64,000 nt of DNA from Desertivirga xinjiangensis (lineage in GTDB: Bacteria; Bacteroidota; Bacteroidia; Sphingobacteriales; Sphingobacteriaceae): positions 62,001-126,000 of the forward strand of contig NZ_JAFMZP010000006.1 in the NCBI RefSeq assembly GCF_024436435.1. Direction: 5' to 3'. Below, piece after piece: positions 1 to 64,000 of this stretch (positions within the stretch are counted from its first letter, which is position 1; every line of letters begins with the position of its first letter). A model generated the notes under the pieces. It did no database searches. It was not told the origin of the DNA and saw only the letters and a list, made by a program, of their open reading frames with translations. The position numbers and the translations under genes are program-made.

Positions 1-651
1 CCAGCAGCGTTCACTGCTTTTGAATGCCTCCTTATTCCCGGCTATAACTAAAAAGGACGCATCGGCACCGGTACTTGTGCTTATCTTCGGAATTACAGAG
101 CGGGTGTCTGTTCCGGTTCCTTCCGGCGAAGGGTAGGCATAAACGGCAATATCTTTATAATAATTAGCCATAGTCTCCGGTTGAGGCAGGGATATTTTAA
201 GTTTAGGGTTACCTCCGGTGATATTCGTTTGCGTGGAAACCACTTTCTGCATGGAGAGCTCGGGGGTGATCCATGGCCCACCTGCAAGAGCGAATCCATC
301 ACTTACATGCATTCCTATTTTCAATCCTAAACGATCCGCTTCTTTAAGCGAATGTTTCACCATCTCCCACCAGCGGGGACTCAACTGTTCTGCTACCGGT
401 GTATATAAAGGAGGATTTGCAGCACCTTTGATGGGCATCAGGTAGGCTCCGCCAATTCCTGCTTCTTTCATGGCTTCCAAATCCGCGGTAATACCTTCCT
501 TTGAAACGCCAGCCTGCATCCAGTACCAGAAAACCCAGGGTTTAGTGGTTCCGGTGCTCTGTGCATAAATCGGGGTTGAAAAACAAAAACAGAGCAGGAA
601 AGCGATTCCCACCGCTGTAATTTGAGAAAGATCTATCTTTTTGAATATCAT
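1..651 (-). CDS. GH106-type alpha-L-rhamnosidase, N-terminal part (cut by window edge)
   Basis: The 217 visible codons start at an ATG at 651 and remain open to base 1, so the C-terminus is missing. A signal peptide is visible, with a hydrophobic core (ITAVGIAFLLCFCF) ending at YAQS, so the enzyme is exported to the periplasm or surface. It is followed by WVFWYWMQAGVSKEGITADL, EAMKEAGIGGAYLMP and WWEMVKHSLKEADRLGLKIG. These are hallmarks of the N-terminal TIM-barrel of GH106 alpha-L-rhamnosidases, which remove terminal L-rhamnose from pectin side chains and usually exceed 800 residues. Its start lies one base after the stop of the FucP-type symporter, so the two are almost certainly co-transcribed: release of a deoxy-sugar beside its carrier. 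The catalytic residues cannot be checked because they lie beyond the window. Confidence 0.85.
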   Translation of the reverse strand, partial: MIFKKIDLSQITAVGIAFLLCFCFSTPIYAQSTGTTKPWVFWYWMQAGVSKEGITADLEAMKEAGIGGAYLMPIKGAANPPLYTPVAEQLSPRWWEMVKHSLKEADRLGLKIGMHVSDGFALAGGPWITPELSMQKVVSTQTNITGGNPKLKISLPQPETMANYYKDIAVYAYPSPEGTGTDTRSVIPKISTSTGADASFLVIAGNKEAFKSSERCW

Positions 652-652
652 A

Positions 653-1966
653 TTAAGCTTGAGCTGGTTTATATCCTCTGACTCCAAAGAACCAGATCAC
701 CACATAACACAGTAATGGTATTATATATCCAATCTGAATATTGTCTCCGTTCATGTCTATTATCGTTCCCATTACATAAGGAAGTATAGCACCACCTACG
801 ATAGACATAATAATCCAGGAAGAGCCAGCCTTAGTTCCTTCGCCGAGGTTGCTTATCCCAAGAGCAAAGATGGTAGGGAACATGATCGACATGAAAAACC
901 CTAAGCCTCCAAGTGCATAGATCACGTAAGCACCATCACCCAGGATGGATACCAGACACAGGATTACTGAGATGATAGAATAGATCGATAAGAGTTTCTG
1001 AGAACTGATGAATTTCAGGAAGGCGGTTCCCACAAAACGACCCGCCATAAACAGGAAGCCATAGATCATCAGGTAATAACCTGCAGTTTTCTCATCAACT
1101 CCCGCTCCTTGCTGAGCCATCCGGATAAAGAAACTGGTTACACAAACCTGAGCGCCAACATAAAAGAATTGCGCCACTACTGCCCAGGTTAGATGCTTGT
1201 GTTTTAATACCTCGAAGAAGCCCCCTTTATTGCTGCTTTCTTTATCACTTACGGGTTTAACCTCCGGAATATGCATAAAGTAGAAGATTATGGCAATCAG
1301 CACAAGCACGCTTCCTAAAATAATATAAGGCATTTTTACGGATGCCGCTTCTTCCATAAGGTAGGACATCCTTGAAGCATCGGGCATGGCGTTCAATTGT
1401 TCTTCGGTATATTCCTTGCCCGAAAGAATAAAAGTTGCCCCTACATAAGGAGCTACCATCGCTGCCAGTCCGTTGAATGAAGCTGCCAGGTTCAAGCGCG
1501 TGGATGCTCCTGCAGGATCGCCCAGCACTGCTGCGTATGGGTTGGCCGAAGTTTCCAGAATAGTCAGGCCGCAACCGATGATAAAAAGGGCAACCAGGAA
1601 CAGCTCATAAGCCCTGGTATTGGCTGCCGGGACGAACAGGAAAGCACCGAAAGCAAAAACAAGCAGCCCGAGAATGATACTGCTTTTATATCCCCATTTT
1701 TTCAGGATCGCACCGGCCGGTATAGCCATAAGGAAATAAGCCAGAAAAACCGCCGTGTCAACCAAGGTAGATTGACGGTTATTTAACTGGCAGGCCTTCT
1801 TCAGGTGAGGGATCAAAATCGAGTCGAGATTATGAGCCATTCCCCACAAAAAGAAAAGACAGGTGACCAGTATGAAAGGCAGCAGGTAAGTGTTACCGCC
1901 CTTGTTATTCTGAGAAGCTCCGGTTGTGGTAGCTCCGTTTACAATTTCTTGACTTGCAAATGCCAT
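653..1966 (-). CDS. fucP: FucP-type deoxy-sugar:H+ symporter (MFS)
   Basis: This 437-residue inner-membrane MFS carrier of the FucP family has about 12 hydrophobic segments. Two acidic residues important in E. coli FucP have counterparts here: Asp48 in HNLDSILIPHLKK and Glu138 in ILETSANPYAAVLG. The family imports L-fucose, and relatives import other hexoses, together with a proton. With a GH106 rhamnosidase directly downstream (1-base gap), L-rhamnose or L-fucose from pectin is the likely substrate; the exact sugar is inference. It is preceded by MaoC with a 57-base gap and appears to be the carrier of the CoA-transferase cassette. The fucP symbol denotes family membership, not proven substrate. 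Confidence 0.85.
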   Translation of the reverse strand: MAFASQEIVNGATTTGASQNNKGGNTYLLPFILVTCLFFLWGMAHNLDSILIPHLKKACQLNNRQSTLVDTAVFLAYFLMAIPAGAILKKWGYKSSIILGLLVFAFGAFLFVPAANTRAYELFLVALFIIGCGLTILETSANPYAAVLGDPAGASTRLNLAASFNGLAAMVAPYVGATFILSGKEYTEEQLNAMPDASRMSYLMEEAASVKMPYIILGSVLVLIAIIFYFMHIPEVKPVSDKESSNKGGFFEVLKHKHLTWAVVAQFFYVGAQVCVTSFFIRMAQQGAGVDEKTAGYYLMIYGFLFMAGRFVGTAFLKFISSQKLLSIYSIISVILCLVSILGDGAYVIYALGGLGFFMSIMFPTIFALGISNLGEGTKAGSSWIIMSIVGGAILPYVMGTIIDMNGDNIQIGYIIPLLCYVVIWFFGVRGYKPAQA

Positions 1967-2023
1967 TATAATTTGGTTGGTTTATTATTGTCGGTTATTT
2001 TTTGATTTATCTTAAGAACTTTC

Positions 2024-2467
2024 TTATGATCTTCTTTTAACCATCAGCAGATGGTCGCAGACCAGTACTATTTCTCCATGCTGGTTTAGGATCTCCACAT
2101 GTTCGGTAACCGTACCATATTCCGGCCTTTTAGCATCTGCCTTTTCGGAGATGGTGATTTCGGAATGGATGGTATCGCCAATGAACACCGGCTTAATGAA
2201 GCGCAAACGGTCATAACCTTTAGACATAGCCTCAGGGTTAATTTCCGAAGCAGTCAAACCAATGCCGATACTGAAGATCATGGTTCCATGAGCAATACGC
2301 TGTTTAAAGGGTTGCGTCTTACACCATTCTGCGTCCATATGGTGAGGAAAAAAATCTCCTGTATGGCCTGCATGGACCACAAAATCAGTTTCTGTGATGG
2401 TACGGCCAAGCGTTACTCTTTTATCATTTAATATATAATCTTCAAAAAATGTGGATCTAAAATACAT
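2024..2467 (-). CDS. MaoC-like hot-dog dehydratase (enoyl-CoA hydratase type)
   Basis: This single-domain hot-dog protein of 147 residues lacks a signal peptide and is therefore cytoplasmic. The (R)-hydratase signature is present as GDFFPHHMD: Asp38 and His43 occupy the positions of the catalytic Asp/His pair (family pattern GDxNPxHxD). HGTM at about residue 60 is also typical. MaoC enzymes add water to, or remove it from, CoA thioesters. Its placement 11 bases after a Gfo/Idh oxidoreductase and downstream of two CoA-transferases suggests it dehydrates a hydroxyacyl-CoA made by those enzymes. The natural acyl group is unknown. It is one of the strongest clues that this cassette handles CoA esters and not free sugars only. 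Confidence 0.85.
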
Positions 2468-2478
2468 TGTCAGGTTGG

Positions 2479-3597
2479 TTATAAGGTTGAATGATTAATT
2501 TCCTGATTACTGATATTAGTGACTTCAGCCAGTTGTTCAGCTACAACTATACCTCCTCTGTCGCTGGAAATATAAGCACTTTCTACAACGGCCATAGTCT
2601 TAATGACATCGTCTACGCTGGTATGAAGAACTCTGTCAGAGCCTTCCTTAAATCGCATCAGGTTAGACATGGTCCCAATAAAGGCTTCAGGAAACCACGA
2701 ACCCTCCAGCTCCTGGCTCTGCCATTCCGGAGCTTTTCCTTCTTCAACCAGGCAAAACTCAAACTTATCTGGCACACCATCAGGGTAGTTCATCAGCAAG
2801 CCCATTTTGGCTTTGATCACCCCTTTGGTTCCCTCCCACTTAATAAAGCTCTCCTGGTTATGCGGACCAAAATCATGGTCGTGGTTGGTATTGATCACGG
2901 AGTGCATAGTGTCGCCATAATCAAGAATAATCGTTGAGCGGGATGAAGAAAGTTCTTTAGCAGGATGCCGCAGGGTTTTTGCATAAACACTGTTAGGATC
3001 ACCCAGGAAAGAACGCATTAGGTCTACATAATGTATACTGTGGTATTGAATTTCCAGGCGTGGATGTACCATTACATGGGGAAACAATTCCCATGGAGTT
3101 TTTAAGGTCACCCTTACTTCCATGTCATATAATTCACCTATCATTCCCTGCCCGATTATATATCTTGCTGCGCTCACAAATGGTGCGTAGCGTAGCTGGA
3201 AGTTAATAGCCGCAACCATGTTCTTCCTCCGGCAAACGGATAATATTTCTTTTGCCTGCCAGAAGTAATCGCCCATAGGCTTCTGAATAAGCACGGCACT
3301 CCCGTCAGGCAACTGTTCCAGCGTCTCTACATACTGGTCAGGCATGATGGTCAGATCATAAACTGCATTTGCCGGTGCTTTCGCTACCGCTTCAGCAACT
3401 GAATCGTATACGTTAGGAATGTTAAATGCTGCAGCCAGTTTCTCCGCTCTTGCTCTTGTTCTGTTGGTAATGCCGTAAACATCAAAACCCGCTTTTTTGT
3501 ATGCGGGAAGATGGGCATCACTTACTATCCCACCTGCACCAATAATGATAATTGGCTGATTGGTTTCAGGTAAATCTGGCTTATAAGGTATTTGCAT
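2479..3597 (-). CDS. Gfo/Idh/MocA-family NAD(P)-dependent oxidoreductase
   Basis: This cytoplasmic oxidoreductase of 372 residues has an N-terminal Rossmann fold: [20 protein letters not shown] near residue 16 carries the glycine-rich loop. The family's catalytic Lys motif appears as QKPMGDY around residue 106 (usual form EKP), followed by a substrate domain containing [16 protein letters not shown]. Family members oxidise or reduce hydroxyl groups of sugars, inositols and sugar lactones. It sits 3 bases after a solute-binding-protein homologue and 11 bases before MaoC, so it is translationally packed into the CoA-transferase cassette. A role in oxidising an imported deoxy-sugar or sugar acid before CoA activation is inference. 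Confidence 0.85.
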
Positions 3598-3600
3598 CTT

Positions 3601-4839
3601 TTATAAGTTAGTGTGTGTAATCTTATTTTGTGCTTGTAATAATATTTCTTCGGAAGGAATATCCGTGTTCATCGCCTTGAGAACTGCTTCATCAATGATC
3701 GCCGCAATGCTTGCCCAATTACCTAAAAGAGGCAGCGACCGGGCTTCAGTATGAAGCATCTCAAGCTTATGATAATATGGAATTACCTTATTGATCTCTT
3801 CATCTTTCCAGGTTGACACGCGACATCCAATCCCTCCTTCTAACGTTAACAGCTTATCATTTTCCTGGCTTACCGCAAAGCGTATAAAATCGTAAGCGGT
3901 GATTTTATGCCTGCTTCCCGAGCCAATGGTATATAACCAATAAACGTTTAATGAGGCAGATTCGCATCCCGGTGCATGAGGGATTGAGGAAATATCTACT
4001 TTTCCCTTCACTGCAGATTCCTCAGACACCTCACAGTAAGAAGCAAATCCAAACCAGTTGATCATCATAGCCACCTCACCACGGGCAAAAGCCATTCCTG
4101 CCTGTACAGACTCGTACTTACCGGATTCAGGATGCACAGCGGTCTTGTCATTAACCAGCTGGCGGTAAAAATTGAGGCCGTCAACTGCCTCATCTGTATT
4201 TATATGGACGTTATCGACCTCATTTATCAATGTTCCTCCTCGTGTCCATAACTGAAGACAAAAATCAAACACGGTATTATGACCATCAGGATAGCAGGCA
4301 AACACGCTGCCGTAAAGATTCTGTTGCGGACGATTAAAGAACCGGGCAATCTGCTGAAAATCAGACCAGGTCTTCGGCACCGTCAATGCTTTACCATATT
4401 GTTCGAAGTAGGCCTTCTGTTCCTGTGGGTCTTCAAAAAGATCCTTACGGTAGATAAAGCACTCGGGACCATCATGGAAAGGCAGGCCGGCAATCGCACC
4501 ATCGAACTGCTGCATTTCAAGCAAAGAATCACTCCAACCTAACGGAAAAGCATCCGGAAGGTTCTGATCAATATATGGTTTTAGGTCCTCCAGGGCTCCG
4601 CTTGTATAAGCTTCATAGATACAGTCGGTATTTATATGAGCTACATCCCAGTCGCCCCTGGCTAGCCCCTTGTTACTCAGCGTTTCTTCATAGAGCGGAT
4701 GCAGGTCCATGGGAACCATCTCTGCCTTTAAAGTACAACCTGTCTGATCACAATACTTTTGCCAAAGCTTTTCCATGGCCGACTCAAAAGGGCCGAACTT
4801 ACGGACTGCGATCCGGAATAGATTAGTTTCTTCCGACAT
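3601..4839 (-). CDS. Signal-less family 1 extracellular solute-binding-protein homologue (SBP-A)
   Basis: At 412 residues this protein resembles ABC-transporter sugar-binding proteins (SBP_bac_1): WDVAHINTDCIYEAYTSGAL, a 'DLKPYID' segment, and MAFARGEVAMMINWFGFA near residue 260. However, it starts MSEETNLFRIAVRKFG with no signal peptide or lipobox, and no in-frame upstream start would give one because the preceding gene ends 3 bases away. No permease or ATPase gene lies in the window. The protein is therefore predicted to be cytoplasmic. It lies between a CaiB/BaiF CoA-transferase and a Gfo/Idh gene. The function is unknown; possible roles are binding a sugar-acid substrate or intermediate, presenting it to the CoA-transferases, or acting as a sensor. 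It is a distant paralogue of the protein at 7188-8348. Confidence 0.75.
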   Translation of the reverse strand: MSEETNLFRIAVRKFGPFESAMEKLWQKYCDQTGCTLKAEMVPMDLHPLYEETLSNKGLARGDWDVAHINTDCIYEAYTSGALEDLKPYIDQNLPDAFPLGWSDSLLEMQQFDGAIAGLPFHDGPECFIYRKDLFEDPQEQKAYFEQYGKALTVPKTWSDFQQIARFFNRPQQNLYGSVFACYPDGHNTVFDFCLQLWTRGGTLINEVDNVHINTDEAVDGLNFYRQLVNDKTAVHPESGKYESVQAGMAFARGEVAMMINWFGFASYCEVSEESAVKGKVDISSIPHAPGCESASLNVYWLYTIGSGSRHKITAYDFIRFAVSQENDKLLTLEGGIGCRVSTWKDEEINKVIPYYHKLEMLHTEARSLPLLGNWASIAAIIDEAVLKAMNTDIPSEEILLQAQNKITHTNL

Positions 4840-4842
4840 ATC

Positions 4843-6018
4843 TTATAGATCCAATGTATGTTCCTGCACCGTTGGTACCAAACCAAACTCCCTTATGATC
4901 CGTTCATTGTCTTCGCCCAGCCTGGGAGAGCCTTTTGATGAGAAAAGCAATTCACCATCAATGCGTACCGGACACCGGGTAGTTTTGTAACTGAAGCCGT
5001 CGCTCATACTTACGGATTGAACCATATCGAGCACCTTAAATCCGTCATGTTCCATTAGCTGGTTCCAATCCAGCACATCAGCACACCAAATATCTGCCGG
5101 TTCCAGCACCGACAGCCACTTTTGTGTAGTTTGAGTTTGAAGATGTGCTGCAAGAAGTGCCTTGATTTCGTCGCGTTTTTCAAAAGCTTCGGCTCCATCG
5201 CTGAAGTTCCTCAGACTTTGACAGTCCAGCAACTTCGACAGGAATGGAATCGATCCCATGGCAAGTGCAAGGTAGCCGTTTGCTGTTTTGTATATTCCAT
5301 ATGGGGCACCCAGGTAAGCATTTGCATTGCTGGCAGCTGAACGTACCGGATTGTGTCCACCGTCGTTCATAAAGGTGGTGATGGTTTCAAACTGAAAATC
5401 GTAGGCCGATTCCATCATACTTACCTGCACCGAACCGCCTTGCCCGCTTATTGCTTTACGATACATACAGGCCAGAAGGCCCTGCGCCAGGTGTGCTCCT
5501 GCGAGCATATCCACAATAGATAAACCCATCGCAATCGGACCATCATCAGCATTACCGGTTAGCCAGGTTAAGCCGGTAAGCGACTGCAACAGCAGATCCT
5601 GGCCCGGCCTGTCTTTATAAACTCCTTCCGGACCGTAACCTGAAATTTCTCCATAAATTATGTCTTCTTTTATCGCCTTGACCGACTGATAATCGAAGCC
5701 AAGCCTTTCCATAACACCGGGTCTGAAGTTGTGTATCACCACATCTGCATGAGAAAGCAGGTTGCGGATAAGCTTTGCATCTGCTTCATTTTTCAAATCC
5801 GCCTGAAAACTTTCTTTATTACGATTTATCGCATGAAACACCGATGATTCGCCGTTCATTACGAGATCAGAAGTATACAAGGTACGACAGATATCACCTG
5901 TTTCCGGCCGTTCAATCTTAATCACCCTCGCACCCATATCCGCCAGTCGCAGGCTTGCTGACGGCCCTGACAGAAATTGGCTGAAATCGATCACTAAATA
6001 TCCTTCAAGTGGTAGCAT
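4843..6018 (-). CDS. CaiB/BaiF family III CoA-transferase (first of pair)
   Basis: This family III CoA-transferase has 391 residues. The N-terminus shows [18 protein letters not shown], the CoA-binding region of formyl-CoA transferase relatives, and the GYGPEG loop near residue 127. The nucleophilic Asp that forms the acyl-enzyme anhydride is present as Asp170 in [16 protein letters not shown], essentially the position of Asp169 in formyl-CoA transferase. The enzyme should move CoA from a donor thioester to a carboxylic acid. It is strongly similar to the neighbouring paralogue (6043-7191), and the two probably form either a hetero-oligomer or two successive activities. It is 3 bases upstream of SBP-A and 24 bases after its partner. 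The substrate is unknown; a sugar-derived acid is inferred from the locus. Confidence 0.88.
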
Positions 6019-6042
6019 AATCTTTTCTATCTATATCTCTGG

Positions 6043-7191
6043 TCAAACCAGATTGAACTCCTGATTTATTATATCATTCCCTGAACCTATTTCCGGAGCA
6101 GCTTTTGAACTGTAGAGTTTTTCTCCATCTAACTGAAGGGGGCTCCTTGTTGTGTTTATCACGCCATCCCCTAGATCTAAGGGTTGTTGTATTTGCAATT
6201 GTTTGAACGCCGGGAGGGCCGTTGCTTCCTGATAATTCAGTACCGGCGCACACCATATGTCTGAAGCCTCCAGAATGCTAAGCCATTGAGCATTGGTCTT
6301 CATTTTTAAACGCTCAGCGATCAGCAACATTATCTCATCCCTTTTTTCAAAGGATGAGCGGCTGTCGGTATAAACGCCCGACAGATCACATCCGATCAAA
6401 GTACTTATTATCTGCAGATTACCCATAGCGAGTGCCAGGTAAGCGTCCGCTGTTTGATAAATACCGTAGGGCGCACTCAAATAAGAATGCCCCTGGCCTT
6501 TAACAGCACTGCGGCGGGGTAATTTCCCTCCGTCATTAAAATAAGTGGTTAACACCTCAAACTGCATATCGAGTGTCGATTCAAGCAAACTTGCTTCAAC
6601 CAGAACTCCTTTGCCCGTCTTCGCTCTCTTGATCAAAGCTGCGAGAATACCCTGAGTGAGATGGTTCCCACAAAGAATATCTGCAACCGAAAGGCCGAAG
6701 GGAACCGGTCCCTCATCAGCCATACCTGATAAATAGGTTAATCCAGAAACCGACTGAACCAGCAGGTCTTGTCCGGGTTTTGCAGCCCAGGGACCTTTGT
6801 TCCCATATCCGGTTACTACACCGTAAATTATACGTGGATTAATAGTTTTCACAGACTGGAAATCAAGCCCGATCTTTTCCATTACGCCCGGGCGGAAATT
6901 ATGAGTCATAACATCTACTTTCGCAATTAACTCTTTTACCCTTTTCAGGTCTGCGGGATCTTTTAGATCGGCAGCATAAGATTCCTTATTCCGGTTGATG
7001 GTATGGAAGAGCAGGCTATTTTCGTCTACAAATAGATTTTTTATAGCCAGCTGCCTACATGCATCGCCTTTTATGGGGCGCTCAATCTTTATGACCCGCG
7101 CACCCATGTCGGCAAGCTTTAGCCCTGCGGAAGGCCCGGCCAAAAACTGGCAGAATTCCAATACTAACAGTCCTTCTAGTGGTTTATTCAT
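6043..7191 (-). CDS. CaiB/BaiF family III CoA-transferase (second of pair)
   Basis: This 382-residue paralogue of the adjacent CoA-transferase carries [35 protein letters not shown] and the catalytic Asp as Asp171 in GLSVADILCGNHLTQG. No inactivating change is visible, so both copies are probably active or the duplication is recent enough to retain the site. The ATG overlaps the stop codon of the upstream solute-binding homologue by 4 bases (ATGA, 7188-7191), which implies translational coupling and a stoichiometric relation with that protein. The enzyme is cytoplasmic. In Frc-type enzymes two interlocked subunits make the dimer, so a heterodimer with the partner is plausible but unproven. 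Confidence 0.88.
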   Translation of the reverse strand: MNKPLEGLLVLEFCQFLAGPSAGLKLADMGARVIKIERPIKGDACRQLAIKNLFVDENSLLFHTINRNKESYAADLKDPADLKRVKELIAKVDVMTHNFRPGVMEKIGLDFQSVKTINPRIIYGVVTGYGNKGPWAAKPGQDLLVQSVSGLTYLSGMADEGPVPFGLSVADILCGNHLTQGILAALIKRAKTGKGVLVEASLLESTLDMQFEVLTTYFNDGGKLPRRSAVKGQGHSYLSAPYGIYQTADAYLALAMGNLQIISTLIGCDLSGVYTDSRSSFEKRDEIMLLIAERLKMKTNAQWLSILEASDIWCAPVLNYQEATALPAFKQLQIQQPLDLGDGVINTTRSPLQLDGEKLYSSKAAPEIGSGNDIINQEFNLV

Positions 7192-8348
7192 GCCATTTGC
7201 AGGTTTCTTGATTCCAAATATATTTGATTCATCCGGGAGAGCACATCTTTTTCGTTTCCACCCTTCATCAGATAATCGCGTACGACATCTCCGGCATGAT
7301 CCTGAAAATACATACTTCCATGATAGCGCGGACGTAGGAACGCTCTTTGTAAGGATGGTAAAGTATTTGAGAAGTAATTATGCGTTTGCCTGTTTAATTC
7401 TTCGTCGGTCCATGCGCTTAAATGACCTGGCTGGCCACCGTTATCAGCAAAAACCGTTTTCTGGCATTCGGGTGAAGCTACATAAAAAGCGTAGTCAACC
7501 GCCGCTTGTATGTTCCTGCAGCTCGATGAGATGGCAAGTCCTGTTCCTCCCAGTGTACTGCGTAAATTTGTTTTGCCATCCAGCGAGATCATATCGTGGA
7601 AATGAAGCAACCTCCTGGCATAACCTCTTCTGGAATAGTTGGAGTAACCGTACGCAAAAGGACAATAAGCTATCGAGTCCATACGGGTCATTGCTTCATA
7701 CACCTGTATAGGATTCCTGTTAAAGTTTTCAGGATCGATCTTTTGAGCCAATTGCCTGAATAACTGCAGGGCTTTGATTCCTGTCTCTCTAGAAACTACA
7801 GTTTCTTCTGACTGGCAAGGATCTTCTCCCAAAGAACAACAGAAAGTATAGAAATTCATGAGGACATCAATTGGAATGCCAGCAAAAGCAACCAGTCCTT
7901 CATCAGCAAGGTCTAATAAATCCTCAAAGGAGCGCGGAAGCTCCATACCATATTTTTCAAACAGGTCAGGGCGACTCGCGGCAACCGGAGTAGCAGCATC
8001 TATGGCTAAAGCCCATTGATGACCATCGTAAGAGTAACTTTCGCATGATTGACCTACTGTATTTACTTGCTGGTCTTGGATATATTCTGCCGGAAGGTAT
8101 TCATCCAGGGGAAGGATCGACTTTGTTTTTGACGCAAAGCCAGCCCAGGGGTGATCAATCACAAGCAGGTCGAATTTCTTAGCCAGCTCCTCGATGGAGA
8201 AATCAGCAAATTGCTGAAGGCTTCTTTTTTCCCAGGTAACTTCTACAGAAGGGTTTAACTCTGTAAATCTTTGCCCTGTAGCGACCATAGGGACTAGTCC
8301 GCGGCTATGGTTCCAGGTTATTCCTTTTAATATTATTTTTTCAGACAT
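7188..8348 (-). CDS. Signal-less solute-binding-protein homologue (SBP-B)
   Basis: This 386-residue protein begins MSEKIILKGITWNHSRGLVP, with no signal peptide, lipobox or Tat motif. The body is an SBP_bac_1-type periplasmic-binding fold: VTWEKRSLQQFAD and DLLVIDHPWAGFA in the first 75 residues, LPRSFEDLLDLADEG near 140, and YAFYVASPECQKTVF near 290. Such proteins normally deliver sugars to ABC importers, but no ABC permease or ATPase is visible here. It overlaps the start of a CoA-transferase by 4 bases, so the two are coupled, and I predict a cytoplasmic role linked to CoA transfer. Three tandem hairpin repeats lie immediately upstream of its start (8350-8490). It is only distantly similar to SBP-A. 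Confidence 0.75.
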   Translation of the reverse strand: MSEKIILKGITWNHSRGLVPMVATGQRFTELNPSVEVTWEKRSLQQFADFSIEELAKKFDLLVIDHPWAGFASKTKSILPLDEYLPAEYIQDQQVNTVGQSCESYSYDGHQWALAIDAATPVAASRPDLFEKYGMELPRSFEDLLDLADEGLVAFAGIPIDVLMNFYTFCCSLGEDPCQSEETVVSRETGIKALQLFRQLAQKIDPENFNRNPIQVYEAMTRMDSIAYCPFAYGYSNYSRRGYARRLLHFHDMISLDGKTNLRSTLGGTGLAISSSCRNIQAAVDYAFYVASPECQKTVFADNGGQPGHLSAWTDEELNRQTHNYFSNTLPSLQRAFLRPRYHGSMYFQDHAGDVVRDYLMKGGNEKDVLSRMNQIYLESRNLQMA

Positions 8349-8349
8349 A

Positions 8350-8490
8350 GGTTATATCGTTTGGGTGGTGTACCACCACCCGGCTTTCATTTAGGGCATT
8401 ATATTGTTCAGTGGGTGAGTGTACCACCCGGTTTCATCTTAGGTTATATGGTTTGGGGTGGTGTACACCGCCCGGCTTTTATCTTTTATA
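8350..8490 (-). repeat. Three tandem ~47-bp degenerate hairpin repeats in the leader of SBP-B
   Basis: Copies run about 8350-8397, 8398-8442 and 8443-8490. Each has a GTTATAT-like start, a GC-rich inverted repeat and a CCCGGnTTTCATC-like end. The hairpin is kept in each copy although its bases differ: GGGTGGT/ACCACCC in copy 1, GGGTG/CACCC in copy 2, and GGGCGGTGTACACCaCCC in copy 3. Copy 1 ends only about 14 bases before the ATG of SBP-B. A role in mRNA stability, or in separating GH2 from cassette expression, is inference. Confidence 0.7.
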
Positions 8491-8544
8491 AATTCAACAC
8501 AGAGGGCACAGAGTGTTTACACAAAAGTACCCGAAGATTAGTTC

Positions 8545-8624
8545 TTCGTCATCCTGAACTTGTTTCAGGATCTCTTGATCTAAAAATAGTTCAAGAGTTG
8601 CCGAAATAAATTCGGCATGACGAA
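8545..8624. repeat. Dispersed REP-like double palindrome (copy 1)
   Basis: Two palindromes, ATCCTGAACTTGTTTCAGGAT (8551-8571) and GCCGAAATAAATTCGGC (8600-8616), are enclosed by complementary ends (TTCGTCAT / ATGACGAA) and inner arms (CTCTTGA / TCAAGAG). The same two palindromes recur at 30074-30239 in the opposite orientation. The 328-base gap 8349-8676 holds this element and the hairpin repeats; I see no gene in it. Confidence 0.8.
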
Positions 8625-8676
8625 CTGCGAATTTTGGTCCTCCTTTTATGCGCTCTCTGTTTTACAATTCATCCAT

Positions 8677-11970
<3,294 letters not shown>

Positions 11971-12073
11971 TTATGTGTGCGGATGTTAATTATCGAATTC
12001 GCAAAAAAAGACTTTTAGTTTATAAACTACCTTAAAGACCTATTTTTAAAAACGAAATTCGGCTAGTTACTCA

Positions 12074-12081
12074 CAAAGATA
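12074..12081 (-). promoter_or_regulatory. -7 box of the GH2 beta-galactosidase promoter
   Basis: On the minus strand this reads TATCTTTG, matching the Bacteroidetes -7 consensus TAnnTTTG. It lies about 107 bases before the GH2 start and 20 bases downstream of the shared upstream element. Confidence 0.6.
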
Positions 12082-12100
12082 GAACTGGCTTCACGTGAAT

Positions 12101-12138
12101 TTTTATACCATGTTCTCTATATATTGTACAATCTTGCC
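12101..12138 (-). promoter_or_regulatory. Shared PUL activator-type element, copy a
   Basis: On the minus strand it begins GGCAAGATTGTACAAT, continues ATATAGAGAACATG and ends with TATAAAA. It aligns without gaps, apart from one short 3' shift in copy d, to elements at 29889-29926, 55246-55283 and 58821-58858. All four sit 19-20 bases upstream of a -7-like box, replacing the usual -33 region, which is where a class II activator would bind. Confidence 0.7.
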
Positions 12139-12151
12139 CTTGCTGGAAGAG

Positions 12152-12191
12152 CTAAAAAACGGGGAAAAGAATACTATTCCCTTCCCGTTTA
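12152..12191 (-). terminator. Rho-independent terminator after susD (12202-13764)
   Basis: On the minus strand a long imperfect hairpin (AAACGGGAAGGGAATA / TATTCTTTTCCCCGTTT) is followed by a run of Ts ending in TTTTAG. It lies within 50 bases of the susD stop, closing the susCD transcript before the GH2 promoter. Confidence 0.75.
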
Positions 12192-12201
12192 AAACAGAAA
12201 A

Positions 12202-13764
12202 CTACTTATAATCCTCATTTTGAACAAGGCTCGGATTATTCAGCAATTCGGTGGTTGGGAATGGCAATATGTAATTCCTCATTTCAAAAACCAGCGGAGT
12301 ATTAGCAGGATCTTTTAAGGTTGGTAGTTTAATATGTGCGATTCTCCAGCGTTTCAGATCATTATAACGCTGCCCTTCGAAGGCAAATTCCACCCTCCGT
12401 TCATGCCTGATATAATCGCGCAATAAATCTTTTGTATTATATTTTTGCTGAGCTACCGGAGGCATGTTAATACCGGGCCGGGCCCTAACCTCGTTGATGG
12501 CATTGTATACGGAGGCATCGGGTACTGCGAGTACCTCATTTTTAGCCTCGGCGTACATTAATAGTATGTCGGCATAACGCAGGTGTATAATGTCCTGGTC
12601 GGTTGAAACTGCTGAAGCCTGATCGAAGGGTCCGCGGGCCACATCTACATATTTTTCTACCAGGAAACCGGTTGCAGGTGCGGATGGGCTGTCATAAACT
12701 ACACCGGCAGCATTCCTCCATACCTCCCCTGGCAACTTTACGGTGAGATCCAGCCGGGGATCGCGGTTGGCATATGGAGCCAGCGGATTAAAAAGTGGCG
12801 ATTCTGAGGCCGGCCTGCCATCAGTCATCTCATAATCATCTGCAAGATCCTTGTAGGGCTGGATCAGTATATCTCTGATGAATTCAATATGTAGTCCCGA
12901 AGCACCAGGCGAAAGCCGGTGAGGATTACTTGGCCCAAGATACTGTGTAGCGAACATAATTTCGCTGTTTACATCAGCTGTTGCCTGGCCGGATGTTTTA
13001 AACAGGGCCGCATAATCATTCGAGAGCTTAAACTTTCCTGAAGCCGTACCCATAACCTGTTCTAAAACAGGAACAGCCTCCCCCCATTTCTGCTGTGTGA
13101 TCAAAACCCTTGCCTTCATTCCGAGAGCAGACCCTTTTACCGCATGACCATTGTATTTAATATCAGGCAGATTTGTTATCGCAAAATCAAGGTCCTCCTG
13201 GATAAAGGCATAAACTTCTTCCCTGGTACTTTTTTCAATTTTATATTCATCCAAAAGCTTGAAGTAGTTCCGGTAAATAGGTACTCCTCCAAAGGCCTGT
13301 ACCAGCTCGAAATAACCAAAAGCCCTTAAAAAACGAACCTCTGCTTTATATACATCCATAGCGGCATCGCTGATCGGCGCTTTGTCGACATTGTCCAGAA
13401 AATAATTACAAGATGATATTAAACGGTATGGACTGCTGAACATATTGGGTAAAGCTCCTCCTAATCCTGCACTGATACTTCCTGTTGCCATTTGAGGCAA
13501 ATTATTCTGGTTAGAGTTACCTGGTAATAAGTAGGCATTGTCAGTCAGTCCCTCGAGGTATATTCTTTCGTAACCTAAGAAGTTTTGCTGGAGCCTGGAA
13601 TATACACCTGCCAGGCCCGTTTTTACATCATTCTCATTAGCCCAGAAGATCTGACTGGAAACGCTGTTTAAAGGATTTTTTTCAAGAAAGTCTTTTTTAC
13701 ATGATACCGTACCTGTAAGCAAACCTGCCAAAAGGAGAACGGTCATTTTATATTGAGTTAGCAT
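12202..13764 (-). CDS. susD: SusD/RagB-family outer-membrane glycan-binding lipoprotein
   Basis: This SusD-type surface lipoprotein has a signal ending in the lipobox TVSC followed by KKDFLEKNPL, the classic SusD N-terminus. The N-terminal TPR-like region (about 60-250) includes VRFLRAFGYFELVQAFGGVP. The C-terminal SusD domain contains IIHLRYADILLMYAEA and FAFEGQRYNDLKRWRI. It caps the SusC pore and binds oligosaccharide. I chose the ATG at 13764 because AGGA lies 5-8 bases before it and it follows the SusC stop by 10 bases; an upstream ATG at 13788 would overlap susC and lengthen the signal. The glycan specificity cannot be read from sequence; the pectin context suggests a pectic oligosaccharide. 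Confidence 0.93.
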   Translation of the reverse strand: MLTQYKMTVLLLAGLLTGTVSCKKDFLEKNPLNSVSSQIFWANENDVKTGLAGVYSRLQQNFLGYERIYLEGLTDNAYLLPGNSNQNNLPQMATGSISAGLGGALPNMFSSPYRLISSCNYFLDNVDKAPISDAAMDVYKAEVRFLRAFGYFELVQAFGGVPIYRNYFKLLDEYKIEKSTREEVYAFIQEDLDFAITNLPDIKYNGHAVKGSALGMKARVLITQQKWGEAVPVLEQVMGTASGKFKLSNDYAALFKTSGQATADVNSEIMFATQYLGPSNPHRLSPGASGLHIEFIRDILIQPYKDLADDYEMTDGRPASESPLFNPLAPYANRDPRLDLTVKLPGEVWRNAAGVVYDSPSAPATGFLVEKYVDVARGPFDQASAVSTDQDIIHLRYADILLMYAEAKNEVLAVPDASVYNAINEVRARPGINMPPVAQQKYNTKDLLRDYIRHERRVEFAFEGQRYNDLKRWRIAHIKLPTLKDPANTPLVFEMRNYILPFPTTELLNNPSLVQNEDYK

Positions 13765-13774
13765 GATTCCTGTT

Positions 13775-16700
13775 TTAAAATTTAACATTCACTCCGAAAT
13801 TATAAATACGGGTTTGGGGGTATTGGGCAAAATTCCCTGTAGGATTTGCTCTTTCCGGATCACCACCTTCATATTTGGTAATAGTGAACAGATTATCCCC
13901 GGATACATATACGTTAATCCCGCTTGCTCCTACTTTTTTGGCAAGCAACAAGGGCAGGTCGTAAGAAACTATCAGGTTCTTGAGACGAAGGTAGGAGGCA
14001 TCCTGAAGGAAATATGTTGAAGCCGCATAGCTCTGAACGCCCGGATATCCCTGTAAATAAATGGCAGGCATGGTATTACTCCTGTTTTCTGGTGTCCAGG
14101 CATTTCTCCATTTGGTTGTTGGAGCGGCACCCTGGTGAAAAGGGTCAACACCCCAGCCTACAACCCTGCTCGCAATCCCTTCTACTCCCTGAAAAAATGC
14201 GTTGAGTGAAAACCTTTTGTATCCTAAGTTCAGTCCAAATGAATAAGTAAGATCCGGATACGCCCCGCCAACCACCTGCCGGTCGTTTGCATCAACATCT
14301 CCATCGCCATCAAGGTCCTTCATCTTTAGATCGCCCGGCTTAGGGTTCACATTCTCTGCATGAACGGGGACGTTAGGGTTATTAATGTCTTCCTCCTGGA
14401 AAATGCCATCCCATATATAGAGATAATGTGCCTCCCAGGGCAGTCCGGCCCTGCGGATGCTGGATCCCTCATTTGGAACGCGAATACTTAACACTTCGTT
14501 TTTTGCGGTGGAAAGCAAAACGTTTGCTCCGTAGGATATCTGACCTACTTTGTTTTGATGGCTAAGATTTAACTCAATTCCCCGATTGCGTAATTTTCCA
14601 TCATTTGTAGTTGGAGCAGCTAAACCCAGGCTTGAAGGGATTGGTTGCTGGGCGAGAATATTGTAAGTGGTTTTATTGAACCAATCGAATGTTATACCCA
14701 ATAATCCGTTACGAATATCAGCGTCCAATCCAAAATCAAGCACACGTGTCGACTCCCAGCGTAAAGATTGTTCTCGAAAAGCATTATTTACAGCGCCCTG
14801 TTGCAGGGTATTATTATCAAAAGAATAAAAGACATTATTAATAGCCAGGTTATCCTGGAAAAGATAAGTACCCACATCCTGGTTGCCGAGTTCACCATAA
14901 GAGGCACGCAGTTTTAAATTACTTAACCAGCTAAGTTTGTCTTTCAGAAACTTTTCTTCTGTTATTAACCACCCGGCTGACACGGAAGGAAAGGTTCCCC
15001 ATCGATACTCCGGTGATACCTTGGAGGTTCCATCGTGGCGTAGATTGGCTTCAAACAGATACTTGCCCTGAAAGTTGTAATTCACCCGCCCAAAGTATGA
15101 TCTTAAGGCCCATTCTGAAGGCCCGGCCAAGCTGGGCAAACGGGGGTGATTAAAATAAAGTGTTTCCCCGCTGGGAAGGTAGCCGGTTAAGTCTTCTAAA
15201 ACAGGAGCAGCAGAGTTCGTTCTTCTGCCGCGCAGGTTCTGGTTTTTATGTGATACCTGCTCATACCCCGCCAGAAACCGGAAATTATGATCTTTTCTAA
15301 ATGTGGTTTCATAGGTTAGCGTTGAATACACCGTAGGGTTTATAACCTTTGAATATTGGTCAGTAACGCCAAGAACATCAGGCCCGAAGGAGTTAAATGC
15401 ATGATCCGGATCAGAATCAGCTTTTTGAAACAAAAATGCCTGGTATGGACGCTGATACATCTTATAGTACTCGTCGGTATAATTCACGGCCACTTTTGTC
15501 GACCAGGTTAAGCCCTTTAACGGTTTAACATCTATGTAAGCCTGACCGTTCAAATTATATTCCTTGAAATTCTGATCGCCCATGGCATAATACTCCTGCG
15601 GATTACGGTTCCGGCCTTCAAAGGCATAAGCTTTTGAAGCCACCCGTCCACTACCATCAGGCAAAAATGGTCCATATAAGGGCCCGGCTGCGTAGATGGC
15701 AAGGGTCATACTTTCTCCTGTGAAGGGAGGCTCCTGCCTGTCTTTATAGGTTAGGTTGGCAGTAGTACCTATAGTAATATACTTATTTATTTCAGTGGAA
15801 TAATTTAGCAGACCGTTATATCTCTTGAATTTATATCCTTTGATCACTGCATCCTGGTTAAGATATCCAAGAGAGAGATTGTAAGTACTTTTTTCCGTGC
15901 CGCCTGACACTGAAAGATTGTGACTACTTACGGTGGCCGGGTTTATATAATAATCGACATTGTCAAAATTAGGGTATCGATTTCGGTCGGTCGCGTTACG
16001 ATACTTTTCAATCTCTTCTGGCTGGTATTGACCAGTTAAAGGATCAATGCCCTGACGTGTAGCTGCTGTATTAAACATCGTCATATATTCCGCGGAATTG
16101 GTTATCAGGTCTGGAAGTTCAGTTGGAGCATGACGACCTACGTTTAAACGGTAATTAAATACAGGTTTACCTTTTCTTCCCTTTTTTGTTGTGACTAAAA
16201 TTACGCCATTAGCACCCCTGGACCCATAGATCGCCGCCGAAGCCGCATCTTTTAAAACGGTTATATTTTCTATATCCTGGGGCGAAAGGTTATTGATCGA
16301 ACCGGTAACCCCGTCTATCAGTACCAAAGGTTGAATATTCGTGCCAGAACCAAAGGAGCCACGGCCGCGGATGATAAAGCTGGGATTATCCCTTCCCGGT
16401 TCTCCTGAAGGCTGGGTTACCTGCAAACCGGTGGCTCTGCCTTGCAACAAGTTGGCGGCGTTTGGAGCCGGACGTTCAGTTAAAGTCGTCCCGGAAACGG
16501 TAGATATTGAACCGGTTAAATTGACCCGTCTCTGCGTGCCGTATCCAACAACAACCACCTCTTCCAGTGCTCTGTTGTCGGTTCGAAGACTGACATTAAG
16601 TGAGGTTCGCCCTTCTAATGGCACTTCCTGCGAAATAAAACCGACATAGGTAAATACAAGGGTTGCATTAGCTGCAGGGACAGCGATCCGGAAATTTCCG

Positions 16701-16921
16701 CTTACATCCGTTGAGGTACTGACATCACCGCCTTTAACGGTTACGCTTACGCCCGGAAGTGATTCACCTTCGCTTGATGTTACTTGTCCTGTGATCGAAA
16801 TAGCGCCCTGGGCTCTTGTTTGATTTTGAGATATGAGAATGGAAAAGAACAGGGAAAAGAAGGCGCACAGAGCTCCCCTGTTCCCCATGTAACTAAAGGG
16901 ATTTAGTTTTAAAGTTTTCAT
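13775..16921 (-). CDS. susC: SusC/RagA-family TonB-dependent outer-membrane transporter
   Basis: This complete SusC-type receptor has 1048 residues. Order: N-terminal signal-anchor and signal peptide to about residue 38, carboxypeptidase-like regulatory domain (ISITGQVTSSEGESLPGVSV), TonB box-like segment EEVVVVGYGTQRR near 125, plug domain with LVLIDGVTG and KDAASAAIYGSRGANGVILV, then a 22-strand barrel ending in YNFGVNVKF. It imports oligosaccharides across the outer membrane using TonB energy, with the SusD lid encoded next to it. It is divergent from an IclR-family regulator, and its promoter region holds a 44-bp palindrome, so control by that regulator is likely. The 5' leader is about 240 bases long and contains an 11-bp hairpin. 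Confidence 0.95.
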   Translation of the reverse strand: MKTLKLNPFSYMGNRGALCAFFSLFFSILISQNQTRAQGAISITGQVTSSEGESLPGVSVTVKGGDVSTSTDVSGNFRIAVPAANATLVFTYVGFISQEVPLEGRTSLNVSLRTDNRALEEVVVVGYGTQRRVNLTGSISTVSGTTLTERPAPNAANLLQGRATGLQVTQPSGEPGRDNPSFIIRGRGSFGSGTNIQPLVLIDGVTGSINNLSPQDIENITVLKDAASAAIYGSRGANGVILVTTKKGRKGKPVFNYRLNVGRHAPTELPDLITNSAEYMTMFNTAATRQGIDPLTGQYQPEEIEKYRNATDRNRYPNFDNVDYYINPATVSSHNLSVSGGTEKSTYNLSLGYLNQDAVIKGYKFKRYNGLLNYSTEINKYITIGTTANLTYKDRQEPPFTGESMTLAIYAAGPLYGPFLPDGSGRVASKAYAFEGRNRNPQEYYAMGDQNFKEYNLNGQAYIDVKPLKGLTWSTKVAVNYTDEYYKMYQRPYQAFLFQKADSDPDHAFNSFGPDVLGVTDQYSKVINPTVYSTLTYETTFRKDHNFRFLAGYEQVSHKNQNLRGRRTNSAAPVLEDLTGYLPSGETLYFNHPRLPSLAGPSEWALRSYFGRVNYNFQGKYLFEANLRHDGTSKVSPEYRWGTFPSVSAGWLITEEKFLKDKLSWLSNLKLRASYGELGNQDVGTYLFQDNLAINNVFYSFDNNTLQQGAVNNAFREQSLRWESTRVLDFGLDADIRNGLLGITFDWFNKTTYNILAQQPIPSSLGLAAPTTNDGKLRNRGIELNLSHQNKVGQISYGANVLLSTAKNEVLSIRVPNEGSSIRRAGLPWEAHYLYIWDGIFQEEDINNPNVPVHAENVNPKPGDLKMKDLDGDGDVDANDRQVVGGAYPDLTYSFGLNLGYKRFSLNAFFQGVEGIASRVVGWGVDPFHQGAAPTTKWRNAWTPENRSNTMPAIYLQGYPGVQSYAASTYFLQDASYLRLKNLIVSYDLPLLLAKKVGASGINVYVSGDNLFTITKYEGGDPERANPTGNFAQYPQTRIYNFGVNVKF

Positions 16922-16991
16922 AACTTTGTTAATTGGTTAATTGATCGAGAATTAGCCTTCGTAAGTATTGATTGGCAGATCAACACTTAGG

Positions 16992-17014
16992 GCAGGGATA
17001 TTTAATATTCCTGC
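16992..17014 (-). promoter_or_regulatory. Hairpin in the susC 5' leader
   Basis: GCAGGGATATTTAATATTCC followed by TGC is a 23-base near-perfect palindrome (arms GCAGG/CCTGC and ATATT/AATAT). It lies 70-95 bases before the susC start, inside the predicted untranslated leader. It may affect mRNA stability or translation; no function is shown. Confidence 0.4.
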
Positions 17015-17169
17015 TTTTTATTCTGGATTTTTTTTCATGGCCATGTGTTTTTCATTTATCATTGGTTAACAAAAAAATAGTTCAGATACGAGGTAGGTTA
17101 CCAATTATACGGTATGCTGCTTCTGATTTAATTACTTTTCCTGAATTTGGTAGATTCGGTTTACTATTC

Positions 17170-17213
17170 AAATATAAATATATTTTTCAAATATGAAAAC
17201 TATATTTATATTT
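17170..17213. promoter_or_regulatory. 44-bp nested palindrome, probable IclR-family operator over the susC promoter
   Basis: Perfect 13-bp outer arms AAATATAAATATA (17170-17182) and TATATTTATATTT (17201-17213) share their centre with inner arms TTTTCA (17184-17189) and TGAAAA (17194-17199). A minus-strand -7 box TATATTTG (17169-17176) lies inside the left arm, so a bound regulator would touch the susC promoter; the IclR gene starts 84 bases to the right. The rest of the 375-base gap 16922-17296 holds only the leader hairpin and AT-rich sequence. Confidence 0.65.
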
Positions 17214-17296
17214 CTTTAATTGTACATAAAGACGAACATATTTGAATGTCCATTTAGTATGTTTGTCCGGATGTTTCCTAAACTGTCCAATTATTA

Positions 17297-18076
17297 ATGA
17301 AAGAAAAAGCCAACAAATACCAGGCTCCTGCACTAGATAAGGGTTTGGATATACTGGAGTACCTCTCATCCAAATCTGTTCCTCTTTCGCAAACTGAAAT
17401 TGCCGTTGGAATTGATAAAAGCCCAAACGAGATTTACAGAATGCTGATGAGCCTGGAAAGCCGTGGATATATTTTAAGAGATGAGATATCAGGGAAATAT
17501 CGTCTTTCGTTAAAACTCTATCACCTCTCACATCGGCACTCACCTATTGATGAACTTTGTAAAGCAGCGCAGTTTCCTTTAGAAGAGTTAGCGCAAACGG
17601 TACGGCAATCATGCCATCTCAGTGTTTTATATATGAATCAGGTAATGGTGGTTCTGCATGCGAAGAGCCCTGAACCAATTGCACTTTCTATAGAAGAAGG
17701 AAACCTTTTTCCTTTGCCCCTGACAGCTTCAGGTAAGATCCTGCTTGCTTATATGACAGATAAAGACCGCTTTTCGTCTCTTGAAAACAACAGTATTTAT
17801 AAAAGTTACAGTAAACAACAGAAAGAAAAGTTCCTCCAGTCTATCGATTTGATCCCAGACAATGGTTATTATATTAGAACGAGTGATCTGGCGGAAGGTG
17901 TGGTTGATATTGCTGTCCCTGTGAAACTAAATGGTTCTCGTATTATAGCCTGTATTACGGTTTCAAGGTTAACCACTTTGAATATCAACAAAGGTGTTGA
18001 GAATGAAGAGATCCTTCCTGAAGTTATTAGATGTGCGGAAAAAATTCAGAAAAAAATAGGTATGCTGGAGGGTTAA
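17297..18076 (+). CDS. IclR-family transcriptional regulator
   Basis: This is the only plus-strand gene. It encodes 259 residues with the two IclR domains. The N-terminal winged helix-turn-helix (about 12-75) contains ALDKGLDILEYLSSK, LSQTEIAVGIDKSPNEIYRM and LESRGYILRD. The C-terminal effector-binding domain (about 85-250) has LPLTASGKILLAYM and DLAEGVVDIAVPVKL, which match the family. It is divergent from susC across a 375-base gap containing a large palindrome. IclR members such as KdgR control pectin catabolism in enterobacteria. Use of an IclR protein beside susCD, where sensor kinases, AraC or sigma/anti-sigma pairs are more usual, is notable. The effector is unknown; a sugar acid from pectin would fit. 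Confidence 0.9.
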   Translation: MKEKANKYQAPALDKGLDILEYLSSKSVPLSQTEIAVGIDKSPNEIYRMLMSLESRGYILRDEISGKYRLSLKLYHLSHRHSPIDELCKAAQFPLEELAQTVRQSCHLSVLYMNQVMVVLHAKSPEPIALSIEEGNLFPLPLTASGKILLAYMTDKDRFSSLENNSIYKSYSKQQKEKFLQSIDLIPDNGYYIRTSDLAEGVVDIAVPVKLNGSRIIACITVSRLTTLNINKGVENEEILPEVIRCAEKIQKKIGMLEG

Positions 18077-18177
18077 AAATTAACTAAAGAAGAAGTTCTG
18101 TTTTTCTAAGCACACGCGCTGGCTGGGCACTAGCCATGGCTATTGATGACTCTATTATCCCCCAGACTGTCCTGGGA

Positions 18178-18267
18178 GTTAGCGCAGCGCTCTCAGGATT
18201 CATGAATAAAAAAGAGTCTCCGACTCGTTAAGCGCCATTCTTGATGCCTAATCGAGTCGGAGACTCT
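18178..18267. repeat. Dispersed repeat with perfect 15-bp hairpin between convergent genes
   Basis: AGAGTCTCCGACTCG (18213-18227) and CGAGTCGGAGACTCT (18253-18267) form a perfect inverted repeat with a 25-base loop. The flank TAGCGCAGCGCTCTCAGGAT with TCATGAATAAA recurs, in reverse complement and slightly changed, at 31193-31250. It lies between the convergent ends of the IclR gene and the GH78-like gene and could end both transcripts. The remainder of 18077-18371 is GC-rich and palindromic, with no gene seen. Confidence 0.7.
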
Positions 18268-18371
18268 CCTTCAATGGATAAATCCGTAGTAAGCAACCGG
18301 CACATTCCCCCTCACGACACTACGGACAGTGCGCACGCGCGCCGCGTGTGCAGACCAGGAATGATACCTGG

Positions 18372-20561
18372 TTACAACCGATACTTTACCACAAATTCCT
18401 TACCTTTTGGAATAGTGACCTCATAAATACCATTTCCTTTAGATTGTACATTCGCTCCTGCGACAGTGGGTTTAGTTTTACTCTTTAAGCGAAGCGTTCC
18501 GGTACCTGAAGGAGATTTAATCTTCACCTCAGAAGTACTGCAATAAACAGATATCTCCCCATCCGGCGTTGGAACCTTCCCTTCCATCCATTTTAAACCA
18601 CCCAGATTTGGTTCAGCTATCCATGTCTGGTAAGCTGGCGAAAGCGGTTTAACACCCAGATAATATTTTCCAAGGAGATACAAAGGACTTGCCCCCCAGG
18701 CATGGCAAAGACTTTTGCCGAATTTACGCCCGTACATTTCATAGTGCTCGGCACCTTTTTTTGCAGGATTATATTCTTCCCAGAAAGAAGTAGCACCAAG
18801 TTTAAGCATGCCACCCCAGTAATCTTTCATTTCTTTCAACACGTAGGACTGCTCTCCCATGGCACATAAAGCTTCCAGCTCATAAAAACGCATGTAAGGT
18901 GTCATGATCTTTTGGATCTTGTCGTTTAACAGTACATGCTGCTTAACCTGTTGCTTTTGTGATTCTGTAAAGTAGTTGAAAAAGATTCCAAACATATTCG
19001 CATACCGGGTAACATTGTCCGTTTGCTTACCGTCAACCCTGCTATGCACCAAAGCATGCTTTTCATCATTCCAGTAGTTAGCAAAGATCTTTGTTTTCAT
19101 CTCCTCTGCCAGTTGCTTATAGCGCGTTGCTCCGGCGGCATCCTTCGCAATATCTGCACTAATGGCCATGGCTTCCAGGCTTCTAGCCAAGAGTAATTGT
19201 TCGAAGCTAACTTCTCCTTTTTTACTTAAACCATCTGCCCAGTCGATAAATACCCAGTCGCCCGCCAGGCCCTCCATCATTCCATTTTTGTTCCTGCGCG
19301 ACAGGCAGTACTCCATCAGGCTCTGCATACGCGGATAGAATTGTTGAATGAAGTTCTTATCACCTGTATAGAGATAGTAATCATAGATACCAATAAACCA
19401 GTAGAAGGTATAATCCATAATGGTGTTAATATGGCTCGTTACCGGATCTTTTCCTCTTAAAGCAAGGGTAGTACGCGTTACGGAAGGAGAATCAAAGAGC
19501 AGATAATAGTTCATCAGGTAGCTTTGATAAGCATCACCCGACCAGATCCAGCGATCTCTTTTAATTCCGTCGATAAAAAACTCCCGGGTGCTTAAGTGGA
19601 AAGTATATTTAGCCACATCATAGATCCGGTTAATTTCCTGGTCGGAACAGCGGAATCCTCCCCTATCAGCTACGGGCAAATACTCGTATAACATCGACAC
19701 AGAGTCGAGCGACATACCCTGAGGGAGTTTCACGTTTACATAACGGAATGCTTTCGTCAACTCAGTCGTTGAATCTCTCTTCTGGAGAAAGTTCACGTCG
19801 AGCATGTCCAGGGTTTCGGCATGTTCTTCGGATAAAGCTTCTTCTTTAGATTCTCCGTAATAGATCTCAACCTTTCCTGTACCCTTTAGTCCATGAAGTC
19901 TTACATAGCCGAAAGTTTCTCTTCCAAAATCAAGCAACTGCGATTGAGATTTCCTTTCTACTTTCACGGCAGATTGCGGCTTTGTTGCCAGAGTAAACTT
20001 CGACGGAGGTGTAGATGGGCTGTCAAAATTCCAGGATGCAGCTTTTAACCAGGTAGTACCCGATTGATCGGATGCTTTCCCCGACTGGTCAATCCATTCT
20101 TTATCTTCAAAAGTAACCAGCCATGTCGAGTCGGACACAACATTTTTTCCTTTTACATAGATCGCCGGGACTCTGTCCTGGCAAAATACCTTCAGGCTCA
20201 CTTTATGTTTTCCCGCTGGAATAGTGATCTTTTTAGGATATCCAAAAAAGGCTTTCCCATCGACCTTTACGTTATACTGCCCTTCCACATAGAGTTCGGC
20301 CTCTTCAGCTTCTTTTAGATCAAACACCTTATGGAAATCAATAAGTACGTAATGATTATCGAGTTTCCAGAATGGAGGCAGAAATGATCCCCTTTCGGTT
20401 CTGCGATTTTGCATTTTGTTACTAAGCCACACTTCAAAATCACCAGGATACCATATCCAGGTTGCTTTTGACTGTGACTGGGCCAATTGAGGAAGAAAAA
20501 CACTTAGCAACAGTATACAGCTAAGTATGATTTTTTTTGAATTTACAATTTTTGAGCTCAT
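18372..20561 (-). CDS. GH78-like alpha-L-rhamnosidase, short form, secreted
   Basis: This 729-residue protein begins with a signal peptide (core IILSCILLLSVFLPQLAQSQ). N-terminal beta-sandwich modules (about 30-300; LLDFGRETFGYVRLHGLKGT is typical) precede an (alpha/alpha)6 barrel (about 305-640). The catalytic region DGIKRDRWIWSGD (331-343) is the GH78 segment usually written DCPxRDExxGW. A C-terminal beta-sandwich ends the protein. It is shorter than the 920-residue GH78 copies in this window. The expected activity is hydrolysis of terminal alpha-L-rhamnose from pectic or related oligosaccharides. It is the last gene of the 29786-18372 block, with a 35-base gap to the SSS symporter. The family call is firm; the linkage is not known. 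Confidence 0.85.
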   Translation of the reverse strand: MSSKIVNSKKIILSCILLLSVFLPQLAQSQSKATWIWYPGDFEVWLSNKMQNRRTERGSFLPPFWKLDNHYVLIDFHKVFDLKEAEEAELYVEGQYNVKVDGKAFFGYPKKITIPAGKHKVSLKVFCQDRVPAIYVKGKNVVSDSTWLVTFEDKEWIDQSGKASDQSGTTWLKAASWNFDSPSTPPSKFTLATKPQSAVKVERKSQSQLLDFGRETFGYVRLHGLKGTGKVEIYYGESKEEALSEEHAETLDMLDVNFLQKRDSTTELTKAFRYVNVKLPQGMSLDSVSMLYEYLPVADRGGFRCSDQEINRIYDVAKYTFHLSTREFFIDGIKRDRWIWSGDAYQSYLMNYYLLFDSPSVTRTTLALRGKDPVTSHINTIMDYTFYWFIGIYDYYLYTGDKNFIQQFYPRMQSLMEYCLSRRNKNGMMEGLAGDWVFIDWADGLSKKGEVSFEQLLLARSLEAMAISADIAKDAAGATRYKQLAEEMKTKIFANYWNDEKHALVHSRVDGKQTDNVTRYANMFGIFFNYFTESQKQQVKQHVLLNDKIQKIMTPYMRFYELEALCAMGEQSYVLKEMKDYWGGMLKLGATSFWEEYNPAKKGAEHYEMYGRKFGKSLCHAWGASPLYLLGKYYLGVKPLSPAYQTWIAEPNLGGLKWMEGKVPTPDGEISVYCSTSEVKIKSPSGTGTLRLKSKTKPTVAGANVQSKGNGIYEVTIPKGKEFVVKYRL

Positions 20562-20596
20562 TATCAGAGAGTTATATTGGTATGTTTACGTACATG

Positions 20597-22180
20597 CTAA
20601 CTAAAAAACAGATACAGGCTTATCATTACGATACATAAGAGGGTCCAGGCTATTTTTACACGAAAAGTTGGCTTGGCAATATTTTTAGCTTCTTCGGCAT
20701 CAGGTTTATATATTTCAGGTGATCTATCCAACAGCGAGATGAGGATCGCTACTGCGAACAAGAAAGCAAAGATGTAGAACGACAATAACAAGTAATGCGG
20801 CCAGAATGGAAACTTATCCGGAGTTAGTATCCAAAGGTAGGTTGCTCCTACACCTAGACTAAATGCCGAACCCACAGAAAGGGTGAAATTTACAGCCTTC
20901 CTGGTAGTACGCTTCCAGTATACGGTTAATAAGAAAACAACCGACAGAGGAGGTGCTATAAAACCCAATACTGACTGAAAAACATCAAATAAATTTAATC
21001 CTTTAATATTGTCAATCGCTAAGGCCATCATTACAGCGAACACACATCCGGCAATTACAGTCAGCCTTCCCACCTTGATGATCTGTTCATTCGTAGCGTT
21101 AGGATTCATCTTCTTTGCATAAACATCCATTGTGAATACAGTGCTAAGCGAATTAAGTGAGGAACCTATGGTTCCTACCAGCACTGCAATCAAAACCACT
21201 ATCACAAGACCGTTCATGCCCGGAGGAAACAAGTTAGTCACCATGGTCATATAGGCTTCCGCCGGATCGTTGAGATTGGGGAATAGTATAAAACATAATA
21301 CACCCGTAAGGATAAATAAAGGCAATGAAAGAATCTTCAACCAGCCGATGAAATTCACACCTAATTGACCCTGCTCCAGATTCTTTGCACCCAAAACGGA
21401 TTGTACCATCGCCTGATCAGTACAAAAGAATGCTATTGCTGCAACAGGATAACCTAATAATATGGCAGGCCAGGGATATTTTTCATCACTGGCTGGACGG
21501 ATCAGATCCCAATAGTGAGCAGGAGCACTGTTATAAACCTCGGAAATCCCTCCAACCTTCATTATCCCAAGCACTGTTAAGGTCAGTGAAACCCCTATCA
21601 GCAAGATCATCTGGAAGACGTTCACCCGAGCAATAGCTTTCAGACCTCCGGCATAAGCAAAAATCCCTGCAAAAAGCACTAAAACGATCACGGATTCCCA
21701 CATGGGTATACCTAATATCTGCCTTACGAGAAAACCTCCGGCAAATAAGCCAAGAGATAACCAGGAGATCAGGATCTTGATCAGAGCGTACCAGGCCAGA
21801 ATATTCTGGGTGGAATCACCATAACGGTTACCCATAAACTCGGGCATCGTAGAAACTTTAGCAGCCAGATATTTCGGAGCAAAAACCAATGCCAGCAGCA
21901 TTAGAAAGACGAAGGCGTACCAATCAAAGTTCAGGGCAACGATACCTGTGCTGTATCCGATACTGGCAAATGCAAGTAGCATGGATGGCCCCACATTAGT
22001 GCCCCACATGTTGAAACCGATACTCGCCCACCCTAAAGACTTATTAGCAAGAAAGAGGGTTTCACCCTCTTTCTTTTTATCAGAAAAGCTTGCCCGGTAA
22101 CCAATTACAAATAAAATGACCAGGTAGGCAACAACTATAGCATAGTCGAGTATGGTTAAGCGTTCTACGATACTGCCCAT
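20597..22180 (-). CDS. Sodium:solute symporter (SSS family), sugar type
   Basis: This inner-membrane SSS carrier has 527 residues and about 14 hydrophobic segments. It opens with LDYAIVVAYLVILFVIGYRA, then SLGWASIGFNMWGTNVGPSM, the Na+-site region seen in SGLT-like proteins, and GTIGSSLNSLSTVFTMDVY in the eighth-helix area. The stop is 2 bases upstream-neighbour-free to the Gfo/Idh gene (22183), so the two are coupled in one transcript with GH78 downstream. It probably imports a monosaccharide or uronate freed in the periplasm by the enzymes of this block, for oxidation by the Gfo/Idh protein. The exact substrate is not readable from sequence. Confidence 0.87.
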   Translation of the reverse strand: MGSIVERLTILDYAIVVAYLVILFVIGYRASFSDKKKEGETLFLANKSLGWASIGFNMWGTNVGPSMLLAFASIGYSTGIVALNFDWYAFVFLMLLALVFAPKYLAAKVSTMPEFMGNRYGDSTQNILAWYALIKILISWLSLGLFAGGFLVRQILGIPMWESVIVLVLFAGIFAYAGGLKAIARVNVFQMILLIGVSLTLTVLGIMKVGGISEVYNSAPAHYWDLIRPASDEKYPWPAILLGYPVAAIAFFCTDQAMVQSVLGAKNLEQGQLGVNFIGWLKILSLPLFILTGVLCFILFPNLNDPAEAYMTMVTNLFPPGMNGLVIVVLIAVLVGTIGSSLNSLSTVFTMDVYAKKMNPNATNEQIIKVGRLTVIAGCVFAVMMALAIDNIKGLNLFDVFQSVLGFIAPPLSVVFLLTVYWKRTTRKAVNFTLSVGSAFSLGVGATYLWILTPDKFPFWPHYLLLSFYIFAFLFAVAILISLLDRSPEIYKPDAEEAKNIAKPTFRVKIAWTLLCIVMISLYLFFS

Positions 22181-22182
22181 AA

Positions 22183-23265
22183 TTAGAGACTGATAGATTC
22201 GCGTGAAATATTATAAGCTTTCAACATATCATCCACTTTCACGGGAAGTCCGGTTGCCAATGATTTGTCCATTGCCTGTAATAAGGCAATAGTACCGATA
22301 CCTTCTTTAAGATCCGGATAAGCGGTTGTGTTCTCGTTAATGCTATCGGCAAAGTATTCGAGGTAATTCTGGTACTCACCGGCATGATGGCTTTTGCCTT
22401 CGAAGCGGAAATAATGTTTCAGTTTATGCTCCCAGGTGATCACTTGTTCCTCACCAGTATTAGTAGTTACCGCATAACGCAGATCCATATAATCAGCCTG
22501 ACTACAGCCCTCCGTTCCGCGGAGAATACAGCTCATCTCGCTGTCGCGGATGACAGGCTGCACAGGTCCGGTATAAGCACCACTCACACGGGCAATCCTA
22601 CCGTCCTTAGCTTTGAAAATAAAATGCATAGTATCATGGTTTTTTAAGCCTTCTTTGGCACCGTTAGCACTAAGCATTCCGTAACCCATTACTTCTTCTA
22701 TATCCGGAAGATACCAGCGAATAAAATCAGTGGGGTGACTTAAGCCTCCATATAGCCATTTAAACGATTGTTTTAATGACCAGCCTTTCTTTAAAAACCA
22801 GCGGTGATCAGCATGATAATATCCTTCGATGGTGATCAGATCACCAATTAGACCGGCCTCAAAATCTTTTCTCTGGCGTTTAACAGGCTCGAAGAAACGT
22901 GAGCTTTGTCCCACAAACACTTTCTTGCCTGTTTTGGCTGCCACTTCCAGAAGTTCGTTGGCTTTGCCTAGATCGTCGATAAAAGGCTTGGTACAAACTA
23001 CATGTTTATCATGCAGAAGAGCCTGCTTTACGTGTTCAGCATGAAGATGATCTGGAGTATAGATAGCAATCACATCAATTTCTTTATCATCCAGCATCTC
23101 CTGGTAAGATGTAGTATAATTGTGAAAATCGAACTCCTTTGCACGCTGGCGGCACATCTCTTCGTTCATATCACAAATTTTCTTTAACTCCCATTTTTCG
23201 CTTTGGAGCGCAGCGGAGATAGTACTGCGGCCTTCGCCAAGACCTAATATTCCTAATTTTAGCAT
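22183..23265 (-). CDS. Gfo/Idh/MocA-family oxidoreductase
   Basis: This cytoplasmic dehydrogenase has 360 residues from the chosen ATG at 23265 (MLKLGILGLGEGRST). An upstream TTG at 23286 is possible but would add only NINENK-type residues ahead of the Rossmann strand. The nucleotide loop is LGLGEGRS; the catalytic Lys lies in CTKPFIDDLGKA; GGLSHPTDFIRWYL supplies the conserved His. Family members oxidise sugars or sugar derivatives with NAD(P). The gene lies between a GH141-like fusion enzyme and an SSS symporter, suggesting that it oxidises the sugar imported by that symporter. If apiose is released in this locus, an apiose-dehydrogenase role would be conceivable, since known ones are Gfo/Idh proteins, but this is speculative. 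Confidence 0.85.
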   Translation of the reverse strand: MLKLGILGLGEGRSTISAALQSEKWELKKICDMNEEMCRQRAKEFDFHNYTTSYQEMLDDKEIDVIAIYTPDHLHAEHVKQALLHDKHVVCTKPFIDDLGKANELLEVAAKTGKKVFVGQSSRFFEPVKRQRKDFEAGLIGDLITIEGYYHADHRWFLKKGWSLKQSFKWLYGGLSHPTDFIRWYLPDIEEVMGYGMLSANGAKEGLKNHDTMHFIFKAKDGRIARVSGAYTGPVQPVIRDSEMSCILRGTEGCSQADYMDLRYAVTTNTGEEQVITWEHKLKHYFRFEGKSHHAGEYQNYLEYFADSINENTTAYPDLKEGIGTIALLQAMDKSLATGLPVKVDDMLKAYNISRESISL

Positions 23266-23314
23266 TTTATTTTCGTTGATATTCAAATCTGTTTAACGTT
23301 AGTATTTCAGTTAC

Positions 23315-25840
23315 TTACAACTTCTTTTCTAAAAACACCCAGGTTTCACCCGGCTTGGTTCCTTCAATACCTTCCTGGTACTTTTTCATTAAGTTATTCC
23401 ACTCATCAACCCGTGGATTGTTCTCCGTAGTTTTTGGGTTCAGTTTATCGAGACTTTCGCCTTTCGGGATACTGATGATAAGCATCAGCTGGTCTCCATT
23501 CCTGAACATAATTAACTGCTGGAAGTTGGCATTACAAAAACCCTTTGATACCTCCGGCCACATTTTAAACTGGGTGGCATGATAATCCATGTATTCCTTT
23601 TGCAGGGTCTGATCTTTCACCAGGTTTGCCGTCAGCAGGATATGATCCCATTCTTTAACTCCCTGCGCTCCGGGGCAATTTTTCAGCCGGTTAAATTCAT
23701 AAAAAGGAGCATTGTAAGTCTTTGTGTAACTTTCAGGAAAGCCTGCTTTGAGTTCAGCACTTATTTTGTCCGGGTTTTGTATCGCACCATAGATCACGGT
23801 ATGATTCTTCCATTGATAAACGGCGTCACCCTGAATTCCATTCTTCCTGCAGATCTCTTTAATTCTTTCAATATTATGGACAGAGCCTTCCTTCCCAATC
23901 AATTCGATAACTTTTGTCCTCTCAGAACGGTTGATCTCCCAGTTTTTAGAAGCCGGAGCTTTTTCTTTCAGAAGATAGCGGAACTTATCCTGTAATCCGG
24001 CTTTCAGCCTGATACTGTCGGCAACCTGGGGACCGTTGTTTTCCCAGACGTTACCCGGACCGTTTGCATTCTGCAGGTATTTATCAGAAGGAGTCCAGTT
24101 GTTTTTTACCGTAAAGAAAGAGGAGCCTTCATCTGTATACAGATAAAACCAGTGATTAGGATCATGAGCATAGGGCGCTTTATAAATGCTGTCAATATAA
24201 TTTTCTGCTATAACCGAAGCCGGCTGAGCCGAAAGCGTGTAAATGGACGAAACATCATACATATGCTTCGCATAGCGGTAGATCTTGTTAGCCACGATGC
24301 GGTTATTACGCATTGTGTTGACCGTAGGCGACCATCCCCAGCCCATTGAAATGCCCATATAAGACACCTCGCTGATGTCGTTATGTTCAATTTTAATTCC
24401 TTTTACATAACCTGCACTGATACCTATACAGCCCCAATCCTCATTTGCAGCATCGGTTACCAGGTTATTACTCACGGTTACATTGGTGCATACATCCCTT
24501 TCATCTTCAGGATTATAAGGAACATGCACTTCGTGGGCCTCATCAGAATATACCCCCACATGAATAGCAGTTCCTCCAATATCTTTAAACAGGTTTCCGT
24601 TTATCAGGTCGTTCCTTGTTCCGCGATGGTAGTCTAGTCCGGTCGAAGCCAGATGCTCAAAACGGCAAGCCTCAAAGCCTGTATTACTAGCAAATGCCAC
24701 CTTTACAGCCGCAGCGGGGCGACCAACCCAGGCCTGGTTTTCCATGCCCTTTTTATCGGGTGTTCCCGGGATCTTTAGCTTATAGGCATCCAGCATATAC
24801 ATTCCCGACTGGTGAGGAACATGGCCTTCCTTTGATGGACGTAACCAGCTGGAATGCTGAAAACCGATACTTTTGAAAAAAACAAAAGAAACCGGACGAT
24901 CGATAGTCCCCTGCATAGTTACCAGTGTTTCCAGGTAAGGAATAGTAACATTCGCAGAAGTTAGATTCTCGTTGTTCCTTGGCCAGTAATAGATCTTACG
25001 CCTCTCTTTATCCAGAAACCACTCTCCCGGCTCATTTAAGAACTCCGCAGCATTTGAAAGAAAAAAAGCGGAGTTGCCAGTTTGCTTTGAAAGCCAGGGT
25101 GCAGGCCAGGGATGTTCAGACTGGATCCTGCTTTCTGGCTGATGAAATGATAGTTTTGCACTATCGCCTTTTACCTCAACAGATTTAATCCTTAAGTTGG
25201 CGATTGCCCACCACTGGTGGATCTGCATTTCGAGCCCTTTAGCCTTCGTCACATCAACAGACGGCTTTGGGATCCAGCAAGTTTGCTCTTTGTGATTCCA
25301 TGAAAGGATCCGGTTCATTAAGCCCTCGGGAGTATCCTTCGCGCGGGTAGCCTTTACGTTATTTACCCATAGCTGTCTGAAGTCCAAAACCTGATCCGCG
25401 ATCAGGGGTGCATCAACCTCCCAAATTTTGCCCTGAGCGCTTACAGGTATACCTGCGATATTTGATGAAGCTTTCTTCCAGCCTCCCACTTTAATGCCGC
25501 CACTTATAACCGGAGATTCGCCGGGTGCTGCCTGAAAGATTGTAGGACTGTCAGCAGTACCTGAGTCTTCAGGACGTATAACAATTGGTTCTTCAAGGGA
25601 ATAAACCCCTCCTCTTAATATGATTGTAATTCCTTTTGTTACTGAAGGATCGGATAAACGTCTCAACTCCCTTGCCTTTCTTAAAGCCTGGGCTATATCA
25701 GCCATCGGTTTACCTTTAGTACCCGGATTCTGATCATTTCCATTTGGAGCCACCCAGATTTCAGCCGCTTCAGTGCTCGCCAGCGAGAGCGCAAAAAATA
25801 TAACAGCAGCAACAAGGTATTTTGAAAAAGCTTTGTACAT
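23315..25840 (-). CDS. GH141-like beta-helix enzyme fused to tandem L-rhamnose-mutarotase-like domain
   Basis: This 841-residue protein has a signal peptide (cleavage near STEAAE). Residues about 26-640 form a right-handed parallel beta-helix with the GH141 pattern: IWVAPNGNDQNPGTKGKPMA, ILRGGVYSLEEPIVI and YYWPRNNENLTSANVTIPYL. GH141 includes an alpha-L-fucosidase of RG-II breakdown and a xylanase. Residues 653-841 form a second module with two ferredoxin-like halves. The second half has Tyr750, His754 and Trp761 in the RhaM-like YxxYHxxxxxxWPE arrangement and continues NANFQQLIMFRNGDQLMLII. This module resembles L-rhamnose mutarotases of Bacteroidetes. One chain may thus cleave a glycosidic bond and speed anomer interconversion of the freed sugar. 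The helix family is likely but not certain. Confidence 0.78.
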   Translation of the reverse strand: MYKAFSKYLVAAVIFFALSLASTEAAEIWVAPNGNDQNPGTKGKPMADIAQALRKARELRRLSDPSVTKGITIILRGGVYSLEEPIVIRPEDSGTADSPTIFQAAPGESPVISGGIKVGGWKKASSNIAGIPVSAQGKIWEVDAPLIADQVLDFRQLWVNNVKATRAKDTPEGLMNRILSWNHKEQTCWIPKPSVDVTKAKGLEMQIHQWWAIANLRIKSVEVKGDSAKLSFHQPESRIQSEHPWPAPWLSKQTGNSAFFLSNAAEFLNEPGEWFLDKERRKIYYWPRNNENLTSANVTIPYLETLVTMQGTIDRPVSFVFFKSIGFQHSSWLRPSKEGHVPHQSGMYMLDAYKLKIPGTPDKKGMENQAWVGRPAAAVKVAFASNTGFEACRFEHLASTGLDYHRGTRNDLINGNLFKDIGGTAIHVGVYSDEAHEVHVPYNPEDERDVCTNVTVSNNLVTDAANEDWGCIGISAGYVKGIKIEHNDISEVSYMGISMGWGWSPTVNTMRNNRIVANKIYRYAKHMYDVSSIYTLSAQPASVIAENYIDSIYKAPYAHDPNHWFYLYTDEGSSFFTVKNNWTPSDKYLQNANGPGNVWENNGPQVADSIRLKAGLQDKFRYLLKEKAPASKNWEINRSERTKVIELIGKEGSVHNIERIKEICRKNGIQGDAVYQWKNHTVIYGAIQNPDKISAELKAGFPESYTKTYNAPFYEFNRLKNCPGAQGVKEWDHILLTANLVKDQTLQKEYMDYHATQFKMWPEVSKGFCNANFQQLIMFRNGDQLMLIISIPKGESLDKLNPKTTENNPRVDEWNNLMKKYQEGIEGTKPGETWVFLEKKL

Positions 25841-25852
25841 TTTATTTAGCCG

Positions 25853-26962
25853 TTACTTACTTTTAATATTGAAACTGACCTTGCTCTTTCCAAGGTCTTT
25901 TGAAGTAGCTACTGCTATTCCGCGTTGCTCTTTTTTATTCACTGCACAGTAGTAATGATATACAATACCTTTGTGTTTTACCACAAAAGATTTATGTGCA
26001 TACAATTCATCATAGGGTTCTGAGGATTGCACAAGGTTCTCGCCTGTCCAGTCAGTCCAGTTCACCATGTCTTTAGAAACTGCAAAACGATTAAACGCGC
26101 CTTTACGATCCTGCCAGAAAGCACCGAAATAAAACATCACCCATACATCGTCCATTTTCTGAACAACGGCGTCTCCCGTTATACCAACCGGGTGATGTAC
26201 AACGGGCTCCGGATTAAAGCGTTTCCAATTTTTCATATCATCAGAAACCGCCATGCCGATACGTTCAAACCAGCGGGTTTTAATGTTGTTCTTTGCAGAG
26301 TCACCGTTTGCATTGTAGTACATTACGAAGGGATGTCCTGTTGTTTTGTTTTTATCCCAGACCACACTGCTCTTAAAAAGCTTACGATTTTCCCACCAGC
26401 GAACATCAGCGTCCTTTGAGCTGAATAAGGGCTTGTCAAAACGCTGCCATTCATGAGCCTTTGCGGGGTCACCTGTAGTATAAGCCATTCCAATGCTCAA
26501 ATCTCCTGCCTCATATCCTTTTACCGCCCCCCCAAAGTACGACATCCAGTATTTTCCCTTGTATTTCTTCAGTTTGTAATTGCCGCCCCATTTGTTATCC
26601 TGCAAAGCAATATATCCGGCTCTCTGGCTTCCGTCCCATTCAGTAGAATCTCCGAAGGACATGATACGTCCCTGCGTCTCCCAGTTAAGCAAGTCCTTAC
26701 TTTTTGACAACCAGGTTTCGTACCCCCTGCCGTCAAAGATCACGTAGGTCATGTACCAGTATTTTCCTTTTCGGAAAACGCTAGGACAATCCATTTTCTT
26801 TGAATCACTATCCGGCACTATGATCAGTCCGTATTTATGAGGCGTTTTTATTTCGTTGTATACTTCCTGCATCCGGGCAGGTGAAACTTCATTTTTTTGC
26901 TGCGCTACGGAAGCGAGGCCAAAAAACGATAAAGCGGATAATAGGATAAGTGTATTTCTCAT
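25853..26962 (-). CDS. Secreted GH43-like five-bladed beta-propeller glycosidase
   Basis: This 369-residue protein has a signal peptide (ALSFFGLASVAQ). Repeated blades carry motifs of clan GH-F and related propellers: DCPSVFRKGKYWYMTYV near residue 58, GYETWLSKSKDLLNWE near 80, GMAVSDDMKNWKRF near 237, GITGDAVVQKMDDVWVMFYF near 262 and FAVSKDMVNWTDWT near 294. Asp58 in the DxP motif probably belongs to the catalytic set. Members act on arabinofuranosides, xylosides or galactofuranosides, or transfer mannose (GH130). I cannot assign the family more closely. Placement between GH78 and the GH141-like enzyme suggests a side-chain exo-enzyme. Spacing is 12 bases to the downstream gene. Confidence 0.65.
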   Translation of the reverse strand: MRNTLILLSALSFFGLASVAQQKNEVSPARMQEVYNEIKTPHKYGLIIVPDSDSKKMDCPSVFRKGKYWYMTYVIFDGRGYETWLSKSKDLLNWETQGRIMSFGDSTEWDGSQRAGYIALQDNKWGGNYKLKKYKGKYWMSYFGGAVKGYEAGDLSIGMAYTTGDPAKAHEWQRFDKPLFSSKDADVRWWENRKLFKSSVVWDKNKTTGHPFVMYYNANGDSAKNNIKTRWFERIGMAVSDDMKNWKRFNPEPVVHHPVGITGDAVVQKMDDVWVMFYFGAFWQDRKGAFNRFAVSKDMVNWTDWTGENLVQSSEPYDELYAHKSFVVKHKGIVYHYYCAVNKKEQRGIAVATSKDLGKSKVSFNIKSK

Positions 26963-27008
26963 GTGTGTTATTTGAAATTTTTAAATCGCCTGCAACAGAT
27001 CCCGATTC

Positions 27009-29786
27009 CTAGAGATCTACTACAAAGCGGTAAGCGCCCGATCCAAGCTCAAGCAGGGTACGACCATCTTTGTACCCGGCCGGTTTAACATCAGGATGGT
27101 TAACAATTGCTTTTCCGGATTCTTTTACCTGGCTGATTTCTTTCGCCGGTAAAAAAACAGTGGCTTTTGTGTTTGCTGGTATTTCTATGTTCAAATCAAA
27201 ACCATTTGCAGATTTTTTCCATTCACATCTGATCAGTCCGTATGGAGATTGGTAACTGGTTTTAGCAAAGGTTACATCTCCAACTACTTCAGGTTTGATT
27301 ACAATCTTATTGAAAGCCACTGAACCATCCGCCCCCCTGATACCACCAAGCCCGCTGTAAAACCACTCCATCAAATGCCCCAACATTAAATGGTTATTCG
27401 AAACGGTAGGCAAAGCAGCCCAGGATTCAGTTAATGCTGTGGCTCCTTTTGCGATCTGATAGCCATAACCCGGAACATCAGACCTGCTGTTCATATCAAA
27501 GATCACGTCCGACCGGCCCTCATTTTCGAGTACCCGTAATAAATAACGATGTCCAATGTCTCCTGCGGTTAGAGCATTATTTCTGTCCCGGATATCTTTT
27601 ATCAGATTAGCAAGCACCGCCGGTCTGTCAGCGGGTTCAACCAGGTTCATGTAAAGAGCCATCGCGTTCGCGGCCTGACTGCCTGTAGCATATTGTTTAG
27701 TTCCTTTATTGAAAAAAGTTCTATTGAAAGACGCTTTAACCGCAGCAGCCAGTTTCCTATATTGTAAGGCCTCTTTATTCCTCCCCATCATTTGAGCAAT
27801 GCTGTCCATGATATTCAGATCGTAATAATAGATCGCCGTACCAGTTACGCCCATTGGTGTTAGCTGCGACACACCCGGTGGCTTCGGCCCCAGATCATAC
27901 CAATCGCCAAGGCCCTGGTACAAAATATCATCCTTTGCTTTTGTCTGAAGATAAGCAATGTACCGTTGCATCATGGGATAGCTCGAAGAAAGAGCTTGTT
28001 TATCACCATACCATTGATACAAATACCAGGGCAGGATAATAGCGTTACTTCCCCATTCAGGTGAGTCCCGGAACATTCCGTCTCCCCATTCAAACTTCAC
28101 ATATTCAGGAGAAGTTTCAGGTATCAATCCGTCCTCTAACTGAGAGGTTTTCATATCCTGGATAGTTTTGCGACCTAAATTAGCAATATCGTAATTGTAT
28201 CTTATGCCAGGCCCTACGAGGTGAACTTCCTCCAGCCATCCCAGCTTTTCGCGGTGCGGACAATCGGTAAACACACTGGCCATATTACTTTTTACTGCCC
28301 AGTCAATAAGTTTATCCGTTTTGTTAAAAAGTTCATTGGACGAAGTGAAGGTTCCGGTTCTCTCCGCTGCATTACGCGTATGTAAGCCTTTCACAGCCAA
28401 AAGCTGAGGCAGTTCTTTCTTTGCATTTGTTTCGTTACCGGCAACACTCCTTTTCACTTCCAGATACCGGAAACCGTAATAGGTAAAGCGCGGCCTCCAG
28501 GTTTCTTCTCCCTCACCTTTTAGTATGTAGGTGAAATAAAAAGGTCCTCCTGTTGCACGTTGAGTCACAGAGCCATCTTTAGTTAACAACTCTCCCGGAG
28601 CAACCCTCACTGTATCTCCCTTCTTACCTTTCACCTTTATTTCGATGATTCCTGAAGCGTTTTGTCCGAGATCAAAAACGAGATTTCCGTTTTCAAGCGT
28701 CGAGGTGTTTACAGGCACAAAGTTTTCGAACACTTTCAGGGGCTCTGCCATTTGAGAGTGAAGCTTCGGCGGCCCTTCCACTACAAGTACAGGCTTCCAC
28801 GATTTGTCATTGAAAGAAGGGGTATCCCAACCTTTTTGTTCCAGGGTAGCGTCATAATCTTCACCGCCATAAATGCTGGAAAAGATCACAGGGCTTTTTG
28901 ACGTCTTCCAGGTGTTGTCACTAACTATATTTTCGGTGGTACCATCGGTATATTCAAGAAGTACCCTGCTTATCATTTTTGGGTAGCCGAAAGAAGTTTT
29001 TAACTTCCGGAAACGGCCTTTTACCGGAGGTACGTAGTAAAAGCCATTGCCTAACATTACGCCAATAGCATTGGCCCCATTTTTTATCTGATCCGTGATA
29101 TCAAAACTTACATATAAAGCTTCCTTGTCATATTTTGTCCACCCAGCATCAAGAAAATGATCCCCTACTTTTTTTCCGTTTAAACTTAATTCGAAATGCC
29201 CGAGACCTGATATGAAGGCAGAGGCTTTTTTTACTTTCTTTTTAACGATGAAATTTTTCCTTAATAAGGGCAGTACATTGTTAGTACTGATCTGGTCTTT
29301 TTTCCTGTCGGTAACCAGGGAATAGACCAGGGAATCAGGAAGGCGTTCGTAAGCGATCCATTTTGCCCCTTTCCAGTCGGTTGCTTCAAGAAGTCCCATT
29401 TGAAAACTTTCTACAGTACTCCAGGATGTAGAATGACCTTTATTATCCCAGATCATTACTTTCCAGAAATAAGTACTGGCCGCCTTCAATGGCTTGCCTG
29501 AGAACTGAACCTGAATGGAGGCTGCAGAAGCAACTTTTTTCGAATCCCAGATATTTCCGGTATTGCCTCTCAGTTTTGCCGGATCATCAGAAACCAAGAT
29601 CCTATAGGCAGATTGCGTAACATTTCTTTCGGAAGATTTGATCTTCCAGCTAAACCTTGGGCTGGTAATATCAATTCCCAGAGGGTTCACCCTGTATTCA
29701 CACCTTATATCATCAAGCTTAAGGCTTTGAGAAAAGCACTGAAGAGAAATTAGTAGTGCAAACAGTATAGATGTAAGTTTATGCAT
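27009..29786 (-). CDS. GH78 alpha-L-rhamnosidase, secreted (copy 1 of two long forms)
   Basis: This multi-domain GH78 enzyme has 925 residues. The signal peptide is followed by an N-terminal Ig-like domain (RCEYRVNPLGIDITSPRFSW), then DFKxW-like beta-sandwich modules, a 'FDLGQNASGIIEIKVKG' jelly roll near 375, the (alpha/alpha)6 barrel (about 480-800) with TDCPHREKLGWLEEVHLVGP, and a C-terminal sandwich (YQSPYGLIRCEWKK). It removes alpha-linked L-rhamnose from pectin fragments, inverting configuration. It is the first gene of its block; a shared 38-bp promoter element lies about 100-140 bases upstream at 29889-29926, with a -7 box at 29862. The 46-base gap to the next gene suggests one transcript down to 18372. 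It differs from the 920-residue copy at 40643-43384 in the acidic motif (KLGWLEE versus RQPWLGD). Confidence 0.92.
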   Translation of the reverse strand: MHKLTSILFALLISLQCFSQSLKLDDIRCEYRVNPLGIDITSPRFSWKIKSSERNVTQSAYRILVSDDPAKLRGNTGNIWDSKKVASAASIQVQFSGKPLKAASTYFWKVMIWDNKGHSTSWSTVESFQMGLLEATDWKGAKWIAYERLPDSLVYSLVTDRKKDQISTNNVLPLLRKNFIVKKKVKKASAFISGLGHFELSLNGKKVGDHFLDAGWTKYDKEALYVSFDITDQIKNGANAIGVMLGNGFYYVPPVKGRFRKLKTSFGYPKMISRVLLEYTDGTTENIVSDNTWKTSKSPVIFSSIYGGEDYDATLEQKGWDTPSFNDKSWKPVLVVEGPPKLHSQMAEPLKVFENFVPVNTSTLENGNLVFDLGQNASGIIEIKVKGKKGDTVRVAPGELLTKDGSVTQRATGGPFYFTYILKGEGEETWRPRFTYYGFRYLEVKRSVAGNETNAKKELPQLLAVKGLHTRNAAERTGTFTSSNELFNKTDKLIDWAVKSNMASVFTDCPHREKLGWLEEVHLVGPGIRYNYDIANLGRKTIQDMKTSQLEDGLIPETSPEYVKFEWGDGMFRDSPEWGSNAIILPWYLYQWYGDKQALSSSYPMMQRYIAYLQTKAKDDILYQGLGDWYDLGPKPPGVSQLTPMGVTGTAIYYYDLNIMDSIAQMMGRNKEALQYRKLAAAVKASFNRTFFNKGTKQYATGSQAANAMALYMNLVEPADRPAVLANLIKDIRDRNNALTAGDIGHRYLLRVLENEGRSDVIFDMNSRSDVPGYGYQIAKGATALTESWAALPTVSNNHLMLGHLMEWFYSGLGGIRGADGSVAFNKIVIKPEVVGDVTFAKTSYQSPYGLIRCEWKKSANGFDLNIEIPANTKATVFLPAKEISQVKESGKAIVNHPDVKPAGYKDGRTLLELGSGAYRFVVDL

Positions 29787-29861
29787 GTGCCTGAGTAAAA
29801 AAAGCTTAGCAACCGGAATATTTTCCCGGTGAAGAAATTAGTCAGGTTGGTCAGCTTAATA

Positions 29862-29869
29862 CAAAAATA
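29862..29869 (-). promoter_or_regulatory. -7 box of the GH78 (27009-29786) promoter
   Basis: The minus strand reads TATTTTTG, matching TAnnTTTG, 76 bases before the GH78 start and 20 bases downstream of the shared element. Confidence 0.55.
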
Positions 29870-29888
29870 TAGGCAGGCAGTAGTTGTT

Positions 29889-29926
29889 TTTTATATCAAG
29901 TTCTCTATGTATTGTAGGATTTTACC
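29889..29926 (-). promoter_or_regulatory. Shared PUL activator-type element, copy b
   Basis: The minus strand begins GGTAAAATCCTACAAT, then ACATAGAGAACTTG and TATAAAA. It matches copy a (12101-12138) in the TACAAT core, ATAGAGAAC and the TATAAAA end, with identical spacing to the -7 box (20 bases). Confidence 0.7.
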
Positions 29927-30073
29927 ATGAGCGAGAATCCAAATGACTTACCGTCATTTGGTACAAGATACGGAATCTCCATAATCATTATGCCAATCCT
30001 GAATCAACTTTAGGACGACACAGAAATAATTTAAAGCGCGAAAAACAAATATTTCTACTGCACTTTATTGAGA

Positions 30074-30239
30074 GCGTCATGCCGAATTTATTTCGGCACC
30101 TCTTGAACAAATACAGTTAATAAGATCTATGGACCCAGATATGAGAGACCTATATGAAGAAGTTTGAAAAAAGACTTCGACATACATGATGCTGCCTGCT
30201 TATGCAAGAGGTCCTGAAACAAGTTCAGGATGACGAAGT
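30074..30239. repeat. Dispersed REP-like double palindrome (copy 2, inverted)
   Basis: GTCATGCCGAATTTATTTCG (from 30076) and TCCTGAAACAAGTTCAGGA (30212-30230) are the two palindromes found at 8545-8624, here in reverse order and separated by a longer AT-rich core. Matching inner arms CCTCTTG / CAAGAGG are present. The 489-base gap 29787-30275 holds this repeat plus the GH78 promoter; no gene is visible. Confidence 0.8.
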
Positions 30240-30275
30240 AATAAATTAAGGTCCGAAACATACTTCAGGATGGCT

Positions 30276-31169
30276 TTATGCCCCCTGAAAAACCTTCTTC
30301 ATATACTTTACATTCGCGGTAAAGTTCTTCCTTACGTTAGTCGGATCCTTCTGATCGCGGGAGCGTTCAATAACCAGCCAGCCTTTCCAGCCCATATCAT
30401 CCAGGGTTCGCTTTACCTTGTACATATCTAAGCGGGTGTTATTTTCTAACCAGACACCGTCTTCATCGGTGCAATGAATCTGGCAAATACGTTTCTTTCC
30501 AAGGATCCTCAATTCCTGATACAGATCCCTGCCCTCTTTGAGCGGGTTTGAGAAATTGAAATAGATTTTAATAGCAGATGATCCTATTTCTTTTAACAAC
30601 GCAACCTCAGCTTTTGCATCCAGCGACGTTTCTATTCCTATAACTACGCCGGCTTTTTTAGCCATTTTACCTACTACTTTTAAACGCTCCACTATTGCAG
30701 GACGCAACTCCGGATTCTTCACCAAATCGCCCTGGATTCCTAATGGTAAAAACGCAGTCTTAACATTCATTGCCTTCATAGTATCTATGCAATCCTGCAC
30801 CATGCGTTGATAGGTTGGACGTTTTGCAAAAGATTGTGCATAGAAGCCCGTCATCGCTAATGAACAAATCTCCAGGCCTAGTTCTTTAGCTTTATCCAGG
30901 AATTGTTTTCTCTGCTCCGGATCGGCAAGCTTGCTGTCGAAAGTTTCCCTGTTGCCCAGGCCGCCCATGTCGAGTTCCAAACCATCGGCTCCCAGCTCTT
31001 TTGTGAGTTGGAAGGCGCTAAGTTTTTGCCGTTTCAATATCATTAAATCGATCACAGCAATTTTATAAGGCTGCTTTTTAGCAGCAAAAGCCCAGGCTTT
31101 ACTATCAGGCAGACAAAATCCTGCTGTTAGTAAAGCTGCATTGCGTAAAAACTCTCTTCTGTTTTGCAT
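30276..31169 (-). CDS. Tat-exported sugar phosphate isomerase/epimerase-like TIM-barrel protein
   Basis: This AP-endonuclease-2-type TIM barrel has 297 residues. The N-terminus NRREFLRNAALLTAGF is a twin-arginine signal, so it is predicted to be exported folded, probably with a bound metal. Barrel landmarks are LGADGLELDMGGLG near residue 55, KAGVVIGIETS near 172, QIHCTDEDGVW near 235 and GWLVIERSRD near 270, giving the Glu/Asp/His metal-site pattern of the xylose-isomerase-like family. It might epimerise or isomerise a free sugar in the periplasm. The real activity is unknown; such Tat-borne members are common in this phylum but rarely characterised. It is the final gene of the long 55101-30276 run. 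Confidence 0.78.
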   Translation of the reverse strand: MQNRREFLRNAALLTAGFCLPDSKAWAFAAKKQPYKIAVIDLMILKRQKLSAFQLTKELGADGLELDMGGLGNRETFDSKLADPEQRKQFLDKAKELGLEICSLAMTGFYAQSFAKRPTYQRMVQDCIDTMKAMNVKTAFLPLGIQGDLVKNPELRPAIVERLKVVGKMAKKAGVVIGIETSLDAKAEVALLKEIGSSAIKIYFNFSNPLKEGRDLYQELRILGKKRICQIHCTDEDGVWLENNTRLDMYKVKRTLDDMGWKGWLVIERSRDQKDPTNVRKNFTANVKYMKKVFQGA

Positions 31170-31192
31170 GTTGTACGCGTTAAAAATATCGC

Positions 31193-31250
31193 TTTAGCGA
31201 GTCGGAGACTCTTATTTATTTATGAATCCTGAGAGCGCTGGGCTAACTCT
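31193..31250. repeat. Dispersed repeat related to 18178-18267
   Basis: CGAGTCGGAGACTCTT followed by an AT stretch and ATGAATCCTGAGAGCGCTG matches, in reverse complement, the block at 18178-18240. A second hairpin is local: TCCTGAGAG / CTCTCAGGA. It sits between two co-directional genes and may shape or end transcription. Confidence 0.7.
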
Positions 31251-31264
31251 CAGGATCGCTTAAT

Positions 31265-32653
31265 TTATTTAATACTATCTTCAAAAATCCTTTCTAATTC
31301 CTCAAAGCTCTTAACTGCATTTGCCGGTAGCTTTTCGCCTTTCTCTCCGAACACATACATAGCTGGAAACTCCTCAATCGTTACTTTAGATTCATCAAAC
31401 TTGCCGGCGGCATCCCGTACAGCCTTAGCATTCATCTTAAAATGTTTGCCAAGAAATTCGTACAAAGCATAGCGTTTATTAACGCCATAGTCGTGTCCTT
31501 CAGCAGGAAGATGAGTATTTTCAACCAGATCAGATTTTCCATAGAACCCGTAGATCTTCTGAACAAAAGGGAACTCTACTTTCGGAACCTGCTGAGTCCA
31601 ATCTTTGCCATCGGATATAGCCAGTTGTGGCCTTGGAGCCGCCATTGCTGCTATTTCTGCATTGTTGGTACCTCCACCACAAAGATGTACACCCATACCG
31701 CTTTCACATGGGCAGCCCCCACTGTGGTATGAAGAAAGCATCACTACCGGAACACTAAGCGTGATCCTGTCGTCTAAAGCAGTAACCAGCATTGTCTGAC
31801 TTCCACCCCCAGAACCTCCTGAGATTGCAACCCGTTTTGGATCAGCATACTTAAAGGAAAGCATCCAATCGAGGATACGTTCGCTGTTTAAGAACTGTAT
31901 GGTTTGCGCAAGAGCCTGCCGATGGTCTTGCGGTTTAAATTGCAGCAATGATTCTCCCCAGGCAAACAGGTCGTAACTGAAAGCCATTGCTCCCATTTTT
32001 GCCTGCATCGCACAACGGTATTGAGCATCTGCGCGGTACCGACCGTTTCCAAAGTGCCCATCAGGATTTAAAATGACAGGGATCTTTCCTTTCGGCTTAA
32101 TGGGTTGATACAGAGATCCGCACACGTATACACCGGGCAGTACTTCCAAAGCAACGTTTTCTACTGTATACCCTTCAAAGGTCCTTTTGTTGGTGATAAT
32201 CGGCTTGCTCTTAGGCCTTGCAGGAAGCACCGTCAGGCGTAGTGCCTCGCGCATGCAGCTTTTTAATTCGGATTTCCTTTTTTCCCAGGAAGGAACGTCA
32301 TCATACAATGTTGAAAGGTACTCCAACTGCTCCCTCCCCTCCGCAGGAGTCTTCAAATGATATCGGAAATTATCAAGTTTATACTTACCTTCTCCTTCCT
32401 TTGTAAACGTAATATCCTGTGACGACAGCACATTGGACAATGTCTTTTCCAGATCCGGACGGAACCTCCATCCTGCATAACTTACAAAGCGATCTTTTAC
32501 TAGGTCTTCCGAATAACGGATCTTAACCTTGTACTGGTTCTCGATCTGTGAAATCACCTCCTTCAGAGGTTTCTTAAAGGCATCATCGGAAGTTTGAGCA
32601 AAAGAAGAGCTTATTAAAGCTAAAAAAAGAACACAAAAAAAGATTTTTTTCAT
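31265..32653 (-). CDS. STN domain fused to alpha/beta-hydrolase esterase
   Basis: This 462-residue protein has a signal peptide (MKKIFFCVLFLALISSSFAQ). Residues about 25-95 match the secretin/TonB N-terminal short domain (STN): FKKPLKEVISQIENQYKVKI, YAGWRFRPDLEKTLSNVLSS, and ITFTKEGEGKYKL. The rest (about 130-430) is an alpha/beta-hydrolase of the acetylxylan-esterase/dienelactone-hydrolase type, with the nucleophile Ser281 in ISGGSGGGSQT, an Asp in the GKSDLVE region and His in PAEGHDYG. It probably removes acetyl or other acyl groups from pectin in the periplasm. STN domains normally precede TonB-dependent receptors or secretins, so this fusion is unusual. The hydrolase call is firm; the substrate is not. 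Confidence 0.75.
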   Translation of the reverse strand: MKKIFFCVLFLALISSSFAQTSDDAFKKPLKEVISQIENQYKVKIRYSEDLVKDRFVSYAGWRFRPDLEKTLSNVLSSQDITFTKEGEGKYKLDNFRYHLKTPAEGREQLEYLSTLYDDVPSWEKRKSELKSCMREALRLTVLPARPKSKPIITNKRTFEGYTVENVALEVLPGVYVCGSLYQPIKPKGKIPVILNPDGHFGNGRYRADAQYRCAMQAKMGAMAFSYDLFAWGESLLQFKPQDHRQALAQTIQFLNSERILDWMLSFKYADPKRVAISGGSGGGSQTMLVTALDDRITLSVPVVMLSSYHSGGCPCESGMGVHLCGGGTNNAEIAAMAAPRPQLAISDGKDWTQQVPKVEFPFVQKIYGFYGKSDLVENTHLPAEGHDYGVNKRYALYEFLGKHFKMNAKAVRDAAGKFDESKVTIEEFPAMYVFGEKGEKLPANAVKSFEELERIFEDSIK

Positions 32654-32667
32654 AAGGTTACAACTGT

Positions 32668-34257
32668 CTAGCCTGGCTCATTAATTAAACTTTTCTCTTC
32701 TGCCTTCCGCTCTCTTCTTGCGTCCCTCCAGCCACTAAAAAGCAGATTTTTATCCAATACTGGTTTAGGGAAGAATAGACTGGCAACATAGCCTACAATA
32801 ATTACGACAAGGTGACTGTATACGCCCAGCATAAGTTTATTATGAGTAAAGTTATACTCGCCCATATCCAGCAGAAGGCTTTTATTTTCGCCCAATCCAA
32901 TCTTTGTGGAGGTTAAAAACGCATAAGAAGTAAATACAACGCAAACCGCTATCGCGATATTAATTCCCTGCCGGTTGGCTCTCGAGCTCAGCAATCCTAA
33001 CAGAAAAATCCCGACTATACCACCCGAGAAGATAGCATATAAAGTAAACACAATACCTAATACCCCTTCATCTCCGGCATTTATATAAATCGCACCGATG
33101 AGTATCGAGACTAGGCCGGCAACAACAACAAAGATCTTACTGACTTTTAAATATTCTTTGTCCGGACGATTAGGACGCATTTTTTTGTAATAATCTTCAA
33201 CACCTACTGCTGCCAATGAGTTTAAATCAGCACTAAGACTGCAAATTGCCGCGGAGATCATCGCAGAAAGTATAAAGCCGATCACTCCTGTCGGTAACTT
33301 TGTCATGATGAAATAAGGAAATACTGCATCCGAGCGTATCCCTTCAGGTAAAGGTTGTTGCTTATAATAAACAAATAATGCTGTTCCTATAAACATAAAC
33401 AGAGTCCATACCGGCACTGTCAAGAGGATACCCATCAATGAAGCTCTGATAGCCGCTTTATCGGTTTTCGCTGTCAGATACCGCTGAACTACAGTTTGGT
33501 CTGTCCCGTATTTTTGAATGGCATAAAAAGCGCCGTTTATCACCATAACAATAAAGGTAAGCCTGGTAAAATCCAGATCATAAGGACCAAAACCGGCTCT
33601 TCCATGTTGATCCGCAATCTTAAGTACTTCGGATGCTCCACCGTCAATAGAAAAAAGAATAACCGAAAGACAAAGTATACCCGAAGCAAATAACATAAAA
33701 CCCTGGAATACATCCAGCCATATTACCGCTTCGATACCGCCCATTAAATTGACTATAATAATAATGATCCCCACAACCACGATGATCGCAAAGGTATTAC
33801 CTCCCGTCATATTGGTAAGGGCTATTGATAACAGAAAGAATACAGTTCCCATGCCGGAAAACTGTCTGAGAACAAAGGCAATAGAGCTGTAATACCGGGC
33901 AAATAAGCCGAATCGCTTTTCAAAGTACTCATAGGTACTTAGTCCGATCACCTTACGGTATAAGGGAACAATAAACCAGATAGTAAACATTAAAACTATC
34001 GGTACCATTAAACCCTGAACCAGTAATATCCAGTTCGACGAATACCCCTCACCCGGGTAACCCAGGAAGGTAACACTGCTGATCAGCGTTGCAAGAAGCG
34101 ACATACCGATGGCCCATGCGGGCACCCTTCCGTTTGCAGCAAAATAGGTTTTGGTCGTGTTTTGATTACGTGAGAATCTAAAGCCGAAATACAGCGTAAT
34201 CAATAACACAGCTACTATGATAACATAGTCAATTATACTCAATATTGGGTTGTCCAT
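32668..34257 (-). CDS. Sodium:solute symporter (SSS family), second copy
   Basis: This 529-residue SSS carrier has about 13-14 hydrophobic segments. The N-terminal region IDYVIIVAVLLITLYFGFRF and PAWAIGMSLLATLISSVTFL cover the sodium-site helix. YGTDQTVVQRYLTAKTDKAA is typical for sugar and vitamin members of the family. It differs clearly from the other SSS gene (20597-22180). It lies 9 bases after the acid-sugar kinase gene and 14 bases before the STN-esterase gene, suggesting it supplies the acid-sugar module with its substrate, such as a uronate, aldonate or deoxy-sugar acid. The substrate is inferred only from context. Confidence 0.87.
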   Translation of the reverse strand: MDNPILSIIDYVIIVAVLLITLYFGFRFSRNQNTTKTYFAANGRVPAWAIGMSLLATLISSVTFLGYPGEGYSSNWILLVQGLMVPIVLMFTIWFIVPLYRKVIGLSTYEYFEKRFGLFARYYSSIAFVLRQFSGMGTVFFLLSIALTNMTGGNTFAIIVVVGIIIIIVNLMGGIEAVIWLDVFQGFMLFASGILCLSVILFSIDGGASEVLKIADQHGRAGFGPYDLDFTRLTFIVMVINGAFYAIQKYGTDQTVVQRYLTAKTDKAAIRASLMGILLTVPVWTLFMFIGTALFVYYKQQPLPEGIRSDAVFPYFIMTKLPTGVIGFILSAMISAAICSLSADLNSLAAVGVEDYYKKMRPNRPDKEYLKVSKIFVVVAGLVSILIGAIYINAGDEGVLGIVFTLYAIFSGGIVGIFLLGLLSSRANRQGINIAIAVCVVFTSYAFLTSTKIGLGENKSLLLDMGEYNFTHNKLMLGVYSHLVVIIVGYVASLFFPKPVLDKNLLFSGWRDARRERKAEEKSLINEPG

Positions 34258-34266
34258 TATCTGTGG

Positions 34267-35439
34267 TTAGTTTTGTTCTTCAGCTCCTGAGAGCGCCCAA
34301 ACTTGCGCCGGCCAGTTATAACTGCCAGGCTTTAATGTTACATATAAATTTTCAAATCCACTTACTTTGGTTCGAATAACTCCGGTACTGTATTCATAAA
34401 CCGGACGTAAAACAGTAATTGAAAGCTGGTTCAGCACACTGGATGCAGTTGAACCACCTTCAATTATCAATTCATTGATGCTCACGCTTTTAAAAACCTG
34501 TTTCACCACATCACTCATTATCTTCCTTAGCTGGACTGCATTGGCAGATCCCTTCAGCCCTGGCTGTATAGCAATGACAGCAGTACCATGTTCAGCAATC
34601 AAATTTGAAATTTCTGTAGTCCAAATTTCTAGTTCATCTTCTCTTTCGGGATAGGACATCAAACTTGCAGGCATATAGCTTACGGGGCCACCCGACTGAA
34701 ACACTCGTTTAACATTTTCATTACTGCTGGCAAAGGCACTTCCGCACACAAACAATTTGTTACTTCCTGGTTGATCGTGGTTTTGCAAAGACTCATTCCT
34801 GAAAAAACCCGAACGACGCAGTAGCGCCTTAAAAAAACCTGAGGCACCAGCTAGCAGAGTTTCTTCGTGGGGAACTTTTGCCCAATCATCCAAATCTGAA
34901 GCCAGCGCTGCCTCTCCTATTACAATGCCCTTTTCCGGCAGAGATTGTGTATGTTTTTTTACAGAGACCGTTCCCTTGGCGCCCACTAGCCTTAGTACAT
35001 CGGAAGATCTTGCCGGGAATTCTGGGTCCTGCGAAAAGCCACTTTCAGCAATCGGTTTTCCCTGAATATAATATATCCCCTCTTCTATGGTTCTGCCTAA
35101 GTCGGGATTAGCAGGAACAAGTAGGGCCCTTTCATATCCCAGAACTCGTAGTTGCGCCATGATCTCATCAGCCACATATCCCCTCAGAACTGAATCTACC
35201 TTTTTGAAGATAAATTCAGGCCTCAGCCCAATGATTTGCCTGGTTATTTGCATCATATCTGCTAGTGCATCATCGAGGGGTTTAGACCTTGTATCCGCAG
35301 CTACCACTAACAGGTCAACACCCACAGGTAGCGAAATACCAGCTATTTCAGTGGTTATCTCCACGCTCAGTCCGTAGCTCAAAGCTATTCCACCGAGTTC
35401 CGCGGCGCCTGTTAAGTCATCAGCAATAACGGCAATCAT
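34267..35439 (-). CDS. DUF1537 four-carbon acid sugar kinase
   Basis: This cytoplasmic kinase of the DUF1537 family has 390 residues. The N-terminal substrate-binding domain starts IAVIADDLTGAAELGGIA, which contains the hallmark DDLTGA. The C-terminal nucleotide-binding domain shows VCGSAFASSNENVKRV near 235 and IIEGGSTASSVLNQL near 325. Known members phosphorylate C4 acid sugars such as D-threonate, L-threonate and D-erythronate, feeding PdxA2 dehydrogenases that yield dihydroxyacetone phosphate. A PdxA-like gene lies 198 bases upstream, so the pair is intact. Its place in a pectin locus suggests that it handles an acid sugar derived from a rare pectic sugar; a longer-chain substrate is possible. 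Confidence 0.85.
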   Translation of the reverse strand: MIAVIADDLTGAAELGGIALSYGLSVEITTEIAGISLPVGVDLLVVAADTRSKPLDDALADMMQITRQIIGLRPEFIFKKVDSVLRGYVADEIMAQLRVLGYERALLVPANPDLGRTIEEGIYYIQGKPIAESGFSQDPEFPARSSDVLRLVGAKGTVSVKKHTQSLPEKGIVIGEAALASDLDDWAKVPHEETLLAGASGFFKALLRRSGFFRNESLQNHDQPGSNKLFVCGSAFASSNENVKRVFQSGGPVSYMPASLMSYPEREDELEIWTTEISNLIAEHGTAVIAIQPGLKGSANAVQLRKIMSDVVKQVFKSVSINELIIEGGSTASSVLNQLSITVLRPVYEYSTGVIRTKVSGFENLYVTLKPGSYNWPAQVWALSGAEEQN

Positions 35440-35507
35440 TGGGTTTTATTTCTTATTATTCTTTATTCTTCTTCAGGTACACGCGCGTCAGCAACAGGCT
35501 TAATCGA

Positions 35508-35637
35508 GTCAGAGACCCTCATCTATTAGTTAATCTGTGACTCCGCTTCGCTAAGTCTACAGACAGACCTTGAGGGGCAATTGATGATTAGCGCAAGCGT
35601 GCCGTGTGCTAGCAAAACAAAATTGCAGGACGCCCCT
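35508..35637. repeat. Intergenic palindromic block with degenerate copy of the 18213 repeat
   Basis: CGAGTCAGAGACCCT (35508-35522) is a diverged copy of CGAGTCGGAGACTCT at 18253 and 31199. Downstream, GAGGGGCAATT (35572-35582) and AATTGCAGGACGCCCC (35620-35636) can pair into a long stem with a bulge, located directly after the PdxA-like stop. It may act as a partial terminator or processing site between the pdxA-like and DUF1537 genes. Confidence 0.5.
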
Positions 35638-36669
35638 TTATTTCTTATTTTTTGAAAGCTGCACAGCCGATTCAATCGCCAATACCATGGCATCAGGACT
35701 GGCAACACCTTTACCTGCAATTTCGAAAGCCGTTCCGTGATCAACCGAAGTACGGATTATCGGCAAGCCCATAGTGATATTAACTCCTTTTACGCTATCC
35801 ATTTGTTGTTTGTCGGCATTCCATTTAAAACCCGTGAGCTTAAACGGAATATGTCCCTGATCATGGTACATCGCTACGACACCTCCAAAATACCCGGTAG
35901 CTGCTTTTGAAAACATAGTATCAGCCGGAACTGGTCCTTCCACATCGAAACCTCTCCGCTTAGCCTCCTCAACCGCTGGCAGGATCTCCTGGTCATCCTC
36001 TGTACCAAACAAACCAGAGTCTCCCGCATGAGGATTTAATCCGGCAATTCCGATTTTAAGATTGGTTTCACCCAGGCTTATCAATCCATTGTGTAAAAGT
36101 TCGGTAACTTCCAGGATACGATCCTTTTTTACCAGATCGCAAGCCTGGCGAAGCGATACATGTGTAGATACATGGATCACCTTCATGTTATTTTCAACCA
36201 GTAACATGGCGTATTTTTTTGTTCCGGTATACTGCGCGTAAATTTCAGTATGTCCGGCAAAGTGATGCCCGGCCTCGTTGATCGACTTTTTATTGATCGG
36301 GCCTGTAACCGTAGCATCAACTTCCCCCGCCAAAGCTAAGTCAATTACCTTTTTAACTGCTTCAAAAGAAGCTGCGCCTGCCATTGCTGAGATCTCACCA
36401 AACCTCAGATCTGAAAGCTCGACGTTTTTCAGATCCAGCACATCCACAGTTCCCTGAACAAATCTAGCATCCGCTACTTGTTGAACCGGATTTATCGTCG
36501 CCTGCAAACTAAGTTTGCTAATGATATCATTGAAAACACCTGCGTCTCCAACCAATATTGGACGGCAAATGTCATATATTTTATCTAGTAAAAGTGCTTT
36601 AATGGCAATCTCAGGTCCAATACTGGCCGGATCACCCATAGTAATTCCTATAATAGGTTTATCAAACAT
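35638..36669 (-). CDS. PdxA-family dehydrogenase (4-phospho-acid-sugar dehydrogenase, PdxA2-like)
   Basis: This PdxA-fold NAD-dependent oxidative decarboxylase of 343 residues is cytoplasmic. All family motifs are visible: ITMGDPASIGPE, FAGHTEIYAQ, STHVSLRQ, GLNPHAGDSGLFG and MYHDQGHIPFK; the His residues bind the divalent metal. Housekeeping PdxA makes vitamin B6 precursor, but association with a DUF1537 kinase marks the PdxA2 type, which oxidises 4-phospho-threonate or -erythronate to dihydroxyacetone phosphate and CO2. It overlaps the upstream DHDPS-like gene by 8 bases and belongs to a cytoplasmic carbon-catabolic module inside the operon. Assignment to PdxA2 and not PdxA rests on context. 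Confidence 0.83.
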   Translation of the reverse strand: MFDKPIIGITMGDPASIGPEIAIKALLLDKIYDICRPILVGDAGVFNDIISKLSLQATINPVQQVADARFVQGTVDVLDLKNVELSDLRFGEISAMAGAASFEAVKKVIDLALAGEVDATVTGPINKKSINEAGHHFAGHTEIYAQYTGTKKYAMLLVENNMKVIHVSTHVSLRQACDLVKKDRILEVTELLHNGLISLGETNLKIGIAGLNPHAGDSGLFGTEDDQEILPAVEEAKRRGFDVEGPVPADTMFSKAATGYFGGVVAMYHDQGHIPFKLTGFKWNADKQQMDSVKGVNITMGLPIIRTSVDHGTAFEIAGKGVASPDAMVLAIESAVQLSKNKK

Positions 36670-37603
36670 GTGTTAAAGAGATATTTATTTGAATATTTTC
36701 TTTTCTGATCAATTCGTGCAGTGCGTCTAAAAGCAGCAATTGTTCCTCGGCACTTACTTCCTGTAAGGGAGGCATCATGCACGGTTTACACAAGCCATAG
36801 TCGCTCATCAGAACCTTAAGCGCCCCTAACGATTCACCTAATGTTCTGTCTGACTGATACAAGCTTCCCAGCAAGTCAGATTGCGTCTGATAGTAGTAGG
36901 CTTTTTCATGATCGCCATCCAGCACAGCCTGAGTCATTTCATAATATAATCCAGGATGCAGGTTGCCCGTGCTTGGTATTAAGCCATCACCACCATTGAT
37001 CAACGCATATGCGGATTTTGCCGCCCATCCCAGAAAGTGACTAAAGTCCGGCCTGTCTGCCCATAAACGCAAGGATTCATCCAGCCTGTTTTCACAACGT
37101 TCTGAATCTTTGGTACCTACTATGTTCTCATGATAACTCAATTCCTCTATAACGCTTAAAGGTATAGACATGTGTGTCGTAGCAGGAATGTTATAAATGA
37201 TCAATGGCCCATTCAGCTGATTGGCGAGATCTTCGAAATACCTTTTTATCTGATCGTTTGACAGGCGGTAATAAGTCGGCAAAGTCGTGGCAACAGCATC
37301 TATTCCTTCGTCGAAGCAGCGCTTTGCAAAATCTACCGACTCTTTAAAGATGTTCGAGGAAATACCTGCATATAAAACAGTACCGGGCTTTTTATTGGCA
37401 ACGGCTGCTTTTAGGTAATCTTTTTTAATTGAGTTGGACAAAGATGCCGACTCCCCCGTGGTTCCAAGGATAAAAGGTAGAGCATCATTTTTATACAGGT
37501 GTGAAAATATCTTCTCTACTGCCCCGTGGTCAAGTTTATAATCCGCTGTAACAGGAGTTACTACCGGCACTATGGTTCCCTGATATTTTTTTTGTTTGTT
37601 CAT
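36662..37603 (-). CDS. Dihydrodipicolinate synthase-family aldolase (2-keto acid aldolase type)
   Basis: This class I aldolase of 313 residues starts at the ATG at 37603 (MNKQKKYQGTIVPVVTPVT); the longer frame would need a TTG at 37630 inside the preceding gene. The Schiff-base Lys lies in VGTKDSERCEN and the catalytic Tyr in IIYNIPATTHM; LGTTGESASLS is the carboxylate-binding GTTGE loop. Biosynthetic DapA is usually elsewhere, and placement within this locus points to catabolic cleavage of a 2-keto-3-deoxy sugar acid to pyruvate and an aldehyde. Candidate substrates are 2-keto-3-deoxy-rhamnonate, -gluconate, or ulosonic acids of RG-II. The neighbouring iron-dependent alcohol dehydrogenase could reduce the aldehyde. 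Confidence 0.82.
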   Translation of the reverse strand: MNKQKKYQGTIVPVVTPVTADYKLDHGAVEKIFSHLYKNDALPFILGTTGESASLSNSIKKDYLKAAVANKKPGTVLYAGISSNIFKESVDFAKRCFDEGIDAVATTLPTYYRLSNDQIKRYFEDLANQLNGPLIIYNIPATTHMSIPLSVIEELSYHENIVGTKDSERCENRLDESLRLWADRPDFSHFLGWAAKSAYALINGGDGLIPSTGNLHPGLYYEMTQAVLDGDHEKAYYYQTQSDLLGSLYQSDRTLGESLGALKVLMSDYGLCKPCMMPPLQEVSAEEQLLLLDALHELIRKENIQINISLTHV

Positions 37604-37604
37604 T

Positions 37605-38753
37605 TTAGTAGGCTGCTGTATAAATTGCAATAGCGTCTTCCAATGTGATAAGGCGCGGATTATTTTTTAGTAAACGTGTTATTTTCATTGCATCTTCTGC
37701 CATAGATGGGATAGCGCTTTCGGGAATGTCCAATTCTGAAAGTCTCGCCGGAATGCCGCATTCCTTTATCAGTTCTCTTATTTTCTCTACTCCTTTAAAA
37801 GCCGTTGCAGTAGGATCTGCCTCCGGAGAACAACCCAAGGCAAGCGCTACATCCGCATAACGCCGTGGAGCCGCAGCAATATTGAACTCCATTACATAAG
37901 GCAGTAAAAGAGCATTCGACAAGCCATGAGCCAGATGAAACATGCTTCCCAGGGGATATGACAAGGCATGCACGCCTGCTGTATTTACGGGTCCCAGACA
38001 AAAACCTCCAAGCAAGCTTCCCATCGCCACCTGGGTACGGGCCTCTTCATCAGCACCATTTTTCACGGCGGTAACAATGTTCGCAGCAATTAAGCGCATT
38101 CCTTCAAAAGCATACATATCAATAAAGGGCTGAGCAAATTTATTGGTATAGGCTTCCAGGCAATGCGTCAATGCATCCAGGCCCGTTGCTGCCGTGATAG
38201 CCGGAGGAACGCTCATTGTCAAAAGAGGATCCACATATACAGAGTCGGGCACAAGAAAGGGACTTATGATGCCCTTTTTCTGGTTGTCTTTATTATCTAC
38301 AAGGATTGCATTTGGCGATGCTTCACTTCCGGTTCCGGAGGTAGCAGGCACACAGATCAGTTTCTTCTTCCTTCCCTTTAGCAAACCAATACCTACAATA
38401 TCTTCCAGGCTTTGCTCGCTTTCCAATTGTGCGGCTACCAGCTTGGCTATATCAAGGACGCTTCCCCCGCCAATTCCAAGAACGATGTCTGAATTAAAAG
38501 GCGAAACCTTTGTCATCAGCGCTTTGAAATCGTCAAAAGAAGGCTCCTGCGTAATACTCGTGTCAACCAAGACCTCCAGGCCCTCGCTCTGCAGCTTTTC
38601 AATTAAAGACTGCAGCGATGTTAATAAGGGTTCTATAGTTACGATCAGAACTTTTGCCGGCGACGATGCAACAAGCTCCTCCGTTAAAGATGCTAATGAT
38701 CCTTTCCCAAATATTAATTTTCCCGGAAAGTGAATTTTTAATTCCTGGCTCAT
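37605..38753 (-). CDS. Iron-containing alcohol dehydrogenase
   Basis: This group III (iron-dependent) alcohol dehydrogenase has 382 residues and is cytoplasmic. The nucleotide-binding region has GIGGGSVLDIAKL near 95 and CVPATSGTGSEASPNAI near 135. Metal ligands lie in DALTHCLEAYTNKF near 192 and HALSYPLGSMFHLAHGLSNA near 262. Relatives include lactaldehyde reductase (FucO) and butanol dehydrogenases. Because an aldolase gene follows by one base, a likely job is reduction of the short aldehyde, for example lactaldehyde from a 6-deoxy-sugar, to a diol, or oxidation of a sugar alcohol. The specificity is inferred. Confidence 0.85.
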   Translation of the reverse strand: MSQELKIHFPGKLIFGKGSLASLTEELVASSPAKVLIVTIEPLLTSLQSLIEKLQSEGLEVLVDTSITQEPSFDDFKALMTKVSPFNSDIVLGIGGGSVLDIAKLVAAQLESEQSLEDIVGIGLLKGRKKKLICVPATSGTGSEASPNAILVDNKDNQKKGIISPFLVPDSVYVDPLLTMSVPPAITAATGLDALTHCLEAYTNKFAQPFIDMYAFEGMRLIAANIVTAVKNGADEEARTQVAMGSLLGGFCLGPVNTAGVHALSYPLGSMFHLAHGLSNALLLPYVMEFNIAAAPRRYADVALALGCSPEADPTATAFKGVEKIRELIKECGIPARLSELDIPESAIPSMAEDAMKITRLLKNNPRLITLEDAIAIYTAAY

Positions 38754-38755
38754 AT

Positions 38756-39901
38756 TTAATCTTGTGTAATCTCTCCTGCTGCCGGAGCGGTATAACCTTT
38801 CATTTTAGGCCATACGCCTTTCTTAATTTTTTTAAGCTTCAATTTCGACGGATCGATCACCGCATGTTTGATCTTTAGCCTTCTCCAGGTATAAATGACA
38901 TGGATAAGTCCGTCATTAGTTTGGATGATCGAAGGGTAGGAATACTGGCTGATTGGAGAATCTTCCAGGATTGCCGCCGCATACCATGTTTTTCCGTTTT
39001 TTGAAATAGACAGGTTCAATGGTGTACGTGGCCCTTTTGCCAGATCACCGGGAGGCAATACATGATTATAGATCAGTGCATGTCTTCCGTCTTTCAAAGT
39101 CACTGCGTCTGTCCCCGAGTTATTGTTCGGCAAGGAAGTTTTAGCAAGCGGCCACCAGGTTTCGCCATTATCGTACGACCAGGATTCCAATATCGCACGA
39201 TTACGGCTGCGGGCCAGTATCTGAAGCTTACCGTTACCATGATCCAATACACTTGGCTGGATTGCATTAATATCTTTAGCTGCTGATAAAGGGCCAACTT
39301 TACGCCAGGTCTTTCCGAAATCAGGTGTCATTTCAAAATGTATCAGCCAGCTGTTGTTTCCCGGATTACCTTCTGTACTCGTTGGGCAAATAAGGTTACC
39401 ATTGCTCAAAAGAATTGGTTTGTTCTTTACAGGTCCAATGAAACCCTCAGGCAAAGCCCGGGCTTCAGACCATGTTACACCGTTATCCTTTGATGTTCTT
39501 AGCCAACCTTTCCAGGTACCAGGGCTCGCTCCTATTTTGTAGAATAACATGAGTTCGCCATTTGGGATCTGATAAAGAACCGGATTCCAGGTAGGATACC
39601 GTTTATCAGGCATCACACCGTCAGCTACGTTTTGAGGTGCGGTCCATTTCCCATTTTCATGGCGGCTTACATAAATACAAACATCAGGGTTCCTCTCCTT
39701 CGTGCCGCCAAAAAAAGCTGCAACCAGACCCTTAGGTGTTTCAGCTATCGTTGCTGAATGTGCCTGAGGAAAAGGAGCTGAATCATATATAAACTCATCG
39801 ACAAGGATCCCTTTTTTCCAGGGCCTGGTTTGAGCGGAAAGTATACCTGTTGATGCGAACAACAGGATCGTTAGTAATTTGATATATCTGTACTTCATCA
39901 T
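38756..39901 (-). CDS. Secreted BNR/sialidase-like beta-propeller protein
   Basis: This 381-residue protein has a signal peptide (LLTILLFASTGILSAQ) and a six-bladed propeller of the BNR_2 type. Asp-box-like repeats are TSKDNGVTWSE near 133, TPDFGKTWRK near 190, SYDNGETWWP near 243 and SKNGKTWYA near 296. The classical sialidase Arg motif (F/Y-RIP) is not present; the corresponding N-terminal strand reads AHSATIAETPKG. A true sialidase is therefore unlikely. In pectin loci propellers of this class may act on rhamnose- or uronate-capped chains or on ulosonic acids such as those in RG-II, but the activity is unknown. It lies 2 bases before the Fe-ADH gene and 11 after DUF3826. Confidence 0.7.
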   Translation of the reverse strand: MMKYRYIKLLTILLFASTGILSAQTRPWKKGILVDEFIYDSAPFPQAHSATIAETPKGLVAAFFGGTKERNPDVCIYVSRHENGKWTAPQNVADGVMPDKRYPTWNPVLYQIPNGELMLFYKIGASPGTWKGWLRTSKDNGVTWSEARALPEGFIGPVKNKPILLSNGNLICPTSTEGNPGNNSWLIHFEMTPDFGKTWRKVGPLSAAKDINAIQPSVLDHGNGKLQILARSRNRAILESWSYDNGETWWPLAKTSLPNNNSGTDAVTLKDGRHALIYNHVLPPGDLAKGPRTPLNLSISKNGKTWYAAAILEDSPISQYSYPSIIQTNDGLIHVIYTWRRLKIKHAVIDPSKLKLKKIKKGVWPKMKGYTAPAAGEITQD

Positions 39902-39912
39902 TCTTGTTATAT

Positions 39913-40632
39913 TTATTTCTTCGCAGCCGCCGCTTTTTTCGCTTTAACAGCATTTGTATAGTCTTTATACATCTGCTTCCAGTTGCGTCCGTTGGCGTTC
40001 AGATACTGCTCGCTTTTTGTTTTATAGATCTCGAAAATCGCTGAGATTTGGTTCATATTTTTGTAATCTACAGCCTGCTCACGTGCCTGCTTTAAGTTTT
40101 TGAGGATAGTGGCTTCTTCCTCGGCAGTAAGATTTGGAACAATCGACTTATAGCCGTTCATCGTGAAGGCTACCTTCCCAATAGTGTATTTGTCAAGGAT
40201 CAGCTCAACCTGCTCTTCGGTAAGATCTTTACGCAGACCGTTCATTAGATTTTCATGTACAGATTTGGGCATCGCTGAGTTCGCTATTACCTGCCTGTCG
40301 AGGTCAGTTAATTTATTTCCCGTTGCCGGATTGATCCCTGCAGGTACTGTAGAAAAATGGTGTTCGTTGTGCCAGTCGCGGATGGTTTTCAGGTGTGTCG
40401 CGATCACCTCTTTTAGCCTTGCTTCTTTTGCAGGATCGTTAAGATTTAAGCTGGCTACCCATTCAGCAGCTTTTTTCTGCTGATCTTCGTCTGATTTTTG
40501 TCTCGCTTCCGCTGACATAGTTACGACCTTTACTTCCGACTTTTCCTGGCTGAATGCAGGAGCTGAGCACGAAAAAGACAAAGCGACACCCATAATGGCT
40601 GCTCCAAAAATGTTTGATTTTAAATTCTTCAT
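39913..40632 (-). CDS. DUF3826 domain protein, secreted
   Basis: This 239-residue protein has a signal peptide that ends near APAFSQ. The mature part is helical and highly charged and matches DUF3826, with segments AAEWVASLNLNDPAKEARL and LILDKYTIGKVAFTMNGYKS. It finishes with a Lys/Ala-rich tail (NAVKAKKAAAAKK). DUF3826 genes are often found in pectin-related polysaccharide loci of Bacteroidetes, but their function is unknown. The mature domain is probably periplasmic. Its neighbours are GH78 (10-base gap) and a BNR-type propeller (11-base gap), so it is part of the same transcript. No catalytic residues can be recognised. Confidence 0.75.
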   Translation of the reverse strand: MKNLKSNIFGAAIMGVALSFSCSAPAFSQEKSEVKVVTMSAEARQKSDEDQQKKAAEWVASLNLNDPAKEARLKEVIATHLKTIRDWHNEHHFSTVPAGINPATGNKLTDLDRQVIANSAMPKSVHENLMNGLRKDLTEEQVELILDKYTIGKVAFTMNGYKSIVPNLTAEEEATILKNLKQAREQAVDYKNMNQISAIFEIYKTKSEQYLNANGRNWKQMYKDYTNAVKAKKAAAAKK

Positions 40633-40642
40633 ATTTTTCTAA

Positions 40643-43384
40643 TTAATATCCTGAACTAAATAAATACTCACCGGAACCGGCTTCGAATACCGCCCTGTTC
40701 CTCTCCATTTTAATGAATCGTAATCCGGCTGATGAAGATATTTTCTTTTTGTTTTCCTTCACCTGATCAACAGAACTTGCAGGCACGTATACCACAGCCT
40801 TTGTATTTGCAGGAATTGTTATTTTCCAGTCAAAGCTCTTTCCGCTTTTCTTCCAGTCACTCTTAACAATACCGTATGGAGACCTATAGCTTCCCTTCGC
40901 GGAACTCAGCCCATTGATCATTTCCGGCTTCATCACAATAGTTTTGAAGCCCGGATCTGCGTCATCAGCCCTAATCCCCAACAGGTTCTCGTAATACCAT
41001 ATCATCAGGTCGCCGAGCATCATCACATGGTTCTGAGAATTCATCTTCGGGTTGGCGGTGTTACCATTCCAAAGCTCCCAAATCGCTGTAGCACCATTTT
41101 CAATCATATATCCCCATGAGGGATATGTTTTTTGCGTCGCGATTCTGTAGGCAAGATCAGCTCTTCCCATATCGCTGAGCGTACGCATCAGCCATTGGGT
41201 TCCAATAAGTCCTGTACTCAGGTGTCCATTATTTTTCACTTCAATGATCTGGACGATCTGGTTTTGAACTTTTTTGAGATCTTCATTCTGCACCAGGCCA
41301 AAAGCAAGAGCCAGCAGATTGTCCGTCAAGGTATTTTCACCGTAATACCCTCCCTGGTTATAGTACTTTTTATTAAAAGCTATTTTAGCTGCTGCTGACC
41401 TTTTTGCAAAAGATGCGGTATCGGCTACATTGCCAGTTTGGCTGGCAAAACGGTTCAGCATATTCAGATAATAGAAGTAATACGCAGTAGCTATTAAAGC
41501 AGAAGGATGTTTCTGGTCGGCATTCACTCCGCGCCCGGCTTCAGCAGTTACCGGCGGCGCGCACCAATCGCCATAACTATCTTTAGTTAATATACCTTGC
41601 TCATTCAAATACCTCGATTCCATGTATTCGAGCCATTTTTTCATTGCAGGATAATATTCCTTCAGGACCTCAGTATCGCCGGTTTGCTTGTGAAGCATGT
41701 CTGCCACCATAAGTAATGTCCCCGGCCAGGTCATATTGTCGCTATAATAACGCCAGAATGCCGGAGCCACATCAGGGATAGCACCGTCTGCCTTTTGAGC
41801 ATACCTGATATCTTCCAGCCATTTTTTATAAAGGGCGGTATTATCAAATAAGAAGCTTTCGCCATAAGCGCCGGTGGACCGGTCGCCAAGCCATGGCTGC
41901 CGTTCATTACGCTGAGGGCAGTCGACAGGCATCCCTTTATAGTTGGAAGCGATGCCCCACCATGAGTTTCTATAGATCTGGTTAAGCAAAGCATTCGAAG
42001 ATTCGAAGGTTCCCACGGTTTGCATATCGTCGTACACCAGGCGCGCTGTAAAGTCAGCTTTAACCGGTGTGCCGGGATATCCATCTACTTCTATATATCT
42101 GAAACCATGATAAATAAACCTTGGCTCCCACTCTTCAACACCCTCACCTCTTAGTATGTAAGTATCTGTGGATTTCGCATCCCGGAGGTTAGTAACGAAA
42201 ATAGAACCGTCCGGCTGCAAAGATTCTGCAAACCTCAGGGTAACTTTTCTGCCCTTAGTCCCTTTCACTCTGAACTTAACCCATCCCGCCATGTTTTGCC
42301 CAAAGTCAATGATATATTTATCACCGCGTTTAGTGATTGACTGAGCCGTGATATCCTGCATCACTTTCATGAACTGGTTCATCTGCGCCTCATAAGCACC
42401 CCCAGGCTCCTGTACGTATTCCGGCACTAGCCAATTTTTATCGTCAAAGCCAGCTTTGTTCCATCCCTGCATTTCCTTGCGGGCATCATATTCTTCACCA
42501 TCGTATTCGTTATTAGCCAGTATCGGTCCGTCAGCGGTACCCTTCCAGCTTTGATCCGTTTTGATGGTTTCACTGCTGCCGTCAGTGTAACTGATGTTGA
42601 TCTGCATCAGCAATTTTGGAAAACCGAAGGTCTTTTGCTTGTAGGCTTTTGTCTGGCGCATTTCAAAAAAGCGGCCGTTACCCAGAATCACTCCTATCGC
42701 ATGTTTTCCGGCCTGCATCTGGCTTGTGACATTGAAAGTATTGTATTTAACATTTTGAGTGTAATCTGTAGGGGCAGGTGCTAAAACCTGATCACCAATT
42801 TTTTTCCCGTCGATATACAGCTCATATAGGCCCAGGCCAATAATGGAAGCGGTCGCCGATTTCACCTGTTTAGAGATGGCGAATTCTTTCCGGAAATACC
42901 TGGCTGATAATTTTGCAGATTTCTCCTCATCCCAGGGGAAGTACTTGTCGAAACCAATCCAGCGCCCTGTCCAGTCTTTGTATTGACTAAGACCCTTGCT
43001 CCAGCTGGCTACCGCACTCCAGTCAGACTCACCTTTATTCGTCCAAACCTTAACTTTCCAATAGGCAGTCATACCACTTTTCAGCAGGCGTCCTGCATAT
43101 TTCACATGTATGGATTTGTCAGAATTGACCTTAGCCGAATTCCATAGATCCCCGTTCCCTGAAGCCAGGCCTTCCGGTGTAGAACTTACAATAACTTGAT
43201 ATGACAGCTGTTCAACACCCCGGTCGTAGCTTTTGATTTCCCAGCTTAAGGCAGGCTGCTCCATATCAATCCCAACCGGATTTACCAGCATTTCAACGCG
43301 CAGGTTCTGCAGCGACACAGCAGCCTCGGCCCGGGCGAAGCCCAGCATAGCAAGCAGAACAAGTAAACCCCTAATCATCCTCAT
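40643..43384 (-). CDS. GH78 alpha-L-rhamnosidase, secreted (copy 2 of two long forms)
   Basis: This GH78 enzyme starts at the ATG at 43384 (MRMIRGLLVLLAMLGFARAEA); the longer frame needs a TTG at 43405 within the GH2 gene, and AGGA precedes the ATG by about 9 bases. Domains: Ig-like N-terminus (RVEMLVNPVGIDMEQPALSW), beta-sandwiches with IDFGQNMAGWVKFRVKG, the (alpha/alpha)6 barrel holding PVDCPQRNERQPWLGDRST, and a C-terminal sandwich (YRSPYGIVKSDWKK). The PVDCPQRNERQPWLGD form is typical of GH78 enzymes found with rhamnogalacturonan-type loci. It removes alpha-L-rhamnose. Its start is one base after the GH2 stop. It is not a recent duplicate of 27009-29786, since the core motifs differ. Confidence 0.92.
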   Translation of the reverse strand: MRMIRGLLVLLAMLGFARAEAAVSLQNLRVEMLVNPVGIDMEQPALSWEIKSYDRGVEQLSYQVIVSSTPEGLASGNGDLWNSAKVNSDKSIHVKYAGRLLKSGMTAYWKVKVWTNKGESDWSAVASWSKGLSQYKDWTGRWIGFDKYFPWDEEKSAKLSARYFRKEFAISKQVKSATASIIGLGLYELYIDGKKIGDQVLAPAPTDYTQNVKYNTFNVTSQMQAGKHAIGVILGNGRFFEMRQTKAYKQKTFGFPKLLMQINISYTDGSSETIKTDQSWKGTADGPILANNEYDGEEYDARKEMQGWNKAGFDDKNWLVPEYVQEPGGAYEAQMNQFMKVMQDITAQSITKRGDKYIIDFGQNMAGWVKFRVKGTKGRKVTLRFAESLQPDGSIFVTNLRDAKSTDTYILRGEGVEEWEPRFIYHGFRYIEVDGYPGTPVKADFTARLVYDDMQTVGTFESSNALLNQIYRNSWWGIASNYKGMPVDCPQRNERQPWLGDRSTGAYGESFLFDNTALYKKWLEDIRYAQKADGAIPDVAPAFWRYYSDNMTWPGTLLMVADMLHKQTGDTEVLKEYYPAMKKWLEYMESRYLNEQGILTKDSYGDWCAPPVTAEAGRGVNADQKHPSALIATAYYFYYLNMLNRFASQTGNVADTASFAKRSAAAKIAFNKKYYNQGGYYGENTLTDNLLALAFGLVQNEDLKKVQNQIVQIIEVKNNGHLSTGLIGTQWLMRTLSDMGRADLAYRIATQKTYPSWGYMIENGATAIWELWNGNTANPKMNSQNHVMMLGDLMIWYYENLLGIRADDADPGFKTIVMKPEMINGLSSAKGSYRSPYGIVKSDWKKSGKSFDWKITIPANTKAVVYVPASSVDQVKENKKKISSSAGLRFIKMERNRAVFEAGSGEYLFSSGY

Positions 43385-43385
43385 C

Positions 43386-46199
43386 TTATTTTCCTGAAAA
43401 ATCAAAATATAACGTTAATTTAAGTGCACGTGCAGGCTCCTTTTCATAGTCGTAGAAAACGTTTTTCATGGCCATTGGCCCGCTTCTGTCTGCACGCTGA
43501 GTCTTGGTCCCAATCCCCTGTATGCCTTGCATAAAAGAGATATCGCCAGACGGAAATTCTATATGATAGTTACCCCATTGGTCGTTCTTAGGTGCAGGAC
43601 TAAACAAGCGCAGAAATACATCCTCTTTATCGGTAACCACTGTAAAAGGTTGATCAGTGGTAAGGAATTTACACCAATACATATTAGAATGATAGCCTTT
43701 AAATTCAGGATAGACCCAGGTCTCGCCAGTTTCTGTATTGTTATAATCTTTTTTCCAGACGCCGAACTGGTTTCCTTTTAAGCGGTTCTTCCAGACACGG
43801 TATGGTCCATTCCCCATGTATTCAACCCCTTTGATCTTTGATTCAGGGAAGGAGAAATTGACTCCGACAAAGCTTGTCAGGTATTCGGCCGGGAAATATT
43901 TTACATTGAGCTCTATCCAGCCTGAAGGGTAAATAACCCATTGCAAGGTATTATAAGCAGATTTTCTGTCGAATGTAGACTCGATGATCAGCTTGTCACC
44001 CTCTTTCCGGTGTTTTATCCCTGCGAAATTGTTGGCTCCTTCCTGCACCACCGGTCCGTTATTAAAAGGGACTTCGCCGTTCTTATTTTTTACTTTCCTT
44101 AAAACACCCGATTTCTTACTGAAGGAAAGCTGGATATCTTTAACCGTCACATTATAAAGAGAATCAGCTTCAGAGATAGAAACGGCAGAATTACCCTCTC
44201 TAATTACCAGCTCTTCAGCCTGCTTCACTGGAAGTGTTATGGGGAAGCTCCATGTAAATAACTCGCGGCCATGCGGATCCGTAGCTGTCATGTAAAGCAC
44301 ATCATAAGTTCTCCAGTCTCCAGGCAAAATGACAGACAGTGTTCCTTTTTCGAAAGGTTTAATATCCGGAGCCTTAGCCGTACCTGCCATGGATGCCTTA
44401 CTATCCAGATTAAGAAGCTTCCAGCTAAACTTGCACTGATTCAGGTTAGTATAATAGTACCGGTTCTCCAAATTAAACACCCCATTAAAGTCGGAGGCTA
44501 TTTCCCGGCGTTCAAAAAACACCGGTGACCAGACCTCTTTGATCGTATAATAACTTCCTTCTTTTTCATGAAATGGTCCCACAATTCCATCTGCACCACG
44601 GTTTCCGTCTGCATCTATTTTGCCATTTTTATCTGTACGGACTACGCCCTGATCCTGGAAGTCCCAAAGAAATCCTCCTGCAGACAGAGGGTTTTGCAGC
44701 ATATCATTCCAGTAATCATCCAGGCTGGCGCCATGACCACCGTCAAATAATCCGTGTAAAAACTCAGTAGGCATCACGATACTGTGTCCATGTCTGTAGT
44801 TGCCGATGCCGTAGTTGTATTCCCGGTAGTGCTGGGTATCAAATCCATTAAAGTCCTCCCATGGGTGCACCAGGTGACGCTTCTGAATATCCTCTTGAGC
44901 AAACAAGAAGTCAAGCTCACGGTTGTGTCCCCCTTCATTTCCATTGGCCCATAGTACAATAGAGGGATGATTGACATCATGAGAAAGCATTTCCTTCACC
45001 AGTTTGGTTCCGGTAGCCGTATCATAATGTCCGTGCCAGCCAGCCAGCTCGTCCATTACAAACAAACCCAGCGAATCGCAGACATCCAGAAAGTGATCAT
45101 CGGGAGGATAATGCGACATACGAACCGCATTCATGTTCATATCCTTCATCAGATTGACATCAGCGATGCTTATTTTCTTACTGGTTGTTCTTCCGGATGC
45201 CGGATGAAAAGAATGGCGATTAACACCTTTGAACTTTATCTTAACACCGTTCACATAAACACCATCCCGCTGTTTTACCTGCACCGTCCTAAAACCGAAC
45301 TTCTTGCTGATCGAATGCACCAGTTTACCATTCTTATACAGGGTAAAAACTGCATTGTAAAGGTTCGGAAATTCAGGCGACCATAGCTTAGGAGAAGAAA
45401 ATCTTCCTGAAACCAATGTGGTATCAGCCTTGATATCGCTGCTAAGCGCTTTGCCTAATTTTTTTCCATCCGTGTTGTATAACTGTATTTTTATTTTATC
45501 AGCAGCACCAGATGTGAAGACCTGGGTGTTAAATTCCCCGCTTGCCTTTGCATCGATGGCAACTCTTTCAATATGTGTTTCGGGAAGTGATTCCAGGAAT
45601 ACCGGACGGAATATCCCGCCGAAGATCCAGAAGTCGGCTTTACGCTCTGCTTCATTCACCGTTTGGTTAGCAGAATGCTTGGCTACGGTTACCTCTAAGG
45701 AGTTAGCTGAGCCGTAATTTAACAACTTACTGATATCATATTTGAAAGCATAAAATGCTCCCTGATGTATCGCTCCAGCCGATTTACCGTTGATTTTCAC
45801 TTCAGTATCGGTCATCGAGCCCTCAAAAACAATATTTATTTTACGACCTTTCCAGCCAGCAGGAACATTAAATGAATGTTTATAATAGCCTACTTCTTTT
45901 CCGCGTATACTGTCTTTAGTAAAACCGTAGTCATACTTGCCAAAACCCTGAAGTTCCCAATTTGAGGGAACCGCTATTTTCGACCACTTACCCGCATTCA
46001 TACCGTCCGAAACCATGAAATCCCATTGAACGGTATTGTCGCTTCCGGTTCCGGAAAGATAAAGCTTCTCCGTTTTCTGAGCTTGTGCAGAAAGGCCTGG
46101 TAGGAGCAGAAAGCAAAAGGCCAAAAGCAAGCTATTTACTTTCTCTGAAAGCTGTCCCAAAAACGCAGGAGTTACGATATATTTTAAAATATTATACAT
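43386..46199 (-). CDS. GH2 beta-glycosidase, secreted (beta-galactosidase or glucuronidase type)
   Basis: This 937-residue GH2 enzyme has a longer than usual N-terminal region before the signal core (VNSLLLAFCFLLLPGLSAQA). Domains: jelly roll (about 70-205), Ig-like (about 210-310), TIM barrel (about 312-590), then beta-sandwich repeats. The acid/base is Glu422 in WANGNEGGHN and the nucleophile Glu479 in MPTEFLHGLFDGG. The barrel residues differ from LacZ (no 'EYAHAMGN'), so substrate preference may differ from the beta-galactosidase at 8677-11967. Possible substrates are beta-galactosides, beta-glucuronides or beta-arabinosides in pectic side chains. It is 3 bases after the esterase gene and 1 base before GH78. 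Confidence 0.85.
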   Translation of the reverse strand: MYNILKYIVTPAFLGQLSEKVNSLLLAFCFLLLPGLSAQAQKTEKLYLSGTGSDNTVQWDFMVSDGMNAGKWSKIAVPSNWELQGFGKYDYGFTKDSIRGKEVGYYKHSFNVPAGWKGRKINIVFEGSMTDTEVKINGKSAGAIHQGAFYAFKYDISKLLNYGSANSLEVTVAKHSANQTVNEAERKADFWIFGGIFRPVFLESLPETHIERVAIDAKASGEFNTQVFTSGAADKIKIQLYNTDGKKLGKALSSDIKADTTLVSGRFSSPKLWSPEFPNLYNAVFTLYKNGKLVHSISKKFGFRTVQVKQRDGVYVNGVKIKFKGVNRHSFHPASGRTTSKKISIADVNLMKDMNMNAVRMSHYPPDDHFLDVCDSLGLFVMDELAGWHGHYDTATGTKLVKEMLSHDVNHPSIVLWANGNEGGHNRELDFLFAQEDIQKRHLVHPWEDFNGFDTQHYREYNYGIGNYRHGHSIVMPTEFLHGLFDGGHGASLDDYWNDMLQNPLSAGGFLWDFQDQGVVRTDKNGKIDADGNRGADGIVGPFHEKEGSYYTIKEVWSPVFFERREIASDFNGVFNLENRYYYTNLNQCKFSWKLLNLDSKASMAGTAKAPDIKPFEKGTLSVILPGDWRTYDVLYMTATDPHGRELFTWSFPITLPVKQAEELVIREGNSAVSISEADSLYNVTVKDIQLSFSKKSGVLRKVKNKNGEVPFNNGPVVQEGANNFAGIKHRKEGDKLIIESTFDRKSAYNTLQWVIYPSGWIELNVKYFPAEYLTSFVGVNFSFPESKIKGVEYMGNGPYRVWKNRLKGNQFGVWKKDYNNTETGETWVYPEFKGYHSNMYWCKFLTTDQPFTVVTDKEDVFLRLFSPAPKNDQWGNYHIEFPSGDISFMQGIQGIGTKTQRADRSGPMAMKNVFYDYEKEPARALKLTLYFDFSGK

Positions 46200-46202
46200 T
46201 TA

Positions 46203-47669
46203 TTATTTTGCCTTCTCTGGTTGAAACTGGTTTTTCAATGGATTATCTGTTCTGAAAGGCATTGCAGGTAAACCAGCCCTATTATATAAATTTGCCTTTC
46301 CTCCTTCGTTCCAGCTAAAACGCACGTTTTCGGGACGCTGCACTTCAGCTGAAGAAACAAGTATTTTTTTTCCTTTAATTTCCGCTATTGCGGGAACATA
46401 TTTACCGTCGGAACCAGCTATTTCAAACTGAGTCAGAATTTTACTACCCCGAACATCCTTCGTATCCTTACACATTAAGCCTCCGCCCGTATTAGAAAAA
46501 CTCAATTTTGCTTTCTTCCCCGACAGCTTCATCTTTTTGAACAATGGGCCGGTCGGAGTAAGCTTCAGCCCATAATCGTTTGCCAGTGGTAACTGTGCGA
46601 GGCGTCTCCCGACCTCCCATTTATAGCCTGGATGCAGATCATCCGGACTGTCGATGAGGTCGGTAGTGACGATCATCCCTGTATGAGGAATCTTCAACGC
46701 CGCCTGTTGAGCCTCCCAGAATTTTGGCAGAGTTTCTTTCGTCAGCGGATATTTATCTGTGCTTTTTGAGTAATAATAAGGTGCTATCTGGGTGTAGTAA
46801 AAAGGAAGCGAGCGATCGTTCCACAGTTTTCGCCAGCTATTGATCAATGCTTCCATTTTATAAGTATATTCTATAGTCTCATTTTGAAAGCAATTCGTTT
46901 CGCCCTGGTACCATAAAAATCCTTTCAGCGCAAAGGGAGACAGAGGTTCGATCATCGGCTTATAAAACTTGCCGGGGTCGCTGCTGATCTTCTTATCTTT
47001 GAAATAGTCAGACGTAAAGCCATTCTCTGGAATCCAGGGCTCAATGGCACTGCCTGGAATCGCAGATGATATCATCCCGACAGGAACCTTTAGCTTCTCA
47101 TTCAGCTCTTTAGCGAAGAAATATCCTGGTGCAGAAAAAGAGCGCAAAGCAGAATCACGGGCGATACTCCAACCTTTGTTATGCTGGGGATCGGGTTTGA
47201 TCAACTCCTTTCTGTTCACCAGGAAGATGCGGATCTCCGGATTTTTTGCATGTTCAAGCTCATTGATCTTAGCCTGATCTTCAGCGATTTTGCTTTTCAT
47301 CTTGCTGTTCTTGCGCATGGTAAACTCCATGTTCGACTGTCCGGAGCAAAGCCAGACTTCCCCAACCAGGATATCATTTAACTGAATAGTATTGGATCCC
47401 TTAATGATCAGGGAAGCGCCCACTGAAGATGCTTTCAAGGGGTCCAGGATCACGGCCCACTTACCTGAATCATCTGCAACAGTTTTCTTTACTTGTTTGC
47501 CAAAAGTCACGCTAACCTGTTCTCCAACTGACGCCGTTCCCCAGATCGTTACAGGCTTCTTACGCTGCAAAACCATTCCATGTCCCAGGATCCGGGGCAG
47601 AATAATCTCAGCCTGTGTATTTAACACAAACACGGAAAGAATAATGCATATGAAGTATATCCTAAGCAT
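46203..47669 (-). CDS. Sialate-O-acetylesterase-like SGNH esterase
   Basis: This 488-residue SGNH/GDSL esterase of the SASA type (CE6/CE20-like) is secreted, with a signal peptide ending near LNTQAE. N-terminal MVLQRKKPVTIWGTASVGEQ is the usual opening of this family. The catalytic Ser112 lies in CSGQSNMEF, the block III Gly/Asn region in WYQGETNCFQ, and the Asp/His pair in SPDDLHPGYK. It takes O-acetyl groups from glycans; in a pectin locus acetylated galacturonate, rhamnose or side-chain sugars are the likely targets, not sialic acid. It is one base after the preceding propeller gene and 3 bases before GH2. Family call firm, target inferred. Confidence 0.85.
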   Translation of the reverse strand: MLRIYFICIILSVFVLNTQAEIILPRILGHGMVLQRKKPVTIWGTASVGEQVSVTFGKQVKKTVADDSGKWAVILDPLKASSVGASLIIKGSNTIQLNDILVGEVWLCSGQSNMEFTMRKNSKMKSKIAEDQAKINELEHAKNPEIRIFLVNRKELIKPDPQHNKGWSIARDSALRSFSAPGYFFAKELNEKLKVPVGMISSAIPGSAIEPWIPENGFTSDYFKDKKISSDPGKFYKPMIEPLSPFALKGFLWYQGETNCFQNETIEYTYKMEALINSWRKLWNDRSLPFYYTQIAPYYYSKSTDKYPLTKETLPKFWEAQQAALKIPHTGMIVTTDLIDSPDDLHPGYKWEVGRRLAQLPLANDYGLKLTPTGPLFKKMKLSGKKAKLSFSNTGGGLMCKDTKDVRGSKILTQFEIAGSDGKYVPAIAEIKGKKILVSSAEVQRPENVRFSWNEGGKANLYNRAGLPAMPFRTDNPLKNQFQPEKAK

Positions 47670-47670
47670 T

Positions 47671-49521
47671 TTAGTATGAAGATGTTTTAAATGATTTAAT
47701 GTAGTATACCGCTTCTGACACCGGAGTTCCGGGATCTTTCAAATCGTAATTCTGATCGGTCGGCGTATCAGCATTAGGGAAACGCCTAACATCCCCTGTC
47801 CTAAATACTACTCTTTCAAAAGCAGCAACAGGAGCAAACTGTAGCTTAGCGCCTCTAGTCTCGCCATTTACAATAACGTTGTAAATTCGTTTATCACGAT
47901 CCAATTCTATCCTGATATTGTATTGTTTTCCAGCTTCATATTTCATAATGCCGGAATTCCGGTAACCAACTTTAGCCTCAAACTGTCCTTCGGCATTAAA
48001 GATCAAACGAGATGCAGGGATACCCTTTGCGTCAACAAACTCAATCTGAAGACTACCTTTATCGCTTTGTGCTGGAATAATCGAAAACTCTACTGCTACT
48101 TTCTTAGCTGCCGGAATTACCCGTTCAGCTTTCGCGTAATCGTATCTGTCTTTATCGCGAAGGGTCAGCGCCTTGGATCCATCAGGCGCTTTTTCTATTT
48201 TAGCAGAGGCCCACAGCGGACTGAATATATTCCAATAGTTTAACTCATTGCCTGCTGGCATCTGGTTGAAGACCTCGTTAACAGGAGCACTTACTTTTGA
48301 AATAACGGGAACCGGCACTTTTGCTACCCAGATATCCTCCTTATTCATACTGTATGTAAGCCACATATTTCTGTCAGGCGGCGTACCGTTACCTTCCAGG
48401 ATACCTCGGATATATTGGGGTCCATAGGATTTGTAATTTCCCCCATAACGCATCGGAGAAATCTCACCATTAACTAATAAAAGATCTTTATACTCTAAAC
48501 CATTATCACTGGTTGACACGGCCAACGGCCAGCGGAATTCAGAAGGATTGTAAACAGTGGCATAACGGCCGTCGGACATACGCTGCCCCCAGATCTTGGC
48601 ATTGCTGTTAACAAAACCGGGTGCCCGTAAAGGATCGTATTTCCAGCTTTTGCCGCCATTATCACTTACAGAGGTAAGTGCATGTTTCCACAAGCCCACT
48701 ACCCTTCCGTCGGGCAGATGATAATAACTGAACGCTTTAACAGGACGCTTAAACGGGATCAAGGGATCATTCCGATCCGCTTCTTCAACCATTTGCTGCA
48801 TCATCAGCGGGTTATCCAGTATCTCATTGCAAGCCTGTACAAATCCCTTGTCCTTACTTTTGGTGTAAAAAGGGAATTGAGATTTTTTAGGATCCCAGGT
48901 AGAATTATAACGAAGAAAGTAGATCTGACCAAAACTGCCATCTTTCTTGATTTCACGAACCACTCGTCCGATACCTTTTCCATCATTCGGATCATCTTTA
49001 GCATCCATAGCGATACCATAGTAAGCTAGCGCTAATAAGCGTTGCTTTTTAGACACATAAAAACCTACCCGCTGGTGCATGGTTGCATACAGATCCTTCG
49101 CAACACCAGGATATCCCTCCTTTTTCCAACCGTCAGGAATTTTGTACTGAGGAAAAAGAATAACCGGCTTGGACCAGTTGTACCCGTCTTTCGACGTATG
49201 TAAAAGCGTCTGGCTAGGTGGAATATGTTCACCCACCGGATCACTCAGATATTCAAGGAAAAAGGTATTGTTCCAGTAAGCCAGCATTGGTGCGTGGTTG
49301 TAGGTCCAGCTGAAACCATCTGCCAGTTCAGGGTGTTCACGATTAGCCCTGAAAACCTGGATATTATGAACACCAATAGCCGGACTTAACTGACCATGGT
49401 GGTAATCTACATTAGATAATGTTGTACCGGTGTAATGCACCGTATCCTGTGCCTGCAAAGACAGGCTGCCCAGTAAAGCCAGTGTTATTAATCCTGATGT
49501 ATATGTTTTTAATTTAGTCAT
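47671..49521 (-). CDS. Secreted beta-propeller plus C-terminal beta-sandwich protein (putative exo-glycan-active)
   Basis: From the ATG at 49521 it encodes 616 residues with a signal peptide (YTSGLITLALLGSLSLQAQ); the GTG at 49542 would overlap the preceding gene. Residues about 40-405 look like a BNR-type propeller: TLLHTSKDGYNWSKPVILF, TSVSDNGGKSWKYDPLRA and WPLAVSTSDNGLEYKDLL, each with Asp-box features. Residues about 430-610 form a concanavalin-like beta-sandwich (VAVEFSIIPAQSDKGSLQIE and KQYNIRIELDRDKRIYNVIV). I do not recognise a named CAZy family. The start overlaps the GH43-like lipoprotein by 8 bases (ATGACTAA), so the pair is translationally coupled. An exo-glycosidase or lyase acting at chain ends is plausible. 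Confidence 0.6.
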   Translation of the reverse strand: MTKLKTYTSGLITLALLGSLSLQAQDTVHYTGTTLSNVDYHHGQLSPAIGVHNIQVFRANREHPELADGFSWTYNHAPMLAYWNNTFFLEYLSDPVGEHIPPSQTLLHTSKDGYNWSKPVILFPQYKIPDGWKKEGYPGVAKDLYATMHQRVGFYVSKKQRLLALAYYGIAMDAKDDPNDGKGIGRVVREIKKDGSFGQIYFLRYNSTWDPKKSQFPFYTKSKDKGFVQACNEILDNPLMMQQMVEEADRNDPLIPFKRPVKAFSYYHLPDGRVVGLWKHALTSVSDNGGKSWKYDPLRAPGFVNSNAKIWGQRMSDGRYATVYNPSEFRWPLAVSTSDNGLEYKDLLLVNGEISPMRYGGNYKSYGPQYIRGILEGNGTPPDRNMWLTYSMNKEDIWVAKVPVPVISKVSAPVNEVFNQMPAGNELNYWNIFSPLWASAKIEKAPDGSKALTLRDKDRYDYAKAERVIPAAKKVAVEFSIIPAQSDKGSLQIEFVDAKGIPASRLIFNAEGQFEAKVGYRNSGIMKYEAGKQYNIRIELDRDKRIYNVIVNGETRGAKLQFAPVAAFERVVFRTGDVRRFPNADTPTDQNYDLKDPGTPVSEAVYYIKSFKTSSY

Positions 49522-50446
49522 TGTTTTTCTTTGTTGAATCACTTGCCGCCTTCTTTAATCCTTTTACAATGGATTTCTTCGCTTTAAAAATAGTTCCATG
49601 CTTATGACCTTGCGGTACCTCAGTCAGGGAAAATGAGTCTTTAAAAGTTTTGAAATCTGATGTCTTTACGCTTCCATAGCGTTTGTCGCGGTAGGAATCA
49701 AAGTAGATGATCCATTCATCACCTACTTTAGTAACAGAAGGTCCCTCAGTAAAAGATCCGGTAAAAGGCTCGGAAGCATCGCTCCAGGGGCCCAGAGCCG
49801 TTTTGCCAAACGCAACTTTCAGGTTCCGGTTAGGACGGGTATTGTCTTTAAGTACCAGTACAAAATCTCCCGGATTACGTTTAACGATCACCGCATCGAT
49901 CACACTGAAGCCCGGATCGATAAAAAGCTTTGCCGGACTAAAGGTCTTGAAATCTTTAGTCGTGGTATAGTACATCCTATGGTTGTTGTCCTCATCCTCT
50001 ACACCCTTTTTAAAACGGAATGGAATTGTTGAAGCCCAGATAATGATATACTGCTCATTGTCTTCATCATAGTAGAGCTCGGGAGCCCAAACATTAACCG
50101 TGGTCGGTTCATGACTCATTACATCAATAAACTCTTGTTCAGACCAATGCACCAGGTCTTTCGAACTGGCGTAACCAAAACCCTTATCCCCCTTCCAGCT
50201 GCTTGTCCATACCAGGTGGAAGGTACCATCCGGCCCTTTTACTATCGAAGGATCACGCATTACCTTCTGTGTTCCTACTTGAGGCTTAAGAAAGGTAGTA
50301 TCGAGGTCATTCCATTTGTATCCGTCTTTACTATATAAAAAGCGCAGACCGTCCGTTGCCGGCTCATGAAAAGAGCTGAACATATAGACTTCCTTTGAGC
50401 AGGAGCTCAAACCAAGTATTATCGCTATCAGTGTTATTAACCGCAT
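49514..50446 (-). CDS. GH43-like lipoprotein glycosidase
   Basis: This 310-residue protein has an SPII signal (LIAIILGLSSC; Cys16) and is probably membrane anchored. It is a five-bladed propeller with GH43-type marks: VMRDPSIVKGPDGTFHLVW near 63 (Asp), GYASSKDLVHWSEQEF, VNVWAPELYYDEDNEQYIII near 117, and FTEGPSVTKVGDEWIIYF near 240, in which the Glu is the candidate acid. It likely hydrolyses arabinofuranosyl, xylosyl or galactosyl groups of pectic side chains. The 8-base overlap with the downstream propeller gene and the 76-base gap after the apiosidase-like gene, which contains a short direct repeat, place it in the long operon. The exact subfamily is not assignable by eye. Confidence 0.75.
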   Translation of the reverse strand: MRLITLIAIILGLSSCSKEVYMFSSFHEPATDGLRFLYSKDGYKWNDLDTTFLKPQVGTQKVMRDPSIVKGPDGTFHLVWTSSWKGDKGFGYASSKDLVHWSEQEFIDVMSHEPTTVNVWAPELYYDEDNEQYIIIWASTIPFRFKKGVEDEDNNHRMYYTTTKDFKTFSPAKLFIDPGFSVIDAVIVKRNPGDFVLVLKDNTRPNRNLKVAFGKTALGPWSDASEPFTGSFTEGPSVTKVGDEWIIYFDSYRDKRYGSVKTSDFKTFKDSFSLTEVPQGHKHGTIFKAKKSIVKGLKKAASDSTKKNND

Positions 50447-50453
50447 CTTTTTT

Positions 50454-50520
50454 AATTACGATTTATGAATTACGATTTACGAATAGCAGGATGCCAATTC
50501 GTCATTCATAACTCATTATT
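50454..50520. repeat. Short AT-rich direct repeat between the GH140-like and GH43-like genes
   Basis: AATTACGATTTA occurs at 50454-50465 and again at 50468-50479, followed by a partly inverted segment AATTCGTCATTCATAACTCA. It fills the 76-base intergenic gap. Similar AT-rich words are common between genes of this phylum; no function is evident. Confidence 0.45.
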
Positions 50521-50522
50521 AG

Positions 50523-51923
50523 TTACTTCCCATCTAAGATCAACACCCAGTCATTCCCATCTTTCTTCTCTCCCGGAGGGTTGAACTCTTTAGTCCCCTT
50601 ATTATCAAACTCACCAGCTTCGGTTGTTTTTCCATCACGGGGATTAAACCATGAAGCTTTAACTTTGTCACCTTCAATCTTTCCAAGGTTTACAGTAAAG
50701 TTTCTGCCGGTATAGGTGTAGATAAAAGCATAATTTTTACCGCGGGTAGCTATCAAACGCTCATACTTTTCTCCGTTATCTGCGATTAACGACTGATCAG
50801 GTACTCTTTCAAGAAACGGACGGGAAAGCATTAAAGTCTTTAGATGAACCATCTGGCTGGCTCCGGGAGCGTTAATAGCCGATGTCCATAACTCTTTTGA
50901 ACCGTATGCGCTGCCTTTATCATAAGCACTATGCATTTGCATAACAGAGTTCTGCCCGTAAGTATATCCAAAGGCACCAGCAAATACCGACCAGTATCCA
51001 TATCTTCTTACATCCTTGTCTGTCCAGCGGATTTCAGTGGTATCATGCAAACCCTGAGGAATTCCCTCGTAGGATGGTTCACCGTCAATCGTAGGTTTAA
51101 CCGGGCTTAGCTTATAGTCATACTCCATAAACTTCCAGTTGTCTTCCCCGAAATGACGAGTTTCCTTGGCGGAAGTATCCTGGTCGTACCTTCGGTGTCC
51201 AGATTGCACCATGTTGAAATCAAGCCATGCTTCATTATGGAACCATTCTGAAGAAGCTGTTCTTCCGCGAGGGTGGAAGGTCATCAGGTGTACAGAATCA
51301 ATTTCTTTAATAGTGCTGCCAATAGTTTTCCAAACCTCTATCGAGTCCTTTCCAGGTATATCGCCCCCATTTAACCAGATAATATTCTCCCTGTCTTTGT
51401 AGCGGTTCGCTAAAAACTCAGAATAAGCTTTTCCCTGAGCCTGGGTTACATGACCATTTTTTACGTTCGTGCCCCAAACAGGAACTAAAGCCATATATAT
51501 CCCTTTTTCAGCTGCTTTGTCGATTACGTAATCAATATGGTCCCAAAAATCATATTGAACCGAATCAGTATAGGAACTTCCCTTTGTGGTATCAGGTTTA
51601 GAAACATCCAGATTCACCAGGGCAGAATCGCCATACACGTTCACTGAGTTTGGAACATCATGCAAAACCATTACCTGGATAACGTTGAAACCTTTTTTCT
51701 TTCTGTCCTCCAGGTAAGTATCAGCCTCTTCCCTTTTTAATTTATTAAATAATAACCAGCCGGTATCTCCCAGCCAGAAAAAAGGTTCACCATCAGCTGT
51801 AACAAGGTACCTGCCGTTTTCGGAAACCTTCAAAGCCTGCATTCCAGTGCTGCCTTCCTTTTGCGTATTACAAGCAAAAAAGCTGACAGCGATGAATGTT
51901 ATTAAAATCAAAAATTTATTCAT
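50523..51923 (-). CDS. DUF4038 / GH140-like apiosidase lipoprotein
   Basis: This protein has 466 residues and an SPII signal (ITFIAVSFFAC; Cys18). The N-terminal TIM barrel is DUF4038 (PFFWLGDTGWLLFNKL near 47), with candidate catalytic Asp188 in WLNGGDIPGKD and Glu282 in TIDGEPSYEG, at positions expected for GH140. The C-terminal 90 residues form the collagen-binding-like sandwich (ASWFNPRDGKTTEAGEF) usually joined to this barrel. GH140 cleaves D-apiose-linked side chains of rhamnogalacturonan II. This is the clearest sign that the locus may attack RG-II, though DUF4038 is broader than proven apiosidases. It follows the beta-helix gene by 25 bases and precedes the GH43-like gene. Confidence 0.78.
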   Translation of the reverse strand: MNKFLILITFIAVSFFACNTQKEGSTGMQALKVSENGRYLVTADGEPFFWLGDTGWLLFNKLKREEADTYLEDRKKKGFNVIQVMVLHDVPNSVNVYGDSALVNLDVSKPDTTKGSSYTDSVQYDFWDHIDYVIDKAAEKGIYMALVPVWGTNVKNGHVTQAQGKAYSEFLANRYKDRENIIWLNGGDIPGKDSIEVWKTIGSTIKEIDSVHLMTFHPRGRTASSEWFHNEAWLDFNMVQSGHRRYDQDTSAKETRHFGEDNWKFMEYDYKLSPVKPTIDGEPSYEGIPQGLHDTTEIRWTDKDVRRYGYWSVFAGAFGYTYGQNSVMQMHSAYDKGSAYGSKELWTSAINAPGASQMVHLKTLMLSRPFLERVPDQSLIADNGEKYERLIATRGKNYAFIYTYTGRNFTVNLGKIEGDKVKASWFNPRDGKTTEAGEFDNKGTKEFNPPGEKKDGNDWVLILDGK

Positions 51924-51948
51924 AATGTGTGTGTGCGTGTGTTTCTGT

Positions 51949-54900
51949 TTAAATTTTTGTGATCCATAGTACTTCAGGACCGGAAGATATTTTTTTCAAA
52001 TTGATGATATTTCCCCCATTAACCACTTCGGTGGTCTTTAAAAGTGATCCATCTTTTGGATTAATATGCTGAACTTTAAAATTGCCTTTAGATGAGCTCA
52101 GATCCAGCTGAGCAGCATTTGACGATGCATTGTAAACGATATACGACTTGCCTTCTTTAGCCAGCGCCCACTGGTTTTCCGGCTTCCCGGCCAAGCTTTT
52201 AATGCTCATGGAAGCAGCGTCACTTAAAAATTCTGACGGGGCAAGAGGAATCGAAGGTAAAGAACCTCCTGCCATCAAAACTGCCCAGCCATTCCCTTCA
52301 GAATTACTCCCTGCATAAGTCACCGCTTTCCCGGGATATTTCAGGCGGTATTCGCTCACCGCGCGATAGATCTGCTCGAAAGAACTCGCCTTTGGTTTCA
52401 ACAAGCGGGCATGCTGACGGGGTGCGAGGTTCTGACCACCTTTAGGTTCATAAGCAGTTCCATCTGTTTGGTAATGCCAGTACTTTATATCGATCACATC
52501 AACCACCGAAGCACGCTTCTCATCAGCGAGAATGGCATCCTGCACGTCTTTTGTGGTGCTGAGGCCAATAATGGCGTTCTTACCGGTTTCTTTTTCCCAT
52601 TCTTTAATAGTATCCAGCCAGAATTGCACAAAATGCAGGGGTCCGGTATATTCAGCACTGATCATCTGAATGACTCCGTTATTCAAAACAAAATTATCAA
52701 GGCATTTTCTGATATAAGCTTTATGCAGCTCCCTTCTAACCGGGTGGTTGATATCATAAAACTGATCGGCCATAAAGATCCGCTTGTCGCCGGCATATGG
52801 TACCGGCTCTGGAAATCCTGTGTTATTGATGTTATTAGCAGGTCTCCATGGGAAATCAGCATAGTGTGCGCCGGCTTCAATGATATTATGCTGGAAGTAA
52901 TTTTCATGAATAAGCACCAGGCCTTTCTGATCGGCAAGGGTAGCAAATTGTTTTAAGCGATTCCAGTACCAGTTATTGTATTTGGTAAGATCGTATTTAC
53001 TTAGTCCGTCCCAGGCAGTTCCCTGACCGCTGCGGGCAAAGGGTAATTCATAAAACGGTGGCCACACTTCTCCGTCCATACGGCGGATACGTTCATGATC
53101 ATCCCGGCGGCGTTCATACCATAAGCCATAATTATGATCAAGGGCTACAACATTTTTAAGTTTCATGGTATCTGTTACCGCTTCAAGATCATCGGTTAAA
53201 CCAGTTCCTGTCTGACCAGGTACATACCTGGTAACATGAGGCTTCATTTTTGCCAGTGCATACGGGCGTGAACTTCCGTTCCACCATTGTATATCACCCC
53301 GCCTTCCGCTCAATAAAGTATTCCCTCTAAGCAGAACGCCATTTTGAACATGAAATTCTTCCGCTTTTACGGTATTTAATGGTTTTCTAAGCCCGATCCT
53401 TTCAATAGTTTTTGCTCCTTTAGCATCTGTACTGATCGGTTCGAGTCTAGAAGCAGCGTCGATCAGTTCAGTTAATTGGGCAGCAGGTTTCACAGCCAAA
53501 GCTGTTAAAGCCATAGCAACCTCCACTTTCGGACTGCTGGACGCCTCCGAACCTATATCGACCAGGCGGATTCTCGGATTCACTTTGTCCCCAAGACGCT
53601 CTTTCAGCTGCGCATAATACAGGCTCCTTGGTTGGATATGTTCATTCGACATAGCCCAGTAACCATTTCCCGCAAATTGTGCCCATGTACCAAAGGCCCA
53701 GTTCTGAGCTCCCGGAGGAGCATAGTTGTCGACCCGGCTGGCCGAACACTGCCAGAACACACTGTTAGCTGCAGTCCAACCTGCACCCTGGCCGTCCTGA
53801 CCGCGATTCAAATAACTCAAAGCCTGACCGTCTACATTTACGATATCGAACAGAACTCCTGAAGACCAGCTATCTATAGTTCCGCTGAAACTATAAGGTA
53901 GGCGAGATTCGCATTGTACAAAAGCATTCGGCCCTGTGGCGCAAAACCCTACAGCAAAATCATGGTATCCGTTTTCCGCGTATAAACGTTGAAACAGCGT
54001 TTGTTGTCCGTTAGTATAAAAAGTGTAGCGACGTTGTCCCCCAATTTCCGAGACCGGGCTAAGTGATTTGCAATCTTCTACAGTGATCCGTTTTGCCGAA
54101 GCCTGAACGAAAACGGCCGATCCTGCAAAATGCTTAAAATTCACCTGGCGAACCCATCCGTCCTCTGCGTTTTCAAAGCTGATAGCCATCCAGCGATGGT
54201 CTTCATCCTTAAGATTCTTTTCATCATAAGTTGATCGAAGCTCCAGGTTTTCTACCCCGATATTCGAAATTCTTCCGTTCCAGGTATATTTCGAAACAGT
54301 GGCTCCACCAAAAGCAGCATCAAGAGCAGTGCTTAATGGCGCATCCAGCGTGATGGTGGAACCGCTCACTGCAGTTATCTTCCTGTCCCAGAAAATATTC
54401 CTTTGACCGGGCTTCCATCCCAGAGCAGTTTCACCCCCTCCGAAGTGATCAGTGCCTAATAAGTCAATCCATGCTTGAGTAGAAGGGCGGCGGATCTGTA
54501 CCTGATCACCAGCCTTGAAGGGCCCGGCATTAGTCAGGCTGATCTTCATTGCGTTTACCGGAACATAAGCACTTGAAACTTTAGTTTCAGGCGAAAGAAC
54601 CTGATCATTTTTTCCTGCTATCCTGATTAAAGTTTCCCTGCTGCTGCCGGCACCAAGAATAACTGTTCCTTTATCAGCTACCCCGCTACCGCGAAGTACA
54701 ATTCCTGAAGCATCCATTCTAAGGGCTCCCTGAACCTCAAATACCCCTCTTTCCAATAGAACGGCTCCTCTGAAACCATTCTTGTCCATAGGCAAAGATG
54801 CTACATAATCGATAGCCGACTGGATCCTCAAAGTAGCATCTCCGGCTCTATAAGGAACAGTAACTTTTACAGGAACAAAAGGAATAGCCTCGTCTCCCCC

Positions 54901-55101
54901 CTTGTAGCCGGCGTAAGAAAAGTCAGGAATACGGTTTCCTTTTTCATCGGGAGTGTATTGAAGCTTGCCTTCTTTAGTGGTATAAATTGGAGGTTCAGGT
55001 TTCTTCGCCTTGTCAGACTGAGCTAATGCTGAGAAAGAGCATAGTAGCAACAGTGCCAGTGAACGGACTGAATGATAATATCTTGTATAAGTTTGTATCA
55101 C
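51949..55101 (-). CDS. Beta-helix (pectate-lyase-superfamily) plus DUF6298 TIM-barrel-like protein
   Basis: This protein has 1050 residues with a GTG start at 55101 (no ATG occurs before the signal peptide core SLALLLLCSFSALAQ). N-terminal residues about 90-530 form a right-handed beta-helix of the pectate-lyase/GH28-related superfamily: IQSAIDYVASLPMDKNGFRG, GIVLRGSGVADKG, ENAEDGWVRQVNFKHFAGSA. Residues about 590-960 match DUF6298 and look like a (beta/alpha)8 barrel (LIHENYFQHNIIEAGAHYA, FMADQFYDINHPVRRELHKA). A short beta-sandwich ends the chain. Either module could be catalytic. It is the first gene of the long operon; a shared element (55246-55283) and -7 box lie upstream. The function is unknown. 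Confidence 0.7.
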   Translation of the reverse strand: MIQTYTRYYHSVRSLALLLLCSFSALAQSDKAKKPEPPIYTTKEGKLQYTPDEKGNRIPDFSYAGYKGGDEAIPFVPVKVTVPYRAGDATLRIQSAIDYVASLPMDKNGFRGAVLLERGVFEVQGALRMDASGIVLRGSGVADKGTVILGAGSSRETLIRIAGKNDQVLSPETKVSSAYVPVNAMKISLTNAGPFKAGDQVQIRRPSTQAWIDLLGTDHFGGGETALGWKPGQRNIFWDRKITAVSGSTITLDAPLSTALDAAFGGATVSKYTWNGRISNIGVENLELRSTYDEKNLKDEDHRWMAISFENAEDGWVRQVNFKHFAGSAVFVQASAKRITVEDCKSLSPVSEIGGQRRYTFYTNGQQTLFQRLYAENGYHDFAVGFCATGPNAFVQCESRLPYSFSGTIDSWSSGVLFDIVNVDGQALSYLNRGQDGQGAGWTAANSVFWQCSASRVDNYAPPGAQNWAFGTWAQFAGNGYWAMSNEHIQPRSLYYAQLKERLGDKVNPRIRLVDIGSEASSSPKVEVAMALTALAVKPAAQLTELIDAASRLEPISTDAKGAKTIERIGLRKPLNTVKAEEFHVQNGVLLRGNTLLSGRRGDIQWWNGSSRPYALAKMKPHVTRYVPGQTGTGLTDDLEAVTDTMKLKNVVALDHNYGLWYERRRDDHERIRRMDGEVWPPFYELPFARSGQGTAWDGLSKYDLTKYNNWYWNRLKQFATLADQKGLVLIHENYFQHNIIEAGAHYADFPWRPANNINNTGFPEPVPYAGDKRIFMADQFYDINHPVRRELHKAYIRKCLDNFVLNNGVIQMISAEYTGPLHFVQFWLDTIKEWEKETGKNAIIGLSTTKDVQDAILADEKRASVVDVIDIKYWHYQTDGTAYEPKGGQNLAPRQHARLLKPKASSFEQIYRAVSEYRLKYPGKAVTYAGSNSEGNGWAVLMAGGSLPSIPLAPSEFLSDAASMSIKSLAGKPENQWALAKEGKSYIVYNASSNAAQLDLSSSKGNFKVQHINPKDGSLLKTTEVVNGGNIINLKKISSGPEVLWITKI

Positions 55102-55219
55102 AATTAGCTGTTTCTTTATTCGTTCAAAAATGGTGAGTAAAACATATTAAATCCTTTTTCAGGTAAAGTAATTATACACCAGTTCTTTACTATTTATGGT
55201 AAGATTTATAATTGTCTTA

Positions 55220-55227
55220 CAAAATTA
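55220..55227 (-). promoter_or_regulatory. -7 box of the 55101-30276 operon promoter
   Basis: The minus strand reads TAATTTTG (TAnnTTTG), 119 bases before the GTG start and 19 bases downstream of the shared element. Confidence 0.5.
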
Positions 55228-55245
55228 AGCGATAAAGAGGCCTGA

Positions 55246-55283
55246 TGTTATAGCATTTTTTCTATGTATTATACAATATTGCC
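55246..55283 (-). promoter_or_regulatory. Shared PUL activator-type element, copy c
   Basis: The minus strand begins GGCAATATTGTATAAT, then ACATAGAAAAAATG and TATAACA. It matches copies a and b in the core and spacing. It lies between the terminator of the PL1 gene (55302-55331) and the -7 box, so it belongs to the downstream operon. Confidence 0.7.
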
Positions 55284-55301
55284 AAAGCGCTTTAAATTCA
55301 C

Positions 55302-55331
55302 AAAAAAGGGGAGTATATAATTACCTCCCCT
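55302..55331 (-). terminator. Rho-independent terminator after PL1 (55368-56993)
   Basis: On the minus strand AGGGGAG and CTCCCCT form a 7-bp GC-rich stem followed by TTTTTT. It is 36 bases after the PL1 stop. Confidence 0.8.
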
Positions 55332-55367
55332 AAACCGCAACTGCGGACTTAATTGTTAAGAGGCTTT

Positions 55368-56993
55368 TTATGGCTTAACATTCTTGAGAGAAACAGCACT
55401 ATTCAGGAAGTCCTCTATATTAGAATAGCCGTCATTGTTTTTATCCTTGCTTGCATCAGAAGCATCTTTCGGGTTTAAGCCGTTTTTCAGTTCCCAGCTA
55501 TCTGGCATACCATCATTATCAGAATCCCCATACGGAGTACCTTTATACTCCGGATACCCGCCAACCTGGCTGATATCGGAAATGATACCCTTTTTATAAG
55601 AGTCTTCAGGCAATCTGCGTTTTATAAACTCTTTGCCCACACCAGTTTTTCCACCTTCCTTGTAAACGATCTTACCGGTTCTTACTTCTTCAACGATACG
55701 AGTATCCACAGGATCCCTTTTCGGCAAAGTTGCACCAACATTTGCCAGCACATAATTGTAAGCATCCTTAGCAGAAACAGTAGAAATTTTAGCCATCGGG
55801 AATGGCTTGTCCGAACGAATACTATCAGTATACCTTCCCGCATCCCGCATATCCTCTATCTGCACACCTCCATCCCAGTTATTTTTAGTTACACGCTCAT
55901 TTCCATCAACGATATTGCCGTTAACATAAGCCCTGCCATACATCGTTCTCTTATCCTGTGAGCGACCAGATTCTGGCTTCAGGATACGGTGACCAATTGG
56001 CTTATCAAGAGGAGTAATCGGTCCCGGCTTGTAATAGTTATTGATGAAATTATACAATGAATTATTATCGCCTCCATCAGCAGACCGGTTCCACCAGTTA
56101 AAGACAACGTTGTTCACAAAACCAAAGTCCCCATACATACCTATGGATGGATTTCGGGCGATATTATTAGCCCAAAGGTTTCGCATAAAGGTGCTGTTCA
56201 AGCCCCCGATGGTACTTCCAAAAGCATGATTGTAGGTATCTAAAGCCTCTGCAAAAATGGAATTCTGTATCGTCACATTTACGGTTGGTAGTTTTTGTGG
56301 CTTTTCGGAACCCCGCTCATACACATGGCGGTACATGGACATATTCTCATCCAGGCCCCAGCTTGCAGAAACGTGGTCAATGATAATATTACCTACAGGA
56401 TTTCCACCCAATGCGTCATCCCGTCTGGTTACGACAGTCTCGCCTCTGCGGAAACGCATAAACCGCACAACCACATCATGAGTATCTATCCAAACCGATT
56501 CTCCTGCAATACATACCCCGTCGCCAGGAGCTGTTTGACCTGCAATAGTAATATATGGAGCACGAATAATGACCGGACTCTTTAACTTAATTATACCGGC
56601 AACGTTAAAAACAATGATCCTGGCCCCACCCTGTTCGCAGGCATGCCTGAACGAACCCGGACCGCTGTCTGCAAGAGTGGTAACTACATAGACTTTACCT
56701 CCGCGACCGCCAAACGAGTAAGCGCCACCACCTTCAGCACCAGGAAAAGCCGGAATAGGAGATTGTTTAAGATCAGAAGGAGCTTTAGCCCATGGCACAA
56801 ATGGCTTACCATTTTTTGCATCACGTTCAACGACAGGTAATGCCTTTTGCCAGGCTTCATCCGACAAACGTTTCACTTCATTTAAAGCAGAGTCGCCTGC
56901 TTTTTCCAGGTGAGGTGGAATAACCGGATACTGTGCAAAAGCAGAACTGCTACCCAGCAGGGCCATTACTAAAAGCGATTTATAAGTTCTCAT
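55368..56993 (-). CDS. PL1-family pectate lyase with C-terminal calcium-binding repeat (tandem copy 2)
   Basis: This secreted lyase has 541 residues with a signal ending near GSSSAFAQ. The right-handed beta-helix (about 80-440) contains IPAFPGAEGGGAYSFGGRGG, FMRFRRGETVVTRRDDALGG, and NIIIDHVSASWGLDENMSMY, typical of PL1 pectate lyases of Bacteroidetes. The C-terminal DSDNDGMPDSWELKNGLNP and KDKNNDGYSNIEDFLNS are Asp-rich EF-hand or dockerin-like calcium loops. It splits polygalacturonate by beta-elimination with Ca2+. It is a close paralogue of the next gene (57070-58731), clearly a tandem duplication, with the tail almost identical. It has terminators on both sides, so it is probably its own transcript or depends on readthrough. 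Confidence 0.9.
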   Translation of the reverse strand: MRTYKSLLVMALLGSSSAFAQYPVIPPHLEKAGDSALNEVKRLSDEAWQKALPVVERDAKNGKPFVPWAKAPSDLKQSPIPAFPGAEGGGAYSFGGRGGKVYVVTTLADSGPGSFRHACEQGGARIIVFNVAGIIKLKSPVIIRAPYITIAGQTAPGDGVCIAGESVWIDTHDVVVRFMRFRRGETVVTRRDDALGGNPVGNIIIDHVSASWGLDENMSMYRHVYERGSEKPQKLPTVNVTIQNSIFAEALDTYNHAFGSTIGGLNSTFMRNLWANNIARNPSIGMYGDFGFVNNVVFNWWNRSADGGDNNSLYNFINNYYKPGPITPLDKPIGHRILKPESGRSQDKRTMYGRAYVNGNIVDGNERVTKNNWDGGVQIEDMRDAGRYTDSIRSDKPFPMAKISTVSAKDAYNYVLANVGATLPKRDPVDTRIVEEVRTGKIVYKEGGKTGVGKEFIKRRLPEDSYKKGIISDISQVGGYPEYKGTPYGDSDNDGMPDSWELKNGLNPKDASDASKDKNNDGYSNIEDFLNSAVSLKNVKP

Positions 56994-57029
56994 CTTGTTT
57001 ATATGGTTAATTTTATATTAGCATTAAAA

Positions 57030-57048
57030 AAGGGGGCTATTGCCCCCG
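57030..57048 (-). terminator. Rho-independent terminator after PL1 (57070-58731)
   Basis: The minus strand has GGGGGC, loop, GCCCCC followed by TTTTTTAA: a compact GC stem with a T run, 22 bases after the stop of the first PL1 gene and between the two tandem lyase genes. Confidence 0.85.
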
Positions 57049-57069
57049 ATACTTATGCTTAGAAAATAT

Positions 57070-58731
57070 TTACGGTTTTACTGTCGCAAGACTTACCACG
57101 CTGTTGAGGTAGTCCTCAATATTGGTGTAGCCGTCGTTATTTTTGTCCTTACTTGCATCAGACGCATCTTTCGGATTTAAACCGTTTTTGGTTTCCCAGG
57201 CATCCGGCATACCGTCATTATCGCTGTCTTTATAAGGCTTACCTTTATACTCAGGGTAACCACCTACCTGGCTTATATCTGTAATAATTCCCATTTTGTA
57301 AGAATCAATCGGTAAACGGCGATGTTCAAACTGAGTAGCAGGTAATTTAACACCTTCTTTGTAATTGATCTTACCGGTTCTAACCTGCTCGATCACCCTG
57401 GTATCTACAGGATCTCTTTTAGGAAGTATTGCTCCTGCATTAGCCAAAACGTAATTGTATGCATCTTTCGTTGGCAAAATAGTGATTGCAGGCATTGGCA
57501 AAGGTTTGTTCACTTTCATCGCAGCAAAATATTCCTGCGCTTTAGCAAAAGGCATTAACTCGCCATCTTTCCCTTCAAGCTGAATACCTCCATCCCAGTT
57601 GTCTCTTGTTACTTTATCGTTTCCTTCGATGATGTTTCCCGTTATGTGAGCCCTTCCGAACACTACATATTTCAGCTTACTTCTGCCCGACTCCGGTTTA
57701 AGGATACGGTAGCTGATCGGTTCGCTAGCAGGTGTAAGAGGTCCTGGTTTGTAGTAATTGTTAATGATGTTAAACATGGCCTTATAATCGCCACCATCGG
57801 TTGAGCGATGCACCCAGTTAAACACTACGTTGTTCGCGAAATTGAATATTCCGTTCCAGCCAATTGAGGGGTTCCTTGCTGCATTATCAGCCCAAAGGTT
57901 ACGCATAAACGTACAGTTCTCTCCGCCAAGGGTGCTTCCGAAAGCATGGTTCCAGGTATCTAATGCTTCAGAGAATATTGAGTTTTGAATAGTGATATTC
58001 ACAGTACCTAACTTCTCTTCAGCTTTTCCGGTGCTGTCGTTATACATATGACGATACATCGACATGTTTTCGTCTAAGCCCCAGCTTGCGGAAACGTGGT
58101 CGATCATGATATTTCCAACAGGGTTGCCACCGATAGCATCGTCACGACGGCCAACATAAGTTTCGCCCCTTCTAAAACGCATAAAACGGATCACCACATC
58201 GTGAGTGTTGATCCATACAGATTCACCAGCTACACAAACTCCATCTCCGGGAGCCGTTTGTCCTGCGATGGTGATATAAGGAGCACGAATGATCAAAGGA
58301 GTTTTTAAGCGGATAATACCCGACACGTTGAAAACGATCGTTCTTGCTCCGCCCTGCTCACAAGCTTCACGCAAAGAACCTGGGCCATTGTCAGCCAGGC
58401 TGGTTACTACCAGCACTTTACCGCCACGTCCGCCAAAAGAAAAAGCACCGCCACCTTCAGCTCCCGGAAATGCAGGAATATCCGCCTGCGGTAAATCATA
58501 CGGACGACCCGCCCATGGAATAAACGGCTTACCTTCCCTCGCTTCTTTCTCAATAATCGGTAACGCTTTCAACCATGCCGCATCAGATTGCTTGCGGGCT
58601 TGCTCCATCATCTCGTTGCTTGCTTTCGCTACATCCGCAGGAATCTTAGGATACTGAGCTAAAGCTGTTTGTGTTGTCGCGAATAGCGATGCGGCAACCA
58701 ATAGCGGTAAAATATTCTTCTTCATGTACAT
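57070..58731 (-). CDS. PL1-family pectate lyase with C-terminal calcium-binding repeat (tandem copy 1)
   Basis: This 553-residue secreted protein has a signal ending near QTALAQ. The parallel beta-helix shows AFPGAEGGGAFSFGGRGGKV, FMRFRRGETYVGRRDDAIGG and IMIDHVSASWGLDENMSMYR. The C-terminal calcium loops DSDNDGMPDAWETKNGLNP and KDKNNDGYTNIEDYLNS match its neighbour. It should cleave de-esterified homogalacturonan or a related pectic backbone. It differs from the next copy by small insertions around residues 220-230 and 385-400, so specificity may be split between the two. A copy of the shared promoter element lies 90-127 bases upstream (58821-58858), which ties this gene to the rest of the regulon. 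Confidence 0.9.
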   Translation of the reverse strand: MYMKKNILPLLVAASLFATTQTALAQYPKIPADVAKASNEMMEQARKQSDAAWLKALPIIEKEAREGKPFIPWAGRPYDLPQADIPAFPGAEGGGAFSFGGRGGKVLVVTSLADNGPGSLREACEQGGARTIVFNVSGIIRLKTPLIIRAPYITIAGQTAPGDGVCVAGESVWINTHDVVIRFMRFRRGETYVGRRDDAIGGNPVGNIMIDHVSASWGLDENMSMYRHMYNDSTGKAEEKLGTVNITIQNSIFSEALDTWNHAFGSTLGGENCTFMRNLWADNAARNPSIGWNGIFNFANNVVFNWVHRSTDGGDYKAMFNIINNYYKPGPLTPASEPISYRILKPESGRSKLKYVVFGRAHITGNIIEGNDKVTRDNWDGGIQLEGKDGELMPFAKAQEYFAAMKVNKPLPMPAITILPTKDAYNYVLANAGAILPKRDPVDTRVIEQVRTGKINYKEGVKLPATQFEHRRLPIDSYKMGIITDISQVGGYPEYKGKPYKDSDNDGMPDAWETKNGLNPKDASDASKDKNNDGYTNIEDYLNSVVSLATVKP

Positions 58732-58793
58732 TATTCGTGTGTGTAATCTTTAATAGATTGGATTATTTACTTTGGTTAGAAAGTATAATAATT

Positions 58794-58801
58794 CAAATAT
58801 G
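58794..58801 (-). promoter_or_regulatory. Weak -7-like box upstream of PL1 (57070-58731)
   Basis: The minus strand reads CATATTTG, one base from TAnnTTTG at the first position, with the same 20-base spacing to the shared element as the other promoters. Because it is degenerate, the call rests on spacing. Confidence 0.35.
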
Positions 58802-58820
58802 GGGCTTTGTGGTGGGAAGT

Positions 58821-58858
58821 TTCTGTATAATTTTTTCAGAAGATTGTAGGATGTTAGC
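58821..58858 (-). promoter_or_regulatory. Shared PUL activator-type element, copy d (most diverged)
   Basis: The minus strand begins GCTAACATCCTACAAT, sharing the ATCCTACAAT core with copy b, followed by CTTCTGAAAAAATTATACAG with the TATA end shifted by two bases. The 308-base gap 58732-59039 holds this element and a terminator; nothing else was seen. Confidence 0.5.
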
Positions 58859-58982
58859 AGTAACCGTAATCTTCTGACGTATATCCGTTTTCAAAAAACA
58901 TCTCCAACATCGATTCTACATTTTAGATTTTTAGTTGGTACAATTGAAGTCTATTTAACACCACCTTGAAAATCAAAATCGC

Positions 58983-59026
58983 TATATAAAAAAAGAGGGT
59001 GCCTTTTGGACACCCTCTTTTATATA
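58983..59026 (-). terminator. Rho-independent terminator after the SusE-position gene
   Basis: TATAAAAAAAGAGGGTG and CACCCTCTTTTATATA form a stem of about 11-16 bp with the loop CCTTTTGGA, flanked by T-rich ends on both strands. It lies 14 bases after the stop of 59040-60656. Confidence 0.9.
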
Positions 59027-59039
59027 GAATTGCTCTACG

Positions 59040-60656
59040 TTACAACCAACGCGGATCACCCTGAGCTGCAGTTTTTACAGCTGCATTGCCGACCGTAAAG
59101 TTTCCGGCCGTTGGATTCGTGAAAGTTGGATCGAGTGCAGTAGTTCCAATATTAAACCCTGAAGTAACACCTCCGGTAATGTTACCTGCATTTGTTCCTG
59201 AAATATTGTTGTTATTCAGTTTCAAAGTAGACCCTGTACCGCCGATTGAATTACCATTATTTGAAATCTTATTCATAATAATATTATTATTCAATACAAA
59301 TGCGGTTCCGGGAGCAGCAGTTCTTAAGAATATTCCCCCATTAGAGAAATTATAGAATGTGCTATTTTCAACCTTAATAATTGCACCAGTTAAGATGGAA
59401 GCAGTGGCATCAATTCGGAAGAATGCACGTGCACCGTTCCAAAAAGTAGTGTTCTTATAGTTAATATTACCTACTGTTCCAGAACGAAAATCTAAGAAAT
59501 CGCCACCAGCATTACCGAAATCGTGTAACAAGCAGTTGTCGATTGTTATGTTGAAAGTTCCTGTTCCAGGGATGGCAGATGGAGCAGAAGCCGCACCAAC
59601 TGTTTGACTGAAGGCTAAGCCAGATTCAGCACCGGAAATGTCGGAATTTTCAATTGTTAAATTTAACGGTCCAGTCACATAGGATAGACCGAAAACATGT
59701 TTGTTGTAGTCAGTATTACCGGCTGTATTTGCTTTGCTGATACTGATTATTTTCAATCCGGAAACCGTGAAATTTGAAATATTACCTTTTAGATCAAAAT
59801 TCTTCATGGTTATACTAGGCGTGACTGTACTATTTAGCGCAGCTTTGAATGTTAACGATTTCCCATTGACGGTCACTGTACTTAATGCTGTACTTGAAAA
59901 GTCATAAGCAGCGCCACCAAAGTATATGATATCGCCAGATACTGCTGCATTGACTGCATCTTGAATAGTTTCATAAACAGTTGAACCTGAATTGATCGTA
60001 ATTTTTTCATTAACATCTCTAGTCATGAAAGTTACTACTCCCTTTCTCACTTCACCTTCGTATATCAGCGCAGAATACCTGGTAGCTCCACTCAAATTAC
60101 TTATCGTTATAGACTTATTTGCAATATCCGTAGCGCTAAGTTGTATAGGACTCATTGGAGCAGAGTTCATTGGTATAACTACTATATGTGTTACTGTTCC
60201 TGTTGCCGGAGCAGTCCATTTTAATTTCGCAGAAGTTGCCTGAATGTCAATCCTCTCGGGAGTAGAGAAGATGCTCTCTAACGTTAGAACTTTAGACACA
60301 AATGGTGAACTTTCTACCATATCAGATGCAATAGCTCTAATTCGCACAAAATATTCATTAACAAGATTTACCCCCTCAAAGGAAGTGGATCTTGCAGTAG
60401 CGTCAACTGTATCTGACTTAAAGATCGTCGTAAAATTTTTGTCAAGCGACAACTGTGTGACAAAATTAACAACACGATTATCAGGTGTACTATATTCCCA
60501 TTGAACATCTATTGATGTTTCTTTGGATACAATATTTGAAATAGTTGGCGACGGGACATAATATTTAGGATCGGGTCCAAGTGCCTTCTCACATGAGGTG
60601 AAAATGGTTATCAACGCAACCGTAAAAGTTAATAAAGTAAGCGTTTTTGCTTTCAT
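59040..60656 (-). CDS. SusE/F-position lipoprotein with FN3 and beta-helix (DUF4957/DUF5123-like) domains
   Basis: This 538-residue protein has an SPII signal (FTVALITIFTSC; Cys22). Two fibronectin type III-like domains (about 35-215) contain DVQWEYSTPDNRVVNFVTQL and LKWTAPATGTVTHIVV. The rest is a right-handed beta-helix (YETIQDAVNAAVSGDIIYFG, then repeated asparagine-rich turns such as LKLNNNNISGTNAGNITGG), resembling the DUF4957/DUF5123 proteins found downstream of susD in pectin loci. It is probably a surface glycan-binding protein, or possibly a lyase-like one; no catalytic residues can be assigned. Between it and susD lies a hairpin with T runs that may attenuate transcription. Confidence 0.75.
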   Translation of the reverse strand: MKAKTLTLLTFTVALITIFTSCEKALGPDPKYYVPSPTISNIVSKETSIDVQWEYSTPDNRVVNFVTQLSLDKNFTTIFKSDTVDATARSTSFEGVNLVNEYFVRIRAIASDMVESSPFVSKVLTLESIFSTPERIDIQATSAKLKWTAPATGTVTHIVVIPMNSAPMSPIQLSATDIANKSITISNLSGATRYSALIYEGEVRKGVVTFMTRDVNEKITINSGSTVYETIQDAVNAAVSGDIIYFGGAAYDFSSTALSTVTVNGKSLTFKAALNSTVTPSITMKNFDLKGNISNFTVSGLKIISISKANTAGNTDYNKHVFGLSYVTGPLNLTIENSDISGAESGLAFSQTVGAASAPSAIPGTGTFNITIDNCLLHDFGNAGGDFLDFRSGTVGNINYKNTTFWNGARAFFRIDATASILTGAIIKVENSTFYNFSNGGIFLRTAAPGTAFVLNNNIIMNKISNNGNSIGGTGSTLKLNNNNISGTNAGNITGGVTSGFNIGTTALDPTFTNPTAGNFTVGNAAVKTAAQGDPRWL

Positions 60657-60693
60657 AATTTCTATATATAGAATTTAACACCGTTTTACAAAG

Positions 60694-60721
60694 AAAAAAG
60701 TAGGCGTACACCTACCTTTTT
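60694..60721 (-). terminator. Intercistronic hairpin (possible attenuator) between susD and the SusE-position gene
   Basis: On the minus strand GTAGGTGTACGCCTAC is an imperfect palindrome (60700-60715) followed by TTTTTTC and preceded by AAAAAG. A weak bidirectional terminator-like element, it might lower expression of the downstream lipoprotein. Confidence 0.6.
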
Positions 60722-60729
60722 CATTTTAG

Positions 60730-62535
60730 TTATTTTAGCGGATCAAAAGTACCACCCCAAGTATTATTCTGTTGAAGCTTAGGATTGTTAATGATTGCTG
60801 CGTTAGGTAATGCAAAGAAATAATATTCAGGCTTCCAGTTTATGGCATACTTGGTATCCTTATCCTCAGGTACAAGTTGAAAATAATTGGTATAGGCCTC
60901 ATCAAGGTTTACAGAGTTCCTGTTACTTGCAAACTCAGCGGGAGTAGGGATACCAGTACCTGTTTTCAACTCAATTCTTAAGCCTTGCCTTTTCTTACCA
61001 TTGAGCACTTGTTCAATCTTTTTCGTCCTTCTAAGGTCCCAAAAACGCTTACCCTCAAAAGCAAATTCTATTTGACGCTCGTACAAAATGGCATCGAACA
61101 ACTCTGGCCTCGTCATATCATTGTCCAAACCAAATAAATTATCAGATCCTGGCTCTATTCCAGCACGTCTTCTCACGGCTATTAGTCCCTGATAGGCCTC
61201 TTCGCTCGTAGTTAACCTGTTAAAACCCGCAGCACTTTCTGCAAGGTTAAGAAGGACCTCGGCATAGCGTATTTCCATCCAATCGGTACCAGAGTTTGCC
61301 ACATTACTTGCGGAAATATTGGGGTCGATTGCTTTCCTAAGATAGAAGCCGGTATTACTTGCTTTAGTCTCCGTAGTTACATAGGTTCCTGAAGAATTTT
61401 TCGCAAAATACGTCCACAACCTATAAGACGCATCACCGTTAATTGCCCAAGTTGAACCGTTATAAGCGATAGTTTTTTCGAATCTTGGATCCCTGTTTTT
61501 ATAAAACAGCTGATCTGAATAACCATATGCTGACTCTCCTGGTTTCTTTCCATCTTTCATCGGATAGGCCTTAACCATGTCCCATGATGGTTGATTTGAA
61601 CCTCCGGCCGAACCCAGGTAAGAAGGTCTGGTTTGGTTATCGTACGTATTAGTTTTCTTAGCCTGATCAGACGTTTTGGTATTGTATCCCGTAATCAATA
61701 CCGCCTCCGGGTTATTAACCTCAGTAAACCACATATTTTCATACGAACTATTCAACCCAAAACTGTTATCATCAAGAATTTTTTTAGCTTGTAAATTCGC
61801 ATTATAAGCGGCTTCCCATCTATCAGTAAGATCGCCAGGATTAAATTGAGCACTAGCCCATGTTAACAATACTCTGCCTTTAAAGGCCGCAGCCGCTCCT
61901 TTTGTAATTCTTCCCCAATCTGCTGTTGATGACCATCTGCCTGGTAAACTTGCAATGGCAAAATCTAGATCCGCAACTATCTGAGCAATGCTCTCGCTAG
62001 TAGAGTTTCTGGGCATAAAATTGCTTTCCTTTTGTTCTGCACCAACAGGATTAAGTGGTTCCAAAACTAAAGGAACCCCTCCATACAACCGTACCAAGTC
62101 GAAGTATCGGAAAGCTCTAAAGAACCGAGCTTCACCTGATAATTTATTCTTTGTGTATTGAGGAAGGTCACCATTGTTCACATCTCTAATAAACTCGTTA
62201 ATCTTCCTTATTTTCGCCCAGTTATTTGAAGTGCTTAATCCGGTTCCAAAATCGGCTACCGTAGCTTGATCTACTGTGCCCTCAAAAAACTTGGACTCAC
62301 CATAGGATTCGTCCGAAAAAGCCCCTGATCCAGATATTGCACCTCCGGTATTGCCAAACCAGCCCGGCAAATTATCGTTATAAATATAGCTAAGGTTTAA
62401 AAAAGCCAGTGTCGAGTCACTGTAAATCAATGAACCATCGATAGTGGATAAATTAGTCTTATCCATTACTTTTTCACAGCTACTCAAGCCTAAAAGCAGC
62501 GCAGCACAGATGAATAAATTATTTGAAAGTTTCAT
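60730..62535 (-). CDS. susD: SusD/RagB-family outer-membrane glycan-binding lipoprotein (second pair)
   Basis: This 601-residue surface lipoprotein has the signal ICAALLLGLSSC (Cys20) followed by EKVMDKTNLS. SusD N-terminal TPR-like part: GEARFFRAFRYFDLVRLYGG near 132. C-terminal: WMEIRYAEVLLNLAESAAGF near 435 and RQIEFAFEGKRFWDLRRTKK near 502. It lies 13 bases after the SusC gene and forms the lid of that transporter. It is larger than the other SusD (528 residues from its upstream ATG), and clearly belongs to a different clade (long insert around 290-400). It most likely captures pectic oligosaccharides released by the PL1 enzymes encoded downstream. Confidence 0.95.
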   Translation of the reverse strand: MKLSNNLFICAALLLGLSSCEKVMDKTNLSTIDGSLIYSDSTLAFLNLSYIYNDNLPGWFGNTGGAISGSGAFSDESYGESKFFEGTVDQATVADFGTGLSTSNNWAKIRKINEFIRDVNNGDLPQYTKNKLSGEARFFRAFRYFDLVRLYGGVPLVLEPLNPVGAEQKESNFMPRNSTSESIAQIVADLDFAIASLPGRWSSTADWGRITKGAAAAFKGRVLLTWASAQFNPGDLTDRWEAAYNANLQAKKILDDNSFGLNSSYENMWFTEVNNPEAVLITGYNTKTSDQAKKTNTYDNQTRPSYLGSAGGSNQPSWDMVKAYPMKDGKKPGESAYGYSDQLFYKNRDPRFEKTIAYNGSTWAINGDASYRLWTYFAKNSSGTYVTTETKASNTGFYLRKAIDPNISASNVANSGTDWMEIRYAEVLLNLAESAAGFNRLTTSEEAYQGLIAVRRRAGIEPGSDNLFGLDNDMTRPELFDAILYERQIEFAFEGKRFWDLRRTKKIEQVLNGKKRQGLRIELKTGTGIPTPAEFASNRNSVNLDEAYTNYFQLVPEDKDTKYAINWKPEYYFFALPNAAIINNPKLQQNNTWGGTFDPLK

Positions 62536-62548
62536 ATTCTGTAATTAG

Positions 62549-64000
62549 TTAAAACCCAACATTAAGACCTAAAGACCAAGATTTTAATGCCGGATATGCG
62601 TTGTAAACTCCAGTACTATATCGGTAATCACTATAGGGGTTATTTATTATAAATGGATTAGTACCCACTAGATAAACCCGTGCACTGCTTAGACCCACAC
62701 GGCTAACGACGGTCTTTGGCAGAGAATAAGAAACGTTTATATTAGAAATATTGAACGTCGTTGAACTTCTAAACCAAAAGGAAGAGACTCTATCGTAAGT
62801 ATCCGTATAGTACGGGTTAGGGTACTTTGCGTCAGTGTTTTCAGGAGTCCAATGATCTGCCCAAAATGCTGGACGATTTAATGTGTTTTTTGCAATCTTT
62901 CTTGCGTCTCCTTCCACTACGTCCTGTCCACCCCAAGATGCGCCCGAAGTTACTGATAGGCTCAATGATTTAAAGGCTACATTGAAATTAAACCCTAGAC
63001 CATAGTGATTATTTGCCTTCTTAGTCAAGAATTCCACGTCGTCCTCCGTGATAACACCGTCGGGATCTGTGGGGTTGCCATTTAATCTCGGGCCAGAAAT
63101 ATCCTCGTAATACAACATCCCAGGCTCTGGGTCTTTACCAAAAAGCTTATAGCCAGGATGCTGCGCCAAGTAATTCGTTACATCTTCTTCGGTTCTAAAC
63201 ATCCCTACGTATCTGTACCCCCAGATGCCCATATCTGTCGACCGGCCATTAGGATCCTGTATTGAACCGACTAAGCCTTGACTTACATCAACCTTTACGT
63301 TTTTGTTATCATTCCAACTAAAGAAAGTGTTGATTCCATATTTCCAATCGGTATTGATATTGTCTCTCCACCCAAGGGAAATTTCAGTACCAAACATTTT
63401 CATCTCCCCATAATTTTCAGATGGTAATTGCTGACCAACTAGAGCCGAAACGGAGGAAGTTAATTGAGTCAACATATTGTAGTTACGATCATGGTAGCCG
63501 TCCACAGTAAGTGATAATCGATCTTTTAAGAATCTAGCTTCCAACCCTAATCCCAATTTCGTTGCATCATCCCAAACCACTTCCCGATTCGTAATTCCAT
63601 CCTGAATTATGGTAAGAGTTCTGTCTGCGTCTCCACCAAACACCGCTCCTTTGCCTGTTTCTTTCTTGTATTTATCATACCATTGGAACGGCCGTGTACG
63701 ATCTGCTCCAACAAAACCTGCAGAACCTCTGATCTTCAGAAAGTTCATAAATCTGACATTGTTTTTAAAGAAATTTTCTTCACTGACTACCCAACCAAAT
63801 GAGAACGATGGAAAGTAGCCCCAACGATTTTCAGGAGCAAAACCAGAAGACGCATCTGCTCTCAACGTAAACTCTGCCAGATATTTATCAGCATAGTTAT
63901 AATTTAGACGGCCGATATAAGATAGATAGCCAGATTCTGATTCAGACTCGCTTTGCAACACGGAAACGCCAGTAGCATAATTCATATTGTCTGATCCTCC
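62549..64000 (-). CDS. susC: SusC/RagA-family TonB-dependent transporter, C-terminal part (cut by window edge)
   Basis: An open frame of 484 codons runs from the right window edge to the stop at 62549. The first visible residues (GGSDNMNYATGVSVLQ) are inside the barrel, so the plug and signal lie beyond the window. Beta-barrel segments follow: YLSYIGRLNYNYADKYLAEF, FAPENRWGYFPSFSFGWVVS, FLKIRGSAGFVGADRTRPFQ, and the C-terminal strand AYPALKSWSLGLNVGF ending in Phe, typical of outer-membrane insertion. It imports glycans with its SusD partner at 60730-62535. The substrate is likely pectic oligosaccharide because the PL1 genes follow directly. Confidence 0.95.
   Translation of the reverse strand, partial: GGSDNMNYATGVSVLQSESESESGYLSYIGRLNYNYADKYLAEFTLRADASSGFAPENRWGYFPSFSFGWVVSEENFFKNNVRFMNFLKIRGSAGFVGADRTRPFQWYDKYKKETGKGAVFGGDADRTLTIIQDGITNREVVWDDATKLGLGLEARFLKDRLSLTVDGYHDRNYNMLTQLTSSVSALVGQQLPSENYGEMKMFGTEISLGWRDNINTDWKYGINTFFSWNDNKNVKVDVSQGLVGSIQDPNGRSTDMGIWGYRYVGMFRTEEDVTNYLAQHPGYKLFGKDPEPGMLYYEDISGPRLNGNPTDPDGVITEDDVEFLTKKANNHYGLGFNFNVAFKSLSLSVTSGASWGGQDVVEGDARKIAKNTLNRPAFWADHWTPENTDAKYPNPYYTDTYDRVSSFWFRSSTTFNISNINVSYSLPKTVVSRVGLSSARVYLVGTNPFIINNPYSDYRYSTGVYNAYPALKSWSLGLNVGF

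Follow-up and report, generated by a model that had tools for sequence, protein, structure and literature searches.

What do two CoA-transferases, a MaoC-type hydratase and two solute-binding homologues do amid the enzymes of a sugar locus? The question is raised by the window, the whole 64,000-nucleotide stretch of Desertivirga xinjiangensis DNA analyzed here. The initial annotation had described six adjacent genes with short gaps, framed by a secreted β-galactosidase gene and by FucP and GH106 genes, and open reading frames, Pfam and NCBIfam have confirmed this layout. The cassette lies on the minus strand from 8348 to 2024, in the order SBP-B, CaiB1, CaiB2, SBP-A, Gfo/Idh and MaoC from head to tail, with the GH2 β-galactosidase upstream and FucP and GH106 downstream. 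By ORF coordinates, SBP-B and CaiB1 overlap by 4 nt, and the further gaps are 24, 3, 3 and 11 nt. The features of the locus are as follows:

7188..8348, minus strand: SBP-B, 386 aa, ABC-type (CUT1-like) solute-binding fold, cytoplasmic (ORF, Pfam, AlphaFold)
6043..7191, minus strand: CaiB1, 382 aa, family III CoA-transferase with catalytic-type Asp171 (PF02515)
4843..6018, minus strand: CaiB2, 391 aa, family III CoA-transferase with catalytic-type Asp170 (Pfam)
3601..4839, minus strand: SBP-A, 412 aa, second solute-binding homologue without a signal peptide (Pfam, PDB match)
2479..3597, minus strand: Gfo/Idh/MocA oxidoreductase, 372 aa (PF01408)
2024..2467, minus strand: MaoC-type hydratase/dehydratase, 147 aa, catalytic-type Asp38/His43 (PF01575)
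653..1966, minus strand: FucP-type sugar:H+ symporter, 437 aa (NCBIfam TIGR00885, above cut-off)
1..687, minus strand: GH106 α-L-rhamnosidase, N-terminal part; the gene continues beyond the window edge
8677..11967, minus strand: GH2 β-galactosidase, upstream neighbor with a signal-like start
13788-12202, minus strand: SusD-like member of an outer-membrane uptake pair (label read from sequence, no library scan)
16921-13775, minus strand: SusC-like member of the same pair (label read from sequence, no library scan)
17297..18076, plus strand: IclR-family regulator (Pfam)

Read whole from the genome beyond the window, the GH106 protein matches PF17132 (E 3.1e-168). The sequence cluster of the IclR regulator occurs in 33 of 108 clustered sources (the window counted), alphaproteobacterial sources among these, while RhaT (PF06379) replaces FucP in six clustered loci (L024, L029-L031, L114 and L115).

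The neighborhood search suggested in the initial annotation has been run, and nothing in it refutes the grouping. Among 296 Bacteroidota genomes, a less selected sample than loci picked for SBP-B, SBP-B was present in 16 and this type of MaoC in 14; the latter occurred in 14 of the 16 genomes with SBP-B and in 0 of the 280 without it (Fisher 4e-22, kinship ignored). In 95 loci, chosen for the presence of SBP-B and including near-duplicates, tblastn found SBP-B in 95, CaiB1 in 94, CaiB2 in 93, MaoC in 90, Gfo in 90 and SBP-A in 87, with all six together in 86; the flanking genes were found less often (FucP 86, GH2 56, GH106 48). In a set of 97 loci chosen in the same way, ORF calling recovered the exact gene order for 76, with all genes on a single strand. 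In one genome, G286, the order CaiB1-CaiB2-SBPA-Gfo-MaoC is intact and SBP-B lies ~60 kb away. Clearly, the six genes travel together, and grouping by chance is excluded.

The CaiB proteins offer the most direct view of the chemistry. PF02515 (CoA_transf_3) covers both over their whole length (E 1.1e-92 for CaiB1 and 3.9e-92 for CaiB2), and a catalytic-type Asp, which we take to be the catalytic residue of family III CoA-transferases, is invariant across all 193 aligned rows from both groups, in register with 9br6 and 4hl6, the PDB relatives of CaiB1. CaiB2 is 52% identical to CaiB1, 52% to a Roseibium CaiB and 56% to an S. meliloti CaiB. Both are thus family III (CaiB/BaiF) members, predicted from sequence to transfer CoA between acids. 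A carnitine-specific role was rejected, the L-carnitine CoA-transferase model giving 70 bits against 413. The MaoC protein (MaoC_dehydratas, PF01575) keeps D38 in 94 of 94 rows and H43 in 92 of 94. The hydratase-2 motif usually carries an Asn, and its position is a Phe here. The Gfo/Idh protein (GFO_IDH_MocA, PF01408) has 5uhw as its best PDB sequence match (E 1.9e-12) and is 42% identical to a Roseibium Gfo/Idh adjoining MaoC; on S. meliloti pSymB, too, MaoC adjoins Gfo/Idh.

The hydratase can also be exchanged. This MaoC is missing from two SBP-B genomes, G107 and G182, where a crotonase and an aldehyde dehydrogenase lie beside SBPB-CaiB1-CaiB2, and a CaiB-SBP-crotonase arrangement occurs on S. 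meliloti pB and in Pseudosulfitobacter, Azospirillum and Streptomyces plasmids. Together with the invariant Asp, this replacement strengthens the CoA-thioester chemistry proposed at the outset.

Both SBPs match SBP_bac_1/8 in Pfam. The AlphaFold model of SBP-B (pLDDT 91.7) aligns with 6jaq over 370 residues (VIA-align; Z 37.4, rmsd 2.9, 17% identity), and the family has a motif of its own, T-W-x-H-x-R-G. SBP-A, 22% identical to SBP-B over 219 aa, falls outside that family and matches MalE3 (6dtq, E 1.2e-22). That the two proteins are cytoplasmic, as first proposed, was borne out by a rough hydropathy test on the longest possible ORF starts, in which a strongly hydrophobic 10-mer within the first 35 residues was found in 0 of 89 SBP-A and 3 of 104 SBP-B proteins, i.e., no sign of a signal peptide. 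Among comparison families, the same test was positive for 41 of 44 proteins of a GH2-type cluster (cluster 7), 29 of 35 GH78, 9 of 10 SusD and 5 of 7 SusC, and in only 10 of 28 members of the family of the window's own GH2. The 4-nt gene overlaps were counted alongside this absence. No ABC permease or ATPase was found among the scanned window proteins; the relative L064 has an ABC-type pair beyond FucP, and in alphaproteobacterial loci an ABC system comes with a dedicated SBP that has a signal-like start. Of the features of a functional ABC transporter SBP, then, SBP-B has the fold and lacks the signal peptide and the permease/ATPase partners, and SBP-A and SBP-B are probably not transport proteins.

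The loci of relatives point to the substrate. In Flavobacterium, a lactonase-type amidohydrolase, an SDR and a Zn-ADH lie beside the cassette, joined in several loci, e.g., L020, by another SDR and a FAH hydrolase; L030 and other relatives likewise have lactonase, SDR and FAH hydrolase genes at the locus. G214 carries, on one strand, RhaM, MaoC, SBPB, CaiB1, CaiB2, lactonase, RhaT, Gfo, a second MaoC, SDR16 and FAH15, a cassette without SBP-A. No aldonate dehydratase was found among the genes of this operon or the identified genes of L020; an enolase-type gene ~4 kb further on in G214 is DgoD-like. The window's genome has SDR16 and FAH15 on a contig apart from the cassette, and that stretch (L204) contains no lactonase. 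FAH15 occurs in 13 of 16 cassette genomes vs. 38 of 280 others, and the sole FAH15 gene of G202 is within the cassette locus. FucD was not found in G202 at E 1e-60; of its MR/MLE proteins, the two clear ones resemble DgcA and MenC, albeit with scores under the curated cut-offs, and the only UxaA-type gene of this genome is on a different contig. These FucP or RhaT, RhaM, lactonase, SDR and FAH genes at relatives' loci lend weight to a connection with 6-deoxy sugars. The module, carried by soil and marine bacteria, is confined neither to pectin nor to Bacteroidota, since related modules occur on plasmids of Rhizobiaceae, Roseibium, Croceibacterium and one Streptomyces. CaiB adjoins an SBP-B homologue in 13 of 15 non-Bacteroidota loci examined, and on alphaproteobacterial plasmids the CaiB and SBP pair is at 6-deoxyhexose-type loci.

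The best explanation, tentative though plausible, is that the cassette works in the cytoplasm to dehydrate an acid made from a sugar, in all likelihood a 6-deoxyaldonic acid, with the help of CoA. After entry via FucP (or RhaT), a 6-deoxyhexose would be oxidized at C1 by Gfo/Idh, with SDR/ADH partners in other genomes, and the lactone would be opened by the amidohydrolase-type lactonase. CoA would then be moved from an acyl-CoA to the sugar acid by the two CaiB proteins, which may form a heterodimer, and MaoC (crotonase in some relatives) would remove water from the thioester to give a 2-keto-3-deoxy-acyl-CoA. Handed by CaiB to the next acid, the CoA would be catalytic, as in carnitine dehydration by CaiB/CaiD, and the freed acid could pass through an SDR and a FAH-type hydrolase to yield pyruvate plus a lactate-like fragment. 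The likeliest role of SBP-A and SBP-B is to bind the sugar acid or its product and offer it to the CoA-transferases.

Several findings speak against such a CoA-linked dehydration. In five of the alphaproteobacterial-type loci read, an L-fuconate dehydratase gene and another gene of enolase type are also present, so that the CoA step does not have to stand in for a dehydratase there. A RhaI-like protein occurs in 13 of 16 cassette genomes (~400 bits, under the curated cut-off of 531), and FucD-like matches at E 1e-60 in four of the 16 (at least 70% identity in G182 and G286; 44-45% in G150 and the window's own genome, G000). A UxaA-type dehydratase lies beside an FAH15 gene in six cassette genomes, the window's among them. 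Two IlvD/EDD genes in G202 and one DgoD-like gene in G021 are possible aldonate dehydratases. At E 1e-60, FAH15 was not found in G154, although all six cassette genes are there. In G206, FucP, Gfo, lactonase, ADH, SDRs and FAH15 are present without SBPB, CaiB or this MaoC, which suggests that the remaining pathway may work without the CoA module. A Microvirga SBP has no CaiB within 10 kb, and in L025 and L026 Gfo and MaoC are absent and an aldehyde dehydrogenase is present.

It is conceivable, if unlikely, that the same CoA chemistry serves an O-methylated or otherwise 2-substituted 6-deoxy sugar, e.g., the 2-O-methyl-L-fucose of rhamnogalacturonan-II (RG-II). Dehydration of the thioester and then hydration at C2 would yield a hemiketal that loses methanol, a reaction beyond ordinary aldonate dehydratases, and such a step would explain why the module coexists with ordinary sugar routes, beside RhaI-like, UxaA-type and FucD proteins. 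Two different MaoC proteins each in Roseibium, Pararhizobium and G214 would suit this substrate, as would the abundance in the window of enzymes presumably tied to RG-II, including a GH141 with a fused mutarotase domain, GH106, rhamnosidases and a BT_1020-like protein. Alphaproteobacterial hosts may encounter O-methylated sugars; there was no direct sign of a methylated substrate. CoA-linked retro-aldol cleavage, modeled on the feruloyl-CoA hydratase-lyase pathway, is improbable; here, hydration and a lyase step would split the activated acid, yielding a short acyl-CoA plus a C4 aldehyde for an aldehyde dehydrogenase. L025 and L026, in which Gfo and MaoC are missing, do have crotonase and aldehyde dehydrogenase genes adjoining SBPB-CaiB1-CaiB2 (~7 kb off in L024), and Methylobacterium nodulans has a four-carbon acid kinase, PdxA, an FAD oxidoreductase and an AMP-binding ligase near MaoC-CaiB-SBP. 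Yet MaoC is present, with no aldehyde dehydrogenase noted alongside, both in the window and in most of the other cassette loci read, and FAH15 in 13 of 16 genomes suggests diketo-acid hydrolysis instead.

Two further readings concern the SBPs. Like MqnA and Thi5, enzymes with an SBP-like fold, they could act on the acyl-CoA or sugar acid while CaiB adds or removes CoA. The conservation of 51 positions in 20 or more of the 21 SBP-B rows from two phyla, several of these being His, Arg and Asp in loops after β strands, would agree, as would the Microvirga SBP, which lies beside mannonate-dehydratase-like genes and without CaiB; even so, the full, ordinary sugar-binding fold (Z 37) and a cleft conservation explicable by binding alone leave this unlikely. 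Quite improbable is a conventional acyl-CoA cassette that handles some common carboxylic acid (glutarate-, oxalate- or itaconate-like) and is present in sugar loci by accident, with the SBPs as remnants of a lost transporter. The CaiB proteins do resemble succinate-glutarate/HMG and oxalate CoA-transferases, but their best scores against named subfamilies (SUGCT, FRC, oxalate, mesaconate, carnitine) were 188 and 209 bits, far under the NCBIfam cut-off of 750; moreover, sugar symporters, mutarotase, lactonase and sugar-route enzymes recur in two phyla, and SBP-B is strongly conserved with no decay.

The idea of an undescribed CoA-linked catabolic system, put forward in the initial annotation, is partly supported, and a search of open papers turned up no account of such a sugar-acid cassette with binding proteins inside the cell. 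Possible, but rather doubtful, is a whole new class of sugar catabolism in Bacteroidota, Alphaproteobacteria and Actinomycetota, in which rare 6-deoxy (perhaps O-methylated) aldonic acids would be handled as CoA thioesters by two CaiB proteins in complex with cytoplasmic SBPs (substrate-presenting subunits or enzymes), with interchangeable hydratases. If the CoA-linked reading is right, CoA activation would join the known enolase-type and metal-cluster enzymes as a further means of dehydrating sugar acids, the SBP fold would have a second, intracellular role, and a route would be provided for sugars from pectin and algal polysaccharides that so far have no clear fate. Many annotations of an "extracellular solute-binding protein" beside a "CoA transferase" would also be explained.

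Among known systems, the cassette MaoC is closest to 4ffu, a MaoC-like protein presumably from S. meliloti (E 3.4e-60, identical catalytic segment), although that structure is deposited as an "oxidase". SBP-B shares its whole fold with CUT1 sugar-binding proteins (MalE3, SmoF, alpha-glycoside-binding protein; Z ~35-37 over ~370 residues) and differs from them in its missing signal peptide, low identity (17%), own motif and lack of a permease or ATPase among the scanned window proteins. The non-phosphorylative L-fucose/L-rhamnose pathway proceeds through a dehydrogenase, a lactonase, FucD/RhmD, a KDF/KDR dehydrogenase and a 2,4-diketo hydrolase; relatives' cassette loci share lactonase-type, SDR, FAH hydrolase, mutarotase and FucP/RhaT genes with it, but have CaiB, SBP and MaoC, with no aldonate dehydratase among the G214 operon or identified L020 genes. 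Finally, in carnitine dehydration (CaiB with CaiD) and in bile acid conversion (BaiF/BaiE), CoA is passed on between acids. There, as proposed for the cassette, a family III CoA-transferase beside a hydratase-fold enzyme allows a hydroxy acid to be dehydrated as its CoA thioester. Unlike the carnitine system, the cassette lies in sugar loci with two CaiB paralogues, two cytoplasmic SBPs, a Gfo/Idh enzyme and a sugar symporter, and in most of the loci read it has MaoC in place of the crotonase.

The minus strand of the window carries the six cassette genes of Desertivirga xinjiangensis in a head-to-tail row, with successive spacings of -4, 24, 3, 3 and 11 nt:

8348-7188, minus strand, ORF, solute-binding protein SBP-B
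7191-6043, minus strand, ORF, CoA-transferase CaiB1
6018-4843, minus strand, ORF, CoA-transferase CaiB2
4839-3601, minus strand, ORF, solute-binding protein SBP-A
3597-2479, minus strand, ORF, Gfo/Idh oxidoreductase
2467-2024, minus strand, ORF, MaoC hydratase

A FucP-type symporter and then a GH106 rhamnosidase follow downstream of MaoC, while a GH2 beta-galactosidase, a SusD/SusC-like pair and a divergent IclR regulator lie upstream of SBP-B. A domain scan of the window's proteins bore out the family labels that the initial annotation had given to the cassette genes. Elsewhere on the minus strand, the window encodes a GH141-type protein with a C-terminally fused L-rhamnose mutarotase domain (23315-25840; PF05336), in whose sequence cluster Flavobacterium cassette loci are also represented, and a BT_1020-like protein (47671-49542; PF24067, PF22585), which we take to be a mark of rhamnogalacturonan-II degradation. 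Consecutive genes for a four-carbon acid kinase, PdxA, a DHDPS-type aldolase and an Fe-ADH (34267-38753, minus strand) probably form a second sugar-acid route; a xylose-isomerase-like barrel protein and an SSF transporter are encoded close by.

The cassette had been treated from the outset as a unit, and a neighbourhood check agreed that its genes travel together. SBP-B occurs in 16 of the 296 Bacteroidota genomes surveyed (10 of 140 by genus), and all 14 genomes with the window-type MaoC fall within these 16, versus none of the 280 others (Fisher 4e-22, kinship ignored). The two cassette genomes without this MaoC (G107 and G182) carry a crotonase and an aldehyde dehydrogenase adjoining SBP-B, CaiB1 and CaiB2. 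In G286, SBP-B is isolated in its stretch, and the remaining five genes keep their usual order elsewhere on that contig, at a distance of about 60 kb. Scanning named genomes yielded at least 510 stretches encoding relatives among at least 593 pattern matches, from which 80 loci were kept; among the matches listed, these came from Pedobacter, Hymenobacter, Flavobacterium, Mucilaginibacter, Arcticibacter, Olivibacter and others. By tblastn, 95 loci selected for SBP-B, including near-duplicates (e.g., L017/L039, L018/L053, L021/L110) and two loci truncated by contig ends (L037, L050), contained SBP-B in 95, CaiB1 in 94, CaiB2 in 93, MaoC and Gfo/Idh in 90 each, SBP-A in 87, FucP in 86, GH2 in 56 and GH106 in 48, with the complete six-gene set in 86. 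ORF calling reproduced the six genes in their exact order in 76 of 97 loci; among the misses, the 11 in Hymenobacter and that of L114 were artefacts of this calling, because tblastn or the record annotation shows the genes.

Some loci carry additional or alternative genes. A crotonase and an aldehyde dehydrogenase adjoin SBP-B, CaiB1 and CaiB2 in L025 and L026 and lie about 7 kb off in L024, RhaT-type transporters being present in L024 and L026; these three loci probably represent a variant route. In Arcticibacter (L062:17579-20908) and Mucilaginibacter (L073:17680-21062), genes for a RuBisCO-like protein, a four-carbon acid kinase and an Asp/Glu-racemase-type protein come right after FucP.

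Relatives of SBP-B also extend beyond the Bacteroidota, with 146 plasmid records encoding them, 90 of these from Sinorhizobium. CaiB adjoins the SBP in 13 of the 15 non-Bacteroidota loci examined, a count that leaves out an unannotated S. meliloti 2011 stretch (L312). In Jannaschia, both CaiB and a crotonase are on the opposite strand, no more than 6 kb from the SBP. No CaiB turned up within 10 kb of the Microvirga SBP. Roseibium, Pararhizobium, Nitratireductor, Shinella and Martelella have a common locus with IclR, a sugar ABC system, an enolase-type gene and L-rhamnose mutarotase; Gfo/Idh adjoins MaoC in all of these but Martelella, where Gfo/Idh, CaiB, SBP and MaoC are consecutive. A Roseateles XES5 stretch, from a record marked unverified, has the same appearance as the Roseibium-type locus. 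A CaiB-SBP-crotonase module was seen in S. meliloti pB, Pseudosulfitobacter, Azospirillum and Streptomyces. The core common to these loci is thus CaiB together with a cytoplasmic SBP, and the hydratase is exchangeable. In M. nodulans, a four-carbon acid kinase and PdxA lie a few kb from MaoC-CaiB-SBP.

The SBPs had been proposed to be cytoplasmic, and this held up in a hydropathy test in which no signal peptide was seen: a strongly hydrophobic N-terminal stretch occurred in none of 89 SBP-A relatives and 3 of 104 SBP-B relatives, compared with 41/44 for a GH2-type cluster, 29/35 for GH78, 9/10 for SusD and 5/7 for SusC. The test is rough, because the family of the window's own GH2 scored only 10/28. 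The structure model of SBP-B (pLDDT 91.7) aligned with 6jaq over 370 residues at 17% identity (VIA-align Z 37.4), and the protein is thus predicted to have a complete CUT1-type sugar-binding fold. Fifty-one positions are conserved in 20 or more of 21 SBP-B sequences from two phyla; judging from the fold, many of them would sit in loops lining the ligand cleft of such proteins. SBP-A is closer than SBP-B to ordinary exported SBPs.

The enzymes also retain their catalytic-type residues. The Asp of the CoA-transferases is kept in all 193 rows of a joint CaiB1 and CaiB2 alignment, and both proteins scored far under every cut-off of the curated subfamily models listed. In a CaiB tree with two long outgroup branches of unsure placement, all 14 CaiB1 rows form one clade (100/99) and Bacteroidota CaiB1 and CaiB2 group apart from alphaproteobacterial rows (84/91); CaiB2 rows grouped in 58% of bootstrap trees, so that a single CaiB2 clade is not supported. 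In MaoC the Asp is kept in 94/94 rows and the His in 92/94, and the catalytic segment is identical to that of 4ffu, presumably a protein from S. meliloti. A DNA search of E. coli genomes, little informative at such distance, gave no match to the MaoC gene. The top PDB sequence match of Gfo/Idh was 5uhw, which we take to be D-apionate oxidoisomerase.

Genes near the cassette in relatives point to its place in a pathway. In Flavobacterium loci, an amidohydrolase, an SDR and a Zn-ADH adjoin the cassette, joined in several (e.g., L020) by an FAH-type hydrolase and a second SDR; these are presumably the genes typical of the non-phosphorylative 6-deoxyhexose route. In G214, one strand carries L-rhamnose mutarotase, MaoC, SBP-B, CaiB1, CaiB2, a lactonase, RhaT, Gfo/Idh, a second MaoC (75% identity to that of Roseibium), an SDR of cluster SDR16 and an FAH-type hydrolase of cluster FAH15, and this row contains neither a dehydratase nor SBP-A. 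An enolase-type gene about 4 kb from it is DgoD-like. FAH15 occurs in 13 of the 16 cassette genomes versus 38 of the 280 others, counts for which Fisher testing likewise takes no account of kinship. In an NCBIfam check of 10 of the matching enolase-type proteins, which took in one of two clear matches each for Flavobacterium G170 and G222, the two clear genes each of G202 and G025 were DgcA-like and MenC-like, under curated cut-offs. Taken together, the lactonase, SDR and FAH context, the G214 row without a dehydratase, the FAH15 enrichment and the DgcA- and MenC-like enolases suggest that dehydration is the step contributed by the CoA module. A sugar-derived acid is probably handled as CoA thioesters in some form; the specific scheme that we favour, in which CaiB1, CaiB2 and MaoC would dehydrate a 6-deoxyaldonic acid presented by the SBPs while recycling CoA, is put at somewhat less than even odds.

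Candidate genes for other routes occur in cassette genomes. On contig C22 of the window's own genome (G000), apart from the cassette's contig, a UxaA-type 553-aa protein, an SDR, an FAH hydrolase and a second SDR are consecutive (L204:7037-11203); they include the genome's SDR16 and FAH15 members, adjoining the UxaA-type dehydratase, and probably form a separate L-fuconate-type route. A UxaA-type gene adjoins the only FAH15 copy in G000, G033 and G025 (in G025 by coordinates only) and a second copy in G214, G170 and G222 (by coordinates only); with six such genomes, the idea that every cassette genome is missing a dehydratase was dropped. Replacement of the ordinary L-rhamnose isomerase route was also abandoned: none of the 16 cassette genomes has RhaA, yet 13 have a RhaI-like protein, for which 49 genomes match and none reaches the curated cut-off. 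L-fuconate dehydratase (FucD) was rejected as a general partner, being found at 70% identity or more in 11 of the 296 genomes, only two of them cassette genomes (14 and four at E 1e-60); a G000 protein is 45% identical to it, and a gene so annotated was present in five of the alphaproteobacterial-type loci read. Nor could a single substrate be judged from transporters, as FucP and RhaT alternate between loci.

G154 has all six cassette genes, with a crotonase and aldehyde dehydrogenase about 7 kb away, and no FAH15 at E 1e-60. G206 (L246/L324) keeps Gfo/Idh, FucP, a lactonase, an ADH, SDRs and FAH15 without SBP-B, CaiB or the window-type MaoC, making it a natural test strain. Given these two genomes and the coexisting UxaA-type, RhaI-like and FucD genes, the cassette cannot be the sole L-rhamnose or L-fucose route, and it would therefore act on another or substituted 6-deoxy sugar or at a different step. 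It is mainly this coexistence with ordinary routes that keeps two alternatives alive: the same CoA chemistry on an O-methylated 6-deoxy sugar, such as the 2-O-methyl-L-fucose of rhamnogalacturonan-II, and a retro-aldol split of a CoA-activated sugar acid into a short acyl-CoA and a C4 aldehyde, the latter passing to an aldehyde dehydrogenase.

Among open PMC papers, with subscription papers and preprints outside the search, no description of the cassette was found, nor any paper on the S. meliloti locus tags searched. CoA-transferase/hydratase pairs are known for carnitine and bile acids, and the cassette shares this pairing with those systems. We know of no precedent for its cytoplasmic SBPs.
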